NCBI GenBank assembly: GCA_024697945.1
Contig: JAILRU010000086.1
Span: 1-64,000, forward strand
Reading direction: 5' to 3'
Origin: Bacteroidaceae bacterium
Lineage (GTDB): Bacteria; Bacteroidota; Bacteroidia; Bacteroidales; Bacteroidaceae
Length of the DNA: 64,000 nucleotides
The first letter of the stretch is position 1. Each line of letters begins with the position of its first letter. The position numbers and the translations under genes were made by a program. The notes beneath the pieces are model-generated. The model saw nothing but the letters and a program-made list of their open reading frames with translations. It ran no database searches and was not told the origin of the DNA. Below are positions 1-64,000 of this stretch, one piece after another.

Positions 1-9
1 AGTCAAAGG

Positions 10-83
10 GAAGCAGATTTTACTGCTGTGCGTAGTAAATATTTTTCCGACGTGCACTAAGAAAATTTTCTGTGCGTAGCAAA
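10..83 (+). repeat. TGTGCGTAG-flanked hairpin element, copy 1 (diverged)
   Basis: gaagcagattttactgctgtgcgtag...tctgtgcgtagcaaa; matches the reverse complement of 30321-30393 (gaagcagatttttctgctgtgcgtag) and the ends of 5647-5702. Confidence 0.75.
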
Positions 84-100
84 TAAAACGATGCTGAGCT

Positions 101-1630
101 TTGATGGCCGACGGGCGTATGAAAGACGTCGCAGAAACCCGCGGTCCGAGAGAATCTAACCTCATTTCAAAAACCATGTGTCGTCAAGCCGTGAAGGATG
201 ACATCCACGATTGGTTGGGGTTCCGTGGCTCTTTCTATGATGCCTATGATGCAGAAGCCCGTAAGGTGTTCTGGCGCCAGATGGATGAAAATCTATATAC
301 AGGTTTGAGGTCTAAGGTCGCTTCGCTGTCAGGTTCTAAGGAAAAATCACCTCAAAACCCCAAAACCTCAAAACCTGAAACCTCCCTGATTGATGCATGG
401 TGGATGGATGCGTCGGAACCCAATGTCAGAGACTGTACACCGATGTGGTATCGCAAGGCCCTCTGTGGCCCTACGGCTCTTGGCACTGCAACCGAGTATT
501 TCAACGCCTATTCCATCTGCAATGCTGATGCCATCTACAACGGCCAGCGCAGTGTATGGAAAGGCAGGCAGGATGAACCCCATGTGTTCTTGCTGACACG
601 TAGTGGCTTTGCAGGCGAACAGCGTTACTCCACTGCCACATGGAGTGGTGACATCGGTACCCGTTGGGAAGATATGCGTGCTCAGATGACAGCCGGACTG
701 AATTTCTCGATGTCAGGCATTCCCTTTTGGGGCATGGACCAAGGCGGTTTCTGTGTGGAGAATCGCTATGTGATTGCCCAACAGTTGTTTGATAATAGCG
801 GCATTGAGAACGAAGACCTGAAGGAGTGGCGCGAATTGCAGACGCGCTGGAACCAGTTTGGCGCATTCATCCCTCTTTTCCGCAGTCATGGCCAATGGCC
901 GACACGTGAGATCTGGAACATAGCTCCCGACGAGCATCCTGCCTACAAGTCATTTGTCTATTACGACAAGTTGCGCTATCGATTGATGCCCTATATGTAT
1001 TCGCTTGCCGGTTGGATTCATTTCAAGGACTATACCCTGATGCGTGCTTTGGTGATGGACTTTGGCAGTGATGAACAGGTCAAGGATAGCGGCAACCAGT
1101 GGACGTTCGGTCCAGCACTGATGGCATGCCCTGTAGGCTATTACAAGGCCCGCAACCGCATAGTATATTTCCCCAAGCAATGCGGCTGGTACAATCTCTA
1201 CACCAACGAGCATATCGATGGAGGTCAGACACTTGTGGTCGATGCCCCCTACGAGCAGATTCCCGTCTTCGTCCGTGAGGGAGCCATCATTCCATTCGGT
1301 CCGGAGATGGAATGGAGTGACGAGAAGCTCGCAGAGTTGATTAACCTCTATGTCTATGCAGGACAGAAAGGAGAGTTCCAGCTCTATGAGGACGAGGGTA
1401 CGAACTACAACTACGAAAAGGGCAAATATGCCACCATCGACATCACTTATGACGACGATACACGCACAGTATCCTTTGGTGCCCGAAAAGGCCAGTTCAA
1501 TGGTATGTTGAAGCAAAGACAATTCAACATCGTTCTCATTACCAAAGAAGCTCCGCGACCCCTGAATCTTCAAAATCCGGAGGGCAAGATGGTGCTCTAC
1601 GACGGCAAAGCCGTTACCGTTCAGATTTAA
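101..1630 (+). CDS. Glycoside hydrolase family 31 (alpha-xylosidase/alpha-glucosidase-like), N-terminally truncated
   Basis: GH31 signatures IDAWWMDASEPN and TRSGFAGEQRYSTATWSGDI; the N-terminal domain and first half of the barrel are absent; in-frame stop at 95-97. Confidence 0.8.
   Translation: MMADGRMKDVAETRGPRESNLISKTMCRQAVKDDIHDWLGFRGSFYDAYDAEARKVFWRQMDENLYTGLRSKVASLSGSKEKSPQNPKTSKPETSLIDAWWMDASEPNVRDCTPMWYRKALCGPTALGTATEYFNAYSICNADAIYNGQRSVWKGRQDEPHVFLLTRSGFAGEQRYSTATWSGDIGTRWEDMRAQMTAGLNFSMSGIPFWGMDQGGFCVENRYVIAQQLFDNSGIENEDLKEWRELQTRWNQFGAFIPLFRSHGQWPTREIWNIAPDEHPAYKSFVYYDKLRYRLMPYMYSLAGWIHFKDYTLMRALVMDFGSDEQVKDSGNQWTFGPALMACPVGYYKARNRIVYFPKQCGWYNLYTNEHIDGGQTLVVDAPYEQIPVFVREGAIIPFGPEMEWSDEKLAELINLYVYAGQKGEFQLYEDEGTNYNYEKGKYATIDITYDDDTRTVSFGARKGQFNGMLKQRQFNIVLITKEAPRPLNLQNPEGKMVLYDGKAVTVQI
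302..386 (+). repeat. In-frame low-complexity 7/8-nt repeat insertion in the GH31 ORF
   Basis: aggtttg aggtcta aggtcgc ... acctcaaa accccaaa acctcaaa acctgaaa; encodes GLRSKVASLSGSKEKSPQNPKTSKPETS just before the catalytic IDAWWMDASEPN motif. Confidence 0.7.
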
Positions 1631-1863
1631 TACTCCTTCACCCAGCCGTCAGAATCAATTTTAAGTCGGAAGAGGACAGCCTTGCGGCCTTCTTTGTAGC
1701 GGTTCAGGTAGTAGGCGTGGCAGAACGTGCTGACGAACAGCAAAAGCAAAAGCGTAGGGAATCGTAAATGTTTCACTATCCTGTAGAGTTGTCTTGGTTT
1801 CTTAGGCGATTCTCGTCGGTTGTCGGTGCCGCTGTATATATAGGCGGCTCCGACAACCGACAA
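1627..1863 (-). CDS. Small hypothetical protein with one predicted TM segment (doubtful start inside a palindrome)
   Basis: 78-aa ORF from TTG; hydrophobic segment FPTLLLLLFVSTFCHAYY. Confidence 0.25.
   Translation of the reverse strand: MSVVGAAYIYSGTDNRRESPKKPRQLYRIVKHLRFPTLLLLLFVSTFCHAYYLNRYKEGRKAVLFRLKIDSDGWVKEY
1815..1861. repeat. Long near-perfect palindrome
   Basis: gtcggttgtcggtgccgct / ggcggctccgacaaccgac arms, 9-nt AT-rich loop. Confidence 0.8.
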
Positions 1864-1901
1864 AAATCTTATCGCGGGAATCAGGCGGACAAACGCCGGT
1901 T

Positions 1902-4900
1902 CTACTTCTTACGGACAGCACGGACAGACATGCCATAGCAGCGGGACATGCCTTCATACGGGAAGGAGGTACAATTCACCTCGTCTTTTATCATCATAAG
2001 TTCTGCATTACGGCTATCATGACTGTATAATTCGCAAGACCAGTAGTAGCCTGCTTCTTCTTCATCGAGGAGGCGCTCTATACCGTAAAATCCGGGGGTG
2101 TCAGCGCGATAACCTGCAGCGGGCAGGAAAATGGAATTACCATTAGTTTTGCTGGTAAACTTAACGCCATGAACTCCATTCCTTGTTAACCAAGATTTTG
2201 AAACATATTGGGGACTAGCGAGTTCGGCTAATTGTGATTTGCTCGGCATCTGCCAGTAGCGGTAGTCCCATTTAGATGATGCAACATCATCATTAGAAGT
2301 AAGTGTCGTTAAGTTGTCGAGATAGCCGTCCTTGCCAAAATCGGCATGACGACAATATCTAGTCAATTCGTCATCGGAGTGGTCGCAGTGTCGGTAATAA
2401 TACCAATTGTACGCCCGATTACCAACATACGTATCGCCCCAAGCGAAATAGTCGCCATAGTCTTCCGGCTTCTCAGCTCCAATATTGCATGTTGCCCAAA
2501 GCGTGCCGCTGGGCAGGCCAAGGTCAACCCATGCATGGTCATCGACATATACTTTGCAGATGGCTTGCTTACCGCTACCATCACAGGCAATACAAGTGAT
2601 GGTGCAGCTACCGCGAGATACGCCAGTCACCTTGATCGAATATTTGTCACCGGGGACCCCTGTCCCTGAAACCCTGGCAACATTTGAATTACTGCTCATC
2701 CATTTAACATTTGTGTTAGCAGCGTTTTCGGGAAGGACTGTTGCTGTAATTGTTTGGCTTACACCAGGACCTAGAATAAAATAATTTGTGCTGAGCTGAA
2801 TGCTTGAGACTAATCTTTCAGTAACAGTAACGGAGCAGGTTGCCATCACGCCACCGCTGCTGGCTCTGGCTGCGATGGTGCAGCTGCCGTTCCCAACTGC
2901 TGTCACCTTACCATGCCCGTCAACTGTTGCAACGCTTTTATTAGTGCTTGACCATTCTAAGTTCTTGTTGGTTGCGTTTTCAGGCAGGACAGTGGCAGTA
3001 AGTGTATAGGTGTCACCACGATTGAGCGAGAGCGTAGTTGTGTTAAGCTTAATGGCTCCAACCTTGAGTTCTTTGACATAGACGGAGCATTCGGCCTTCA
3101 CGCCGCTGCCGTCCTTTGCCGTACAGGTGATGGTGCAGAAGCCGTTCGATACGCCTGTTACCTTGCCCGTCTGGTCAACGGTGGCTATGTCTGCCCTGTT
3201 GCTCCACCATTTGAGATCCTTATTCGTTGCATTGTCGGGCTGAACGGTGGTGCGAAGCGTATGGGACTGATTCACTTCAATCGACATATCTGTCTCGCTA
3301 AGCGTGATGTCTGTCACTAAGCGACTGTTCACAACGGAGACAGCACATTCAGCCTTCACGCCGCTGCCGTCGGTAGCAGAGCAGGTGATGGTGCAGGTGC
3401 CTTTAGCTATAGCCAGGACGAATCCGTCGCTCGACACAACGGCAACCGACGGGTTGCTACTCTCCCACGTTACCTTCTTAATGTCGGCATTCTCGGGCAG
3501 GACGGTAGCGCGAAGCACCTTCATATCATTCGGAATGAGTTCGAGGGATTCGCTGCTCAGGACAATTCTCGAAACGTAGTTGCGGGCAGTGGCATCGGTG
3601 CGGACGGGACGGATAGCGAGGCCATAACAGCGGCCCCTAGCAGCAGCGTACATATTTGTTTCATCATCCATGATTAGCATACTGGTTCCGAGGTTGGACC
3701 TGTCATTGAGCGAGCGCGTCCAGTAGTAGCCTACGATGCCATCATCCTCGGGAACCGGTGCGTCTCCACTCATGATACCCACGGCAGGCAGGAAGATGCT
3801 GTTGCCGTTCCTCTTGCTCGTAATTAACACTCCATCCATGCCATCCTGATTGGTCCACTCCTGCGTGGTATTGGTTGGTTGTGTCAATTCTTTGCACTGA
3901 TCCCAGCTTGGCATTTGCCACTCAGCGCCCCAGTTAACGGTGGCGGCATCGTCCTCTGGGTCAAGCTCTCTCTTCCCGTCGCCGATGAAGGTGTCGCCGT
4001 CGTACCAGCAACCTTGCATCTGGTTGTCGGCTCTGGTGTATTTGTTGATATACAGCCCGTCGGCCTGTCCTTCGGTCATCCACTTATAGGTGCCCCAACT
4101 GTAATCTCCCTTCGGTTCCGTCTCGCCCCAGGCGAAGTAGTCGCCGAATATCTCGGGGCTGTTGGCTCCGATGTTGCAGTTTGCCCACATCGTGCCTGAA
4201 GGCAGGGCAAGGTCAACATAATCGCGTACTTCGGGAACGGCGGCTGGAATTACCCTAACTTCACACTTGGCATCGACACCGCTGCCGTAGGGGTCTTCAG
4301 GCGTGCATGTGATGATGCAGGAGCCTTCGCCAACGGCAAATACCACGCCGTCGTCGCTCACCCTCGCCACAGACTCGTCGTCGCTGTCCCAAGACACTTC
4401 GGGGTTGTCGGCATCATCGGGCTCTACGATTGCGGTGATGGTGGCCGTCTCGTTCACCCTAAGGGTGAGAGCCTTGTCGCTCAGTTCAACACCGGTAACG
4501 GGTTTGGGTTGAGCATACGTGACAGAGCACTCGGCATAGACGCCGCTGCCGTCCAAAGCAGAGCAGGTGATGACGCAGGTGCCATAGTTGTTGGCAGTTA
4601 CCTCACCATCATCCGATACCGATGCCACTTCCGGGTTGCTGCTCTCCCATGACACTTTTGGGTTGTCGGCATCATCAGGAAGCACAATTGCCGTAAGAGG
4701 AACAACCTCCTCCCATGAAAGGCTGAGGGAATACGCGCTCAAGACAATTTCTTCAACAGGCTGCGGCAGGGGTGTCGTAGCCCAGATGCGGAACTCGTTG
4801 TCGCCAAGTGCGCTGACAAGCATCTTGTCCTTCATCACCTTGTGAACCTTGATGATGTTCATCGGTGCGCCAGAGGCATTGTAGATGATGAGCGTACCCT

Positions 4901-5198
4901 GATAAGGCAGGAACTCATATTTGGCATCTGTAAAGTAGTCCGTCGTGCCGTCGAGGTTGAAGGTTATGGTCGCGGACTTGCTCGTGTACCACGTTTTGGC
5001 GATACACATATTGACGGGTGTGAAGGGGCCGAACACTTCGTCGCCACTCAGGCCGTTATCGAACACGATACTGTCGGTCTTGAGGCTGAACTGCAGCTCC
5101 GTACCGTCACTCTGATAAACACGGAAGCCCTGGCTCCACGCTGTCTGCACGCCTGCCACCATCAGGAGCAAGGCTGCAAGGATAGATTTGAGTTTCAT
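1902..5198 (-). CDS. Secreted surface protein with multiple bacterial Ig-like (Big2) domains and two LPSGTLWATCNIGA-type (FISUMP/DUF1566-like) domains
   Basis: signal peptide MKLKSILAALLLMVAGVQTAWSQ; repeated VSWESSNPEVASVSDDGEVTA...CVITCSA units; YVDLALPSGTMWANCNIGA and WVDLGLPSGTLWATCNIGA. Confidence 0.85.
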   Translation of the reverse strand: MKLKSILAALLLMVAGVQTAWSQGFRVYQSDGTELQFSLKTDSIVFDNGLSGDEVFGPFTPVNMCIAKTWYTSKSATITFNLDGTTDYFTDAKYEFLPYQGTLIIYNASGAPMNIIKVHKVMKDKMLVSALGDNEFRIWATTPLPQPVEEIVLSAYSLSLSWEEVVPLTAIVLPDDADNPKVSWESSNPEVASVSDDGEVTANNYGTCVITCSALDGSGVYAECSVTYAQPKPVTGVELSDKALTLRVNETATITAIVEPDDADNPEVSWDSDDESVARVSDDGVVFAVGEGSCIITCTPEDPYGSGVDAKCEVRVIPAAVPEVRDYVDLALPSGTMWANCNIGANSPEIFGDYFAWGETEPKGDYSWGTYKWMTEGQADGLYINKYTRADNQMQGCWYDGDTFIGDGKRELDPEDDAATVNWGAEWQMPSWDQCKELTQPTNTTQEWTNQDGMDGVLITSKRNGNSIFLPAVGIMSGDAPVPEDDGIVGYYWTRSLNDRSNLGTSMLIMDDETNMYAAARGRCYGLAIRPVRTDATARNYVSRIVLSSESLELIPNDMKVLRATVLPENADIKKVTWESSNPSVAVVSSDGFVLAIAKGTCTITCSATDGSGVKAECAVSVVNSRLVTDITLSETDMSIEVNQSHTLRTTVQPDNATNKDLKWWSNRADIATVDQTGKVTGVSNGFCTITCTAKDGSGVKAECSVYVKELKVGAIKLNTTTLSLNRGDTYTLTATVLPENATNKNLEWSSTNKSVATVDGHGKVTAVGNGSCTIAARASSGGVMATCSVTVTERLVSSIQLSTNYFILGPGVSQTITATVLPENAANTNVKWMSSNSNVARVSGTGVPGDKYSIKVTGVSRGSCTITCIACDGSGKQAICKVYVDDHAWVDLGLPSGTLWATCNIGAEKPEDYGDYFAWGDTYVGNRAYNWYYYRHCDHSDDELTRYCRHADFGKDGYLDNLTTLTSNDDVASSKWDYRYWQMPSKSQLAELASPQYVSKSWLTRNGVHGVKFTSKTNGNSIFLPAAGYRADTPGFYGIERLLDEEEAGYYWSCELYSHDSRNAELMMIKDEVNCTSFPYEGMSRCYGMSVRAVRKK

Positions 5199-5234
5199 TG
5201 ATATAAGAATTTAAAAGTTATTAGTATTTTGTCG

Positions 5235-5242
5235 CAAAGATA
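5235..5242 (-). promoter_or_regulatory. Bacteroidetes -7 element (TATCTTTG) for the Big2 gene
   Basis: CAAAGATA on + strand upstream of the 5198 start. Confidence 0.55.
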
Positions 5243-5250
5243 CGAAAAAA

Positions 5251-5282
5251 AATGAAAAATGAAGAATGAAGAATGAAGAATT
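5251..5282 (+). repeat. GAAGAAT heptamer tandem array
   Basis: aatgaaaaatgaagaatgaagaatgaagaatt. Confidence 0.8.
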
Positions 5283-5379
5283 ATTTTCTTATTCTGAAGA
5301 TTAACGGCAAAATGCTTCGAGAAGTTGCCTATTACAAATGCATTTTATGCGAGCCCGCGACAAAGCTATTGTTGTTTGT

Positions 5380-5424
5380 TTCGTTTGTGTATTTATGTAT
5401 AATTGACATAAATACACAAACGAA
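5380..5424. repeat. 19-bp perfect inverted repeat, 7-nt loop
   Basis: ttcgtttgtgtatttatgt ataattg acataaatacacaaacgaa. Confidence 0.85.
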
Positions 5425-5484
5425 CGAACGATGATGTCGCCACAACTTACCGTCCCTCCGTTGCCAGCGAGCCTTCCCTACAAC

Positions 5485-5592
5485 CTGAGCGATAGTAATC
5501 CTATGGCGGAAGGAATACTAATCCTATGCGGGAAGGAATAGTAATCCTTCGACGGTAGGGATAGTAATCCTCCGACGGTAGGGATAGGACGC
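5485..5592. repeat. 23-nt period tandem array (array A), GGAATAGTAATCC family
   Basis: TAATCC at 5496, 5519, 5542, 5565 (exact 23-nt spacing). Confidence 0.85.
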
Positions 5593-5646
5593 TATCGACG
5601 AAGGCAAAGCAAGAACCGGAATGAGCATTGGGACGCTGTTTTTTTT

Positions 5647-5702
5647 ACTGTGCGTAGGAAAACTTTTTCCTCCGAAGAGAAAAAATATTTCCTGTGCGTA
5701 GC
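5647..5702 (+). repeat. TGTGCGTAG-flanked hairpin element, copy 2
   Basis: ctgtgcgtaggaaaactttttcctccgaagagaaaaaat shared exactly with the reverse complement of 30321-30393. Confidence 0.85.
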
Positions 5703-5766
5703 AAAAAAAAATGGAAGGTTAAGTGTTTTTTTGCGGCAAATTGGCTTTTAATTGGAGAATTTTTTG

Positions 5767-5774
5767 TAAATTTG
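5767..5774 (+). promoter_or_regulatory. Bacteroidetes -7 element (TAAATTTG) for the PAP2 gene
   Basis: tttttgTAAATTTGcag upstream of ATG 5790. Confidence 0.5.
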
Positions 5775-5789
5775 CAGAAAAATACGCTC

Positions 5790-7489
5790 ATGAAAAACTA
5801 TTTATTTCCCGTCTTTTTCCTGTTGGCTTCGTTCCAAGCCGCAGCAAACATCACCCCTACTCTATCCGAAAAGGAATTTGAGTTTCATTGGACCCTGCCA
5901 ACCACGCTGGATGGCATCCGCCAAGAGTGTGCCAATTTGAAGATATCGGAAGACCCCATCCCTGCCTCCATCATGTGTCGGGAACAACATTCAGGAGTTC
6001 AAGGGGTTCAAGAAGTACAAGGAGTTCAAGTTGATGTTGACAATTCTGAGCGGTACTGGACGGTGAAGCGGGACCTCTCGCTTGCCAGTGTGCCCTACAT
6101 CGTTCTTGGCATCTCGGCACATGCCATCAAGCGGGATGTGCGCAAGATAAACAATGACATCAACAGCGGCTTCCACAACAGGGCGGACGACTATATCCAA
6201 TATGCGCCGTTGGTACTGACCTGGGCTTAAAGGCCGCCGGCTACGAGGGACGCTCGAAGTGGGGACGCCTGCTGGCAAGCAATGCTCTTTCTGCCGCCAT
6301 CATGGCAGGTCTGGTGAACGGCATCAAATATACTGCGTCTGAGGAGAGACCCGACGGCTCCACCTCCAATTCCTTCCCCTCCGGCCACACCGCCACGGCC
6401 TTCATGGCTGCCACCATCCTCCACAAGGAATACGGCCTGACACGCAGCCTGTGGTACAGCGTCGGCGGCTACACAGTGGCAACGGGTATCGCTGCTTTCC
6501 GCGTGATGAACAACCGCCATTGGGTGAGCGACGTGCTGACGGGCGCCGGCATCGGTATCCTCTCAACGGAACTGGGATATGCCCTCTCCGACCTTATCTT
6601 CAAGGACAAATATACGCTGCGGCGCGAGATGGAGAACCTGAACGATGTGAGCGAACACCCGTCGTTCTTCTCGCTGCAAGCAGGCACAGGCATTGTGATG
6701 GGCAGCAAAGGCGTGCCCGACGACATTCCGGCAGCAGGCGGTCCGGGCAGCATCAAGCAGGGCGTCAGCACGGTGATAGGCGCGGAGGCTGCCTATTTCC
6801 TGAACCCCTATCTGGGCTTCGGCTTACGGGCTCGCATCAACAGCACCGCCGTCACACCTCGATGGGACAGCACCGAAGATGTATGGACATCTGGAACATG
6901 GCACTACAATAATGAGACAAACAAATACATGTCCCCCCGTACCGCCGATGCAAACTACAAACACAGCGTCGACACGCATAAGGACCAACTGTCGAGTTTC
7001 GACCTCATGGGCGGTATCTACGGCGGACTGCCTCTGAACAAGCGGATGAGCCTTGGGACAAAACTGCTCTTCGGCCGTCGCAAAAGCGGTGACGTCTGGT
7101 ATCTGGCAGACATGTCGGGCAATGACGACGACTTCGAGGAGAAATGGGAAAACCTCCAGAAAGAGGTGGAAAAAATTGAGCAGATGACAGACCTCAATAC
7201 CTATGACCGCGTGAAGGGTCTTGACCTGGATGGTAAGGGTAGCTTCATGTTCGGCACCGGCATTAGTTTCTCTTACGCTCTGAAGCACAACATCGTGTGG
7301 CGCATCTGCCTTGACTACGACTACACCCGTGCCCGCTACGAATACTATTACCTAAATGCAAGCCTCGTAGATATGGTCAATGACATCCTCGCAGGAGGTG
7401 AAGGCGATGTGGTGTTAGAGAAAGAGGGAACCTTCCGGCGCAACCAGCACCAGATTACCCCCAGCTTCGGAATCTGCTTCAGCTTCTAA
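5790..7489 (+). pseudogene. PAP2-family (acid) phosphatase fused to a C-terminal outer-membrane beta-barrel-like domain; single-nt frameshift near 6221-6235
   Basis: frame 1 MKNYLFPVFFLLASFQAAA...YAPLVLTWA* then the other frame LKAAGYEGRSKWGRLLASNALSAAIMAGLVNGIKYTASEERPDGSTSNSFPSGHTATAF...NNRHWVSDVLTG. Confidence 0.8.
5993..6028 (+). repeat. 9-nt in-frame tandem array in the PAP2 gene
   Basis: aggagttca aggggttca agaagtaca aggagttca, encoding GVQGVQEVQGVQ. Confidence 0.8.
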
Positions 7490-8304
7490 TACGATTCCCC
7501 CTCATTGGGGAAATCCAGAGCTTTGACGTCTGTGACGTACTGACCAACTGCATCGGTAATGATGGTGGAGAGGTCGGCATAACGGCGCAGGAACTTGGGC
7601 GAGAAGCCTTTTGTCATACCCAGCATGTCGTGGACAACCAACACTTGTCCGTCGGCCTGTCCGGCTCCGATGCCGATGACGGGTACTTTAACCTGTTCGC
7701 AAACCTTCTTGGTCAGCGCAGCGGGTATCTTCTCCAATACAATAGCGAAGCAACCCAACTCGCTGAGCAGCCGTGCATCGCTGAGCAGCTTTTCGGCCTC
7801 AGCCTCTTCCTTGGCACGGACGGCATAAGTGCCGAACTTATTGATGCTCTGTGGCGTCAGCCCTAAGTGTCCCATTACGGGAATGCCGGCATCGAGGATG
7901 GCACGAATGGTTTCCTGTATCTCTACGCCGCCTTCGAGCTTGAGGGCATCGCAACCGCTCTCCTGCATGATGCGGATGGCGTTCTTCACACCCTCGGTAG
8001 CATTGACCTGATAGGTGCCGAAAGGCATGTCGCAAACGACGAGGGCACGCTTCACACCCCGCGTCACGCTGCGGGCATGGTATATCATCTGGTCGATGGT
8101 GATGGGCAGAGTCGTCATGTTGCCCGCCATCACGTTGCTGGCGCTGTCGCCGACAAGGATGATGTCGATGCCAGCCTGATCGACAATCTGTGCTATTGTG
8201 TAGTCGTAGGAGGTGAGCATGGCAATCTGTTGTCCCTGCTCCTTCATTTCAATAAGACGGTGAGTCGTCACCTTGCGTGTGTCGCTAACTAAATATCCAC
8301 TCAT
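7486..8304 (-). CDS. panB: 3-methyl-2-oxobutanoate hydroxymethyltransferase
   Basis: [52 protein letters not shown]...[16 protein letters not shown]...IGIGAG. Confidence 0.95.
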
Positions 8305-8349
8305 GTCTTTTAACTTGAAAAGTTGAAAAATCGCGCAAAATTACAAATA

Positions 8350-8380
8350 ATTCTTCATTCTTCATTCTTCATTCTTCATT
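8350..8380 (+). repeat. ATTCTTC heptamer tandem array
   Basis: attcttcattcttcattcttcattcttcatt. Confidence 0.85.
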
Positions 8381-8386
8381 TTTTTG

Positions 8387-8394
8387 TATCTTTG
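8387..8394 (+). promoter_or_regulatory. Bacteroidetes -7 element (TATCTTTG) for the addA-like gene
   Basis: ttttttgTATCTTTGtac upstream of ATG 8413. Confidence 0.6.
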
Positions 8395-8412
8395 TACGGA
8401 AAACGGCGTTTC

Positions 8413-11400
8413 ATGGACCAATTACTCACCATATACAAGGCTTCGGCTGGTTCAGGCAAGACTTTTGCACTGGCAGTGGAATACATCCTGCAACTGCTGA
8501 TGCCGAGGGCTGAACATGAGTTCGAGCATACGCTGGCCGTGACCTTCACCAACAAGGCGACGGCAGAGATGAAGGGGCGCATCCTGGAAACGCTCTACGG
8601 CCTGAAGCACAACCTGCCCGAGACGCAGCCCTATATGGAGGCAATAAAGAAAAGGACCCTCTCTGGCTCCCTGTCTGAAAGTTTCATTCGCACGCAAGCC
8701 GGCAAAGCCCTCACCGCCATTCTGCACGACTACACGCATTTCCGCGTGGAGACCATCGACTCCTTCTTCCAGAGCATCCTGCGCAACATGGCACGCGAGC
8801 TGGGACTTGCTGCCAACCTGCAGGTGGAGCTGTCGCACGACGAGGTGATTGCAAGCGCCGTAGATAGCCTGATAGAGACGATGGACAGCAAGCCCGAAGT
8901 GAAGCGATGGGTGATGGAATACGTCCGCGAGCAGTTGGACAGCGGCGACAAGTGGGACATCACAGGGCCGCTCAAGGACTTCGCAGGCAACATCTTCCGC
9001 GAGGAGTACCAGCAGCGCGACGAGACGGAGCTGGCACGCATCAGCGACACGAACGTGGTCAACGGTTTCAAGCGCAAGATGAAAGAGATTCGGGACGAAT
9101 CCAAACGGGAAGTGCAACAGGCTGTGGATGACGTGATGAGCCAGATAGGGAACTTCGACCAAATCACCTACGGCAAGAACGTCTATAAGTTCCTGATGGA
9201 TGCGAGGGAAATGAAGAGCGAAGGGCCAGGGAAGTCCGTGTTGAAGTCAAAATTCTTGGATGCTTTAGCACCAAGGCGCGATTGTAGTCGCGGAACAAAA
9301 TTATTTGACTTGCAGGCCTGCCTTACTGAATTTGCCAGCCTGTATGAAAAATGTCGGAAAGAATACCTGTCCGCAACCCTCGCGCTTCGGCATCTTGGTC
9401 CGCTGCGTCTGTTGGTTTATATAGACGAACGGGCACGCGAGATAGAGGGCGATGCCGGACGCTTCACACTCAGCTCCACCCCTGCCCTGCTCAGCAAGAT
9501 GATAGAGGACAGCGACGCGCCCTTCATCTTCGAAAAGATAGGCACGTTCATCAACTACGTGATGATAGACGAGTTCCAGGACACGAGCCGCATGCAATGG
9601 GAGAACTTCAAGAAGCTGCTCTTCGAGAAACTCGCCTCGGGAGGGAAAGGCCTTTTAGTGGGAGACATCAAGCAGAGCATCTACCGATGGCGCAACGGCG
9701 ATTGGAAGATTCTCTACGGCATAGAAGACGAGCCAGAGCTGCAACGCTTCCACATCAAGCCCGAACCCCTCGACATCAATTACCGCAGCCACCAGACAAT
9801 CATCGACTTCAACAATGCCTTCTTCCCGCCTGCCGCCAAACTGCTCGACAACATCAAGCCCGACGCTCCCATCAAGCTGAGCCAAATCTATGCAGATGTG
9901 GAGCAGAAGAAAAAGAAGGCAGACGGCAAAGGCTACGTGAGGGTCAAAATGTTTAAAGAGACGGAGGACTACGTTCAGGAAACGGTTCTCGATATGGTTG
10001 AGCAAATCAGGGAGCTGCAGGAAGTCGGGCTCGACCTCAGCGATATAGCCATTCTTGTCCGCACGAACCTGATGGCTCAGCAGCTCATCAAGGGCTTCAG
10101 TCAGTATGCTCCGGACATCCGGCTGGTCAGCGACGAAGCTTTCCTGCTCGAAGCCTCCACCAGCGTACAGATGATTGTGGCAGCAATGCGTCTGCTCATC
10201 GACAAGCAGCACACGGACGGCATCTCCGAGAAATACCTGATGCTGCACTACGGGCAGGATGTGCTTGGAAAGGCGGACACCAACATTCAGAGTGTTGCCA
10301 TGCAGGAGGCGGAACAAGCCCTGCCCGAGGAGTTCACCGCACACCGCGAGGAACTGTTGCAGCTGCCGCTATATCTCTTAGCAGAACGGCTCTGGCGCAT
10401 CTTCTCCCTGGGCAACATACATGGGGAAGATGTCTATGTGCTCACCTTCTTCGACGAATTGCAGAACCACCTCCGTACTGCCGGAGCACCCGATATTCAG
10501 ACTTTCCTCACGGCTTGGGACGATAAAATCCACCAGCGTGCCGTTCCTGGTTCCGAGGTGGCTGGCGTCCGCATCCTGACCATCCATAAATCCAAAGGGC
10601 TGGAGTTCCACACCGTCTTCCTGCCCTTCAGTCATTGGCAGATAGAGGCTGACCGCCAAGGGGACGTTCTTTGGTGCGATGCAGATGTCGCGCCCTACAA
10701 CGAACTTGGAGCACTGCCCATCTCCACCCATTCGCGAGACGTGCGCAGCTCGGTCTTTGCCTCCGATTACGAACAAGAGCACTTAGAGCGGCGCGTGGAT
10801 GCACTCGACACGCTCTATGTGGCTTTCACGCGAGCCGCCACCAACCTCTACGTGTGGGGCAAGACAAAGCCTGCCGACAAGATAAAAAACATCACGACTG
10901 CCGCAGACCTTATCTATATGACCCTCCGCAACGAGGAGAACGACAGAGAGGAAGCATGCTTCACGTATGAGATGGGGAAACCCGAAGTCTCCACTTCGCG
11001 CGGAGATTCAGAAGGGTCTGCCAATCGTCTCTCCCTGAAACACAGCATGGATGATGCCGTTGACGTGAAAGTCGTCACAAGGAACCCGATGCTCTACTTC
11101 CTGCAGAGCAACCAGACAGAGGAATATTTGGAACAAATTCAAAATTCAAAATCCAAAATCCAAAATTCCACGAAGGGGGCTTTATCCCAACGCGAGGTGG
11201 GCAAACGGATGCACGAGGTTCTCAGCAGAATCGACGACGTCGGTCAGCTGGAGGAAGTGCTCGGCAAAGCCCGCGAGGAAGGCATCGTCGGCGAGGGCGA
11301 GGACTGGGACACCATCATCAGCCACATCAAAGAGGGCTTCCAGGATCCGCTTGTCGCATCCTGGTTCCAAGCTGGAAATACGGTCTATAACGAATGCGGC

Positions 11401-11640
11401 ATTGCCAGCATGGACAAGGAGAAGGGACTGCCCGTCGTGCTGCGGCCCGACCGCGTCGTGATGAATAGGAACAACATCACCGTCATCGACTATAAGTTCG
11501 GGCATCCAAGCCGCCACTACTACGACCAGGTCAGAGACTACATGGGTCTCATGAAGCAGATGTACCCAGAACGCGACGTGAAGGGATATATTTGGTACGT
11601 GATGGGGAAAGGAGCGGTGGAAGTTAAAAGTGAAAAGTGA
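8413..11640 (+). CDS. UvrD-family helicase with C-terminal PD-(D/E)XK nuclease, AddA/RecB-like
   Basis: MDQLLTIYKASAGSGKTFALAVEYI (Walker A), VMIDEFQDTSRMQWENF, LTIHKSKGLEF, LYVAFTRA, nuclease-like VVLRPDRVVMNRNNITVIDYKFG. Confidence 0.9.
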   Translation: MDQLLTIYKASAGSGKTFALAVEYILQLLMPRAEHEFEHTLAVTFTNKATAEMKGRILETLYGLKHNLPETQPYMEAIKKRTLSGSLSESFIRTQAGKALTAILHDYTHFRVETIDSFFQSILRNMARELGLAANLQVELSHDEVIASAVDSLIETMDSKPEVKRWVMEYVREQLDSGDKWDITGPLKDFAGNIFREEYQQRDETELARISDTNVVNGFKRKMKEIRDESKREVQQAVDDVMSQIGNFDQITYGKNVYKFLMDAREMKSEGPGKSVLKSKFLDALAPRRDCSRGTKLFDLQACLTEFASLYEKCRKEYLSATLALRHLGPLRLLVYIDERAREIEGDAGRFTLSSTPALLSKMIEDSDAPFIFEKIGTFINYVMIDEFQDTSRMQWENFKKLLFEKLASGGKGLLVGDIKQSIYRWRNGDWKILYGIEDEPELQRFHIKPEPLDINYRSHQTIIDFNNAFFPPAAKLLDNIKPDAPIKLSQIYADVEQKKKKADGKGYVRVKMFKETEDYVQETVLDMVEQIRELQEVGLDLSDIAILVRTNLMAQQLIKGFSQYAPDIRLVSDEAFLLEASTSVQMIVAAMRLLIDKQHTDGISEKYLMLHYGQDVLGKADTNIQSVAMQEAEQALPEEFTAHREELLQLPLYLLAERLWRIFSLGNIHGEDVYVLTFFDELQNHLRTAGAPDIQTFLTAWDDKIHQRAVPGSEVAGVRILTIHKSKGLEFHTVFLPFSHWQIEADRQGDVLWCDADVAPYNELGALPISTHSRDVRSSVFASDYEQEHLERRVDALDTLYVAFTRAATNLYVWGKTKPADKIKNITTAADLIYMTLRNEENDREEACFTYEMGKPEVSTSRGDSEGSANRLSLKHSMDDAVDVKVVTRNPMLYFLQSNQTEEYLEQIQNSKSKIQNSTKGALSQREVGKRMHEVLSRIDDVGQLEEVLGKAREEGIVGEGEDWDTIISHIKEGFQDPLVASWFQAGNTVYNECGIASMDKEKGLPVVLRPDRVVMNRNNITVIDYKFGHPSRHYYDQVRDYMGLMKQMYPERDVKGYIWYVMGKGAVEVKSEK
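9253..9295 (+). repeat. Double-hairpin element, copy 1 (in-frame inside the addA-like gene)
   Basis: ttcttggatgctttagcaccaaggcgcgattgtagtcgcggaa; exact reverse complement of 29952-29994. Confidence 0.9.
11135..11169 (+). repeat. AAAATTC heptamer array in-frame in the addA-like gene
   Basis: aaattcaaaattcaaaatccaaaatccaaaattcc, encoding QIQNSKSKIQNS. Confidence 0.85.
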
Positions 11641-11650
11641 AAAGTGGAAA
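11620..11650 (+). repeat. AAAAGTG heptamer array spanning the addA stop and addB start
   Basis: gaagttaaaagtgaaaagtgaaaagtggaaaaa. Confidence 0.8.
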
Positions 11651-14548
11651 AATAAAAAGGTGAAGAGTTTTCTGAATCTCATAGCATCAGATATGTTGGC
11701 GCACTTCACAAATGATATGCGCGATGTGACGGTGGTCTTCCCAGGCAAACGTGCGGGGATGTTCCTGAGCCGTGAGCTCGCTCTTCTGAGCGACAAGCCG
11801 GTATGGGCTCCTCACTACTGCACCATGAACGACCTCTTCCAGTCGCTCACGCCGCTCCAGGTGGCAGACCCGTTGGAGTGTATCTGCCAGCTGTACAGCG
11901 TCATGCAGGAAGTGCTCGGGGCCAACTACGCAGAGACGCTCGACGATTTCTGGAGCTGGGGCGAAGTGCTGATGACCGACTTCGACGACATCGACAAGCA
12001 CATGGCGAATGCAAAGGCCATCTTCACCAACATCGCCGACCAGGAACGCCTCAAGAACCTGGACTATCTGGACGACGGTCAGCGCGAGACGCTGAAGCGC
12101 TTCTTCGGTCGCTTCTCTCTGGAAAGCAGCACAAGGTTACAGGAGAAGTTCCTGCACACCTGGAGCCACATGTACGACATCTATACCTTGCTGCACGAAA
12201 GGCTGCTTGCAGAGGGTAAGCTCTGGGAAGGTGCACTCCTACGGCACGTCACGGAGCAGATGCAGTCCGACGAGAGCCTTATCCAGAAGCTTCTTGAAGG
12301 CAAACGTGCTATCGTCTTTGCGGGCTTCAATGTGCTGAACAGCGTGGAGAACACGATGATGAGAAGCATCCAGAGCGAAGGCAAGGCACGGTTCTACTGG
12401 GACTACGACATCTACTACTGCGACACAAATAAAGAGTACGAGGCCGGCTACTTCATGAAGCAGAACCTGAGCAACTTCCCCAGCGCCATCACCGACACAG
12501 AGGCCTTCGACAACTTCAGTCACCTCAGCGACGTGACGTTCATCGCCTGCACCTCAGACAATGCTGCGGCAAGATACGTAGCCTCACCCCATGATGCGCA
12601 GGCTATCGTTCTCTGCAACGAAGCTTTGATGCAACCTGTCCTTCACGCTATTCCAGAGACGGCGAAAGAAGTGAACGTCACGATGGGCTTCCCCATTGCC
12701 GACACACCCGTCTATGGCATCATCATGGCTTTGCTCAGAATGCAGATAGAGGGTTACGATGCCGACCGTAAGCGATTCCGCTATCCCTTTGAACAGACAC
12801 TGCGAAGGCAGCCGCTTTATGAACTGCTCAACGAAGAGGATTGCTTCGTCTATCAAGGCGACAGTACGGAGAAACTGCTTAACTACCTGCTCAAACATCT
12901 GCGACTGATTGCCTTGCACTATGCCCAAATCGAGGAGCCCAATATCTTTGAGCAGCTATACAGTGAGGTAACTTTCCGCATTGACCGTATGATATGCCTG
13001 CTGGGCGAGCAATTATCAATTATCAATTATCAATTGTCAATTTCGACACTACGCCGCCTCCTCCGCCAGATGATGACGAGCGCTAAGATACCGTTCCATA
13101 GCGAACCCGACCGAGGGTTGCAGTTGATGGGCGTACTCGAAACACGTTGTCTGGACTTCGAACATATGCTTCTGCTCTCCGTCGAGGAAGGCAACCTGCC
13201 GCGCGGCATGCACACCAATTCGTTTATTCCCGAGAGCCTTCGAGAGGCGTTCGGTCTGACCACCCAGCGGCATCGCATCGCCGTCTATGCCTACTACTTC
13301 TATCGTCTGGTGCAGCGATGCGAGCACCTTACCTGCATCTATAACGAGAGTACGAACGACGGCGTGCAGCACGAGATGTCGCGCTTCCTGCGACAGATGC
13401 TTGCCGAAACGGACATCCCCATCAAGACGCGTTGGCTGAGGAGCCAACCTGAGCCGAAAACCTCGCAACCTCTTGTGGTCGAGAAGACAGAAGAGGTGAT
13501 GGAACGTCTGCGTCAGCGCTATGACCAGAACTGTTCCGATGGCGAACACGTCATGCTTAGTCCGTCGGCCATCAACACCTACATGGACTGTCCGATGCAG
13601 TTCTACCTGAACAACGTGCTGCGCATCCGTCGCGAGGAAGACCCCGAGGAAGGCATCTCTGCCGACATCATCGGCACCATCTTCCACGATACCGCCGAGT
13701 TCTTCTACGAATGGCTGCAAGAACGAACAGGACAGAAAACCATTACGGCTGACATGCTATGCGAGAAAAAGGGCGAGGACAAGTTCGTGGTGAAAGACGT
13801 TATCCATCGCGAACTGCAACGCATGCTTCATGTCGTCTTTGATGTCTGCTGGTTCCATCCGACTGATGACTTCGACCGCTTGCCTGAGATAAGACGGCGT
13901 TTCAATACTGCAACTCAAAAAAGCCTCCCCATAACGGGGGAGGAATGGAGGGGGTCTTCCTACAAAGGCACCGTCCTCATTGCCCACGATGTCTTGCTGC
14001 GCTACCTGCTTGAGCTAATCCGCTATGATGCCCGCCACGCACCATTCCGTATCATCGGAACCGAAAAGGACAGAACAATAGAATTCAAAATTCAAAATTC
14101 AAAATTCAAAATTGGAGGGCGCATTGACCGTATTGATGTGATGAACGGACGCCTGCGAATTGTGGACTACAAAACCGGTTCGCACGAGCCCAATAAGGAG
14201 AAGATAAAGATGGAGAACGTGGTAGCTTTAGACAAAGCCCACGAGCGCTACTACTTCCAGATCTTCCTCTATGCTTTGGCCGAGATGGAGGAAGCAGAAG
14301 CCACTCTGCCCATTCAGCCTGTACTCTTCTTCCCGATTAAAGCAGCAGCAGGCGATTACGATCCGACGCTCATGATTGACGGAGAGGTGGTCGATGACTT
14401 CGCCGCCCAACATGCCGAAGCCTTCAAAGAGGGATTACAAAACATCCTCGAGGACATCTTCAACCCCGAAAAGCCCTTCACCTGTACCACCGACACGAAA
14501 GTCTGCGAGTACTGCAAACTCGGACAAATCTGTGGAAAGAAACCATAA
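11630..14548 (+). CDS. PD-(D/E)XK nuclease family protein, AddB-like, with C-terminal Fe-S cysteine motif
   Basis: YMDCPMQFYLNNVL; GGRIDRIDVMNGRLRIVDYKTG; C-terminal CEYCKLGQIC; directly follows the addA-like gene. Confidence 0.85.
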   Translation: MKSEKWKNKKVKSFLNLIASDMLAHFTNDMRDVTVVFPGKRAGMFLSRELALLSDKPVWAPHYCTMNDLFQSLTPLQVADPLECICQLYSVMQEVLGANYAETLDDFWSWGEVLMTDFDDIDKHMANAKAIFTNIADQERLKNLDYLDDGQRETLKRFFGRFSLESSTRLQEKFLHTWSHMYDIYTLLHERLLAEGKLWEGALLRHVTEQMQSDESLIQKLLEGKRAIVFAGFNVLNSVENTMMRSIQSEGKARFYWDYDIYYCDTNKEYEAGYFMKQNLSNFPSAITDTEAFDNFSHLSDVTFIACTSDNAAARYVASPHDAQAIVLCNEALMQPVLHAIPETAKEVNVTMGFPIADTPVYGIIMALLRMQIEGYDADRKRFRYPFEQTLRRQPLYELLNEEDCFVYQGDSTEKLLNYLLKHLRLIALHYAQIEEPNIFEQLYSEVTFRIDRMICLLGEQLSIINYQLSISTLRRLLRQMMTSAKIPFHSEPDRGLQLMGVLETRCLDFEHMLLLSVEEGNLPRGMHTNSFIPESLREAFGLTTQRHRIAVYAYYFYRLVQRCEHLTCIYNESTNDGVQHEMSRFLRQMLAETDIPIKTRWLRSQPEPKTSQPLVVEKTEEVMERLRQRYDQNCSDGEHVMLSPSAINTYMDCPMQFYLNNVLRIRREEDPEEGISADIIGTIFHDTAEFFYEWLQERTGQKTITADMLCEKKGEDKFVVKDVIHRELQRMLHVVFDVCWFHPTDDFDRLPEIRRRFNTATQKSLPITGEEWRGSSYKGTVLIAHDVLLRYLLELIRYDARHAPFRIIGTEKDRTIEFKIQNSKFKIGGRIDRIDVMNGRLRIVDYKTGSHEPNKEKIKMENVVALDKAHERYYFQIFLYALAEMEEAEATLPIQPVLFFPIKAAAGDYDPTLMIDGEVVDDFAAQHAEAFKEGLQNILEDIFNPEKPFTCTTDTKVCEYCKLGQICGKKP
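13010..13044 (+). repeat. TCAATTA heptamer array in-frame in the addB-like gene
   Basis: caattatcaattatcaattatcaattgtcaatttc, encoding QLSIINYQLSIS. Confidence 0.85.
13915..13960 (+). repeat. G/C-rich palindromic insertion in-frame in the addB-like gene
   Basis: caaaaaagcctccccataacgggggaggaatggagggggtcttcc, encoding QKSLPITGEEWRGSS. Confidence 0.65.
14081..14114 (+). repeat. AAAATTC heptamer array in-frame in the addB-like gene
   Basis: gaattcaaaattcaaaattcaaaattcaaaattgg, encoding EFKIQNSKFKI. Confidence 0.85.
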
Positions 14549-14572
14549 CCATAAATTTAACTAAAAACAACA

Positions 14573-16534
14573 ATGAAAAAACTTCTTTTATCTTTGACGC
14601 TTGTCCTTTTTGCAGGGCACTTGTTCGCCCAGCCTCTCTGCATCCCCAGTGTGCAGGAGCAAAAGCCTGCACAAGGCACAGTCGAAGTAGAGCAATTCTC
14701 TGCAATCACCTTCGACAATCCTCAGCTCAAATCTGTGGCCGACTACCTGAGCATCGCTTGGGAAAACACCAACTACACTTCTTCGCAGAAGAAAGGGGGC
14801 GCCAACTCTATCTTCTTCTCTTTGAAGGCCGACAAGAAACTTGGCGACGAGGGTTATCGCCTGACTATCTCTCCAAAGGGCATCACCATTCAGGCCACTT
14901 CGAAGCGTGGAGCTTTGTGGGGAGCACAGACCTTGCTCCAGATAAAGGAGACAAGTTTCATCAATTCCGGTGGCGTCTATAAGAGGCTACTGCCTTGCAT
15001 AACCATTACCGACAAACCCGACTATGCCATTCGCGGTTTCATGATTGATGCGGGACGCAAGTTCTACCCCTTGAGCTACCTCTATTCACTCGTCAATGTG
15101 ATGTCCTACTACAAGATGAACACCCTGCAACTCCATCTAAACGACAATGGCTTCAAGGATCAGTACGAAAACAACTGGGACGATACCTATGCTGCCTTCC
15201 GAATGGAGAGCGACCTGTTCCCTGGCCTGACCGCCATTGACGGCAGTTACTCGAAGCAGGAGATGCGCGACCTCATCCGCTATGCTGAGACAATGGGCGT
15301 GGAGATTATCCCTGAGTTCGACGTGCCTGCACACAGCCTTGCCTTCACGCACTTCCGTCCGTCGCTGGCAGCCAAGAAGTACGACGATGCTCATCTCGAC
15401 CTCGAGAACCCCACACTCATTCCCTTCCTCGACAGCCTCTATGCCGAGTACCTTGGTGGTCCCGACCCAGTCTTCTGCTGTCCTCGCTTCCATATCGGCA
15501 CGGACGAATACAGCAACAAAGACTCAGCAATCTGCGAGCGCTTCCGCGAACTCATCGTCCACCTCTGCAATGAGGTCAAGAAATACGGCAAGCAGCCCGT
15601 CTTCTGGGGTAGTCTGACCCATGCTAAGGGCGTTACGCCAGTGCCTTCCGACGGCGTACTGATGAGCCTCTGGTACAATGGCTATGCCAATCCCGAGGAG
15701 ATGCACAAGCAGGGCTTCCACATGATTTCCATTCCCGACCGCTTCATCTACATCGTACCTGCTGCAGGCTACTACAACGACTACCTCAATACCCGTTGGC
15801 TCTTCCAGCATTGGAATCCTTCACTCATTCGCGACAAGCGCTTCCCGCACCAGGACCCGCTCATCGACGGCGGCATGTTTGCGCTCTGGAACGACTTCAT
15901 CAAGAACGGCATTTCCGTGGGTGACTGCCACGACCGTATCCTGCCGGCCATGCAAATCATCAGCGAGAAGTGCTGGAATGCATTGCGCGACACTTCCGAT
16001 GTGGCTTGGGAGAAGTGGATGAACTTTGCCAGCCTGCTCAGCGACGGCCCTCTTACTGACGAGATAGGCCGCAAGAGCATGGTCAACCACATCGACCTGA
16101 AGCCCAATACCACCATCTTTAATCCTAAAGGCTCACTCTTCCCCATCCATCAAATCGGCTATCCCTATATGGTCGAATTCACGATTGACTGGGCAGATGA
16201 GAAGCCCGGCACAGTGCTATGCACAAGTGAGCGCAGCACCTTCTACCTTTCCGACCCCATCAAGGGAATGCTCGGCTTCAGTCGCGACGGCTATCTTTTC
16301 ACCTTCAAGTACAAAGGCAAGCCCGGCAAGCGCGAGACCATTCAATTGAAGGGCGACAAGCAGGGCCTTAGCCTCTTTGCTGACGATAAGCTCGTGGAGA
16401 ACCTCAAGCCCGACACAGGGCACCGCACAGACGACAAGAAGAGCACATACAAAATCATGCGAACCCTCGTCTTCCCCTTGCAGCAGACAGGCGACTTCAG
16501 CAGCAAAGTCACGAACTTTAGCGCATGGAGATAA
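14573..16534 (+). CDS. Glycoside hydrolase family 20 (beta-N-acetylhexosaminidase)
   Basis: RGFMIDAGRKFYPLSYLYSLVNVMSYYKMNTLQLHLNDN; PEFDVPAHSLAF; FHIGTDEYSN; signal peptide. Confidence 0.9.
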   Translation: MKKLLLSLTLVLFAGHLFAQPLCIPSVQEQKPAQGTVEVEQFSAITFDNPQLKSVADYLSIAWENTNYTSSQKKGGANSIFFSLKADKKLGDEGYRLTISPKGITIQATSKRGALWGAQTLLQIKETSFINSGGVYKRLLPCITITDKPDYAIRGFMIDAGRKFYPLSYLYSLVNVMSYYKMNTLQLHLNDNGFKDQYENNWDDTYAAFRMESDLFPGLTAIDGSYSKQEMRDLIRYAETMGVEIIPEFDVPAHSLAFTHFRPSLAAKKYDDAHLDLENPTLIPFLDSLYAEYLGGPDPVFCCPRFHIGTDEYSNKDSAICERFRELIVHLCNEVKKYGKQPVFWGSLTHAKGVTPVPSDGVLMSLWYNGYANPEEMHKQGFHMISIPDRFIYIVPAAGYYNDYLNTRWLFQHWNPSLIRDKRFPHQDPLIDGGMFALWNDFIKNGISVGDCHDRILPAMQIISEKCWNALRDTSDVAWEKWMNFASLLSDGPLTDEIGRKSMVNHIDLKPNTTIFNPKGSLFPIHQIGYPYMVEFTIDWADEKPGTVLCTSERSTFYLSDPIKGMLGFSRDGYLFTFKYKGKPGKRETIQLKGDKQGLSLFADDKLVENLKPDTGHRTDDKKSTYKIMRTLVFPLQQTGDFSSKVTNFSAWR

Positions 16535-16537
16535 CTT

Positions 16538-16590
16538 TAATTCGAAATCTCGAAATATCGACATAACGAAATATCGAAAAAATCAACAAT
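16538..16590 (+). repeat. CGAAATAT octamer array immediately upstream of the GH127 start codon
   Basis: ttcgaaatctcgaaatatcgacataacgaaatatcgaaaaaatc. Confidence 0.75.
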
Positions 16591-18579
16591 ATGAAAAAGC
16601 TCATTCTCCTTGTCCTCCTCGCAACAGGAGTTGCTGGATGCACAGAAGCCCCAAAAGACCAGTCGGGCTACCCGATTACCCCTGTTCCTTTCACTGCTGT
16701 AAAAGTCGCACCAACCTCATTCTGGGGACAACGTCTTCAGGCCAGCCGAGACGTCACCATTCCCCTGGCATTCAGCAAGTGCGAGTCGGAACACCGCTAC
16801 GACAATTTCCTCCAGGCTGCCGAACACATCAAGGACTCAACCAAGACCTTCGAGGTGACGACAGGATTCCCCTTCGACGATACAGACCCTTACAAGACGC
16901 TGGAAGGTGCAGCCTATCTGATGCAAACACATCCTGATGCCCTCATCAACGGCGAGCCTATCGACAAATACTGTGACCGCGTGATAGGCATCATCGCCTC
17001 GGCACAGGAGCCGGACGGCTACCTATATACCGTCAGGACAATGAACCCCGAGAAGCCCCACGGATGGTCGGGGGCAAAGCGTTGGGTGGCTGTGGAGGAC
17101 GGTTCGCACGAGCTGTACAACCTGGGACATCTATGCGAGGCGGCTGTAGCGCATTACAATGCCACAGGCAAGCGAAACCTGCTGGACGTTGCCATCCGCT
17201 TTGCCGACTGCGTCTGCCGTGAGATTGGTCCTAATCCTGGTCAGGCCAATGTGGTGCCTGGACACCAGATAGCCGAGATGGGACTGGCCAAGCTGTACAT
17301 CGCCACAGGTGAGCGCAAATATCTGGAACAAGCCAAGTACTTCCTTGACCAGCGTGGGAAGGTGAATCCTAAGTGGGAGGACATAGGGAATGGTGGCTAC
17401 AGAGATTCATTGGGCTATATACACCGCACGAATATGTACTCACAGAGTTACAAGCCCGTGACGGAGCAGACTGAAGCGGTAGGCCATGCCGTACGAGCTG
17501 GATATATGTATGCCGGTATGGCCGATGTGGCCGCTCTGACGGGTGACCTCGCCTATTTCAAGGCTATAGACCGCATCTGGTCAAACATTATGGAAAAGAA
17601 ATACTACATTACCGGCGGTGTGGGAGCCCGTGGCGATGGGGAGCGTTTTGGCGACGACTACGAGTTGCCTAACCTGACTGCCTACTGCGAGACGTGTGCC
17701 GCCATCGCACAGGTCTATCTCTTCTACCGCCTCTTCCTGCTGCACGGAGACAGTAAATATTACGACGTACTGGAGCGCACTCTATACAATGGCGTCATTT
17801 CCGGCATCTCCATTGACGGAGGGCGATTCTTCTACCCCAACCCGTTGGAGTCGAACGGCGGATACGAACGTCAACCTTGGTTCGGATGTGCCTGCTGCCC
17901 CTCCAACGCAGCACGCTTCATCCCCTCACTGCCCCAGTACATCTATGCCGTCAAGGACAAATCGCTCTACGTTAACCTCTTTGCCAGCAACGAGACCACC
18001 GTGAAGGTGGACGGAAAGACTGTCAGCCTCAAGCAAGAAACCAACTATCCTTGGGACGGCGACGTGGCCATCACCATACAGAAAGCCCCCTCTCATTTTA
18101 CGTTGAAGATTCGCATCCCTGGATGGATACGTGGCGCAGTTGTGCCTAACAGCCACCTTTATCGATACGAAGACGGCAAGAAGCTTAGTTACACCGTCGA
18201 AGTAAATGGAGAAACGTTGGTTAGTCCGACGGCAGATGGTTACTTCACCATCGAACGCAAGTGGAAGAAAGGCGACCGCGTGGAGATACATTTCGATATG
18301 GAGCCACGTCTGGTTCGTGCCAACGAGCAGGTGGAGGCCGACCGCGGAAGAGTTGCCGTGGAGCGTGGCCCGTTGGTTTATTGTGCAGAATGGCCTGACA
18401 ATTCCATTGATGTCCTTGAGGCAAAGCTTGAAGACAAACCAAGTTTCACTCTCGGAAAGAAGGAGATAGCACAGACAGAAGTTGTCACCATCAACACTCA
18501 AGACCTCACCCTCATCCCCTACTATGCCTGGGCACATCGCGGCAAAGGCCACATGGCGGTCTGGATGTTAAAAGACTGA
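16591..18579 (+). CDS. Glycoside hydrolase family 127 (beta-L-arabinofuranosidase-like, DUF1680), lipoprotein
   Basis: lipobox LLATGVAGC; YLYTVRTMNP; GVGARGDGERFGDDYELPN; WFGCACCPSNAARFIPSLPQYIYA. Confidence 0.9.
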   Translation: MKKLILLVLLATGVAGCTEAPKDQSGYPITPVPFTAVKVAPTSFWGQRLQASRDVTIPLAFSKCESEHRYDNFLQAAEHIKDSTKTFEVTTGFPFDDTDPYKTLEGAAYLMQTHPDALINGEPIDKYCDRVIGIIASAQEPDGYLYTVRTMNPEKPHGWSGAKRWVAVEDGSHELYNLGHLCEAAVAHYNATGKRNLLDVAIRFADCVCREIGPNPGQANVVPGHQIAEMGLAKLYIATGERKYLEQAKYFLDQRGKVNPKWEDIGNGGYRDSLGYIHRTNMYSQSYKPVTEQTEAVGHAVRAGYMYAGMADVAALTGDLAYFKAIDRIWSNIMEKKYYITGGVGARGDGERFGDDYELPNLTAYCETCAAIAQVYLFYRLFLLHGDSKYYDVLERTLYNGVISGISIDGGRFFYPNPLESNGGYERQPWFGCACCPSNAARFIPSLPQYIYAVKDKSLYVNLFASNETTVKVDGKTVSLKQETNYPWDGDVAITIQKAPSHFTLKIRIPGWIRGAVVPNSHLYRYEDGKKLSYTVEVNGETLVSPTADGYFTIERKWKKGDRVEIHFDMEPRLVRANEQVEADRGRVAVERGPLVYCAEWPDNSIDVLEAKLEDKPSFTLGKKEIAQTEVVTINTQDLTLIPYYAWAHRGKGHMAVWMLKD

Positions 18580-18626
18580 ACTTTCAGAAGTAGTTAAAGA
18601 GTTAAGAAGTTATTAAATATATTATT

Positions 18627-19076
18627 ATGTTAGAGTATTTTGCAGCCAATATGTGGCAAGTGTGGGCCGGAGTGGCCGTGTTGGGACTGATTCTCGAACT
18701 CACTTCTGGTGATTTCTTCATTATCTGCTTCGCCATTGGAGCCGCAGGTGCTGCCTTGGTGTCACCATTTGCGAACATCTATGTGCAACTGGTGGTCTTC
18801 GGAGTAATCACGCTTTTCAGCATTTTCATGGTCAGGCCATTCGCCCTTCGCTACCTGTACAAACGGGACGAGAACCGTCCAAGTAATGCTGATGCCCTTC
18901 TCGGACAGACAGGCGTAGTGAGCGAGACCATACTGGCAGGCGGCTTCGGACGTGTCGTCATCGGTGGCGACAATTGGAAGGCAGTCTGCACGGGAGAGGA
19001 AGATATACCACAAGGTACCCGCGTGCGGGTGATTGGCAGGGAAAGCATCATTATCACAGTGGAAAAAACAAATTAA
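18627..19076 (+). CDS. NfeD family protein
   Basis: LILELTSGDFFIICFAIGAAGAALVSPF...LLGQTGVVSE...GTRVRVIGRESIIITVEK; adjacent to an SPFH gene. Confidence 0.85.
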   Translation: MLEYFAANMWQVWAGVAVLGLILELTSGDFFIICFAIGAAGAALVSPFANIYVQLVVFGVITLFSIFMVRPFALRYLYKRDENRPSNADALLGQTGVVSETILAGGFGRVVIGGDNWKAVCTGEEDIPQGTRVRVIGRESIIITVEKTN

Positions 19077-19097
19077 TCATCAATAAACAGTATCATT

Positions 19098-20051
19098 ATG
19101 AGTAGCTTTACAGTTTTTCTGATAGCCATTGCTGTGCTGGCTATCTTGTTTGCAAAGAAAGCGCTGGTCATCATTCCACAGTCTGAGACCAAGATTATCG
19201 AGCGTCTGGGACGCTACCATGCAACCTTGAAGCCGGGTATCAACTTTATCATTCCATTCATCGACAATGGCAAGAACATTGTGTCACTGAAGAACGGACG
19301 CTATGTCTATACAAACAGTATCGACCTGCGCGAACAAGTATATGACTTCCCCAAGCAGAACGTTATTACAAAGGACAACATCCAGATGGAGATTAATGCC
19401 CTACTCTATTTCCAAATCATGGATCCTTTCAAATCTGCCTACGAAATCAACAACCTGCCCAATGCCATCGAGAAGCTGACGCAGACCACCCTGCGTAACA
19501 TCATCGGTGAACTGGAGCTTGACGAGACCCTGACCAGCCGCGACACCATCAACAACAAGCTGCGCCTCGTCTTAGACGATGCTACAGACAAGTGGGGCGT
19601 CAAAGTGAACCGCGTTGAGTTGCAAGATATTACGCCTCCATCCACCGTACTCAATGCGATGGAGAAGCAGATGCAGGCCGAACGTAACAAGCGTGCACAG
19701 ATTCTCACCTCCGAGGGCGAGAAGGCAGCCGAAATCTTGGCATCCGAGGGTGAGAAGACGGCCATGATTAACCGAGCCGAGGCCAACAAGCAACAGGCCA
19801 TTCTGGTGGCAGAAGGTGAGGCACAAGCCCGCATCCGCAAGGCCGAGGCTGAGGCAAAGGCCATCGAACTGATTGCCGAGGCCGTAGGTAAGAGCACAAA
19901 CCCCGCCAACTACCTGCTGGCACAGAAATACATACAGATGATGCAGGAACTGGCACAGGGCGACAAGGCCAAGACAGTCTATCTGCCATACGAAGCCACC
20001 AATCTGATGGGCAGCATCGGCGGCATCAAGGAACTGTTTAAGGCAGAATAA
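19098..20051 (+). CDS. SPFH/Band 7 (stomatin/QmcA-like) protein
   Basis: IIPQSETKIIERLGRYHATLKPGINFIIPFID...QDITPPSTVLNAMEKQMQAERNKRAQILTSEGEKAAEI. Confidence 0.93.
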   Translation: MSSFTVFLIAIAVLAILFAKKALVIIPQSETKIIERLGRYHATLKPGINFIIPFIDNGKNIVSLKNGRYVYTNSIDLREQVYDFPKQNVITKDNIQMEINALLYFQIMDPFKSAYEINNLPNAIEKLTQTTLRNIIGELELDETLTSRDTINNKLRLVLDDATDKWGVKVNRVELQDITPPSTVLNAMEKQMQAERNKRAQILTSEGEKAAEILASEGEKTAMINRAEANKQQAILVAEGEAQARIRKAEAEAKAIELIAEAVGKSTNPANYLLAQKYIQMMQELAQGDKAKTVYLPYEATNLMGSIGGIKELFKAE

Positions 20052-20063
20052 CGTATTGTCAGC

Positions 20064-20792
20064 TCAGGAGACGCTTCCGCAGAAAGCTTCATAGGACTGT
20101 TCAAGGCGAGCTACCTGATAAGGCTGGAGGCACAGGGAGAAGGTGCCGGTCAGTTCATCGAGTCCAAAAGCGACCTTGATGATACTGGCCAGGTTGAAAC
20201 TGCTCCCAGTGCCTCGTTTCATTAGCTGACGGGCCACTTGTAGAAGTTCTCTACGGTCGTGCTCGATATAACGCAGAGAACGGAGCAGCAGGAAGAGACA
20301 TGGGAGCGTGTCAATGCGCACCAGATAGACCATTTGATCGCGACCCTTGCTGATACCCATGAGGTTGAAAAGTTGCTCAACGTGTTCCGGACGGGCAAGG
20401 TTGGGTAAGATAAGAAGCGCAACCTTCTGTCGTTCCACATCATTGAATCTTTCGGCAAGTTTGGCAAAAGGCTTGTCGGAAAGAGATGCCGTACCTTGCT
20501 CCATACGAACGAGGAAAGTCTTCATGAGCGTAATTAGGTAAGCTTTGCTGTCATAGCGGACGAGGGCTTCCGTCATTTTCCAATAAACATCAGACGGACA
20601 GCAGGCAAGCAATCGCTCGCCCAACATATAGCCTGCTGTACGCTGCTCGCTTCTGGAAAAAGAGTCGAGCAAGCCGACAAGTCTCTCTGCATCCCTAGTC
20701 TGCAAGGGCGGAGTCAGTTTCAGCTCAAGAGTTTTGCTATAATGACAATCAGGCACGATCCTAAAGAGGTAAGAAGGTATTATTTCTTCCAA
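20064..20792 (-). CDS. Conserved hypothetical protein
   Basis: 242-aa ORF with protein-like composition; overlaps the end of the preceding same-strand gene by 13 nt. Confidence 0.6.
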   Translation of the reverse strand: MEEIIPSYLFRIVPDCHYSKTLELKLTPPLQTRDAERLVGLLDSFSRSEQRTAGYMLGERLLACCPSDVYWKMTEALVRYDSKAYLITLMKTFLVRMEQGTASLSDKPFAKLAERFNDVERQKVALLILPNLARPEHVEQLFNLMGISKGRDQMVYLVRIDTLPCLFLLLRSLRYIEHDRRELLQVARQLMKRGTGSSFNLASIIKVAFGLDELTGTFSLCLQPYQVARLEQSYEAFCGSVS

Positions 20793-22648
20793 AGGAAGCG
20801 GTAGGCAAAGCGGCGGTTGGGGGCGGTGTCACCTGTTGTAGAGATGCTGATGATGTCACCTGGGTCGCTTGAATTGTCTGCCCACTTGAAGCGAAGGCTG
20901 ACTTGATTGCCTGTCTTTCCAAGAAGCTTGCGAGGTATGGCCATTTCAAGGCTCTTCTCCCCTATCGCCATTCTTATATCTTGATTCTCAGACCTGGAAC
21001 CAGTTAACTTTGAATTTTGAATTACATACTCGTATTCCCCGTCTTCGTCAGCGTCGATGAGCAGGAGCATCCAGTTCGGGTCGGTGCTAGGCGTAAGAGG
21101 CTCTGCTGTCTCGGCGGCAAAGTAGATGTTCTTCTTATCGACTGCAACAAGGCAACGCGTTATATCGTTCCTGCCAGTATTGTCGGTGTAGTGAAGGTCA
21201 CCGTATCCGTCGTGGTCGCGATGAATGACGTCGCCACGGGTATCGAGGAAGGTGCTGTCGGGCTGCCATTCGTCCAGGCTTCCGTCGAGCGTGATGTGCT
21301 GATAACCACGATGAACGGGCATCGGAGGCACGCCTTTGTAGCGTCGTATGTTCTGCACCATCTGCATGTAGTAGTTGTCCGTCCAGCCGCCTTTCATGGG
21401 AGCTATGGTGCGGTTGAACTCGGCATTGTACTGGTCCACGAAGTAGAAAGGATTGTCCTTGCGTCCCAGGAAGTCGATGTGCATTTCCGCCTGTCCGGAG
21501 GGGTCTTTGCCGTTCATGTACTTGCCTGCCGTCCATTCGTTCCAGTCGTTGAGGTAGATGAAGTCGGGATCAACCTGCAGGGCTTCGTCCCATCGGTCCT
21601 GGAAGTAGATGCCGTACTGCGTGGGATTGTCGCGCTCCTCCCCAAGCCAGGGAACGTAGGTGCGACTCGGCATGTCTTCACCGTCGAGCGTGGGTTCCAA
21701 GGTCTCTCTACGCCAACTCTTGCCTGTGATGCTGATGGGATGCTGGGCAGGCGTAACAGCCATTTCCTCCAGCCGTCCCTGATGCTTGGAGCAAAGCTCT
21801 TCGGGCGTGAGGGCAGCCACGTTCTTGTCATTGAGTTCGTAGCCGAAACTCCAGCGGTCCTCGGTGCCGACATAGCGCTCTCCAGCCCATTTGTAGTAGC
21901 CCCACCACATGCCGCGGAGAGTGAAGAACTGCTTGACTTCGTCGCTATAGTCTTTGTCCTTCTGCCCGCCATTGGGATTGGCGTCGATGCTAGGCGTAGC
22001 GTTGTAGAGGAGCAGAGGTTTGCCTTCCCAATAGAACCAGCAGTCCTGATAGCGAGGTGTCTTGTAAAAGCGTTCGTAGAGGCTCTGCACCACGTCGATG
22101 ACGTTGCCGTTGAAGGCCCAGAAGCAGAACTTCGGCACACGGTTCCCAAGGGCTTTCATCTCCTGCATGGTCTGGAAGAGCACTTCCCACTCGTCCCAAT
22201 AGCAGACGGCGTTGGTGACATCCATGATGAGGACATCGACTCCGGCATCGGCCAACATGGAGAGGTCGTGACGGATGACGTAGCGGTCCTGACTGAGGAA
22301 GTAGCCGTACTCTGGTTCTCCCCAGTGATAGGTGGCATAGGGGAAGTCGGGATTGCCTCGGGTACACATCGGGGCGGCCTGGATGCGCTTCGTCACATCG
22401 TAGGTATAGGGCTGTCCGTCGTGATGGTCCGGTGTGTGCCAAGTGATATAGAAGATGCCTACGGTACGCGGCTTGCCATCGGTCTTGAGCGGACAGTCTT
22501 CGGCTGTAGGCAGGCATCGGCCAAGAGCGTCTGTGGCAACCCAAGAAGCTTGCGCAAAAAGCGCTGAACAATGAAAAAATGATAGAATGTAAAAATGAAA
22601 AAGGGCAAAGGCCACAAAGTTATAAGACAATCGTTTCATAATTCCCAT
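20780..22648 (-). CDS. Glycoside hydrolase family 71/99-like secreted protein
   Basis: GIFYITWHTPDHH...VIRHDLSMLADAGVDVLIMDVTNAVCYWDEW...FIYLNDWNEWTAGKYM; signal peptide. Confidence 0.75.
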   Translation of the reverse strand: MGIMKRLSYNFVAFALFHFYILSFFHCSALFAQASWVATDALGRCLPTAEDCPLKTDGKPRTVGIFYITWHTPDHHDGQPYTYDVTKRIQAAPMCTRGNPDFPYATYHWGEPEYGYFLSQDRYVIRHDLSMLADAGVDVLIMDVTNAVCYWDEWEVLFQTMQEMKALGNRVPKFCFWAFNGNVIDVVQSLYERFYKTPRYQDCWFYWEGKPLLLYNATPSIDANPNGGQKDKDYSDEVKQFFTLRGMWWGYYKWAGERYVGTEDRWSFGYELNDKNVAALTPEELCSKHQGRLEEMAVTPAQHPISITGKSWRRETLEPTLDGEDMPSRTYVPWLGEERDNPTQYGIYFQDRWDEALQVDPDFIYLNDWNEWTAGKYMNGKDPSGQAEMHIDFLGRKDNPFYFVDQYNAEFNRTIAPMKGGWTDNYYMQMVQNIRRYKGVPPMPVHRGYQHITLDGSLDEWQPDSTFLDTRGDVIHRDHDGYGDLHYTDNTGRNDITRCLVAVDKKNIYFAAETAEPLTPSTDPNWMLLLIDADEDGEYEYVIQNSKLTGSRSENQDIRMAIGEKSLEMAIPRKLLGKTGNQVSLRFKWADNSSDPGDIISISTTGDTAPNRRFAYRFLWKK

Positions 22649-22697
22649 TCATTGTTTCCTTTCATTTTTATTTTTTCATTTTCTCATTTTTTATTTT

Positions 22698-24500
22698 TTA
22701 TTCTTTCCCTGCCCTCTTCCTTTCCAAGTGGTCGAGGATGACCTTGCGCATTCGCATACTCTTGGGCGTTACCTCAACGTATTCGTCGGCCTTGATGTAC
22801 TCAAGAGCCTCTTCGAGCGAGAAGATGGTGGCAGGGATAATGTGGGCCTTCTCATCGGTACCGCTTGCACGTATGTTGGTGAGCTGCTTTGCCTTGCAGA
22901 CGTTTATCACGATGTCGTTTTCGTGAACATGTTCGCCTACGACCTGACCAGCATAGACCTGATCCTGAGGCTCGATGAAGAAGCGTCCGCGATCCTGCAG
23001 ATGGTCGATGGAATAGGCGTATGCATTGCCACTTTCGAGGGCTATGAGCGAGCCGTTTACCCTTCGTGTGATGTCGCCTTTGTAGGGCTGATATTCCTTG
23101 AAACGGTGTGCTATGATGGCCTCGCCCTGACTGGCGGTGAGCATGTTGGTGCGCAGGCCTATGATGCCACGGCTGGGGATGAGGAACTCGATGTTGACAC
23201 GTTCTCCCTGACTCTCCATACCCGTCATCTCACCCTTGCGGCGTGTCACCATGTCTATCATCTTCGAGGCAAACTCCTCGGGCACGTTGATGGTCATCTC
23301 CTCGATGGGCTCACACTTCACGCCGTCTATTACCTTATATATTACTTGTGGTTGTCCCACCTGCAGTTCATAGCCTTCGCGACGCATCGTCTCGATGAGG
23401 ACCGAGAGATGCAGCACGCCTCGGCCAGAGACAACCCAACGGTCTGTATAGCCCTCGGGAACTTCCACGCGCAGGGCCAGGTTCTTCTCCAGCTCACGTT
23501 CCAGGCGGTCGCCTATATGACGGCTGGTGCAGTACTTGCCCTCCTTGCCGAAGAAGGGAGAGTCGTTGATGGTGAAGAGCATGGACATCGTGGGTTCGTC
23601 TATCCTGATGGGAGGCAGCGGCTCCGGATTCTCGAAGTCGCAGATGGTGTCACCGATCTCGAAGTTCTCCAGTCCCACAATGGCACAGATGTCTCCGCTT
23701 CCCACCTCCGACGTCTTCTGGCGCCCCATACCCGTGAAGGTATGCAGCTCCTTGATTTTCGTCTTCTCCTTGCTGCCGTCGCGATGTGCAATGGTGATGT
23801 TCATGCCCTCCTTCAGGGTACCGCGATGCACGCGTCCCACGGCAATACGGCCCGTATAGGTACTGTAGTCCAGGCTGGTAATCAGCATCTGTGGCGTACC
23901 CTCCAGCACTTCAGGCGCAGGGATGTATTTCAGGATGCAGTCCAGCAGGTAGGTGATGTCCTGCGTAGGCTGGTTCCAGTCCTCACCCATCCAGCCCTGC
24001 TTGGCAGAGCCGTAGATGACGGGGAAGTCCAGCTGGTCTTCCGTTGCATCCAGGTCGCACATCAGGTCGAAAACCATCTCATAGACTTCCTCAGGTCGGC
24101 AGTTGAGCTTGTCCACCTTGTTTATCACCACTACGGGCTTCAAGCCTATCTGCAAAGCCTTTTGGAGCACGAAGCGCGTCTGCGGCATCGGTCCCTCGAA
24201 GGCATCCACCAGCAGCAGGCATCCGTCGGCCATGTTCAGCACACGCTCCACTTCTCCACCAAAGTCGCTGTGTCCTGGAGTGTCTATAATGTTTATCTTA
24301 GTGTCCTTGTAGTTGATGCTGACGTTCTTGGAAAGGATGGTGATGCCACGCTCGCGTTCCAGTTCATTATTGTCGAGCATGAGCTCTCCTGTCTGCTGGT
24401 TTTCACGAAAAAGATTTCCGGCGAGCAGCATCTTGTCCACAAGAGTGGTTTTTCCGTGGTCAACATGTGCAATAATAGCTATATTCCTGATGCTTTGCAT
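22698..24500 (-). CDS. typA: Translational GTPase TypA/BipA
   Basis: [25 protein letters not shown]...[18 protein letters not shown]...[16 protein letters not shown]...[25 protein letters not shown]. Confidence 0.97.
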
Positions 24501-24532
24501 ACAATTTTTGTCTTTTTTCAGTTTTATGGCTG

Positions 24533-24540
24533 CAAAGATA
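24533..24540 (-). promoter_or_regulatory. Bacteroidetes -7 element (TATCTTTG) for typA
   Basis: tttttgTATCTTTGcag on the minus strand. Confidence 0.6.
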
Positions 24541-24548
24541 CAAAAAAA

Positions 24549-24580
24549 ATGAGGAATGAAGAATGAAGAATGAAGAATTA
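24549..24580 (+). repeat. GAAGAAT heptamer array
   Basis: tgaggaatgaagaatgaagaatgaagaattat. Confidence 0.85.
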
Positions 24581-24584
24581 TTTG

Positions 24585-24592
24585 TAAATTTG
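24585..24592 (+). promoter_or_regulatory. Bacteroidetes -7 element (TAAATTTG) for the fasciclin gene
   Basis: TAAATTTGtgc, 36 nt upstream of ATG 24628. Confidence 0.5.
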
Positions 24593-24627
24593 TGCTCGAA
24601 AATTAACTATTATTAATCTTAAACTCT

Positions 24628-26751
24628 ATGAAAAGCCTATTTGGCAAGACCATTACCGCATCTTTATTCCTGATTTGCTGCTGGGGCTGTACCGAGAACA
24701 TAGATACCTCAGCCAGATATGTCTTCACCGCCGATCGTATTATGAATTACCTGGAGAAGCACGAGGTGTATTCGGAATACGTCGAGCTCCTGCGCGTTAC
24801 TCCCATCTCGGTCAAGAGCAGCAGTACCGTGGGACAATTGCTGGCGGCACGAGGGCACTACACCGTTTTCGCTCCGACGAACGAGGCAATCCATAAGTTC
24901 CTGGAGGAGACCTGTGCCGAGGACTCTACTCTGCTGAGCGCTCCCTCATGGGATGCCTTCTCCAGCGAGCACAAGCGTGACTCCATCCGCCGCGTAATTG
25001 TCTATAACTCCATCATCGACTCGGGCGACAACGAGGAAGCCTACATGGTCAACGCTTTCCCACCCAAGACGGGTACCGAGTTCCCGCTCAACAACATGAA
25101 CGACCGCAAGCTCTCGGTACGCTACACAGGCGTCGATTCCATCTACATCAACAACACCTGTCCCGTCAGTATCCTCCAGCGGGACATCCTTGCCACCAAC
25201 GGCGTCATCCACCAGATGGAACGCGTCATTGCGCCCAAGGACGTGACTGCAGCCATGTATCTTCAGGAGATGCTTGACACCGGCAAGGAAGGCTTCCTTG
25301 TGATGGCAAAGGCCATCCAGGCATGCGGACTGATGGACACCCTCTCGAAGATTAGGGATGAAGTCTATGAAAACCTCTACCTGCGAGGCGATATCCCAGA
25401 GAAAGTGCACATGTATATCGACGGACACTTCCCCAACGGCGACAACTGGACGCCACGTCACCGCCTGTACGGCTTCACGATATTCGCAGAACCCGACGCC
25501 TTCTGGCGCGAACAGGGGCTCGACCCGCAGGCTCCCTCCGCCACCCTGCTGCCGCAACTCGTGAACTGGATTCTCACGAAAAACCAGTACGCCCGCGACG
25601 ATGTCTTTACGACTGACGACAACTACGACGACCCCACGAACCTACTCTACCAGTGGACCACCTATCACATCCTGCCCTTCCGCGCTCCGGCTGACCGACT
25701 GGTCTTCCACAGAAACGAGTACGGCTACAGTCCCAGCAAGCCCTTCCACTACACGATTCCCATGTATGAAATTTACACCACTATGGGCAAGCGCCGTCTC
25801 ATCAAGATCTACGAGAGCGCGGAATCCAACGGCATCTACTTGAACCGCTTCCCCAATCTGGATAACGGCAGAACCAGCGTCTATCACGAAATCTCATGCG
25901 ACCCTGCCAAAGTGGGCTGCTTCATAGACAGAGACCCGGACAGGGCTATCCTGAACGACATCATCAACTGCTGCATCTATCCCATCGATGCTCCGCTCTC
26001 CTACAATGATGCGACGCGCGACAACCTGGCCAAGCAGCGTCTGCGCTTCGACGGAATGACACTCTTCCCCGAGGCCATGAACAACGAAATCCGACTGAAA
26101 CTCTCGGCCGCCGAGCAGAATCAGGATGTCTATATCCCCTCCACCAACATCTACAACTACTTCGAGAACATGCAGATGAACGACCAGACCATCTTCATAT
26201 ACCTGAACGCATACGCCTACCAGTGGTGCAACATGCACAGCGACGAGATGAAGGCAAAGCGCCGTTACGAGATTACCTTCACCCTGCCGCCCGTACCAAG
26301 ACGCGGCACCTACGAATTGCGCTATGACGTCTTGCCCAACGGCGACCGAGGCATCCAGCAGTTCTACTTCGGCGACGACCGCTATCGTCTGCCAGCAGCA
26401 GGCATCCCCGTGAACCTGACGCGCGGCATAGGCAACATGAACGTCGGCTATGAAAGGGATACAGGCGACGACGACTACGACGCCGAGGTCGATAAGCGTT
26501 TGCGTAACAACGGTGTCATGAAGGGTGCCAAGAGTGTCACAGCCGACGGCAGCACGGGAGACATCGAGCGTAACCGAAACTCCAACCTGCGCTACATCAT
26601 TGTCCGCCAGACAATGGACCCCGACAAGACCTACTACATGAAAGTCAAGTCAGTGCTCGATTCCGAGGAGATGGAGTTCTACATGGACTACATGGAATAC
26701 TGTCCTAAGGAAGTCTATGACAACCCCGAGCATCCCGAGGACGTCTGGTAA
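24628..26751 (+). CDS. Fasciclin-domain lipoprotein
   Basis: lipobox LICCWGC; YTVFAPTNEAIHKFLEE; ILATNGVIHQMERVIAP. Confidence 0.85.
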   Translation: MKSLFGKTITASLFLICCWGCTENIDTSARYVFTADRIMNYLEKHEVYSEYVELLRVTPISVKSSSTVGQLLAARGHYTVFAPTNEAIHKFLEETCAEDSTLLSAPSWDAFSSEHKRDSIRRVIVYNSIIDSGDNEEAYMVNAFPPKTGTEFPLNNMNDRKLSVRYTGVDSIYINNTCPVSILQRDILATNGVIHQMERVIAPKDVTAAMYLQEMLDTGKEGFLVMAKAIQACGLMDTLSKIRDEVYENLYLRGDIPEKVHMYIDGHFPNGDNWTPRHRLYGFTIFAEPDAFWREQGLDPQAPSATLLPQLVNWILTKNQYARDDVFTTDDNYDDPTNLLYQWTTYHILPFRAPADRLVFHRNEYGYSPSKPFHYTIPMYEIYTTMGKRRLIKIYESAESNGIYLNRFPNLDNGRTSVYHEISCDPAKVGCFIDRDPDRAILNDIINCCIYPIDAPLSYNDATRDNLAKQRLRFDGMTLFPEAMNNEIRLKLSAAEQNQDVYIPSTNIYNYFENMQMNDQTIFIYLNAYAYQWCNMHSDEMKAKRRYEITFTLPPVPRRGTYELRYDVLPNGDRGIQQFYFGDDRYRLPAAGIPVNLTRGIGNMNVGYERDTGDDDYDAEVDKRLRNNGVMKGAKSVTADGSTGDIERNRNSNLRYIIVRQTMDPDKTYYMKVKSVLDSEEMEFYMDYMEYCPKEVYDNPEHPEDVW

Positions 26752-26765
26752 ACAAGATAAACGAA

Positions 26766-26804
26766 AAAGAGGGTGTGTCCATTCATTTCGACACACCCTT
26801 TTTG
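26766..26804 (+). terminator. Rho-independent terminator
   Basis: AGGGTGTGTC-cattcatttc-GACACACCCT-TTTTG. Confidence 0.9.
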
Positions 26805-26821
26805 TTACATTATATTATATT

Positions 26822-29800
26822 ATGAAAGCAAGAAGACTCCTTTTCTGCCTGTCAGTCGTCATTTGTCAGCTATCATTCAGTCCCGCCATTGCACAACAGC
26901 GACGACCTATCGACAACGAGCACCCCATGTGGATGATTCACATTGATGTGTGGAACTCTGCCGACCCGCAGAAAATCATCGACCTGATTCCTGAAGACAT
27001 ACGTCCGTATGTATGCATGAACCTCTCGCTGTCATGCCAGTTCGACACGAATACAAGCATGTACCGCATGCCGCGCAATGCCGTACGTACCTGGAAGTCA
27101 TGGGCCTCGGTTTGTCAGCAGAACGGCATGTGGTTCTCATGCCAGCCTGCTTCTGGCGGTCACACTCATATTCAGGACAATGACCTGGAGACCTTCGAGT
27201 ACTTCTTCAAGACCTATCCCAACTTCCTGGGCTGGAACTATGCCGAGCAGTTCTGGGCTTTTGGTGATGCCGGAGACCTGAGTTCGATGACAGCAGCGAA
27301 CCGTTGGGCATTGTTCGCCAACCTCGTGGAGATGTCGCACAAATACGGCGGTTTCCTTACAGTCAGCTGGTGTGGAGGCGTCTATCACATGAACACCAAT
27401 CCCATCGCCCAGCTGAAGCTCGACCCCAATTTCCTGGCTGCCTGCAAGAAATATCCCGAGGCCATCCTCTTCCTCTATAAATACACCCATTGCAGCAGTT
27501 TCTATAACAACGAGAGCGTGTGCTGGGGACCATTCATCTCGGGTCTGACAAAGAACTACGGCGTGCGCTACGACAACTGTGGATGGAACGACATGACATC
27601 CAAACTGGTAGGCTCCGGAAAATGTACCTACCCTGGCAGCGCTGGCATCGGCACGGTGATGGAACAATGCTGCGTCAACGGTGGAGCCGTATGGGATGGT
27701 CCGGAACTCATCTGGAGCGGCGAGTGCTTCCAGAACCACAACGATTCGCAGGAGGATGGCTACACCCGTCGCAACTGGGGCACCTTCCCCAACTTCAATG
27801 GCATCTGGCTTGACATGTGGCGCAGGATTATCGACGGCACCATGTACATTCCCTCACGCGAAGAGGTGGTAGCCAAGACCAAGATTGTGGTCATCAACGA
27901 CAAGGACGGTGACTATACATCATGGGACGACCTCTACAACGGCCTCTATCTGCAGACCGATCCAGGCAACCAGAAGAAAGAAAGCCAATGGAACTACGGA
28001 CAGTGGCAAAACAACCTGTGCTACTTCAAATCCACAGGCCGTTATGGCGCAATACCCATCGTGACAAACCTCTACGACGACGTTGCCAAAGCCATACCTC
28101 TCAAAGTGAGGAAGTCCAACTATTCGACACGCTGGTCATCACAGGCTAAGAAGCAATCCGACTTTAACAACCGCTATCCCGAAGTGTCCAAGGGAGGCCT
28201 CTACGTGAACCGCTACCGCAACCAATTGGTCACCTACACCCCATACACCTATCTGGGTACCAAGCAGACAGCATCTGCCGACATTCCCCTGACGTATAAC
28301 ACCTGTGATACCCTGAAGCTCATGTATGGCAAGCTCTCCGGCGGTGTCATCCGCGAGTATGCCGACCATATTGACTTCTATCTGAACAACTATCGTAACG
28401 ACACCACTACCCTACAGACCGACAAGATTGTCATCACGGGCGTTACCACCGAACCAACCTCTAACCTCACCACGCCATCTACAGGAGCACCCAGCCATCG
28501 AGCCACGCTTTCCGGCAAGTCATACGACCCGGAGACGCAGACCTTCACCGTCAACGTCAGGCATTTGGGACCGGCAATTCTGCGGATTGACTGCACAGGT
28601 GAAGCCACCGAAAGGCTGACCGATGTGCTGCCGTCTGAGGCTTTGGAACTTCCCTTGCAACCCGAGCCCTATCACGGTCCCATCATCATCGAGGCTGAGA
28701 ACATGGACAGGAAGTCAGCAGACTGCAAACTGACTCATTCCGGCTGGTGGGCACAGGACTACTATGACTTCGCAGGCATGGGATTTGTGGAGATGCAGGC
28801 CGTCAACACATGCGCCCTGCGCCATCAGTTGCAACTGGCCGAGGGAGGCAACTACCAGATTCTCATACGCTATTGCAACAGCAGCAAGGCTGGAAGGATG
28901 AAGGCCACCATCAACGGGAAATCTCAGCCCGTGTCATTCGAAAAGGTAGGCAAAAACGATTGGCAGGAAGCAGCCATCGACGTCACCCTGAATGCAGGAA
29001 ACAATGATTTCGTGCTGCTGAATACCGGCACCATCAAGATGACAATCGACCAGATTATCTACCAACCCGAAGGCTACGCCAAGGAGAAGTTCAGGGTGAC
29101 ATTGCGCGATGCAGAGTTCGGTCGTGTCGTGACCGATGCCGATTCCGTAGCAGCCGGTGAGACGGTAAACCTCACCATTATACCCGAAGATGGCTATGCC
29201 CTCAAGGCTTTGCGTGTGGTCAACTCCGTCTTCTTCACACAAGGCAAGACAATACCCTTCGAGGAGGAGTCCAGCGTCGTATCGTTCATCATGCCCGACG
29301 AGAATGTAACCATCCAGCCCATATTCTACGACATGGCTGCCACATACGAACTCGACTATACCGATGTGGCCAGTGGAGCTCTGCCTGTAGGATGGCGCAC
29401 CACCGACGGCAGTGATGTCCGCAACTATCCCTCGCAGAACGGCAGTGGTCCTCGCACCTTTGTCGGTCTGACGGGCTATCAGGGCAAGGCGCTCTATTGG
29501 CGCAACACCAGTGCCGAGTACGGTCGTCTGGCAGAATATCCCCTGACGCTGGAGTCCGGAGAGTATTCCCTCACCTTTACGATGGCAGCATGGAAGGAAA
29601 CGCCAACCTATCAGGCAAGGATACTTAGTGCCAACGGATCCGTCGTCAAGGCATCTACGACGCTGGCTGCCAAGCCAAATATTAACGGCAATAGCGCAGG
29701 AGACATCTCTACAGCCGTGCGCAACACCCTGAACTTTGAGGTGCAGAGCACCGGCAATTACATCATACAGTTCCAGGACAAAAGCACCTTTGGCGGCTTC

Positions 29801-30052
29801 CATGAGTTCCTGTTGGCAGAGTGCCGCCTGCGCAACCTGACCTTGGCAACAGACATCAGCTTAATTGATAATGGAGAATTGATAATTGATAATGAGGACA
29901 ATGCCGTCTATGATCTCTCCGGCCAACTCATTTCACCTTCTCAACCTTTCCTTCCGCGACTACAATCGCGCCTTGGTGCTAAAGCATCCAAGAACTTTTC
30001 AACTTTCCCAAGGGGAGTCTACATCATTGGCGGCAAGAAAGTGCTCCGATAG
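26822..30052 (+). CDS. Glycoside hydrolase family 98-like secreted protein with carbohydrate-binding modules and a C-terminal GxYIIxGKKVLR tail
   Basis: MWMIHIDVWNSADPQKIIDLIPEDIRPYVCMNLSLS...NFLGWNYAEQFWAF...GVRYDNCGWND; C-terminal PRGVYIIGGKKVLR. Confidence 0.85.
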   Translation: MKARRLLFCLSVVICQLSFSPAIAQQRRPIDNEHPMWMIHIDVWNSADPQKIIDLIPEDIRPYVCMNLSLSCQFDTNTSMYRMPRNAVRTWKSWASVCQQNGMWFSCQPASGGHTHIQDNDLETFEYFFKTYPNFLGWNYAEQFWAFGDAGDLSSMTAANRWALFANLVEMSHKYGGFLTVSWCGGVYHMNTNPIAQLKLDPNFLAACKKYPEAILFLYKYTHCSSFYNNESVCWGPFISGLTKNYGVRYDNCGWNDMTSKLVGSGKCTYPGSAGIGTVMEQCCVNGGAVWDGPELIWSGECFQNHNDSQEDGYTRRNWGTFPNFNGIWLDMWRRIIDGTMYIPSREEVVAKTKIVVINDKDGDYTSWDDLYNGLYLQTDPGNQKKESQWNYGQWQNNLCYFKSTGRYGAIPIVTNLYDDVAKAIPLKVRKSNYSTRWSSQAKKQSDFNNRYPEVSKGGLYVNRYRNQLVTYTPYTYLGTKQTASADIPLTYNTCDTLKLMYGKLSGGVIREYADHIDFYLNNYRNDTTTLQTDKIVITGVTTEPTSNLTTPSTGAPSHRATLSGKSYDPETQTFTVNVRHLGPAILRIDCTGEATERLTDVLPSEALELPLQPEPYHGPIIIEAENMDRKSADCKLTHSGWWAQDYYDFAGMGFVEMQAVNTCALRHQLQLAEGGNYQILIRYCNSSKAGRMKATINGKSQPVSFEKVGKNDWQEAAIDVTLNAGNNDFVLLNTGTIKMTIDQIIYQPEGYAKEKFRVTLRDAEFGRVVTDADSVAAGETVNLTIIPEDGYALKALRVVNSVFFTQGKTIPFEEESSVVSFIMPDENVTIQPIFYDMAATYELDYTDVASGALPVGWRTTDGSDVRNYPSQNGSGPRTFVGLTGYQGKALYWRNTSAEYGRLAEYPLTLESGEYSLTFTMAAWKETPTYQARILSANGSVVKASTTLAAKPNINGNSAGDISTAVRNTLNFEVQSTGNYIIQFQDKSTFGGFHEFLLAECRLRNLTLATDISLIDNGELIIDNEDNAVYDLSGQLISPSQPFLPRLQSRLGAKASKNFSTFPRGVYIIGGKKVLR
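29861..29893 (+). repeat. TTGATAA heptamer-type array in-frame in the GH98 gene
   Basis: ttaattgataatggagaattgataattgataatg, encoding LIDNGELIIDN. Confidence 0.75.
29952..29994 (-). repeat. Double-hairpin element, copy 2 (inside the GH98 gene)
   Basis: ttccgcgactacaatcgcgccttggtgctaaagcatccaagaa; exact 43-nt reverse complement of 9253-9295. Confidence 0.9.
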
Positions 30053-30096
30053 CATATTATAGATCACATCAATAATATAGTAGATATAAAAATAGG

Positions 30097-30181
30097 TTTT
30101 CAGCGGGCGCTGCAATTCCTTTCGGCGGCCGCTGCGGATATTTTCAGCGGGCGCTGAAAATGTTTTCGGCGGCCGCTGCAA
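30097..30181. repeat. 22-nt period array (array B) of GC-rich palindromes, 4 units
   Basis: GCGGGCGCTG 30103, GCGGCCGCTG 30125, GCGGGCGCTG 30147, GCGGCCGCTG 30169. Confidence 0.9.
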
Positions 30182-30186
30182 AACCA

Positions 30187-30274
30187 GAGAACATAGTTAA
30201 CTCTCCCTGAGAACATAGTTAATCCTCCCTGAGAACATAGTATCTTATCCCTGTTCAGATAGGTCTTTCTCCCT
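30187..30274. repeat. 22-nt period array (array B2), GAGAACATAGTTAATCCTCCCT
   Basis: GAGAACATAG at 30187, 30209, 30231; diverged unit at 30253; CCCT unit ends at 30208, 30230, 30252, 30274. Confidence 0.9.
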
Positions 30275-30320
30275 ATTAAAGCAGGACACATTGCATGATG
30301 GAACATGCACTTTTATTATT

Positions 30321-30393
30321 ACTACGCACGGGAATTATTTTTTCTCTTCGGAGGAAAAAGTTTTCCTACGCACAGCAGAAAAATCTGCTTCTC
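30321..30393 (-). repeat. TGTGCGTAG-flanked hairpin element, copy 3
   Basis: actacgcacgggaattattttttctcttcggaggaaaaagttttcctacgcacagcagaaaaatctgcttctc. Confidence 0.85.
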
Positions 30394-30452
30394 AATGGTG
30401 ATTTTGAGAAAAAGGATAGCTTTTTCATGCGTTTTTAGTGCTAAATTCGCAA

Positions 30453-30517
30453 TTTAATGTCACAATGTCACACCACAACTATCCGTAAATCAATAAGTAT
30501 GACATTGTGACATTAAA
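30453..30517. repeat. 18-bp perfect inverted repeat, 29-nt loop
   Basis: tttaatgtcacaatgtca ... tgacattgtgacattaaa. Confidence 0.9.
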
Positions 30518-30564
30518 ATCGAAAAAAAAATATGGAGAAAGAAAAATGTGGCTGTTTCTCGTTC

Positions 30565-30640
30565 GTTCTTAGTGCATTCCTGTTCGTTCGTTCCTCCCCT
30601 ATATATAAGGGAGGAAGAACAAACGCACAGGAACAGGTTT
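30565..30640. repeat. GTTCGTTC-containing imperfect inverted repeat
   Basis: cctgttcgttcgttcctcccctatatataagggaggaagaacaaacgcacaggaacagg. Confidence 0.65.
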
Positions 30641-30716
30641 GCTCTGCCATTTCATCATAACATCCTCATTGGGCATTATCGAGGCTTTTTTCGGTTTATT
30701 TTGCAGGAAAATGCCC

Positions 30717-30804
30717 ATTTCAAAACACTTAAGTATTTCTTTCAAAACATTTAAGTATTCCTATAGTAACATTTAAGTGTTTCTCACAAAACACTTAAAT
30801 GTTT
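30717..30804. repeat. 22-nt period array (array C) of AAACACTTAAGTGTTT-like palindromes, 4 units
   Basis: TTAA centres at 30729, 30751, 30773, 30795. Confidence 0.9.
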
Positions 30805-30896
30805 TATTTTTGATGTTTTTTGCCGCAAAAGTCATAAAATAAAGGAGATAATTTACATTTTATCTTCATTTACTATCGACATATTATATTTTTATG

Positions 30897-30904
30897 TATC
30901 TTTG
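30897..30904 (+). promoter_or_regulatory. Bacteroidetes -7 element (TATCTTTG) for the C10 peptidase gene
   Basis: tttatgTATCTTTGtaccgg upstream of the 30961 start. Confidence 0.6.
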
Positions 30905-30960
30905 TACCGGATTGGAGGCCAAAAAGGCTCTCCACAAGATGTATAAATTCTTAAATAAAT

Positions 30961-33900
30961 ATGATTATGAAAAAGATTTTATCCCTAATCCTATTGGTCT
31001 TGCTGCCTGTAGTGTTGATGGCAGACCCTGTGGATAAGGATGCTGCGCGGCTGAAGGCTGAGGCGTTCTTTATGCAGAAGAACCCGTCGTCGGCACGGCG
31101 TGCGCAGGTGCGGCAGGACATCCGTCTGGCCTTGACCAACGAGAGCTTCCATGTGTTCAACCTTGGCGAGGACGGCGGCTTCGTGATGATAGCGGGCGAC
31201 GACTGCGCCCCCGACATCCTCGGCTACTCCTACAACGGCACGTTCGATGCGGAGAATATGCCCGAGAACCTGCGGGAATGGCTTGATGGCTATGCCGAGC
31301 AGATAGCGTGGATGAAGGAAAACGGAGGCAGCAGCCGCTCTGCCGCCAACAGCTGGGGACAGAAGCCAGCCATAGAACCCTTTCTGACATCAAAGTGGGG
31401 ACAGGGCGACCCCTACAACCGACAGACACCCAAAAAGGATGGACAGCATTGTGTAACAGGCTGCGTGGCAACGGCTATGGCACAGGTGATGTACTATTGG
31501 TATAAGAAAACAGGTTATGAGACAAGGCTGTGTAACCCCATTGTTCTTGCTACGGGAAATCTGAATCCAACGACCTTTGACTGGGCGCACATGTGGGATG
31601 ATTATAGTGTTGGTTACAGCACCGATACCGAAAAGGATGCCGTGGCAAAGCTAATGAAATACTGCGGCTATTCCGTTGGAATGAAATACGGAATTAAGGA
31701 ATCTACAACAAATCAGGATTATGCCAGACAAGCTCTTGCTGAAAATTTTGGCTTTCGCTCAGCAAGGGTTGTTCATAGAAGAGCGGTTTCAACCCAATAT
31801 ACATATCAGGACTGGATGGAAATCATTTATACGGACTTGGCTGCCGGCAGGCCGGTTATGGTATCAGGAAGGAGTGGCGAGGATGATGGTCATTCTTTTG
31901 TTTGCGACGGCTACGACAAGGAAGACTTCTTCCATTTTAACTGGGGATGGCGTGGTTCTGAGGACGGCTACTATAGACTCTGGCTATGCAACACAGAAAA
32001 ATATACTTTCACCCAGAGACAAAAACTCGTTTGCTGCATCCATCCCACACAGTCCATCCCCCTGACTGTCAGCCCGAGCAATTTGTTTACAACTTCATTG
32101 GAGGATATGTTGATTACGATAACAGACGTCAACATTCCCACATTCTATGCGGGCGAGGAAGCAGAGATAACGATGACTGTCAACAACGTGGCGCCTCTGT
32201 TTGGCTTAAACACTGTCTATAGTGGCATAATTTCCGCAAACTTGAATACATTTTTGAATTGGTTTACGGGAATGGAGCAGGTGTACTTGGAGCCGGGACG
32301 GAGCAAAAGGATAACCGTTACCGTGAATATACCCAGTGTTTTCAAGAGCAATAAATACTTTCCCACACAATTGTTGATATCATACGGTAACAATCTGCAC
32401 AGCAAAAAATTTTGCCAAGAAGATGTGACTATCTATCGTCGGGTTAAGCTGAGCGGGGAGGTGCAAATCAGAGAGACCGTCGCCGAGCCGGGAGAAGCCC
32501 TTACGTTAAAGCTTACCGGCGATGCGAATAATACCGATGTCAGCAAGCGGCACAAGCAATGGCAGGTCAGCCCTGACGGAAAGAAAGACTGGACGGACAT
32601 ACCAGATGCCACAGGAACGCAATACTATCCCACTATGGACCAAGTCGATAAGTACTTGCGTGTTGTCTTCAAGGTTGATGACTTGGGCGGCAAACTGGTA
32701 AGCGATTCACGAAAGGTCATTAAGCCAACGCTGAAGGGCACGGTGACTATAGGACGTAACAATGCCCCACATCCTGGCGCAACGCTCTACTGTCATCTTG
32801 AGGGCAAGGCTGCCGACATTGACCCAAGCTTGATAAATATTGAATGGCTCTTTTGGGATAATTCATCTGATGCTTTTATAGGTCGTTTTTCTTACGGGAA
32901 CTCCTATACACTGAAAGAATCGGATATGGACAGAGATTGTCGATTGATAGTCTATGCCGACGGTTACGAAGGGAGGCTTTACAGCGAATTTATAACGTGC
33001 TGCAAGGATGAATGCAAGCAGGAGGTGGTGACTCCCACGCTCTCAACTGCATATAGCAATCAGGTGACCGTCACCAACCCGCAGGCTACGCAGGAATACA
33101 TCATCGTCGATTACAAGAAAGACATCAGCATGCTGACCGAGAGCGACTGGAAGGATGCCAAGACACCAGCCGAAGGCGAAACATACCTCAATATGGGCGG
33201 GAAAACAGGAAAGACAAACTATGTCTATACCCGCGTGAAGGAGACGAGAACCGCATCGGCGGGAACTGAGGTGCGCAGGGCTGCCATCTATCTCGGTAAT
33301 GGCGTTGAGGTGGATGCTATTGAACTCAGTATTTACAAAGGCTGGTCATCTGCCGAATTACAGCAGGACGACCTCGGAGCCTACTACCTAGACTCTGGTG
33401 GCTCGGACTTTTACCGTATCACCGTCACGCCACATCCTGAGAATGCCGACTTCCAGGGCATTCGGGGCAGCAAATGGTGGGTGAAAGGCTACAGCCGTGC
33501 CTCGCAGTGGGGCCGTTATTTCTCCGACAGGGAATGCACGCAGATTATCGATGCCGACACTTATTATAAAACCGTCTATTTCAAGCCGCAGGACTATATG
33601 CCCATCAACTATATGGAGCTGCGTGTCGAACACACAAGGGGCTACAACGACATTGTAACCGATGCAATTCTCGTCAACGTGGCAAGCAATAGCGGCATGT
33701 ACAAGATAGAACAACTTTACATTGACAACGTGACCGTCAACAAGGGCAAGAGAAAGGAGGGCGAGTTCGCCACCCGCCCGCATAAGGCCGTTCCAAAGAA
33801 TATGTCGGCCATGAAGACCGACGGCGAAGGCACGCCACCTGTCTTCACCTTCGATATATGGAACAAGACCTTCGTCGTAGATGCCACCGATGCCACGACA

Positions 33901-35595
33901 GGCACCTACCAGTTCGCCATCTATGCCAACGGCGCGGCACTGAACTCCATAAAAGTGGAAGTAACTGCCCCTGCACCAGAAGAGATTCGCATTCTGCCCG
34001 ATGAGTTCACGCTCGATTGCGGAGAGCCTTTGCAGCTCGAAGCACAGCTCTTCCCCGAGGGAGCGGAAGGTGAGGTAACTTGGTCAAGCTCCAATACAAG
34101 CGTCGCCACGGTAACAAGCGACGGCTTAGTGACCTTCAAGGATGGTGCCGACATCGGCGCAACAGCCATCATCACGGCCACGGTGGGCGAACTCTCCGCT
34201 TCGTGCGAACTGACTGTGGCAGGCGAGGAATATCCCATCTATATCGCTGGCAAACAGGTGACTACGCGCAACATGGACGACCTCGCCGCTGTGGTGGACG
34301 AAGTGAACGGCGCTTCTGGCAGGCGCAAGACCTCTGCCACCGACGTGCCGATGATGTACTTCGACGGCGAAGTGCTGTGGCTGAAGAATATCACCATCAA
34401 CACAGGCAACTCGGGCATTCCGGGTATCGTTATCGACCAGCCCGGCGTGAAGGTAATCATTGAGGGCGATTGCGGAATAAGCAGCTACTCGGGCATCGGC
34501 CTGAAGATAGCAAAGGACACGAAAATCTATGGCGACGGCACGCTGTCCATCACGAGCAACGACGCAGCCATCATGCTCGAAAGCGAGGAAGGCGACAAGC
34601 ACATCAACCTTGAGGTCAACGACATAGAGCTTTCACTCTTTGCCACCAATCTTGCCATCAAGGGCAGCGAGAATGACCGTTGCTCTGTGACGCTGAACAA
34701 TGTCACGGGCTGGTGGCAAGGCAACACGGGCATTGTCGCAGGTCTGCAAGGCGGCTTGGAGATGAACAGTTGCCACTTCGTCGAGCCGGAAGGCTTGGAG
34801 ATGATAAGCGGCAGTGTGTTCGACGGCGAGGCTTTGGCCACATACGCCGCCCTCGACCATGTGACGACACTCTACGAAGAGTTCGACAACACGCCGCTGA
34901 TAGAAGAGATGTACGACGAGGTGGACTTTGCAGCACTTGGCCACTACAGGCTCTCGCACGACTGCAAGTGGCAGACACTCTGCCTGCCCTTCAACGTATA
35001 TTCGTTCGCAGGCACTCCGTTTGAGGACGCTACGGTAATGACACTCGACACGGAAGGCAAGAACGGCTTCGACGAAGAGACAGGCACGCTCTACCTCACC
35101 TTCAAGAGCGTCACGACGACAGAGGCAGGCAAGCCCTACATCGTGGGCTTCACCTCGGGCGACGACTGCTACCAGCCAATCCTCAGAGCCTACTTCAGGA
35201 GCAAGGCACCGCAGAGCGTGTCGGCAGCATCGGAAGGGCTGGCTGAAGTGAAGATGGTAGGCACCTTTACCCCCGTCAGCTTCGAAGAAGACTACAGCGG
35301 CACCTTCTTCATCGACGGCGCAAACGACCTGTACGCCGCGACGGAATGGTCGTACCTGAACAGCTTCCGCGCCTACTTCGACGTGCCAAGCCTGCACAAC
35401 ACCGGCCAAACCGTCAAGCGCATAGACATCGACTTCGCCGATGCGCCTGACGGGATCGGAGAGAGCTATGGGAACTATGGAAGCAATGGCGATTGCTTCG
35501 ATCTCAGCGGTCGCAAGCTTGACAAACCTCTGAAGGGCATCAACATCATCCGCTATTCAGACGGAACGATAAGAAAGGTCTTGATAAAAGAATGA
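30961..35595 (+). CDS. Secreted C10 (streptopain-like) cysteine protease with Big2 and other C-terminal domains
   Basis: Cys motif CVTGCVATAMAQVM; His motif DDGHSFVCDGYDKEDFFHFNWGW; Big2 VTWSSSNTSVATVTSDGLVT; tail LSGRKLDKPLKGINIIRYSDGTIRKVLIKE. Confidence 0.9.
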   Translation: MIMKKILSLILLVLLPVVLMADPVDKDAARLKAEAFFMQKNPSSARRAQVRQDIRLALTNESFHVFNLGEDGGFVMIAGDDCAPDILGYSYNGTFDAENMPENLREWLDGYAEQIAWMKENGGSSRSAANSWGQKPAIEPFLTSKWGQGDPYNRQTPKKDGQHCVTGCVATAMAQVMYYWYKKTGYETRLCNPIVLATGNLNPTTFDWAHMWDDYSVGYSTDTEKDAVAKLMKYCGYSVGMKYGIKESTTNQDYARQALAENFGFRSARVVHRRAVSTQYTYQDWMEIIYTDLAAGRPVMVSGRSGEDDGHSFVCDGYDKEDFFHFNWGWRGSEDGYYRLWLCNTEKYTFTQRQKLVCCIHPTQSIPLTVSPSNLFTTSLEDMLITITDVNIPTFYAGEEAEITMTVNNVAPLFGLNTVYSGIISANLNTFLNWFTGMEQVYLEPGRSKRITVTVNIPSVFKSNKYFPTQLLISYGNNLHSKKFCQEDVTIYRRVKLSGEVQIRETVAEPGEALTLKLTGDANNTDVSKRHKQWQVSPDGKKDWTDIPDATGTQYYPTMDQVDKYLRVVFKVDDLGGKLVSDSRKVIKPTLKGTVTIGRNNAPHPGATLYCHLEGKAADIDPSLINIEWLFWDNSSDAFIGRFSYGNSYTLKESDMDRDCRLIVYADGYEGRLYSEFITCCKDECKQEVVTPTLSTAYSNQVTVTNPQATQEYIIVDYKKDISMLTESDWKDAKTPAEGETYLNMGGKTGKTNYVYTRVKETRTASAGTEVRRAAIYLGNGVEVDAIELSIYKGWSSAELQQDDLGAYYLDSGGSDFYRITVTPHPENADFQGIRGSKWWVKGYSRASQWGRYFSDRECTQIIDADTYYKTVYFKPQDYMPINYMELRVEHTRGYNDIVTDAILVNVASNSGMYKIEQLYIDNVTVNKGKRKEGEFATRPHKAVPKNMSAMKTDGEGTPPVFTFDIWNKTFVVDATDATTGTYQFAIYANGAALNSIKVEVTAPAPEEIRILPDEFTLDCGEPLQLEAQLFPEGAEGEVTWSSSNTSVATVTSDGLVTFKDGADIGATAIITATVGELSASCELTVAGEEYPIYIAGKQVTTRNMDDLAAVVDEVNGASGRRKTSATDVPMMYFDGEVLWLKNITINTGNSGIPGIVIDQPGVKVIIEGDCGISSYSGIGLKIAKDTKIYGDGTLSITSNDAAIMLESEEGDKHINLEVNDIELSLFATNLAIKGSENDRCSVTLNNVTGWWQGNTGIVAGLQGGLEMNSCHFVEPEGLEMISGSVFDGEALATYAALDHVTTLYEEFDNTPLIEEMYDEVDFAALGHYRLSHDCKWQTLCLPFNVYSFAGTPFEDATVMTLDTEGKNGFDEETGTLYLTFKSVTTTEAGKPYIVGFTSGDDCYQPILRAYFRSKAPQSVSAASEGLAEVKMVGTFTPVSFEEDYSGTFFIDGANDLYAATEWSYLNSFRAYFDVPSLHNTGQTVKRIDIDFADAPDGIGESYGNYGSNGDCFDLSGRKLDKPLKGINIIRYSDGTIRKVLIKE

Positions 35596-35626
35596 AGAAA
35601 TGAAAGAATGAAGAAATGAGAATATG

Positions 35627-35677
35627 ATAACGGCAGCGATGACTTCAAAAAGAGGTTTTTCGCTGCCGTTATTTTTT
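35627..35677 (+). terminator. Rho-independent terminator
   Basis: ATAACGGCAGCG ... CGCTGCCGTTAT TTTTT. Confidence 0.9.
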
Positions 35678-35712
35678 GTTCATTAGGCTCTGATTACAGC
35701 CTCGAGCTTGCT

Positions 35713-35826
35713 TTATTTCTCCATGAACGCTTTTATGCGGTCGGCGACGTTCTGCTTGAAATTATTATAGAAGAAGCCGTAGTCGTGGAGGTGGTAGCTC
35801 TCGGGGCCAAAGAGGGATAAAGGTTT
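35713..35826 (-). pseudogene. Orphan C-terminal gene fragment
   Basis: minus-strand in-frame peptide SLFGPESYHLHDYGFFYNNFKQNVADRIKAFMEK* with no upstream coding sequence. Confidence 0.6.
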
Positions 35827-35827
35827 T

Positions 35828-35844
35828 GAATTTTGAATTTTGTT
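35828..35844 (+). repeat. TTTTGAA heptamer array
   Basis: gaattttgaattttgtt. Confidence 0.7.
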
Positions 35845-35885
35845 CAGCTACTATAATAGCGCCTTTGTTCTAAAGAATCAAAGAA
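35845..35885 (-). repeat. Double-hairpin element, copy 3 (diverged, intergenic)
   Basis: cagctactataatagcgcctttgttctaaagaatcaaagaa; aligns at about 29 of 35 positions to copy 2, with compensatory stem changes. Confidence 0.75.
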
Positions 35886-35943
35886 TTTTGAATTATAATA
35901 ACTTTTTAATGTTTTAACCTTTCAATTTTTCACTTTTTTGTCG

Positions 35944-35951
35944 TAACTTTG
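35944..35951 (+). promoter_or_regulatory. Bacteroidetes -7 element (TAACTTTG) for the subtilase
   Basis: tttttgtcgTAACTTTGcac. Confidence 0.6.
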
Positions 35952-35981
35952 CACCCGCAATTTAAAAAATAACACACAATA

Positions 35982-38900
35982 ATGTCGAAGTTAAAAGATT
36001 TACTATTGAATGCCAGCAGGCGTAGTGTAGTCATGTTCTCCATGCTCTTTGCAGCAAATGCGATGCTGTGGGCACAAGAGATGAATGAGAAGTTTTCCAC
36101 AACCACTCGGATGTTTTTGAATGAAATCAGAGAGCAGGCAGTACCATCTAACGGCTCTCGTCGCGCTCAAAGCAGGCAAATGCCCACAGGCATGCAGATG
36201 CCGAAATACCATCGTCTGATTGCAAGTCCCGATACGGTTGGTGGCGTAGCCTACATCCCGTGTTTCATTCATCTCAAGAACATTAAAGACTTGAGCCAGG
36301 TGCGTTCGTTAGGCGTTGAGGTAGAGGAAACTTTCGACGGATTGGATTTTGTCACCGCACGTGTTCCGGTGAAGGAGCTGGAGGCATTGGCAGACATCAA
36401 CAACGTCACCCGAATAAAGGTGGCAAGGCGGATGCGTCCGCTGACCGACACTGCACGCCAAAAGACCAATACTGATGACTTGCTCACGCTGTCGCCTGAT
36501 GCCATAACCGGAGGCATCACCAGCATGTATGACGGTACAGGCGTGGTGCTCGGTATCATCGATACTGGCATTGACTTCCAGCATATTGCCTTCAAAGATA
36601 AGGACGGCAACAGCCGCATCAAACGGGCATACGTCTATAACGGTAACACCGCAAAGGAATATTCGTCCATCTCGAACACTTCGCCGACGACCGACGAGAA
36701 AGCGGAAGACCACGGCACACACACGGCTTCGACGGCAGGTGGTTCAAGCGTCATAGTCAATGGTTCGGATGTCACAGTTACCGACGACCATGCCAACGCT
36801 ACTTTTGGTGGCATGGCCCCTGGTGCCGACCTGTATCTGGCTGGTATCAAAAACTTGAATGATACGTATCTCATGAATGCCATAAGTAAGATGGTGAGAT
36901 ACGCTAATGCCATGAACAAGCCGTTGGTAGTGAGCAACAGCTGGGGTTCTGGATGGGGTCCCCATGACGGCACAGGCGAATTGGCAGACTTGGTCGGCCA
37001 ATACTTTGGCGACAATCACCCCAACAACATTATTCTCTTTGCCGCATCGAACGACGCAGGCCACCATACGGGAAACGATAAAGGAGGTTTCTTCGTACAG
37101 AAGAGCTCTGCCAGCAAATCCGCCCCCCTCGGCACCATTATCCGCACAAACGGACAAGGTGGAGAGTACTACGCAGGTATGTTGGCATCTGCGTGGTCTT
37201 CCAGTAGGCTGAACTGCAAACTCTACGTCCTGGGCAATAACGGTGCAATCAAGAAATCCTGGACGGTCACACAGGACACGTATTCGTTCAACGGGTTAAG
37301 CACATACTATGATGGTTCATTAAGTGTTTACATTGAGCAGGAGGATGGGAAATACCACCTAAGCGTCTCTGCTGATTATGGTCTTGAGACGATGAGTTAT
37401 GGTGCCTACAACCTCGCCATCGAAGTCTATCCTGCCACAGGCAATGCCGATGTGAATATGTGGGGAGGCGACTATTCCTACTTCACCAACCATCTCACGA
37501 CATCGGAACACACCTGGACAAGGGGTACCGACGACATGAGTGTATCTGACGAAGCCACCATTCCCGATGCCATCGCTGTAGGTGCATACGTATCGAAAAC
37601 CAGTGTGAAGAACTATCAGGGTACGAACGTTTCCTATTACTACTCCGGTACTCTGAACGATATTGCCAATTTCTCCAGCTATGCCATTTCATCGCTTAGC
37701 CCGACAGGAGAAGTCCTTCCGTGGATTACGGCACCAGGCTCACAGGTCGTCTCGGGCGTGAACCATTACCACACAGCATCTGTGGATGAATACAGTTATT
37801 TCCACGAATACAACTCGGGAAGCCTGGTAGTCAACAATACTAAAAATCCGTATGGTGTGATGGAAGGCACATCAATGGCAACCCCCGTGGCTGCAGGCAT
37901 TGTCGCCTTGTGGCTGCAGGCTGCCCAATCGGTAGGGAAAGACCTGACCGTGAACGATGTGAAAGAAATCATGGAGAAGACTGCCATCAACGATTATTTC
38001 ACGACATCGGGCTCAAATGCCTCGCATTTTGGCACGGGCAAGATTGATGCGATGGCTGGCATTCAGTACATCCTCGACACACCAGCCCCTGTCACTGAGT
38101 CTTACGACCTTGTGACGGATGTCAACACGCTTGAAGAAGGTGACAAGATTCTCATCACGTACACTGATAATGAAGACATATACGTGCTCAGCACATCGCA
38201 ACAAACCAATAACCGCTCTGCAAAAAAAGACGTGAAAGTCAATCAAGATGGTACCCTTAGACCAGGCTTTACTGCACAGGTCATCACACTGGAAAAGGAT
38301 GGCGACTACTATCTCTTTAATGTCGGTAATGGCTATCTCTATGCAGGTAGCAGCGGAAGTAACATACTGAAAACGGAGGACGTAGCCGATGATAACGCCA
38401 AGGCAGAAATCAGCATCAGCAACGGTGATGCCACTATTGTTTTCCAAGGGGAAAACACACGCAACCAGATGTGCTTCAACCTGAACAGAGGCAATCCCAT
38501 CTTCTCATGCTATGCCGGCTCGTCATCGGCAGCATTGCTTCCGCAGATTTACCGTGCAGTAACGCCTGCTCCATCCATCGTACTCAACAATGACGGTACT
38601 GGCAATGCTGAAGTCATCATGGAGAACGACGGCAAGAAGGTCAATGCCACCCTTGCTGACCGCACATTCTACAAGGACGGTGCATGGAACACAATTTGCC
38701 TGCCGTTCGACGTAACATTAGCCAATAGTCCCTTAGCGGATGCCGATGTGCGTACAATGAGCAGTGCAAGCTTTGAAAATGGCACACTGACACTCAATTT
38801 CACAACCGAGGGAGAAGTCACGGACATCGTTGCCGGCACACCATATATAATTAGATGGACCAGTGGTAGCGACATCATCAATCCCGTCTTCGAAGGCGTG

Positions 38901-39284
38901 ACGATAAGTTCTGCAAACAATGATTTCATCAGTGTTGATGCCAACGTTCACTTTGTTGGTACCTACGACTACATCAACTTTGATGCAGAGAACAAGAACA
39001 TCCGTTTCATGGGTGCAACAAACAAGCTCTATTATCCCTTAGTCGGAGCCAGGATTGGTGCCTTCCGTAGTTATTTCCAGCTTGAAAATGAAAGCCTTGT
39101 TAAGCAGATTGTGCTGAACATCGACGGTAAAGACGATACAGACGGAATCGTATCAATTCAAAATTCAAAAATCAAAATTCAAAATGACGAGGATTGGTAC
39201 GACCTCAGCGGAAGGAAAATGGTCAATGGCAAATTGCCTAAGGGAATCTACATCCGTGGCGGCAGGAAACAGGTCATTAAATAA
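35982..39284 (+). CDS. Secreted S8 (subtilisin-like) serine protease
   Basis: GIIDTGIDFQHIAF, DHGTHTASTAGG, GTSMATPVAAGIVALWLQ; C-terminal WYDLSGRKMVNGKLPKGIYIRGGRKQVIK. Confidence 0.93.
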   Translation: MSKLKDLLLNASRRSVVMFSMLFAANAMLWAQEMNEKFSTTTRMFLNEIREQAVPSNGSRRAQSRQMPTGMQMPKYHRLIASPDTVGGVAYIPCFIHLKNIKDLSQVRSLGVEVEETFDGLDFVTARVPVKELEALADINNVTRIKVARRMRPLTDTARQKTNTDDLLTLSPDAITGGITSMYDGTGVVLGIIDTGIDFQHIAFKDKDGNSRIKRAYVYNGNTAKEYSSISNTSPTTDEKAEDHGTHTASTAGGSSVIVNGSDVTVTDDHANATFGGMAPGADLYLAGIKNLNDTYLMNAISKMVRYANAMNKPLVVSNSWGSGWGPHDGTGELADLVGQYFGDNHPNNIILFAASNDAGHHTGNDKGGFFVQKSSASKSAPLGTIIRTNGQGGEYYAGMLASAWSSSRLNCKLYVLGNNGAIKKSWTVTQDTYSFNGLSTYYDGSLSVYIEQEDGKYHLSVSADYGLETMSYGAYNLAIEVYPATGNADVNMWGGDYSYFTNHLTTSEHTWTRGTDDMSVSDEATIPDAIAVGAYVSKTSVKNYQGTNVSYYYSGTLNDIANFSSYAISSLSPTGEVLPWITAPGSQVVSGVNHYHTASVDEYSYFHEYNSGSLVVNNTKNPYGVMEGTSMATPVAAGIVALWLQAAQSVGKDLTVNDVKEIMEKTAINDYFTTSGSNASHFGTGKIDAMAGIQYILDTPAPVTESYDLVTDVNTLEEGDKILITYTDNEDIYVLSTSQQTNNRSAKKDVKVNQDGTLRPGFTAQVITLEKDGDYYLFNVGNGYLYAGSSGSNILKTEDVADDNAKAEISISNGDATIVFQGENTRNQMCFNLNRGNPIFSCYAGSSSAALLPQIYRAVTPAPSIVLNNDGTGNAEVIMENDGKKVNATLADRTFYKDGAWNTICLPFDVTLANSPLADADVRTMSSASFENGTLTLNFTTEGEVTDIVAGTPYIIRWTSGSDIINPVFEGVTISSANNDFISVDANVHFVGTYDYINFDAENKNIRFMGATNKLYYPLVGARIGAFRSYFQLENESLVKQIVLNIDGKDDTDGIVSIQNSKIKIQNDEDWYDLSGRKMVNGKLPKGIYIRGGRKQVIK
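39154..39186 (+). repeat. AAAATTC heptamer array in-frame in the subtilase
   Basis: caattcaaaattcaaaaatcaaaattcaaaatg, encoding IQNSKIKIQN. Confidence 0.85.
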
Positions 39285-40108
39285 TGAACATGCCCTTCTG
39301 CATTAAAACAGGCTGCAAGATAAACCTGGGCCTGAACATTACTGAGCGCCGTCCTGACGGCTACCATAACTTGCAGACTATCTTCTATCCGGTTCCGCTC
39401 TATGATGAATTGACAATTCGTGAAGGAGAGGGTGAGGATGAGTTGACCTTGGGCGGCCATCTGTTGGATGGCAATGTGCAGGATAATCTGGTGTTGCGGG
39501 CTGTCCGGTTGCTGAGGCAAGAGGGGTTTCATATCCCTCCGCTCTGCATCGACCTGAAGAAAATCATCCCCAGCGGAGCAGGACTTGGCGGCGGTAGCAG
39601 CGATGCAGCTTGCATGATTCGGACGCTCTCCGGACTTTACAACCTCCCCCTGTCAGAGGAACAGATGGAATGGCTCGCAGGCAAGTTAGGAGCTGACTGT
39701 CCTTTCTTCATCAATCCGCGTCCCGTCTATGCTGAAGGGATAGGTGATGAATTTACATCTATCTCACTGAACCTCAGTGAGTTGTACTTGATGCTTGTCA
39801 AGCCGGAAGTTCATGTTTCCACACGCGAAGCCTACGCCGGAGTTCATCCGCATCAACCAGCCTGTTCTTTGCTTGAGACAGCTCAGATGCCTGTAGGGAA
39901 GTGGGCAGGCAGGATGGTGAACGACTTCGAGGAAAACATCTTCTCAAGCCATCCGCTGCTTGCTGATATCAAGCAGGAGTTGTATCATCAGGGAGCCGCA
40001 TACGCGTCAATGAGCGGCAGTGGCAGCACAATCTACGGCCTGTTCCGTTCGCGTCCTAATTGTGAACAACTCTTTGCAGAGCATTTCACTTATGTCTGTC
40101 AATTGTAA
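39284..40108 (+). CDS. ispE: 4-diphosphocytidyl-2-C-methyl-D-erythritol kinase
   Basis: KTGCKINLGLNITERRPDGYHNLQTIFYPV; KKIIPSGAGLGGGSSDAA; MSGSGSTIYGLF. Confidence 0.95.
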   Translation: MNMPFCIKTGCKINLGLNITERRPDGYHNLQTIFYPVPLYDELTIREGEGEDELTLGGHLLDGNVQDNLVLRAVRLLRQEGFHIPPLCIDLKKIIPSGAGLGGGSSDAACMIRTLSGLYNLPLSEEQMEWLAGKLGADCPFFINPRPVYAEGIGDEFTSISLNLSELYLMLVKPEVHVSTREAYAGVHPHQPACSLLETAQMPVGKWAGRMVNDFEENIFSSHPLLADIKQELYHQGAAYASMSGSGSTIYGLFRSRPNCEQLFAEHFTYVCQL

Positions 40109-40142
40109 TTGAGGTTAAAATCGACCAAAACCTTTTACCACC

Positions 40143-41417
40143 TCACAAATCAATCAGCAAAGCATCCTCGCCTTGGTTGCGCAGACGACGCAAGGTATCC
40201 CATTCGGGCGTACCAACCTGCCAAACGAGTGAGGGATTCTCTATGCCGTGAGAATCGATGCGGTGGGTCACCATGCCTACCGTTATACGATGAATGTCGA
40301 TTGCCGGCAGGTAGTGCGGCTCGTCGCTTGGTTTGTTATGCACTTCTACAAGCAGTTGCACACGTGTCAGTTCTCCAAGCAAAATGCCCACAAGGCTGTC
40401 CGGTAAGTGGGTATCGACTGCCAGGCGATGAGCGGTAAAGGGCTTCAGGCCCGAAGCAAAGTGCTTGCAGATACGGCTCATGAGCAGCAGGATAAGCGTA
40501 TCGCGATAACGGCGGCTCAGCTCGTCGCTGATGCGCTCGAAGGCGTATGTATGCAGACTCTGGTTGGCATAGCAAAACTGTGCGCCAAACAGACAGATGC
40601 ACCATGAAATCTGCAACCAAAGCATGAAGAGAGGGATGGCAGCGAAAGAACCGTAAATGGCGTTGTAGGCACTCAACTTAATCTGATAATGAACATACAG
40701 CCATTCCACAGCCATGAAAACCATACCCGTCAGGATGCTTGGCAAGATGGTGTGACGCCATTTGACCCGTGTATTAGGCATCAACGTGAAAAGCAACATA
40801 AAGACCAGTACGACAAAGATGAAGGGCGACACATGCAGGACGAACGACATTGTCTTGCTGAGCAGTTGGGTGTCGGGCAACAATGTACGGAAGGTCTGCA
40901 AGAAGATGCTCAAGCCGCTGGTGATGACCACGACAAAGGGGAGAAGCAGGAAGATGCCGATATAATCTATTATCTGACGATAGATGGAGCGCGAACGTTT
41001 CACGAACCAAATGGTATTGAAAGCCTGTTCGATGTTAGAGGTTAAGGAGAGTAAGGTATAGAGCAAGAAAATCAGGCCGATTCCAATGAAGACGCCACCC
41101 TTGGTGTGCTGCAAGTAAGACTCCACAAAATAGAGAATTGTGTCTGCAAGGTCAGGGTTACCTTCGAGCGAGCTTTTCAGTTTTATCTCAATGACTGAAT
41201 CGAAACCAAATCCCCGTGCAATGGCAAAGACGATAGCTAACACTGGAACGGCAGCCAACATACTGCTGTAGGTAAGAGCGGAAGCATAGTTCATGATGTT
41301 GTTCTTGGTGATGCACTCCCATGTGATGACCAACCGTTTCAGTAATCCCAGTCCCAGCCTTTCCAAGAAGCTGAGCTGTTTATCATTTACGCTCCATATA
41401 TGTTCCAGACTAATCAT
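40143..41417 (-). CDS. YihY/virulence factor BrkB family membrane protein
   Basis: ITKNNIMNYASALTYSSMLAAVPVLAIVFAIARGFGF...YASFAAIPLFMLWLQISW-type motif (YGSFAAIPLFMLWLQISWCICLFGAQ). Confidence 0.88.
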   Translation of the reverse strand: MISLEHIWSVNDKQLSFLERLGLGLLKRLVITWECITKNNIMNYASALTYSSMLAAVPVLAIVFAIARGFGFDSVIEIKLKSSLEGNPDLADTILYFVESYLQHTKGGVFIGIGLIFLLYTLLSLTSNIEQAFNTIWFVKRSRSIYRQIIDYIGIFLLLPFVVVITSGLSIFLQTFRTLLPDTQLLSKTMSFVLHVSPFIFVVLVFMLLFTLMPNTRVKWRHTILPSILTGMVFMAVEWLYVHYQIKLSAYNAIYGSFAAIPLFMLWLQISWCICLFGAQFCYANQSLHTYAFERISDELSRRYRDTLILLLMSRICKHFASGLKPFTAHRLAVDTHLPDSLVGILLGELTRVQLLVEVHNKPSDEPHYLPAIDIHRITVGMVTHRIDSHGIENPSLVWQVGTPEWDTLRRLRNQGEDALLIDL

Positions 41418-41447
41418 TTAGTCGTTTAGCTGTTTAGTCGTTTGTAA
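41417..41447 (-). repeat. AAACGACT octamer array running into the yihY ATG
   Basis: minus strand aaacgact aaacagct aaacgact aaatg. Confidence 0.8.
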
Positions 41448-41449
41448 AA

Positions 41450-41828
41450 AAGTCAGTGAACCTGTAAGCCGGGTTCTGTAATCCCCAGAGGGATGCCTGT
41501 CATTTATCTTCGGACAGCGTCACCACTGTCCTCTATCGTTCTACCCTCCGGCTCGGACGGGCCGCCCTCTATCGCCGGTTTACATGAACTTTCAACTCCC
41601 GGAGTGCACAGCACCGGCATCACTGTCGGCCTGGTAAGCTCTTACCCCACCTTCTCACCCTTACCTGCATTAACATTTTCATGTTTTATCATTTAAACAT
41701 TATAACAGGCGGTTCTTTTCTTCTGCACCTACAGACCCTTGCGGACCTCTTTCTGTTAGGAAGCGGGATGCCCTTTGTTGCCCGGACTTTCCTCTACTTT
41801 TCAGCAGCGACAAGCCGGTTCACTGTCT
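41450..41828 (-). ncRNA. rnpB: RNase P RNA
   Basis: minus strand: gagacagtgaaccggcttgtcgctgctgaaaagtagaggaaagtccgggcaac...ggtaagggtgagaaggtggggtaagagcttacc...gataaatgacaggcatccc...acagaacccggcttacaggttcactgac. Confidence 0.93.
41672..41703 (-). repeat. 8-nt tandem array inside rnpB (variable stem, probably P12 region)
   Basis: minus strand, overlapping register: aatgttta aatgataa aacatgaa aatgttaa. Confidence 0.65.
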
Positions 41829-41839
41829 CTTTTTCTTTT

Positions 41840-41867
41840 TTCACCTCTTCACCTCTTCACCTCTTCA
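41840..41867 (-). repeat. AAGAGGTG octamer array in the rnpB 5' leader
   Basis: minus strand gaagaggtgaagaggtgaagaggtga between the -7 element and the mature 5' end. Confidence 0.85.
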
Positions 41868-41875
41868 TTGCGGTG

Positions 41876-41907
41876 CAAAGTTACGAATAAGTGAGCGAAA
41901 TACAAAA
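41876..41907 (-). promoter_or_regulatory. Bacteroidetes promoter P1 (TTTTG...TAACTTTG) for rnpB
   Basis: minus strand TTTTGTATTTCGCTCACTTATTCGTAACTTTG. Confidence 0.7.
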
Positions 41908-41995
41908 GAAAAGCCTGATTTTCTTTTATATTTCCGAGCGAGAGAGACTTCTTGCGCTACAATAGGTGCTTAGGCGCAGGCGGAACGACGAATGT

Positions 41996-42027
41996 CAAAG
42001 TTACGATTAAATGAGGACAATACAAAA
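41996..42027 (-). promoter_or_regulatory. Bacteroidetes promoter P2, a duplicate of P1
   Basis: minus strand TTTTGTATTGTCCTCATTTAATCGTAACTTTG, same spacing as P1. Confidence 0.6.
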
Positions 42028-42215
42028 TAAAATCGGTTATATTTTTACTGTCGAGCAGAAGTCAGTTAGAGATAATGCCTTAAATTATCCTTATATCTTG
42101 GAATTCCAAGGCAAATACCACATTATTTCAGGCAAAAACAAAGGTACAAAGCGAATTTTTATACAAAATCACAAAATCCCCTTAAATATAATTATGTAAT
42201 GTGCGTAAAAAAATA

Positions 42216-42223
42216 TATCTTTG
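42216..42223 (+). promoter_or_regulatory. Bacteroidetes -7 element (TATCTTTG) for rseC-rnf
   Basis: aaaaatataTCTTTGcg upstream of ATG 42243. Confidence 0.6.
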
Positions 42224-42242
42224 CGCGAATTCATAAGATATA

Positions 42243-42659
42243 ATGAACCCCAAAGAGACCATTCGCCACAAAGGCATTGTAGAGCACATCGGGACAGAGG
42301 ATTGCCACGTGCGCATCCTGCAGGCATCAGCTTGTAGCAGTTGCAGTGCCCGACAGCTCTGTCGCAGCAGCGAGAGCAAGGAAAAGGTCATTGAGGTGAA
42401 GGGGCACTACCCCACCCTGCATGTTGGTGACCCAGTTACCTTGATTGGTTCTGTCCGCCAGGGACTTCGAGCCAGCGTCCTGGCCTATGTTCTGCCACTC
42501 GTCCTCATGCTTGCAGTCCTCTTTGCTGGCACATACCTTGGTGGAGAAGGTTTAGGAGCATTGGCAGCGCTACTGACTCTCGCCCTTTACTTCGGTGTTC
42601 TCTATCTGATGCGCGACAAATTGGGAAAGGAATTCGCTTTTAAAATAAAGGAAAGTTAA
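42243..42659 (+). CDS. rseC: SoxR-reducing system RseC family protein
   Basis: GIVEHIGTEDCHVRILQASACSSCSARQLC; two TM segments; immediately upstream of rnfB. Confidence 0.85.
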   Translation: MNPKETIRHKGIVEHIGTEDCHVRILQASACSSCSARQLCRSSESKEKVIEVKGHYPTLHVGDPVTLIGSVRQGLRASVLAYVLPLVLMLAVLFAGTYLGGEGLGALAALLTLALYFGVLYLMRDKLGKEFAFKIKES

Positions 42660-42685
42660 AGGGAATGGAAAGGAAGTCCCCACAA

Positions 42686-42720
42686 AATAGTAAATAGTAA
42701 ATCGTCAAATCGTAAATAAA
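42686..42720 (+). repeat. AATAGTA/AAATCGT 7-8-nt array directly upstream of the rnfB ATG
   Basis: aatagtaaatagtaaatcgtcaaatcgtaaataaat. Confidence 0.75.
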
Positions 42721-42721
42721 T

Positions 42722-43672
42722 ATGGTGAATGTAATTCTGATTGCAGTTTGTGTGTTGGGCCTCATTGGACTTGCCTCTGCGGTGATTCTCTTTGTTGTCT
42801 CACACAAATTTGCTGTGCATGAAGACCCCCGCATTGCACAAGTATCTGCCGTGCTGCCACAGGCAAATTGTGGCGGATGCGGTTATCCGGGCTGCTCGGG
42901 CTTTGCTGCGGCTTGTGTTAAGGCTGCAAACGAGGGAAGCCTCGAAGGCAAGCTCTGTCCGGTCGGTGGTCAGCCTGTTATGGAGCAAGTGGCCGACATC
43001 CTTGGCATGACTGTCGCTGCCACCGCCCCAAAGGTAGCAGTGGTCCGCTGTAACGGCACTTGCGAGAATCGTCCCCGTCTGGCACAGTTCGACGGGGCAA
43101 AGAGTTGTCGCGTTCAACAAATGACAGGCATGGGCGAAACAGGTTGCGGCTATGGTTGTCTGGGCCAAGGCGACTGCGTGAGCAAATGTCAGTTTGATGC
43201 CCTCCACATGAATCCTGAGACTGGTCTGCCTGAAGTTGACGAAGAGAAATGTACGGCTTGTGGTGCCTGTGCGAAGACCTGTCCTCGCGGCATCATCGAG
43301 ATTCGGCTGAAAGGTCCCAAGGGTCGCCGCGTCGTTGTTCTTTGCAACAACAAGGACAAAGGTGCCATTGCCAACAAAGCCTGCAAGGCATCTTGTATTG
43401 GCTGTGGCAAATGCGTCAAGACCTGCGATAAGTTCGAAGCCATCACATTGGAGAACAATCTGGCCTACATCAACGCAGAGAAGTGCAAGATGTGCCGTAA
43501 GTGTGAGGAGGCTTGTCCCAAGGGAGCTATCCACGGTTTCAACTTCCCCCCACGCAAGCCAAAAGCAGAAGAGCCAGCATCTCCAAACACTCAGAATACT
43601 CTGAACACTCAGAATATTCAGAGTACTCCAAATAATCCGACTCAGATTGTTGAACTCTCAAAAGCTGAATAA
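42722..43672 (+). CDS. rnfB: Rnf electron transport complex subunit B (ferredoxin-type)
   Basis: LPQANCGGCGYPGCSGFAAACV; CTACGACAKTCPRGII; CKMCRKCEEACPKGAIHGF. Confidence 0.95.
   Translation: MVNVILIAVCVLGLIGLASAVILFVVSHKFAVHEDPRIAQVSAVLPQANCGGCGYPGCSGFAAACVKAANEGSLEGKLCPVGGQPVMEQVADILGMTVAATAPKVAVVRCNGTCENRPRLAQFDGAKSCRVQQMTGMGETGCGYGCLGQGDCVSKCQFDALHMNPETGLPEVDEEKCTACGACAKTCPRGIIEIRLKGPKGRRVVVLCNNKDKGAIANKACKASCIGCGKCVKTCDKFEAITLENNLAYINAEKCKMCRKCEEACPKGAIHGFNFPPRKPKAEEPASPNTQNTLNTQNIQSTPNNPTQIVELSKAE
43586..43639 (+). repeat. 9-nt tandem array in-frame in the rnfB C-terminus, 6 units
   Basis: aacactcag aatactctg aacactcag aatattcag agtactcca aataatccg. Confidence 0.85.
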
Positions 43673-43675
43673 GAT

Positions 43676-45019
43676 ATGAAAACATTTAAGATTGGAGGAG
43701 TTCATCCCGCAGAGAATAAACTGTCTGCTACAAGTCCTATACGCGAGGCTGCTCTGCCCAAACAAGCAGTATTCAGCATGTTCCAGCATATCGGTGCTCC
43801 TGCCAAGCCCATTGTAAAGAAAGGTGACGAGGTTAAGGTAGGTACACTGCTGGCTGAAGCAGGTGGCTTCGTCAGTGCCCCCATCTACAGCAGTGTCAGC
43901 GGCAAGGTCTCCAAGGTTGATGTTGCTCTCGATGCAAGTGGCACACGTCGCATGGCTGTCTATGTGGACGTCGAGGGCGATGAATGGGAAGAGACCATAG
44001 ACAGAAGCTCCACGCTTGTAAAACTCAGTGACCGTCCTGAACTCGACAGCAAAACTATCATAGAAAAAGTGAAGAATGCAGGCATTGTCGGAATGGGCGG
44101 TGCCACATTCCCCTGCCACGTAAAGCTCTCACCACCTCCTGGCTGCAAGGCCGAGTGCGTTATCATCAATGCTGTAGAGTGTGAGCCTTACCTCACTGCT
44201 GACCACAGACTTATGCTGGAGCACCCCGAAGAAATTCTCGTTGGTTTGCACCTCATCATGAAAGCCGTGGACGTAAAGAAAGGTTACATAGGCATTGAAA
44301 ACAACAAGCCCGATGCTATCAAACTGATGACAGAGAAAGCAAAAGGCTACGAAGGCATAGAGATTGTACCGCTCAAGGTCAAGTATCCGCAAGGCGGCGA
44401 GAAGCAGCTCATTGATGCTGTCATCGGTCGCCAAGTGCCTGCGCCTCCTGCCATTCCCATCAATGTGGGTGCTGTGGTTCAAAACGTTGGAACAGCCTTT
44501 GCCATCTATCAAGCTGTCATGAAGAACAAGCCCCTCATTGACCGCATCATTACCGTCACAGGCAAGAGTGTCAAACAGCCAAGCAATCTGCTGGCACGTC
44601 TGGGCACTCCCTTCCAACAACTGATAGACGAGTGTGGAGGTCTGCCCGAAGATACTGGTAAGATAATTGGTGGCGGTCCCATGATGGGCAAGGCTCTTCT
44701 CAGCCTCGATGTTCCCATGACAAAGGGCTCCAGCGGTTTGCTCATCATGAATGACAAGGAGGCTCAGCGTGCCACGCCTGATCCATGTATCCGTTGTGCC
44801 AAGTGTGTCAGTGCCTGTCCGATGGGACTGGAGCCCTACCTGCTCAGCAAGATGAGTGCTAAAGAGGATTGGGAAGGCGCAGAGAAGAACGACATTACCA
44901 GTTGCATCGAATGCGGCAGCTGTCAGTTCACCTGCCCCAGTCATCGTCCCTTGCTCGACATGATTCGCGTAGGCAAGACAACCGTCATGGGTATCATCAA
45001 GAGCAGAGCAGCAAAATAA
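43676..45019 (+). CDS. rnfC: Rnf complex subunit C
   Basis: GGVHPAENKLSA...GMGGATFPCHVKL...VINAVECEPYLTADHRLM...CIRCAKCVSACPMGLEP...CIECGSCQFTCPSHRPLLDMIR. Confidence 0.96.
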   Translation: MKTFKIGGVHPAENKLSATSPIREAALPKQAVFSMFQHIGAPAKPIVKKGDEVKVGTLLAEAGGFVSAPIYSSVSGKVSKVDVALDASGTRRMAVYVDVEGDEWEETIDRSSTLVKLSDRPELDSKTIIEKVKNAGIVGMGGATFPCHVKLSPPPGCKAECVIINAVECEPYLTADHRLMLEHPEEILVGLHLIMKAVDVKKGYIGIENNKPDAIKLMTEKAKGYEGIEIVPLKVKYPQGGEKQLIDAVIGRQVPAPPAIPINVGAVVQNVGTAFAIYQAVMKNKPLIDRIITVTGKSVKQPSNLLARLGTPFQQLIDECGGLPEDTGKIIGGGPMMGKALLSLDVPMTKGSSGLLIMNDKEAQRATPDPCIRCAKCVSACPMGLEPYLLSKMSAKEDWEGAEKNDITSCIECGSCQFTCPSHRPLLDMIRVGKTTVMGIIKSRAAK

Positions 45020-45049
45020 TTGATAATGGATAATTGACAATTAATAATT
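45016..45049 (+). repeat. TAATTGA heptamer array exactly spanning the rnfC stop to the rnfD start
   Basis: taattgataatggataattgacaattaataattatg. Confidence 0.85.
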
Positions 45050-46051
45050 ATGGCTAATAAATTAATAGTTTCACTTTCACCGCATGTTCACGGAGGAGAT
45101 TCCGTGCAGAAGAACATGTACGGTGTCTGCATAGCATTGGTACCCGCATTGCTTGCCAGCTTATGGTTCTTCGGAATGGGTGCTGCCATCGTTCTCGCAA
45201 CATCGGTGGCTTCCTGTGTTTTCTTTGAATGGGCCATCACAAAGTTTTTGCTAAAACGCTCGGGCTGTTCCATCTGCGATGGCAGTGCAATCCTGACAGG
45301 TTTGTTGCTGGGCTTCAACCTGCCAAGTAACCTGCCCCTCTGGATTATCATTATAGGTGCCCTCGTTGCCATTGGCATCGGAAAGATGACATACGGTGGC
45401 TTAGGACAGAATCCCTTCAATCCCGCTCTCGTTGGCCGCGTCTTCCTGCTCATCAGTTTCCCGGTGCAGATGACGACATGGCCTGTAGCCGGACAACTCA
45501 CGGCTTACACAGATGCTGAGACGGCAGCAACTCCGCTCTTCATTATGCAGAATGCCATTGCAAGCGGTGACCCTTCAGAACTGAACAAACTGCCGGATGC
45601 ATTTAACATGCTCATCGGTCAGACAGGAGGTTCTTTGGGCGAAGTGAGTGCCCTACTCCTCCTGCTTGGTTGCGCTTTCATGCTTTGGCGCAAAATCATC
45701 ACCTGGCATATTCCCGTCAGCATTCTCGGCACGGTTGCTATCTTCTCCGGCATCATGCATACGGTTAATCCTGTATATGCAATGCCGCATGTTGTGCTTA
45801 TGAGTGGTGGTCTTATTCTCGGTGCCTGCTTCATGGCAACAGACTATGTTACCTCCCCTATGACGGGAAAAGGACAAATCATCTATGGTGTCTGCATCGG
45901 TCTGCTCACCGTCATCATCCGTAACTGGGGAGCCTATCCGGAAGGCATGTCATTCGCGATTCTCATCATGAATGCCTTCACCCCTCTCATCAATACTTAT
46001 TGCAAGCCTGATCGTTTCGGCGAGGTCATCAGAAAGGAGGAAAAGAAATGA
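45050..46051 (+). CDS. rnfD: Rnf complex subunit D
   Basis: LIVSLSPHVHGGDSVQKNMYGVCIALVPALLAS; GGLGQNPFNPALVGRVFLLISFP; FMATDYVTSPMTGKGQIIYG. Confidence 0.96.
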   Translation: MANKLIVSLSPHVHGGDSVQKNMYGVCIALVPALLASLWFFGMGAAIVLATSVASCVFFEWAITKFLLKRSGCSICDGSAILTGLLLGFNLPSNLPLWIIIIGALVAIGIGKMTYGGLGQNPFNPALVGRVFLLISFPVQMTTWPVAGQLTAYTDAETAATPLFIMQNAIASGDPSELNKLPDAFNMLIGQTGGSLGEVSALLLLLGCAFMLWRKIITWHIPVSILGTVAIFSGIMHTVNPVYAMPHVVLMSGGLILGACFMATDYVTSPMTGKGQIIYGVCIGLLTVIIRNWGAYPEGMSFAILIMNAFTPLINTYCKPDRFGEVIRKEEKK

Positions 46052-46644
46052 AGAAGCTCAAATCAACATGGTATAATATGGCCATTGTGCTGACCGCCAT
46101 TTCAGTCGTTGCAGGAGCGGCCCTGGGCTATGTCAACGATGTAACAAAAGGGCCCATCAAAGCCATTAAGGCACAGCAATTGGCAGACGGTATCGGAGAG
46201 GTGCTTTCAGCCAATGGACTGCAAGTTCCCGAAGCAGAAGTGACCGAAGCTGGTGCAACCATCTATCGCACAGAACAAGGTACAGCGGTTCAAGTAACTG
46301 ACCCCAAAGGTTTTGGTGGCAAACTGACGGTCCTCGTCGGTTTTAATGAGGAAGGGCAAGTGTTGGGTTATCGTGTAATGGAGTCAAGCGAGACACCGGG
46401 ACTTGGTGCTAAAGCACAGGACTGGTTCCAGAAAGGTCAGAAGGGCGACATTATCGGCAAGCAGGCAGGCAACCTGACCGTCAGCAAGGACGGTGGAGAA
46501 GTGGATGCCATCACTGCATCAACGATTACCAGCCGTGCTTTCCTGCGTTGCATCAATGCTGCCTACAAAGCTCTTTCCGAAAACTCTGCTGACGGCCAAA
46601 GTGGAGCAAGCCAGCAGGCCGGGAAGACAAATAATAATATATAA
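46048..46644 (+). CDS. rnfG: Rnf complex subunit G (FMN-binding)
   Basis: VMESSETPGLGAKAQDWFQKGQ...VDAITASTITSRAF. Confidence 0.95.
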   Translation: MKKLKSTWYNMAIVLTAISVVAGAALGYVNDVTKGPIKAIKAQQLADGIGEVLSANGLQVPEAEVTEAGATIYRTEQGTAVQVTDPKGFGGKLTVLVGFNEEGQVLGYRVMESSETPGLGAKAQDWFQKGQKGDIIGKQAGNLTVSKDGGEVDAITASTITSRAFLRCINAAYKALSENSADGQSGASQQAGKTNNNI

Positions 46645-46663
46645 TGTATAGGAGGAAACAGAA

Positions 46664-47245
46664 ATGAACAATATGAAAGTCCTACTTAACGGTATAATAA
46701 AGGAGAATCCAACCTTCGTACTCCTGCTTGGCATGTGTCCCACTTTGGGAACCACCAGTAGCGCCATGAATGGTATGTCGATGGGACTTGCCACGACGGC
46801 TGTTCTTGTCTTCTCCAACCTGATTATCTCACTTATCAAGAACCTCATCCCGGATATGGTGCGCATTCCCTCTTTCATTGTGGTGATAGCATCTTTGGTG
46901 ACCATTCTGCAAATGCTCATCAAGGCCTATGCTCCCGACGTGGATGCCAGCCTCGGCCTCTTCATTCCGCTTATCGTGGTGAACTGCATTATTCTGGGAC
47001 GCGCTGAAGCATTTGCAGCCAAGAACGGTGTCGTCAGCAGTATTTGTGATGGCATCGGCATGGGTATTGGTTTTACCATCGCCCTCACCCTTCTGGGTGC
47101 TGCCCGTGAACTGCTCGGCACAGGCAGGGTATTTGATATGACGCTCTTCCCAGAGGACTACGGAGCACTCGTCTTCGTGCTGGCTCCTGGTGCATTTATT
47201 GCTCTCGGCTATCTCATTGCAATCATCAACAAAGTCAAATCGTAA
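46664..47245 (+). CDS. rnfE: Rnf complex subunit E
   Basis: LLNGIIKENPTFVLLLGMCPTLGTTSSAMNGMSMG...VNCIILGRAEAFAAKNGV. Confidence 0.96.
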   Translation: MNNMKVLLNGIIKENPTFVLLLGMCPTLGTTSSAMNGMSMGLATTAVLVFSNLIISLIKNLIPDMVRIPSFIVVIASLVTILQMLIKAYAPDVDASLGLFIPLIVVNCIILGRAEAFAAKNGVVSSICDGIGMGIGFTIALTLLGAARELLGTGRVFDMTLFPEDYGALVFVLAPGAFIALGYLIAIINKVKS

Positions 47246-47272
47246 ATAGTTAATCGTTAAATCGTAAATAGA
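47236..47272 (+). repeat. AAATCGT/AAATAGT array spanning the rnfE stop to the rnfA start
   Basis: aaatcgtaaatagttaatcgttaaatcgtaaatagat. Confidence 0.8.
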
Positions 47273-47273
47273 T

Positions 47274-47894
47274 ATGGCTTACATACTTATCTTCATCACA
47301 GCGATTTTTGTTAATAACATTGTCCTGTCGCAGTTCCTGGGTATCTGTCCCTTCCTTGGTGTCAGCAAGAAGGTGGATTCTGCCCTTGGTATGGGAGCAG
47401 CAGTAGCTTTCGTGCTCACGCTTGCAACCATCGTGACCTACCTCCTGCAAATATATGTGCTCAAGGCATTCGACCTCGAATATCTCCAGACGATTGCCTT
47501 CATCCTGGTCATTGCAGCCCTCGTTCAGATGGTGGAGATTATCCTGAAGAAGAGTGCACCAGCCCTGTATCAGGCACTGGGCGTCTTCCTGCCACTCATC
47601 ACCACCAACTGCTGCATCCTTGGTGTAGCTATCCTCGTTGCGAACGGCACATACGCTACTCAGGGTCTCGAGCCCAACCTGCTGACCGGTGTCGTCTTTG
47701 CCCTGAGCACAGCTATCGGTTTTGCATTGGCACTTGTTGTTTTTGCAGGTATTCGCGAACAGCTGGCAATGATGGACGTGCCCAAAGGCATGCAGGGAAT
47801 GAGCATCGCCCTTGTCACTGCCGGTCTTCTGGCAATGGCCTTTATGGGTTTCAGCGGCGTAGATAACGGACTTAAGACCTTGTTTGGATTATAG
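47274..47894 (+). CDS. rnfA: Rnf complex subunit A
   Basis: FVNNIVLSQFLGICPFLGVSKKVDSALGMG...LPLITTNCCILGVAILVA. Confidence 0.96.
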   Translation: MAYILIFITAIFVNNIVLSQFLGICPFLGVSKKVDSALGMGAAVAFVLTLATIVTYLLQIYVLKAFDLEYLQTIAFILVIAALVQMVEIILKKSAPALYQALGVFLPLITTNCCILGVAILVANGTYATQGLEPNLLTGVVFALSTAIGFALALVVFAGIREQLAMMDVPKGMQGMSIALVTAGLLAMAFMGFSGVDNGLKTLFGL

Positions 47895-47924
47895 ACCCCC
47901 TAAATCCCGTTAGGGGAAATAAAT

Positions 47925-47960
47925 ATGAATTTTGAATTTATTAATTTTGAATTTGAAAAT
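47925..47960 (+). repeat. TTTTGAA-type array directly upstream of the galE ATG
   Basis: atgaattttgaatttattaattttgaatttgaaaat. Confidence 0.75.
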
Positions 47961-48977
47961 ATGAATATTCTTTTAACTGGTGGCGCAGGTTACATTGGAA
48001 GCCACACACTTATCGAGTTAGACAAAGCAGGCCACAGCGTGGTGGTAGTAGATAACTTTTACAATTCACAGCCCGAGGCAATCCGTCGTGTGGAGAAAAT
48101 CATCGGTCACAAGGTCACATTAATTGAGGCTGACATTCGCGACCGTGCCGCTATGGACAAAATCTTCACAGAACATAAGATAGATGCAGTCATCAACTTT
48201 GCTGGTTTAAAGGCTGTCGGAGAATCCGTAGCTAAGCCTCTCATGTATTATGAGACAAACATGAACGGCGTATTTGTTCTTGTTGACGTTATGCGCCAAC
48301 ATGGTTGTAAGAATATCATCTTCTCCTCCAGCGCCACGGTTTATGGCGACCCAGCCATTATTCCCATCACCGAGGAATGTCCCAAAGGCCAGTGTACCAA
48401 TCCATACGGTTGGACCAAGTCGATGATTGAGCAGGTATTGATGGATGTTCAGAAGGCTGACCCAGAATGGAACGTGGTCTTGCTGCGTTATTTCAACCCC
48501 ATTGGTGCACATGAATCGGGTCTGATTGGCGAGAACCCCAATGGCATCCCCAACAACCTGATGCCTTACATTACTCAGACTGCCATCGGTATTCGTAAGG
48601 AGCTGGGCGTCTTCGGTGACGATTATGATACTCACGATGGTACAGGCGTCCGTGACTACATCCATGTGGTGGATCTTGCAAATGGTCATGTCTGTGCGCT
48701 TAAGGCCATTAAGGAGAACAAGGGACTGGCCATCTATAACTTGGGAACTGGTCATGGTTATTCAGTCCTCGATGTTGTCAAGGCATTCGAGAAGGCAAAC
48801 GGTCTAAAGGTCCCCTACGTCATCAAGCCCCGTCGTCCAGGCGATATTGCCACATGCTACTGCGACCCTGCCAAGGCTAAGGCTGAGTTGGGATGGGAAG
48901 CAAAGTTTGGCATTGAGGAAATGTGCCGCGATTCCTGGAACTTCCAGAAGAATAATCCTAAAGGTTACGAGGTATAG
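47961..48977 (+). CDS. galE: UDP-glucose 4-epimerase
   Basis: NILLTGGAGYIGSHTLIELDKAGHSVVVVDNFYNS; YGWTKSMIEQVL; DYIHVVDLANGHV. Confidence 0.96.
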   Translation: MNILLTGGAGYIGSHTLIELDKAGHSVVVVDNFYNSQPEAIRRVEKIIGHKVTLIEADIRDRAAMDKIFTEHKIDAVINFAGLKAVGESVAKPLMYYETNMNGVFVLVDVMRQHGCKNIIFSSSATVYGDPAIIPITEECPKGQCTNPYGWTKSMIEQVLMDVQKADPEWNVVLLRYFNPIGAHESGLIGENPNGIPNNLMPYITQTAIGIRKELGVFGDDYDTHDGTGVRDYIHVVDLANGHVCALKAIKENKGLAIYNLGTGHGYSVLDVVKAFEKANGLKVPYVIKPRRPGDIATCYCDPAKAKAELGWEAKFGIEEMCRDSWNFQKNNPKGYEV

Positions 48978-49027
48978 TAATCAATCCATTAATCCACCCT
49001 TATACAAACAATTTAGGCTAATGTAAT

Positions 49028-52000
49028 ATGAAAAAGAGCATCCTTTCCCTAATTAGTCTCTGCTTTTTAACATCTCAACATCTCAATATCTCAATGTTGA
49101 AAGCAGAGCCTGTTGGCAAAGAGGCTGCGCTCTACACTGCGCAGACATACATGCTTGCTAAAGGCAAGACTGTCAATGCGACTCCCGCCCCATCCCAGAG
49201 TTCCCGAAAGAAGTCCAGCTCTGGGGAGACGGAGAATGAGCAGCCTTACTACTATGTATTCAATGCAGGAGGCAATGGTGGCTATGTTATTGTATCAGGC
49301 GATGACCGTACTGAGCCTATCCTCGGCTATGTCGAACAGGGTTCCTTCGACCCGGATAACATCCCTGAGAACATGCGTTCCTGGCTGCAATCCTATGCCG
49401 ATCAGATTAAGTACATCGTGGACAATGACATCCAGCCAGACTCTCCCCTTCTCAAGAAGCGCAACAAGGTCCAGGGCACAAAGCACAGCGTACCCGAGTT
49501 GTTGACAACTCGTTGGAACCAAGGAAGTCCATACAATATCACCTGCCCAAAGTACTACAAGGAAGAGGATGGCACCCAACACTATCCCGCTACTGGTTGT
49601 ACGGCAACAGCTATGGCACAGGTCATGTATTTCTACAGGCATCCCGATAAGACCAAGGCTGTCATTCCTGCCCATAGCAATACCTACACCTACACGGATA
49701 AGAGCGATGGTCAAAAAAAGACTGTCACAGTCACGGCAAAGGCCATACCACGCAATACCCCGATTGACTGGGATAACATGCGCGACACATATTCTTGGAA
49801 CGGCATTGAGAATGCCAATGCGCAGGACTCTGCTGTCGCCAACCTGATGCTCTACTGCGGTCAGTCAGTAAAGATGGGTTGGGGACCTTCCTCTGGTGCC
49901 AACTTCAGCGCTGAATCCTACATCAATATCTTTGGTTACGACAACAGTTGCTATGTAGGTGAACGTCGCGACTACAGCATCGACGACTGGTTCGACATGC
50001 TCTACAACGAGATAGAACAGGGTTATCCTGTCCTCTTCTCTGGTTTCTCATCCGGCGGTGGGCATGCTTTCGTGCTCGACGGCTTCGACGGCGATAATCT
50101 CTTCCACCTCAACTGGGGCTGGGGAGGCGGCAGCAACGGATGGTTCCTTGTAAGCATCCTCAACCCAGGTGACAACAGCGGCATCGGTGCAAGCAGCAGC
50201 AGCGACGGCTATAGCATGAGCCAGCGTGCACTCTTCAATCTCCGTCTGCCCGACAATGACAGAGCTGACACTTACCTCTTCATCAAAGATGTCGCTGTCA
50301 CTGGAGCCTCTTCCATCAAAGCCACATTTGAGAACAGGACGGGCGCTACCGGTAGCTTCAGTACTGGTATCGTCAAGTTGGACGATGACGGTGGCATTTC
50401 TCTTATCGGCACCGCACAATCCATCTCTAGCATGGAGAATGGCTCTTCCCAGACCAAGACCTTCAACCTCAAGAACAGACTCACCGAGGGCACTTACAGG
50501 CTTTCTCCCGCCAGCAAAGCCTCAAGGGGCAAGGTTTGGCGTGCAAAGTTCAATATGCGCAATCATTATATAGAGGCTGTAGTCGATAGCGAGGGCGCAG
50601 TCACCTTGACTCCCGTCGATATATCCAATGGCAGCTCCATCAGTATCGACACCATCACCTTCCCCAGCACTCGTATCGTAGGAAATGAACAGGAGGTAAA
50701 GGTAACCTATCGCAACAATGGCAACGAGTACTTCAAGACTATATACATGCATGTTAGCAAGACGGCCAGCAATCCTTCGAGTGACACCTATGTGAAAAGC
50801 AAGTCACAAGTCGCCGTTCGCGCAGACGAGACGGTCGATGTGTCATTCTTCTTCACGCCAGAAGAAACCGGCACTTATAAACTATGGTTCACCACATCAG
50901 AAAACGGTGGTGATATCGTCGGACGGGGCACTGTGGACATCGTCGAGGAATCGGAAGCTCCCAAGGCCAACCTCGTTGTCAGCTCCTACACCATCACTAA
51001 TCTCGTCGAAGGCATTGCATACGGCAAGCGCCTCGTTGGCAGGGCCGCCATCAGGAACAATGCAAAAGTTGACTTCAACGGCAGGATAAGACTGACAATA
51101 TGGAACCAGCCAAACAGCTCAGGTTCAGCATGGGGTGGTTCAAGCCACACCTATGATGTTGATATCATGGCCGGTAAGGTGGCTAGCGTCGAGTTTGAGT
51201 TCGATGGCCTCAGCGAGAACAACAAATACTATCTTAGTGCCTCCTATGTCAACCAAAGCGGTGAACTGGGCAACGGTGGCGTATGGGACTTAGGCGGTTG
51301 GGAAATGAAGGCTGGCTTGGCATTATGGAAGAACGATGGCTCTGTAACCGGCAAGGCATATAGCACATCCATTGGAATAACCTCCAACATCTGTGGAGTA
51401 CATGCCGATTGCAGCAAGAAAATCACCCGCATGACGCCAAACAAGAATCCAAACACCATATATGCTTTTGGCGCAAACATGGAAAGACCGGCCAGACTCG
51501 ACTCTGCCAACGTCGTAATCGGCAGTCATGCTGACCGCATCAATTTTGTCAATGACCAGCCTTATTACATACCTGTCACCTTCGATGCCGACAGTGCTTT
51601 CTTCACCTACACCTTCCCCGAGACAGAGGATGGTACGAAGTGGCATGCCTTTACGATGCCCTTCGAGGTTGACTCCATCTTCGTGGATGATATCCCCACC
51701 AGCCTCGACGATTCTCTCAAGCACTTCTGGATATACGAATTTGCTGCCCAGGGCAACGACGGTGAGATAATCTTTGCGCCTGCAACAGTGCTGCGGGGTG
51801 CCACGCCTTATATCATTGCAGCCGATTCCTACATGGCAGGGCGTTCTATTGTCTTCCGCTCACTCGACGTGCCGTTCTACAAGGCAGGCTCCAACAAGAT
51901 GGTCATTACCTCGTCGGACTACAAGTTCCACGGAAACACATTCGCACCCAAGCTCAAGGACTTCTACATGCTGAATGAAGATGGAACAGCTTTCGAGTAT

Positions 52001-52285
52001 GTTTCGGTGGCTAAGTTAATCTCAGCCGGGGCCTCCTACTTCACCACCTCCCTCCCCGAGGAACTGCGTCTGCCGAGCATCGTCCTGCCTAAGATACCTA
52101 CGGTACAGGTAATTCTTGGCGACATCAATGGCGACACTAAAGTAGATATTGCTGATGCCGTGAGCGTCCTGAACATCATGGCAGCAGGAGAGTTTAACAT
52201 AATTGCTGACATCAATGGCGACGGACAAATTGACATCGCCGACTTTGTCAGCATCCTTAACATCATGGCAGGAGATACAAAATGA
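49028..52285 (+). CDS. Secreted C10 (streptopain-like) cysteine protease with C-terminal dockerin-like EF-hand pair
   Basis: YPATGCTATAMAQVM; GGGHAFVLDGFDGDNLFHLNWGWGGGSNGWF; C-terminal ILGDINGDTKVDIADAVSVLNIMAAGEFNIIADINGDGQIDIADFVSILNIMAG. Confidence 0.93.
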   Translation: MKKSILSLISLCFLTSQHLNISMLKAEPVGKEAALYTAQTYMLAKGKTVNATPAPSQSSRKKSSSGETENEQPYYYVFNAGGNGGYVIVSGDDRTEPILGYVEQGSFDPDNIPENMRSWLQSYADQIKYIVDNDIQPDSPLLKKRNKVQGTKHSVPELLTTRWNQGSPYNITCPKYYKEEDGTQHYPATGCTATAMAQVMYFYRHPDKTKAVIPAHSNTYTYTDKSDGQKKTVTVTAKAIPRNTPIDWDNMRDTYSWNGIENANAQDSAVANLMLYCGQSVKMGWGPSSGANFSAESYINIFGYDNSCYVGERRDYSIDDWFDMLYNEIEQGYPVLFSGFSSGGGHAFVLDGFDGDNLFHLNWGWGGGSNGWFLVSILNPGDNSGIGASSSSDGYSMSQRALFNLRLPDNDRADTYLFIKDVAVTGASSIKATFENRTGATGSFSTGIVKLDDDGGISLIGTAQSISSMENGSSQTKTFNLKNRLTEGTYRLSPASKASRGKVWRAKFNMRNHYIEAVVDSEGAVTLTPVDISNGSSISIDTITFPSTRIVGNEQEVKVTYRNNGNEYFKTIYMHVSKTASNPSSDTYVKSKSQVAVRADETVDVSFFFTPEETGTYKLWFTTSENGGDIVGRGTVDIVEESEAPKANLVVSSYTITNLVEGIAYGKRLVGRAAIRNNAKVDFNGRIRLTIWNQPNSSGSAWGGSSHTYDVDIMAGKVASVEFEFDGLSENNKYYLSASYVNQSGELGNGGVWDLGGWEMKAGLALWKNDGSVTGKAYSTSIGITSNICGVHADCSKKITRMTPNKNPNTIYAFGANMERPARLDSANVVIGSHADRINFVNDQPYYIPVTFDADSAFFTYTFPETEDGTKWHAFTMPFEVDSIFVDDIPTSLDDSLKHFWIYEFAAQGNDGEIIFAPATVLRGATPYIIAADSYMAGRSIVFRSLDVPFYKAGSNKMVITSSDYKFHGNTFAPKLKDFYMLNEDGTAFEYVSVAKLISAGASYFTTSLPEELRLPSIVLPKIPTVQVILGDINGDTKVDIADAVSVLNIMAAGEFNIIADINGDGQIDIADFVSILNIMAGDTK
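49069..49099 (+). repeat. 8-nt array in the signal-peptide coding region of the first C10 paralogue
   Basis: aacatctc aacatctc aatatctc aatgttg. Confidence 0.8.
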
Positions 52286-55200
52286 AACGTTTAACATTAT
52301 CATTATCGACGCTCTGCTTCTTAGCATTTCTACCTTGCAACTATGCAACATTGAGAGCAGAGTCTGTCGGCGAGCAGGCTGCACTCTACACAGCCCAGTC
52401 ATTCATGCTTGCCAAGGGCAAGACAATTGAAACCTCCCCCGTCACCTCCCAAGGTGGGAGCCATCGCAGGAAAGCAGCCTCGACGGAGGAGGAGACTCCC
52501 TATTATTATGTATTCAATGTAGGAGGCGATGGTGGCTACGTCATCGTTTCCGGCGACGACCGCACAGAGCCTATCCTCGGTTACGTTGACCAGGGTACAT
52601 TCGACCCCGACAACATTCCCGAGAACATGAGTTCCTGGCTGCAGTTCTATGCCGACCAGATAAAGTACATCAAGGACAATGACATCCAGCCGGATTCTCC
52701 TATTCTCAAGAAACGTAATAAGGTGAGCGGCACAAAGCACAGCATACCCGAGCTGCTGACCACACGCTGGAACCAGGGAAATCCATACAACATCACCTGT
52801 CCCAAGTACTACAAGGGCGACGGCTCACAGCACTACCCTGCTGCTGGCTGTGTGGCAACTGCAATGGCACAGGTCGTTTACTACTACAAGTTCCCAGAAA
52901 AGACAAAGGCTGTCATCCCTGCCCATTCCAATACATATAAATTGGACGACGGTACCGAGAAGACAGTCACAGTAAAGGCCGTACCGCGCGGCACAACCAT
53001 TGATTGGGAGAACATGCGCGACACCTATTCCTGGAATGGCTTTGACAATGCCAATGCACAGGACACAGCTGTTGCCAATCTGATGCTCTACTGCGGTCAG
53101 TCTGTCAAGATGGGCTGGGGAGCCTCATCGGGCGCTACCACTTCAAGGGCTCGCGATGTCTTCGTCAATTACTTTGGCTACAATTCGAGTGCCTATTGGG
53201 GAGGTCGTGGAAGCTATTCGATAGATGAATGGTTCGAGATGCTCTACGACGAGATGGAAGCCGGTTATCCGGTCCTCTACTGCGGTCATTCTTCGGGCGG
53301 CGGCCATGCCTTCGTAATCGACGGCTTCGATGGCGACAACCTGTTCCACGTCAATTGGGGCTGGGGCGGCGGCAGCAACGGCTGGTTCCTCATAGGCATC
53401 CTCAATCCTGGCGACAACAGCGGTATGGGAGCCAGCAGCAGCAGCGACGGCTATAGCATGAGCCAAGGTGCGCTCTTCAATCTTCGTACCACCGCGCCTC
53501 CCAAGCAAGACACCCATCTTTATATCGGCGATGTCTCGATAGCCAACCAAACCATCAAGGCAACGTTCACGAACAAGACGGGTTCCACCGGCGCCTTCAA
53601 CACAGGTATTGTCATGCTCGATGAGGATGGCTCGCTTGCGCTTGTAGGAAACAAACAAACCATTTCCAGCATGGAAAACGGCGCGACTCAATCTAAGGCC
53701 TTCTCCCTCAGGAAGAAGCTTCCCGAAGGCACCTACAGGCTTTCTCCCGCCAGCAAGTCTTCGAGGGGTGAGGTATGGCATCCAAAATATAACATGCAGA
53801 GCCAGTACATCGAGGCTGTCGTCGATGCTGACAGTACCGTCACCCTAACTCCCATCAACATCTCCGTCGGGAATCAGGTCAGCATCAGCATCGACACCAT
53901 CACCTTCCCGGGCACCCGCATCATGAAGAAGGAGCAGGAGGTGAAGGTGAAGTTCCGCAACGATGGTGCAGAGTACTTCAAGACAGTCTATTTCTTTGCC
54001 AGCCAGACAAACAAGAAGGTCTATACCGAAAGCAAGTCGATGGTTGCCATTCGTACAGGCGAGACGGCAGAGGTGTCGTACTTCTTCACGCCGGACACGA
54101 CTGGCATCTACAACCTCTGGTTCTGCAACGACGACAAGGGCAACGGCGTAATAGGTCAAGGCACGATGGAAGTCATCGACGAAGCAAGTGCGGTCAAGGC
54201 CAACCTCGCTGTCTCGTCCTATACCATCAACAATCTCGTCGAAGGCATTGCTTACGGCAAACGCCTGATTGGCAGGGCAACCATCAAGAACAATGCTAAA
54301 GAGGACTACCACGGAAGCGTCAAGTTCCAGCTCTGGAATCAGAAGGTTGGAAACAACACGGCGTACAGCGGTCCCACCCGCACATACCATATAGATGTCG
54401 TTGCGGGTAAGACTGCCAGTGTGGAATTTGAGTTCGATGGCCTGAGCGAAGGCTATTACTACCGCTTCAAGGTATCGTATGGCAATCAGGACGGCACATT
54501 GTCCAACGGCGGTCTTTGGGACAACAGATGGGAGATGAAGGCCGGTTTGCTTACCTGGAAGACCGACGGAACCGTAGCTGGCCAGGCATATCGTGCCACG
54601 TTCTCGGCACCCACGACTGCCTGTGGCGTGTATGCCGACTGCGGTAAGATCACACGTTTGCGTCCTAACGCGAATCCCAATACCATCTATGCCTTTGCAC
54701 CCGACATGAAGATACCGGCCAGCCTCGATTCATCCAATGTCGTAAGCGGCAACCACGCAAAGCGCATCAATCTGGTCAACGACAAGCCCTACTACATTCC
54801 AACCACCTTCGATGCCGATAGCGCTTCCTTCACCTACACCTTCCCCGAGACAGAGGACGGTACGAAGTGGCACGCCCTTACGATGCCCTTCGAGTCGGAC
54901 TCCATCTGTGTCGATAGCATCCCCGTCTCGCTCTCCGACACGCTCAAGCATTTCTGGATATACGAGTTCACAGCCGAGGACAGCAAGGGGAACATCGTCT
55001 TCAAGCCAGTCACCAAGCTACGTGGAGGAACACCCTACATCATTGCAGCCGATTCCTACATGGCGGGGCGCTCCATCGTCTTCCATGCGACCGACGTATC
55101 CTTCTTCAAGACGGGTACGGACAAGATGCTTGTTTCATCGCCAGGCTACAAGTTCCACGGCAACACCCATGCCCCGAGGCTCAAGGACTGCTACTTGCTG

Positions 55201-55512
55201 AATGAAGAAGGAACGGCGTTCGACTATACCGCGACCAACAAGTTGCTGACCGGTCTCAACTCCTACTTCACCACCGCCTTGTCCGAGGTACAGCGTCTGC
55301 CCAGCATCGTTCTGCCCGAGATACCTACTGTTCAGGTAATATTAGGCGACATCAATGGCGACACGAAGGTGGATATTGCAGATGCCGTAAGCGTCCTGAA
55401 CATTATGGCAGCAGGTGAGTTCAGCCAGATTGCCGACATCAATGGTGACGGCCAAATCGACATTGCCGACTTCGTCAGCATTCTGAACATCATGGCGGGA
55501 GGTACCGAGTGA
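52282..55512 (+). CDS. Secreted C10 cysteine protease, tandem paralogue of the preceding gene, dockerin-like C-terminus
   Basis: YPAAGCVATAMAQVVYYY; GGGHAFVIDGFDGDNLFHVNWGWGGGSNGWF; DINGDTKVDIADAVSVLNIMAAGEFSQIADINGDGQIDIADFVSILNIMAGG. Confidence 0.93.
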   Translation: MKRLTLSLSTLCFLAFLPCNYATLRAESVGEQAALYTAQSFMLAKGKTIETSPVTSQGGSHRRKAASTEEETPYYYVFNVGGDGGYVIVSGDDRTEPILGYVDQGTFDPDNIPENMSSWLQFYADQIKYIKDNDIQPDSPILKKRNKVSGTKHSIPELLTTRWNQGNPYNITCPKYYKGDGSQHYPAAGCVATAMAQVVYYYKFPEKTKAVIPAHSNTYKLDDGTEKTVTVKAVPRGTTIDWENMRDTYSWNGFDNANAQDTAVANLMLYCGQSVKMGWGASSGATTSRARDVFVNYFGYNSSAYWGGRGSYSIDEWFEMLYDEMEAGYPVLYCGHSSGGGHAFVIDGFDGDNLFHVNWGWGGGSNGWFLIGILNPGDNSGMGASSSSDGYSMSQGALFNLRTTAPPKQDTHLYIGDVSIANQTIKATFTNKTGSTGAFNTGIVMLDEDGSLALVGNKQTISSMENGATQSKAFSLRKKLPEGTYRLSPASKSSRGEVWHPKYNMQSQYIEAVVDADSTVTLTPINISVGNQVSISIDTITFPGTRIMKKEQEVKVKFRNDGAEYFKTVYFFASQTNKKVYTESKSMVAIRTGETAEVSYFFTPDTTGIYNLWFCNDDKGNGVIGQGTMEVIDEASAVKANLAVSSYTINNLVEGIAYGKRLIGRATIKNNAKEDYHGSVKFQLWNQKVGNNTAYSGPTRTYHIDVVAGKTASVEFEFDGLSEGYYYRFKVSYGNQDGTLSNGGLWDNRWEMKAGLLTWKTDGTVAGQAYRATFSAPTTACGVYADCGKITRLRPNANPNTIYAFAPDMKIPASLDSSNVVSGNHAKRINLVNDKPYYIPTTFDADSASFTYTFPETEDGTKWHALTMPFESDSICVDSIPVSLSDTLKHFWIYEFTAEDSKGNIVFKPVTKLRGGTPYIIAADSYMAGRSIVFHATDVSFFKTGTDKMLVSSPGYKFHGNTHAPRLKDCYLLNEEGTAFDYTATNKLLTGLNSYFTTALSEVQRLPSIVLPEIPTVQVILGDINGDTKVDIADAVSVLNIMAAGEFSQIADINGDGQIDIADFVSILNIMAGGTE

Positions 55513-57332
55513 CCTCCAAGATGACCATCTGGGGCTTGCTGAAGAACATCATGCCCTATGTGCTGCCCTACCGAGGGTTAGTAGCCATCACACTGCTACT
55601 AACCCTCGGTGGGTCGCTTATGGCACAGGTGAACGCCGTTGTCCTCGACCGAGCCGTTGACAGCATCAACGCCCTCATTCAAACACCGGGCGGTTTCTCT
55701 TGGGGCAGCGCCGTAAGTATCCTCACCGTCATCAGTATCATCCTATTGGGCAAGGAGGTCGTCTCTGCGCTCGTCACCTTCTTCCAGCGTTACTATGGCG
55801 AACGCATGCGTATTCTTGTCAGTCAGGACCTCTCGCTCAGGGTGGTCGAGCGCGTCCTGTCGTTCCGCATGGCATTCTTCAGCACCGAGGGGAACGAGAC
55901 GGGCAAACTCCAGTCCCGTATCGACCGAGGCATCATGAGCCTGAGCAACACGGTCAACAACTTCTTCATCGAGATTCTGCCGCTCTTCACCAGTGCCGTC
56001 CTGGCTCTAGCTCTCATGTTCATGGCCAATGTCTATGTGGGACTTGTGGCCCTCTGCATTGTACCCATCTATTTCTATGTCACCTATATCCAGGCCGGAC
56101 GTATGAAAGGCGGGCGCCGCAGCATCTTCGGTGGCCATCAGGCCGTGAGCCAAGGCATTCTCAGCATTATCGAGAGCATCAACGTCATCAAATCGTTCAA
56201 CCGCGAGGAGATAGAGGCCAACCGTCAGGCCGACCTGCAGCGCACCATGACCGGCCTGCAACTCAACATGCGTAAGCAGAGCTATATGTTCAACGGTCTG
56301 AAGAGCTTCCTCGAACAAATCGGGACGGTGCTCATCATCATCCTTACCGCCTATCTTGTGCTCATAGACTACCCGGGCATGAGCATCGGAAAGATCATGT
56401 ATCACGTCATGCTCTTTGCCAATGTCAGTGCGCCCATCCGACAGCTGCACCGCATCTACGACGACATGAACGATGCGCTCATCTATGCCGAAGGCTTCTT
56501 TGGCATCCTGAAGGCTGAGGACGAGGTGGAACCTACAGGCACCTATAAGCCCGAGAAGGTGAAGGGCGACTTCGAGCTCAGCCATGTCGATTTCACCTAC
56601 CCTGGAGGCACCAAGGCCCTGACAGATGTCTCCATGCGTATAGAGAGCGGCAAAATCACGGCACTCGTCGGATTGAGCGGAGCGGGCAAGACCACCATTG
56701 TCAACCTGCTCGACATATTCTACCAGCCCCAGGGCGGCACCATCAGGCTCGACGGCACCGACCTCAGCCAATGGGACACCCAATGGCTGCGCGAGCACAT
56801 CGGACTCGTCCTGCAGAAGAATCACATCTTCGACGGCACCATCGAGGAGAACATCCGTTACGGCAATCCCGCAGCTACCCACGACGATGTGGTATGGGCT
56901 GCCAAACAAGCCTTCCTCTACGACCAGGTGGCCGCGTTGCCAAATGGATTCGACACATCAGCCCTTCAGCTCAGTGGCGGCCAGCAGCAGCGCGTTGCCA
57001 TAGCCCGTATGTTCATCAAGAACCCGCCCATCATCTTCCTCGACGAGCCGACCGCAAGCCTCGATGCCATTGCCACGGAACAGATAAAGGCCAGCATCGA
57101 TGCCATCAAGCAGGGACGAACCGTCATCATCATCTCGCACAACATCGGACAGATTATCGATGCCGACCAAATATATGTGCTCGAGCACGGGCGTGTAGTG
57201 CAGTCCGGCAACCCCGACGAAGTCTATCGCCAGGGCGGACTCTACAAGGAAATTTTCGACGCCAGTGCCCGCAGCCTTAATGTCGGCAAAATAGCAGACA
57301 CCATATCAGCTATCCCTCCCTCGAAAGGATAG
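55509..57332 (+). CDS. ABC transporter, fused permease and ATP-binding protein (exporter type)
   Basis: Walker A GLSGAGKTTI; signature LSGGQQQRVAIARM; Walker B PPIIFLDEPTASLD; N-terminal six-TM region; no C39 peptidase domain. Start may instead be ATG 55521. Confidence 0.93.
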   Translation: MTSKMTIWGLLKNIMPYVLPYRGLVAITLLLTLGGSLMAQVNAVVLDRAVDSINALIQTPGGFSWGSAVSILTVISIILLGKEVVSALVTFFQRYYGERMRILVSQDLSLRVVERVLSFRMAFFSTEGNETGKLQSRIDRGIMSLSNTVNNFFIEILPLFTSAVLALALMFMANVYVGLVALCIVPIYFYVTYIQAGRMKGGRRSIFGGHQAVSQGILSIIESINVIKSFNREEIEANRQADLQRTMTGLQLNMRKQSYMFNGLKSFLEQIGTVLIIILTAYLVLIDYPGMSIGKIMYHVMLFANVSAPIRQLHRIYDDMNDALIYAEGFFGILKAEDEVEPTGTYKPEKVKGDFELSHVDFTYPGGTKALTDVSMRIESGKITALVGLSGAGKTTIVNLLDIFYQPQGGTIRLDGTDLSQWDTQWLREHIGLVLQKNHIFDGTIEENIRYGNPAATHDDVVWAAKQAFLYDQVAALPNGFDTSALQLSGGQQQRVAIARMFIKNPPIIFLDEPTASLDAIATEQIKASIDAIKQGRTVIIISHNIGQIIDADQIYVLEHGRVVQSGNPDEVYRQGGLYKEIFDASARSLNVGKIADTISAIPPSKG

Positions 57333-57480
57333 TAATCTTTCCCGCTAAGGATAGTATTCCTTCCGTCATAGGATTACTATTCCTTCAGCCATAGGATTAC
57401 TATTCCTTCAGCCGAAGGATTACTATTCCTTCCCGCATAGGATTACTATTCCTTCAGCCATAGGAATAGCCCGCTACCGC
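57327..57480. repeat. 22/23-nt period array (array D), AGGATTACTATTCCTTCAGCCAT family, about 7 units
   Basis: GGATTA at 57371, 57394, 57417, 57440 and GGAATA at 57463 (23-nt); GGATAG at 57327 and 57349 (22-nt). Confidence 0.9.
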
Positions 57481-57544
57481 AGAAGGGACACTATGCTATA
57501 GTTCACGGGACATCAAAATACGATTATTATGCAGTTTCACCCTC

Positions 57545-57576
57545 ATTTTGAATCTTGAATTTTGAATTTTGAATTA
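57545..57576 (+). repeat. TTTTGAA heptamer array
   Basis: attttgaatcttgaattttgaattttgaatta. Confidence 0.85.
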
Positions 57577-57583
57577 TATGTCG

Positions 57584-57591
57584 TACCTTTG
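57584..57591 (+). promoter_or_regulatory. Bacteroidetes -7 element (TACCTTTG) for ispH
   Basis: tgtcgTACCTTTGcaggcATG; very short leader. Confidence 0.55.
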
Positions 57592-57596
57592 CAGGC

Positions 57597-58517
57597 ATGA
57601 AGATAGAAATTGATCAGGGTTCGGGCTTCTGCTTCGGCGTGACCCGTGCCATCGGCAAGGCCGAAGAGGAACTGGCAAAGGAGGAACAGCTCTATTGTCT
57701 GGGCGACATCGTACACAACGGCAAGGAGTGCGACCGACTGCAGCAGATGGGACTGGTGACCATTAACCACCAACAGATGCGGGACATTCACAATGCCAAG
57801 GTGCTGCTGCGCGCTCATGGTGAACCGCCTTCCACCTACGCCCTGGCCCGCGAACGCGACATCAACCTGATAGATGCCACGTGCCCCGTCGTGCTGCACC
57901 TGCAGGAACGCATAAAGAAAGAGTACAGGACCCTCTCTAACTCTCCTTTAGAGGGAGAGGACTCTTCCCCTTTAAGGGGAGGTGGGGAAGGGTCCAAGCA
58001 GATTGTCATCTTCGGGAAGAAGGGCCATGCTGAGGTCATCGGCCTCGTGGGACAGACAGAGGAGACAGCCATCGTCATCGAGTCGGCAGACGACGTCAGG
58101 AAGCTGGACTTCAATCGCGACATCTGCCTATATTCCCAGACGACGATGCCGCTTGACGAGTTCCGGAAAATTGTCGAGTACGTCCAGCAGCACATCAGCC
58201 CCAATGCCACCTTCACCTATTACGACACGATTTGCCGTCAAGTGGCAAACCGGATGCCCAACATACGCGACTTTGCGCTCAGGCACGACGTGGTGCTCTT
58301 CGTCTGCGGCAAGAAGAGTAGCAACGGTCGCGTGCTCTTCAACGAGTGCCGTGGGGCGAATCCCCGTTCGTACATGATAGATACAGCCAGCGAAATTGAT
58401 GTCCGCTGGCTGCAAGGTTGTGATTCGATAGGCATCTGCGGTGCCACCAGCACCCCGAAATGGCTAATGGAGGAGTGCAAAATAAGAATCGAGCAACTGC
58501 TTGGCTGCCACGAATGA
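57597..58517 (+). CDS. ispH: 4-hydroxy-3-methylbut-2-enyl diphosphate reductase
   Basis: IDQGSGFCFGVTRAIGKAEEEL; LRAHGEPPSTY; DATCPVVLHLQERI; TICRQVANRMPNIRDFA; CGATSTPKWLMEE. Confidence 0.95.
   Translation: MKIEIDQGSGFCFGVTRAIGKAEEELAKEEQLYCLGDIVHNGKECDRLQQMGLVTINHQQMRDIHNAKVLLRAHGEPPSTYALARERDINLIDATCPVVLHLQERIKKEYRTLSNSPLEGEDSSPLRGGGEGSKQIVIFGKKGHAEVIGLVGQTEETAIVIESADDVRKLDFNRDICLYSQTTMPLDEFRKIVEYVQQHISPNATFTYYDTICRQVANRMPNIRDFALRHDVVLFVCGKKSSNGRVLFNECRGANPRSYMIDTASEIDVRWLQGCDSIGICGATSTPKWLMEECKIRIEQLLGCHE
57928..57995. repeat. 68-bp palindromic in-frame insertion in ispH
   Basis: ggaccctctctaactctcctttagagggagaggactcttcccctttaaggggaggtggggaagggtcc, encoding about RTLSNSPLEGEDSSPLRGGGEGS. 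Confidence 0.85.
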
Positions 58518-59561
58518 AGTCCGCTCGCCGCGAAGGACGCCCTGCTCGGCAGCCTGCAACATGTCGGAGATAGTGGGGTTGTGATAGAAGTTACCCATCA
58601 GTTGCTCGTTAATGCTTTCGTACATCCAGTACTTCGCCTGCTCTGCCCGACGGTATTCGAAGTAACCATTCTTCTTCACGAAGTCAAGGTAGCTATAGAC
58701 CATGTCCCAAACCTCCTTGATGCCGTAGCCGTAGAAGCCGCTGTAGGTGAGGACCTGCGGCGCCCAGCCGCTTTCGGGCAGGGGGAACAGGTGCAGGGCA
58801 TTGCGAAAGTGCGTGGCGGCAAGCTGGCACTTCTCGACGTTGTTGCCGTCGCATTTGTTGATGATGATGCCGTCCGCCATCTCCATGATGCCGCGCTTGA
58901 TGCCTTGCAGCTCGTCGCCCGTACCTGCAAGCTGGATAAGCAGGAAGAAATCGACCATCGAGTGGCAGGCTGTCTCGCTCTGCCCCACCCCAACCGTCTC
59001 GACGAAAATCTTGTCGAAGCCAGCAGCCTCGCAGAGGATGATGGTCTCGCGTGTCTTGCGTGCCACACCGCCCAGACTGCCAGCAGACGGGCTGGGACGG
59101 ATGAACGAGTCGGGGTGAACGCTCAGCTTCTCCATGCGTGTCTTGTCGCCAAGGATGCTGCCCTTGGTGCGTTCGCTGCTGGGGTCGATGGCAAGGACGG
59201 CCAATCGTCCGCCATACTCCTTCAGGACATGGATGCCGAACTCGTCGATGCTGGTGCTCTTGCCTGCACCGGGGACACCGCTGATGCCGATGCGCACGCT
59301 GTTGCCAGAGTGAGGCAGGCACTTCTCTATAACCTCCTGCGCAACGGCCTGGTGCTCGGGGATGGTGCTCTCGACCAGGGTCACGGCTTGCCCCAGGATG
59401 GTGATGTCGCCTTTGAGGATACCCTCCACGAAGTCTCCGGCTGAGAGGCGACGGCGCACGAAGCGCTTGCGGTTGAGGTTAGGATTGACGGAGGTCACAG
59501 GTCCCACACCGTCGTTCACGGTCAGGCCTGCATACTCGGGATTATTCTCAGGATGTTCCAT
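58464..59561 (-). CDS. meaB: Methylmalonyl-CoA mutase-associated GTPase MeaB (ArgK family)
   Basis: RIGISGVPGAGKSTSIDEFGIHVLKEYGGRLAVLAIDPSSERTKGSILGDKTRMEKLS; VETVGVGQSE. Confidence 0.95.
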   Translation of the reverse strand: MEHPENNPEYAGLTVNDGVGPVTSVNPNLNRKRFVRRRLSAGDFVEGILKGDITILGQAVTLVESTIPEHQAVAQEVIEKCLPHSGNSVRIGISGVPGAGKSTSIDEFGIHVLKEYGGRLAVLAIDPSSERTKGSILGDKTRMEKLSVHPDSFIRPSPSAGSLGGVARKTRETIILCEAAGFDKIFVETVGVGQSETACHSMVDFFLLIQLAGTGDELQGIKRGIMEMADGIIINKCDGNNVEKCQLAATHFRNALHLFPLPESGWAPQVLTYSGFYGYGIKEVWDMVYSYLDFVKKNGYFEYRRAEQAKYWMYESINEQLMGNFYHNPTISDMLQAAEQGVLRGERTSFVAAKQLLDSYFALLH

Positions 59562-60633
59562 TTACTTCTACATTAATGTATTGTTTAGCTTGTTTGGGAG
59601 CGTCAGTTATGAGCAAGACGCGCATACGGCCCTTGCTCTTATGCAGGTAACGTGCGGTGACGCTTATCTTCAGCTTCGTACTCTTGCCAGGGTGTATTGT
59701 GCTTTCGGCAATCCTGACACCGATGGCCTTGTTGAAGACCTGAACCTGTTGTATGTGCAGGTCCCGTTTCCCCGTGTTGGTCAGGACGATGGTATGGCTG
59801 ACTTCCTTCTTCCCGCTTTGGGGCGTCATCTCGACAGACGACTCACTGGTGGAAAGCTCCGGCGCCAAGGCGAGGGCCTCGTCGTCCATATAGGAAAAGT
59901 TCGGTAGCAAGATGGCAGAGACAAGTATCTCGTTCGTCTCGCCAATCTTGTCGCCCAGATAGCGTGACAGGTAGATGCTAGTTTGATGCAGCCCCATGTG
60001 GGTGAGCTTCTCGCTGTCGAGGGTGAGGCGTATCGTGCCGACCTTGCCGGCAGGGATATCCTCGGGTTCGTATTGGGCGGAAAGGAACGAGGGCAGATGC
60101 ATTAGCTCGGGCCGGTAGGCAGTACGGTCGGTGTTTAATATCTGCAGCTCTGCCGTCGGATGGTCTCCGCTGTTAACATCCTCAAACTCCACGATATTCG
60201 TCATTAGGCGCACGTTCCCGAGGTCAATGGGGAACTCGTCGCTATAGTCATGCACTTCGGTCACGACGGTGCCCTGGATGGCAATGTAGGAGGGCTTGTC
60301 CGAAGCATTCGTCAGCACCTCGACCTCCTTGTAGAAAGTACCCAGAAGATTGGCATTGAATGTCAACTCTATCTCGCCTCGGGAACCGGCGGCGATAGGA
60401 GCCGTTGGGAACGTGACATCCATGCAGTCGCACGATGCCTTCGCTTCCTTGATGAGCAGAGGCGCAGAGCCCTTGTTCGTAAAGCCCAGCCTGAACTTGC
60501 GCGGCGTCTGGAATGCCACTTCACCCGCCTTCTTGATATCCGAATCGGGCACAAAGCGAGGCTGTGCCCTGAGCAAAAGGCAAGAAGCCAGGGGCAAAAA
60601 AAGAAGAAAAAAAAGTATCAGGCGTCTGTTCAT
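59548..60633 (-). CDS. DUF1573 domain-containing secreted protein
   Basis: FRLGFTNKGSAPLLIKEAKASCDCMDVTFPTAPIAAGSRGEIELTFNANLLGTFYKEVEVLTNAS. Confidence 0.8.
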   Translation of the reverse strand: MNRRLILFFLLFLPLASCLLLRAQPRFVPDSDIKKAGEVAFQTPRKFRLGFTNKGSAPLLIKEAKASCDCMDVTFPTAPIAAGSRGEIELTFNANLLGTFYKEVEVLTNASDKPSYIAIQGTVVTEVHDYSDEFPIDLGNVRLMTNIVEFEDVNSGDHPTAELQILNTDRTAYRPELMHLPSFLSAQYEPEDIPAGKVGTIRLTLDSEKLTHMGLHQTSIYLSRYLGDKIGETNEILVSAILLPNFSYMDDEALALAPELSTSESSVEMTPQSGKKEVSHTIVLTNTGKRDLHIQQVQVFNKAIGVRIAESTIHPGKSTKLKISVTARYLHKSKGRMRVLLITDAPKQAKQYINVEVNGTS

Positions 60634-60661
60634 TGTCCGTTGTCAGTAGTCAAATTCCCCG

Positions 60662-60669
60662 CAAAGATA
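60662..60669 (-). promoter_or_regulatory. Bacteroidetes -7 element (TATCTTTG) for DUF1573-meaB
   Basis: minus strand gaggTATCTTTGcgggg. Confidence 0.55.
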
Positions 60670-60764
60670 CCTCATTTTTATGACAAAACCAATGTTCGAG
60701 GCAAAAACATCCCCTCTTCTTATATTTTTTTAAGGAAAGTGATGGCAAAGTCATAATAATAATG

Positions 60765-60772
60765 TATCTTTG
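60765..60772 (+). promoter_or_regulatory. Bacteroidetes -7 element (TATCTTTG) for the glycosyltransferase-like membrane protein
   Basis: aatgTATCTTTGcgcccg. Confidence 0.55.
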
Positions 60773-60796
60773 CGCCCGATTATTGACGTTATATCT

Positions 60797-62314
60797 ATGA
60801 CACGAAAAACTTGCATAGAGACGCTCCTTCTGTTACTCTCCACAGTACTTGTCATTACGCTGTTCAGTACCTGCTCGTTCCTCTATCCGCTCAATCCGTG
60901 GGACGATGCCAAAGTCTATCTGACCATTGGCAATGCCATGTATAGCGGAAAAGAGCTGTATGTGGACATCTTCGACCACAAGGGGCCGGTTCTCTTCTTC
61001 CTGCATGAACTTGCGGCAGTGTTCTCGCGCAACAGCTTCACCGGAATATACCTGATAGAGCTGATATGCTGCTTCTTCTACCTGCGCTACTCGCTGCGCA
61101 TCATGCGCCTCTTCTCCGCTTCCCCCTTCACCATGCCGCTGACGTGTCTCCTGGGCGTGATAACCTATTGCTCGGACTTCTTCAGCTACGGCGACAGCGT
61201 AGAGGAGTTCTCGCTTCCCATCCTGGCGCACTGCCTGTACTACATGCTGCGCTTCGCGAAAGACTGTCACGTCCCAACCCGATGGCAGTCATTTGCAATG
61301 GGCTTGGGACTCGCACTCATCTTCTGGATGAAGTTCAACCTGCTGTTCTTCTACTTCGGAGCCATCCTTGCGCTCGCCTACATCGCCTGGAAGCACCAGC
61401 AGTTGGAGGAGCTGAAGCGCGTCGTCCTGTGGGTGTTCGTCGGAGCGGTAGCCGTCACCGTTCCTGTGTTGGGCTACTTTGCCGTCCACGGAACTCTGGA
61501 TGCGCTTTGGGAGTCATATTTCATGGTCAATATCTTCAGCTATCACGGCGTGTCGGCCAACGGCGAACCCGCCTTCTGGTGGTTCAAGTTCGTGAAGCTC
61601 TTCATCTGGGCATTGCTCATGCTGCCCGTCATCTTCTTGAAAGAGCGATGGGAGGTCAAGTTGCTCATCTACGCCACGTACGGTGTACTGCTGCTGTCGT
61701 TCGCCACGATGACGGTGCAGTTCTACTACTTCCTGACCATCTTCACTTTCTTCCCCATCCTCGTCAGCTATATCCGCAACTATAAGCCCACCCTGTGCAC
61801 CTACCTCTGCATGGCACTTGTCTGCGTGGCAGATGCAGCAACCAACTGGAACCTCGTATCGCTGCTGAATGGCACATTCTCTCGCAGCGTGCTTGAAATG
61901 GCAGAAATCATCAATGCCAATAAGAGCGACGACAGCGAGGTGCTCACATTCAGCTCCTACGATACCGGCATCTATCTCTACACCAATCACCTCCCGCCCA
62001 ACAGGAACTACTTCCTCTCCAGCATCCTCGACCCCGAGATCCGCCAAGAACAGGCGGACCTGGTCGCTTCGGGAAAGATAAAATACCTGGTACGCGAGAT
62101 AGAGGCCGTCACGACATGTCACGAATACTACGACGCACCGATACCGGACAACTACCACCTCATCTACGACAAGGAGGAGCTTTTCCGTTACCGTTTCATC
62201 ACAACGCCCCACAAGTACTTTTGGAACCTCGTCTGGCCGCGTGTCTTCCTGAAATACGTCATGGAACCATCCACCGTTGCCCAGCGCATGCAAATCTACG
62301 AGAGACAGCCGTAG
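60797..62314 (+). CDS. Polytopic membrane protein, glycosyltransferase family 39-like
   Basis: multiple TM helices; YPLNPWDDAKVYLTIGNAMYSGKELYVDIFDHKGPVLFFLHELA. Confidence 0.75.
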   Translation: MTRKTCIETLLLLLSTVLVITLFSTCSFLYPLNPWDDAKVYLTIGNAMYSGKELYVDIFDHKGPVLFFLHELAAVFSRNSFTGIYLIELICCFFYLRYSLRIMRLFSASPFTMPLTCLLGVITYCSDFFSYGDSVEEFSLPILAHCLYYMLRFAKDCHVPTRWQSFAMGLGLALIFWMKFNLLFFYFGAILALAYIAWKHQQLEELKRVVLWVFVGAVAVTVPVLGYFAVHGTLDALWESYFMVNIFSYHGVSANGEPAFWWFKFVKLFIWALLMLPVIFLKERWEVKLLIYATYGVLLLSFATMTVQFYYFLTIFTFFPILVSYIRNYKPTLCTYLCMALVCVADAATNWNLVSLLNGTFSRSVLEMAEIINANKSDDSEVLTFSSYDTGIYLYTNHLPPNRNYFLSSILDPEIRQEQADLVASGKIKYLVREIEAVTTCHEYYDAPIPDNYHLIYDKEELFRYRFITTPHKYFWNLVWPRVFLKYVMEPSTVAQRMQIYERQP

Positions 62315-62359
62315 CAACAAAGAATGAAAAAATGAAAAAATAAGATATAAGAAAATAAG

Positions 62360-62517
62360 ATGAAACACATCAAGACACTCATCTTCGCACTCCTCTGCGC
62401 TCTCGCAGGGACAGCACAGGCGCAGTCGGCCATCGGCTGAATGGTCGCAAGCTCGCAGGCAAGCCGACAGCAAAAGGCATTTACATCAACAAGGGACATA
62501 AATTCATCATCAAATAG
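62360..62517 (+). pseudogene. Internal-deletion remnant of a secreted protein (signal peptide joined to C-terminal tail, out of frame)
   Basis: MKHIKTLIFALLCALAGTAQAQSAIG* (62360-62440), then in another frame RLNGRKLAGKPTAKGIYINKGHKFIIK* (62434-62517). Confidence 0.75.
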
Positions 62518-62530
62518 GATAACTAAAACA

Positions 62531-64000
62531 ATGAAGAACAGAATTTACAAACAATTCTCTATCCGGGCGGCAATGACGCTCGCAGTAATGATGCTCACCG
62601 CCACGACGGCGTGGGCGCAGACCCGGTACTCTGTCTCCTACATCAATGCCGATGGCAACTCCGCCACTTGCGAAATGGCCGATGCCGTCTCCATCTACAT
62701 GGAGGGCACCTCTCAATTCTCGAGCTCGTTTCACTGGCTCGTCGTCGATAACGACATCACGCTCAACGGCGCAAGTAATTCCAGTTGGAGTGATCAAAAC
62801 CTCATCCTCGGTGACGGCAAGACGCTCACCATCAACGGACAGATGAATTTCTCATACAACGGCAGCCTGAACATTTATGCCCAGAGCGGCGGCACGGGTA
62901 AGCTCGTTGTCAGCGGAGACTGTGCGAACCAAGGTGCTCTTCAGGTACCTAACGGCAAGACTCTAACCATCAACGGTGGCACCGTGGAGTTGACGAACAC
63001 GAACAGTAATGGCTTTGCCTTACGCGGCAACCTCGTCATGAACGGCGGCAATCTCACCGCTGGCGGCTCTTGCGATGGCATCTCCGGAAACACCACCATC
63101 AACTGGAAGAACAACACCGACAGCATCAAGCCCAAAAACTACGGCGGCAACGTGACCTTCGCCGACGGCAAGTAAGCGAAGGATGCCAGCGGCAACGTTT
63201 ACGGCGGTACGCTGACCAACGCGCAGAAATCGGCCATCGCCAACGTGGAGCTGCAGCCCGCCACCGAGGTTGAGTATGCTACCTATCTCAGTGCCCACTA
63301 CTACACCCTCAACCTCCCCGACGGCGTGACAGCCAGCGGTGAACACTCGACCTACAACAACGTGGACTACTACGCCCCCGGCACCACCGTCACCCTCAGC
63401 GGCGGCACCACTCCTGCTGGCTACGCCGTCAGCGACTACAAAGTCGATGGCACCCCCATTGGCGGAACCACCTTCGAGATTAGCAGCAATGCCATCGTAA
63501 CAATTGTAACTACGCCCATCGAATACAGCATCACCTATCACGAGAACGGAGGCACGATGCCTAACGTTTACCCCACGACCTACGACATAGAGAGCGCGGA
63601 CATTACGCTGCCAACACTCACCCGCGATGGTTACACCTTCGGCGGATGGTACGTCAATGACGGTCTGACGGGCGATGCCGTGACGACCATTACAACAGGC
63701 GCATACGGAGCCAAGGAGTTCTGGGCCAAGTGGACGGCACACACCTACACTGTTGCCTTCGACAAGAACAACAACGACGCCACCGGCACGATGGACGCGC
63801 AGTCGTTTACCTACGGCGAGAGCGCGAAGGCACTCACCGCCAATGCCTTTGAGCGCACGGGCTACACGTTCAGCGGATGGAACACCGCGGCCGACGGCAG
63901 CGGCTCTGCCTACACCAATCAGCAAGAGGTGCAGAACCTGACCAACGAGCAGGGTGCCACGGTGACGCTCTACGCACAATGGACGCTGACCACATACAGC
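62531..64000 (+). pseudogene. Secreted protein with Listeria-Bacteroides (InlB B-type) repeats, interrupted by an in-frame TAA at 63173; continues past the window
   Basis: MKNRIYKQFSIRAAMTLAVMMLTATTAWAQ...VTFADGK* then same frame AKDASGNVYGGTLTNAQKSAIANVELQP...YSITYHENGGTMPNVYPTTYDIESADITLPTLTRDGYTFGGWYVND. Confidence 0.75.

What the first reader, a model, noticed from the sequence alone, without database searches (positions are those of the whole stretch)
35845..35885. Third, diverged copy shows compensatory base changes in the stems
Seen: aligning about 29 of 35 positions, the intergenic copy folds as CTTTG-A-TTCT-TT-AGAA-CAAAG and GCTA-TTATAG-TAGC. Relative to CTTGG-A-TGCT-TT-AGCA-CCAAG and GCGA-TTGTAG-TCGC, three stem pairs changed from G:C to T:A on both sides, while loop sizes (TT; 6 nt) are kept. 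This supports selection or a replicative mechanism acting on the folded form. Both sides are flanked by TTTTGAA heptamers.
Basis: seen in the sequence. Interest (0 to 1): 0.82.

Follow-up and report, generated by a model that had tools for sequence, protein, structure and literature searches.

The report
Mobile 41-base double-hairpin DNA repeat
The stretch is one of about 80 copies of a 41-base DNA element that folds into two small hairpins and inserts cleanly after 'TT' in gut Bacteroidales genomes, even inside genes; paired changes keep the hairpins intact, and no known transposase explains how it moves.

Summary
At 35843-35883 (-) lies a 41-nt two-hairpin unit, 33/41 identical to exact copies at 9255-9295 (+) and 29952-29992 (-). 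Three stem pairs changed G:C to T:A on both sides. It is not "a third copy": a covariance model finds 93 matches (81 with E<1e-3) in this 3.7-Mb genome, and the family also occurs in 14 other genomes of the genus. On 87 distinct copies, 1154 of 1218 stem cells are Watson-Crick, with up to four pair types per position. G:T (12) is no commoner than A:C (16), which points to folded DNA rather than RNA. The unit inserts cleanly 3' of TT (115/119 copies). Removing it here leaves four perfect TTTTGAA heptamers. An orthologous locus lacking exactly 42 nt at two sites (TT^GTAG, no target duplication) shows true insertion. Copies also sit in hairpin loops of other palindromes, nested in each other, and in coding genes. 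This works like single-strand (IS200/REP-type) transposition, but Y1 transposase and reverse transcriptase are each undetected in several copy-rich carriers, and no partner gene recurs beside copies. Closest known kinds are REP/RPE repeats and mitochondrial double-hairpin elements. I found no report of this family.

The parts
35843..35883 (-). The element in question: 41-nt double-hairpin unit, hairpin 1 CTTTG-A-TTCT-TT-AGAA-CAAAG, hairpin 2 GCTA-TTATAG-TAGC, 3' end TGAA
   Evidence: (59.9 bits, E 2.7e-15)
35822..35842 (.). Left part (plus strand) of the (TTTTGAA)n heptamer array that the element interrupts; joins in register with 35884-35895
35884..35895 (.). Right part (plus strand) of the same heptamer array
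35884..35942 (-). AT-rich flank shared with two other copies (L013, L084): this copy belongs to a larger unit of roughly 110 nt (array + element + flank) that was duplicated
9255..9295 (+). Copy 1 of the element, inside an AddA-like UvrD-helicase/nuclease gene, read in frame as FLDALAPRRDCSRG in a linker that varies between species
29952..29992 (-). Copy 2 of the element, near the 3' end of a secreted GH98 glycosidase gene, read on the opposite strand as LPRLQSRLGAKASK
8323..11640 (+). AddA-like gene hosting copy 1 and also a heptamer array read as IQNSKSKIQNS (11134-11170)
26717..30052 (+). GH98 gene hosting copy 2 and a heptamer array read as SLIDNGELIIDN (29870-29894)

Best explanation
The sequence is one copy of a non-autonomous mobile DNA repeat. 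The unit is 41-43 nt (C...GGAR), made of two adjacent imperfect hairpins, and it inserts cleanly 3' of a TT dinucleotide. TT stays outside the unit as its left border, there is no target-site duplication, and preferred sites are TT steps in AT-rich heptamer arrays and in hairpin loops of other palindromic repeats, including other copies. SHOWN by sequence: unit boundaries, TT rule, empty site, nesting, covariation, multi-copy patchy distribution in one genus, insertion inside genes. INFERRED: the moving form is folded single-stranded DNA, cut at TT| on the left and GGAR| on the right, so only copies that still fold spread. That filter explains the paired changes. The joining enzyme would be a trans-acting HUH-type or functionally equivalent nuclease that I could not identify. 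My separate confidences are about 0.9 for 'mobile DNA element with these ends' and about 0.4 for the single-strand enzyme model; the number given is for the statement as a whole.
For: Copies: 93 model matches in the genome, and carriers only in the same genus, 15 of 120 genomes including this one, with 1 to 56 copies. Empty site: L133 has two copies in opposite orientation in CCCTCCCTT^GTAGGGAGGG palindromes; orthologous L173 lacks exactly those 42 nt at both places. TT immediately left in 115 of 119 non-redundant copies, while other flank positions carry 0.51 bit or less and the unit averages 1.46 bits. Removing the unit restores period-7 register in 20 of 65 own copies, against 0-3 at any other offset, versus 1.6% of all TT sites and 4.2% of intergenic TT sites. 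An identical 41-mer occurs in 8 different contexts. Nested copies at TT^GTAG or TT^ATAG in hairpin-2 loops in 8 own loci. Covariation with no G:T excess, as expected for folded DNA. Retained left target plus fixed right end and subterminal hairpins is the IS200/IS605 logic (PMC6006769).
Against: No Y1_Tnp match in copy-rich carriers G005, G020, G036, G052, G071. No RVT_1 in G005, G020, G036, no IS110 transposase or Y2_Tnp in nine carriers, relaxase over cut-off in only two (the Y2 search had no positive control). No recurrent mobilising gene next to copies. The target is only 2 nt, and there is no GTAG-type guide at a hairpin foot. Genomes are incomplete MAGs, so absences are soft. The single own Y1 gene has no copy beside it.
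Confidence: 0.5

Rival explanations
1. No dedicated enzyme: host polymerase template switching and hairpin- or array-promoted repair copy the unit into new TT sites, and the same template switching 'repairs' one stem arm from the other, making compensatory changes without selection.
For: No mobiliser shared by carriers. Template switching is documented to create and maintain hairpin stems (PMC8794818). Targets are hairpin loops and repeat arrays, where polymerases slip. G:T and A:C mismatches are equally rare. The window copy gained a two-sided change after splitting from its sister L013.
Against: The ends are sharp: identical 41-mers sit in different contexts with fixed ends and TT, which random template switching would not give. 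Loop inversions, a hallmark of that process, are absent: hairpin-1 loops are TT/CT/TC/CC/AC/TA, never AA. Intermediates with one changed side exist (L096).
Confidence: 0.25
2. RNA-mediated copying: a transcript of the unit is reverse transcribed into new sites, as proposed for Allomyces double-hairpin elements.
For: No target-site duplication, the argument used for Allomyces (PMC2800124). The own genome has one RVT_1 protein.
Against: RVT_1 is undetected in carriers G005, G020, G036, G027, G035, G013 and G008. G:T wobble is not favoured over A:C, so neither strand evolves like an RNA stem. Rfam finds nothing here.
Confidence: 0.1
3. REP or REPIN family moved by the resident RAYT (Y1 transposase).
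For: Small hairpins in high copy, clean insertion; the own genome has one Y1_Tnp protein; Bacteroidetes RAYT subclass 2.6 is reported with 'atypical secondary structures' (PMC6006769).
Against: Several copy-rich carriers show no Y1_Tnp. No copy lies beside the own Y1 gene. No conserved GT[AG]G at a hairpin foot; GTAG occurs only in some hairpin-2 loops.
Confidence: 0.1
4. A structured regulatory RNA or transcription terminator under RNA selection.
For: Two stable hairpins and covariation.
Against: Copies occur in both orientations, inside genes in several reading frames, nested in each other, with no wobble preference and no Rfam match.
Confidence: 0.03

Closest known systems
Double-hairpin elements (DHE) of Allomyces and related fungal mitochondrial DNA; sponge mitochondrial RHEs (PMC2800124)
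   Same: Two adjacent short hairpins, patchy copy number among close species, insertions in genes and spacers, no target-site duplication
   Different: Bacterial chromosome, not mitochondrial; defined TT^ target, heptamer-array and hairpin-loop preference; read in frame in proteins; no sequence relation tested
GC clusters (e.g. GC42) of yeast mitochondrial DNA (PMC4478555)
   Same: About 42 nt, hairpin-forming, GC-rich units in AT-rich DNA, merging and shuffling of units, mechanism unknown
   Different: Yeast clusters bear a putative AG target-site duplication; here none
REP/REPIN elements with RAYT (TnpA_REP)
   Same: Short palindromic, high copy, probably moved as folded single strand
   Different: No GTAG foot motif; Y1 transposase undetected in copy-rich carriers; frequent inside genes; retained TT target
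Rickettsia palindromic elements (RPE; PMC3733652)
   Same: Palindromic repeats inserted in frame within genes as well as in spacers
   Different: Different sequence, double hairpin of 41 nt, no CGTC tag at the ends, nested in arrays and loops
IS200/IS605 family insertion ends (PMC6006769)
   Same: Left target stays outside the element and is retained, no duplication, subterminal hairpins
   Different: No transposase gene in cis, 2-nt rather than 4-nt target, total length 41 nt

Membership tests
REP/REPIN-RAYT | GT[AG]G tetranucleotide at the hairpin foot | tested here: not met
   GTAG only inside some hairpin-2 loops, replaced by TTAG, TAAT and others in many copies
REP/REPIN-RAYT | RAYT (Y1_Tnp) in genomes with many copies, flanked by the repeat | tested here: not met
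   No Y1_Tnp in G005, G020, G036, G052, G071; own gene not flanked by a copy; MAG incompleteness is a caveat
IS200/IS605-type single-strand transposition (mechanism) | Clean insertion 3' of a short retained target, no duplication | tested here: met
   TT^ in 115/119; exact 42-nt empty sites
IS200/IS605-type single-strand transposition (mechanism) | Only one strand cut and joined by an HUH enzyme, lagging-strand bias | not testable with these tools
   Needs biochemistry and closed genomes
Rickettsia palindromic element (RPE) | Palindromic repeat in frame within genes | tested here: met
   19 of 119 copies lie at least 30 codons inside ORFs of 150 aa or more, in several reading frames
Rickettsia palindromic element (RPE) | CGTC tag at one end | tested here: not met
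   Ends are C... and ...GGAR
Double-hairpin element (DHE) | Two adjacent hairpins, mobile, no target duplication | tested here: met
Double-hairpin element (DHE) | Descent from, or sequence relation to, mitochondrial DHEs | not tested
   No mitochondrial collection at hand; similarity is of form only
MITE | Terminal inverted repeats and target-site duplication | tested here: not met
   No duplication at empty sites; at most TTC/GAA complementarity at the ends
Known RNA family | Match above Rfam gathering score | tested here: not met
   Only RNase P RNA is found in the window

The most novel reading that the evidence does not exclude
A bacterial counterpart of mitochondrial double-hairpin elements: minimal 41-nt 'selfish' DNA that spreads as a folded single strand into hairpin loops and heptamer arrays without a dedicated transposase, using host replication or repair, and feeds new in-frame linkers into proteins.
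Probability: 0.25. Interest if true: 0.85.

Novelty: new variant of a known kind. Interest (0 to 1): 0.62.

Why it matters
How very short palindromic repeats without genes spread has been open for decades (REP, RPE, mitochondrial hairpin elements). This family offers what those usually lack: sharp ends, a simple target rule, exact empty sites, tens of copies in related bacteria and strong covariation. That makes DNA-fold selection, template switching and RNA copying directly testable against each other. It also shows a route by which repeats keep rewriting linkers of conserved proteins such as AddA and AddB.

Tried and rejected
Exact search for the window copy's 44-mer in 85,462 genomes found nothing, so a degenerate pattern was used. 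Plasmid and phage collections: no match; one viral contig holds a copy (not followed). An empty site at the window's own copies was sought through synteny: relatives are collinear only for 5886-18566, so copies 2 and 3 could not be compared. For copy 1 the surrounding AddA linker is too variable for an exact empty site. Y1, Y2, relaxase, IS110 and RVT_1 families were tested as candidate movers and none is shared by carriers. Recurrent genes beside copies were looked for; only ordinary host genes recur. Literature searches for bacterial double-hairpin or heptamer-array elements in Bacteroidales found no description.

Full report
What is there. The full unit is 35843-35883 on the minus strand, 41 nt, 33/41 identical to two exact copies at 9255-9295 (+) and 29952-29992 (-). 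The three two-sided G:C to T:A changes are real. One further change breaks the outer pair of hairpin 2 and one lies in its loop.

It is a family. BLAST gives 43 matches in the same 3.68-Mb draft genome. A covariance model built from 27 distinct copies gives 93 matches, 81 with E below 1e-3. Among 120 relatives, 15 genomes (including this one) carry it, all in the same genus, with 1 to 56 copies found under the stricter filters of that search. A degenerate pattern over 85,462 species genomes found 88 stretches, nearly all titled as Bacteroidales MAGs, mostly from ruminant gut.

Ends and target. Stacking 119 non-redundant copies (65 own, 54 from relatives) shows TT directly to the left in 115. 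Other flank positions carry at most about 0.5 bit, against 1.46 bits on average inside the unit, and the unit runs from C to GGAR. In the own genome, deleting exactly the unit restores a period-7 array across the junction in 20 of 65 copies, against 0 to 3 when the cut is shifted by 1 to 4 bases. This sharp register peak was seen in the own genome only; in the relatives, whose arrays have other periods, the period-7 test gave 2 at the true cut and up to 4 elsewhere. Only 1.6% of TT sites in the window (4.2% of intergenic ones) lie in such arrays, which make up 0.7% of the sequence. At the window copy the join gives four perfect TTTTGAA units. The same 41-mer occurs in eight different contexts, so it is the unit, not its surroundings, that was copied.

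Empty sites. In L133 (Prevotellaceae MAG UBA4336) two copies in opposite orientation sit in the loops of CCCTCCCTT^GTAGGGAGGG palindromes. The orthologous stretch L173 from a buffalo-rumen MAG lacks precisely the 42 nt at both positions, with no duplication or deletion. In the own genome, a variant unit (CTTACACG...) is nested at TT^GTAG or TT^ATAG in the hairpin-2 loop in eight loci, and a 27-nt repeat (TTCCGCCTGCGCCTGAGCTTTGCGAAG) is nested in the hairpin-1 loop in several.

Covariation. On 27 copies, 96.8% of stem cells pair, 8 of 14 pairs change on both sides, no shuffle reaches this, and sliding the partner drops pairing to 25-46%. On 87 distinct copies, 1154 of 1218 cells are Watson-Crick, with up to four pair types per position. 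Non-pairs are G:T 12, A:C 16, other 36. A stem selected as RNA should favour G:U over A:C; it does not, so the DNA fold, or a copying process on it, is the better reading. Loop sequences are never inverted, which speaks mildly against polymerase template switching as the main source of paired changes. That process is nevertheless known to make them (PMC8794818). Within its own small lineage (L013, L084), the window copy gained a two-sided change after the copies split. Copies are related, so the counts are not independent events; no tree-based test was run.

Genes. Copy 1 lies in an AddA-like gene and copy 2 near the end of a GH98 gene. Of 119 copies, 19 are at least 30 codons inside ORFs of 150 aa or more, in several frames on both strands. 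The AddA and AddB linkers hold different short repeats in each related species.

Mover. Y1_Tnp is present once in the own genome but not beside a copy, and is undetected in copy-rich carriers G005, G020, G036, G052 and G071. RVT_1 is undetected in G005, G020 and G036 among others. IS110 transposase is absent from nine carriers and relaxase is over cut-off in only two. The Y2_Tnp search had no positive control. No partner gene recurs beside copies. All genomes are incomplete drafts, so a missed enzyme is possible.

Reading. Clean insertion, a retained left target, fixed right end and obligatory hairpins are what single-strand transposition of the IS200/IS605 kind leaves (PMC6006769). I take this as the most likely mechanism, with the enzyme unknown. 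Host-driven template switching or repair is the main rival. By form, the closest relatives are mitochondrial double-hairpin elements (PMC2800124), yeast GC clusters (PMC4478555), and bacterial REP/RPE repeats (PMC3733652). It fails the REP test (no GTAG foot, no RAYT in several carriers), the MITE test (no duplication) and the RPE end tag. I found no description of this family in the papers at hand; subscription literature was not searched.

Noticed in passing
window 5247-5284, 8347-8384, 11134-11170, 13007-13043, 14079-14116, 24547-24581, 29870-29894, 39154-39186, 45016-45042, 57545-57578: Dispersed AT-rich heptamer arrays (TTCAAAA, TTGATAA, TTCATTC and others), about 0.7% of the window, many inside genes and read in frame (IQNSKSKIQNS, LSIINYQLSI); their own origin is unexplained.
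   Followed up: partly
L133 about 990-1180, L173 about 4425-4560, L224 about 5370-5400, L138 (AddA linker): A second palindromic repeat family, CCCTCCCTT..AAGGGAGGG, in relatives, found in genes and spacers and hosting double-hairpin units in its loop.
   Followed up: partly
L011 2659-2726, L081, L084, L094-L096, L041: A 27-nt repeat, TTCCGCCTGCGCCTGAGCTTTGCGAAG, inserted in the hairpin-1 loop of several copies; it also occurs alone (L006).
   Followed up: partly
window 5452-5586 and 57329-57489: 23-bp tandem repeats (TAGTAATCCTTCGACGGTAGGGA type) in opposite orientation, 52 kb apart.
   Followed up: no
window 10-82, 5620-5711, 30312-30403: Repeat of 73-92 bp with inner palindrome CTGTGCGTAG/CTACGCACAG in three spacers, 75-86% alike.
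   Followed up: no
window 49228-55512: Two tandem blocks about 3.24 kb apart and 70-84% alike: a duplicated large gene.
   Followed up: no
window 41449-41826 (-): Class A RNase P RNA gene (Rfam RF00010, 220 bits).
   Followed up: no
L138 and L252-L260, AddA and AddB linkers: The same protein linkers carry different repeat-derived inserts in each related species (GGAGCAA arrays, palindromes, TTCACTC arrays), as if they were tolerant landing sites.
   Followed up: partly
L262 1201-1225: A copy of the element on a 12.9-kb contig classed as viral (IMGVR_UViG_3300028887_000746).
   Followed up: no
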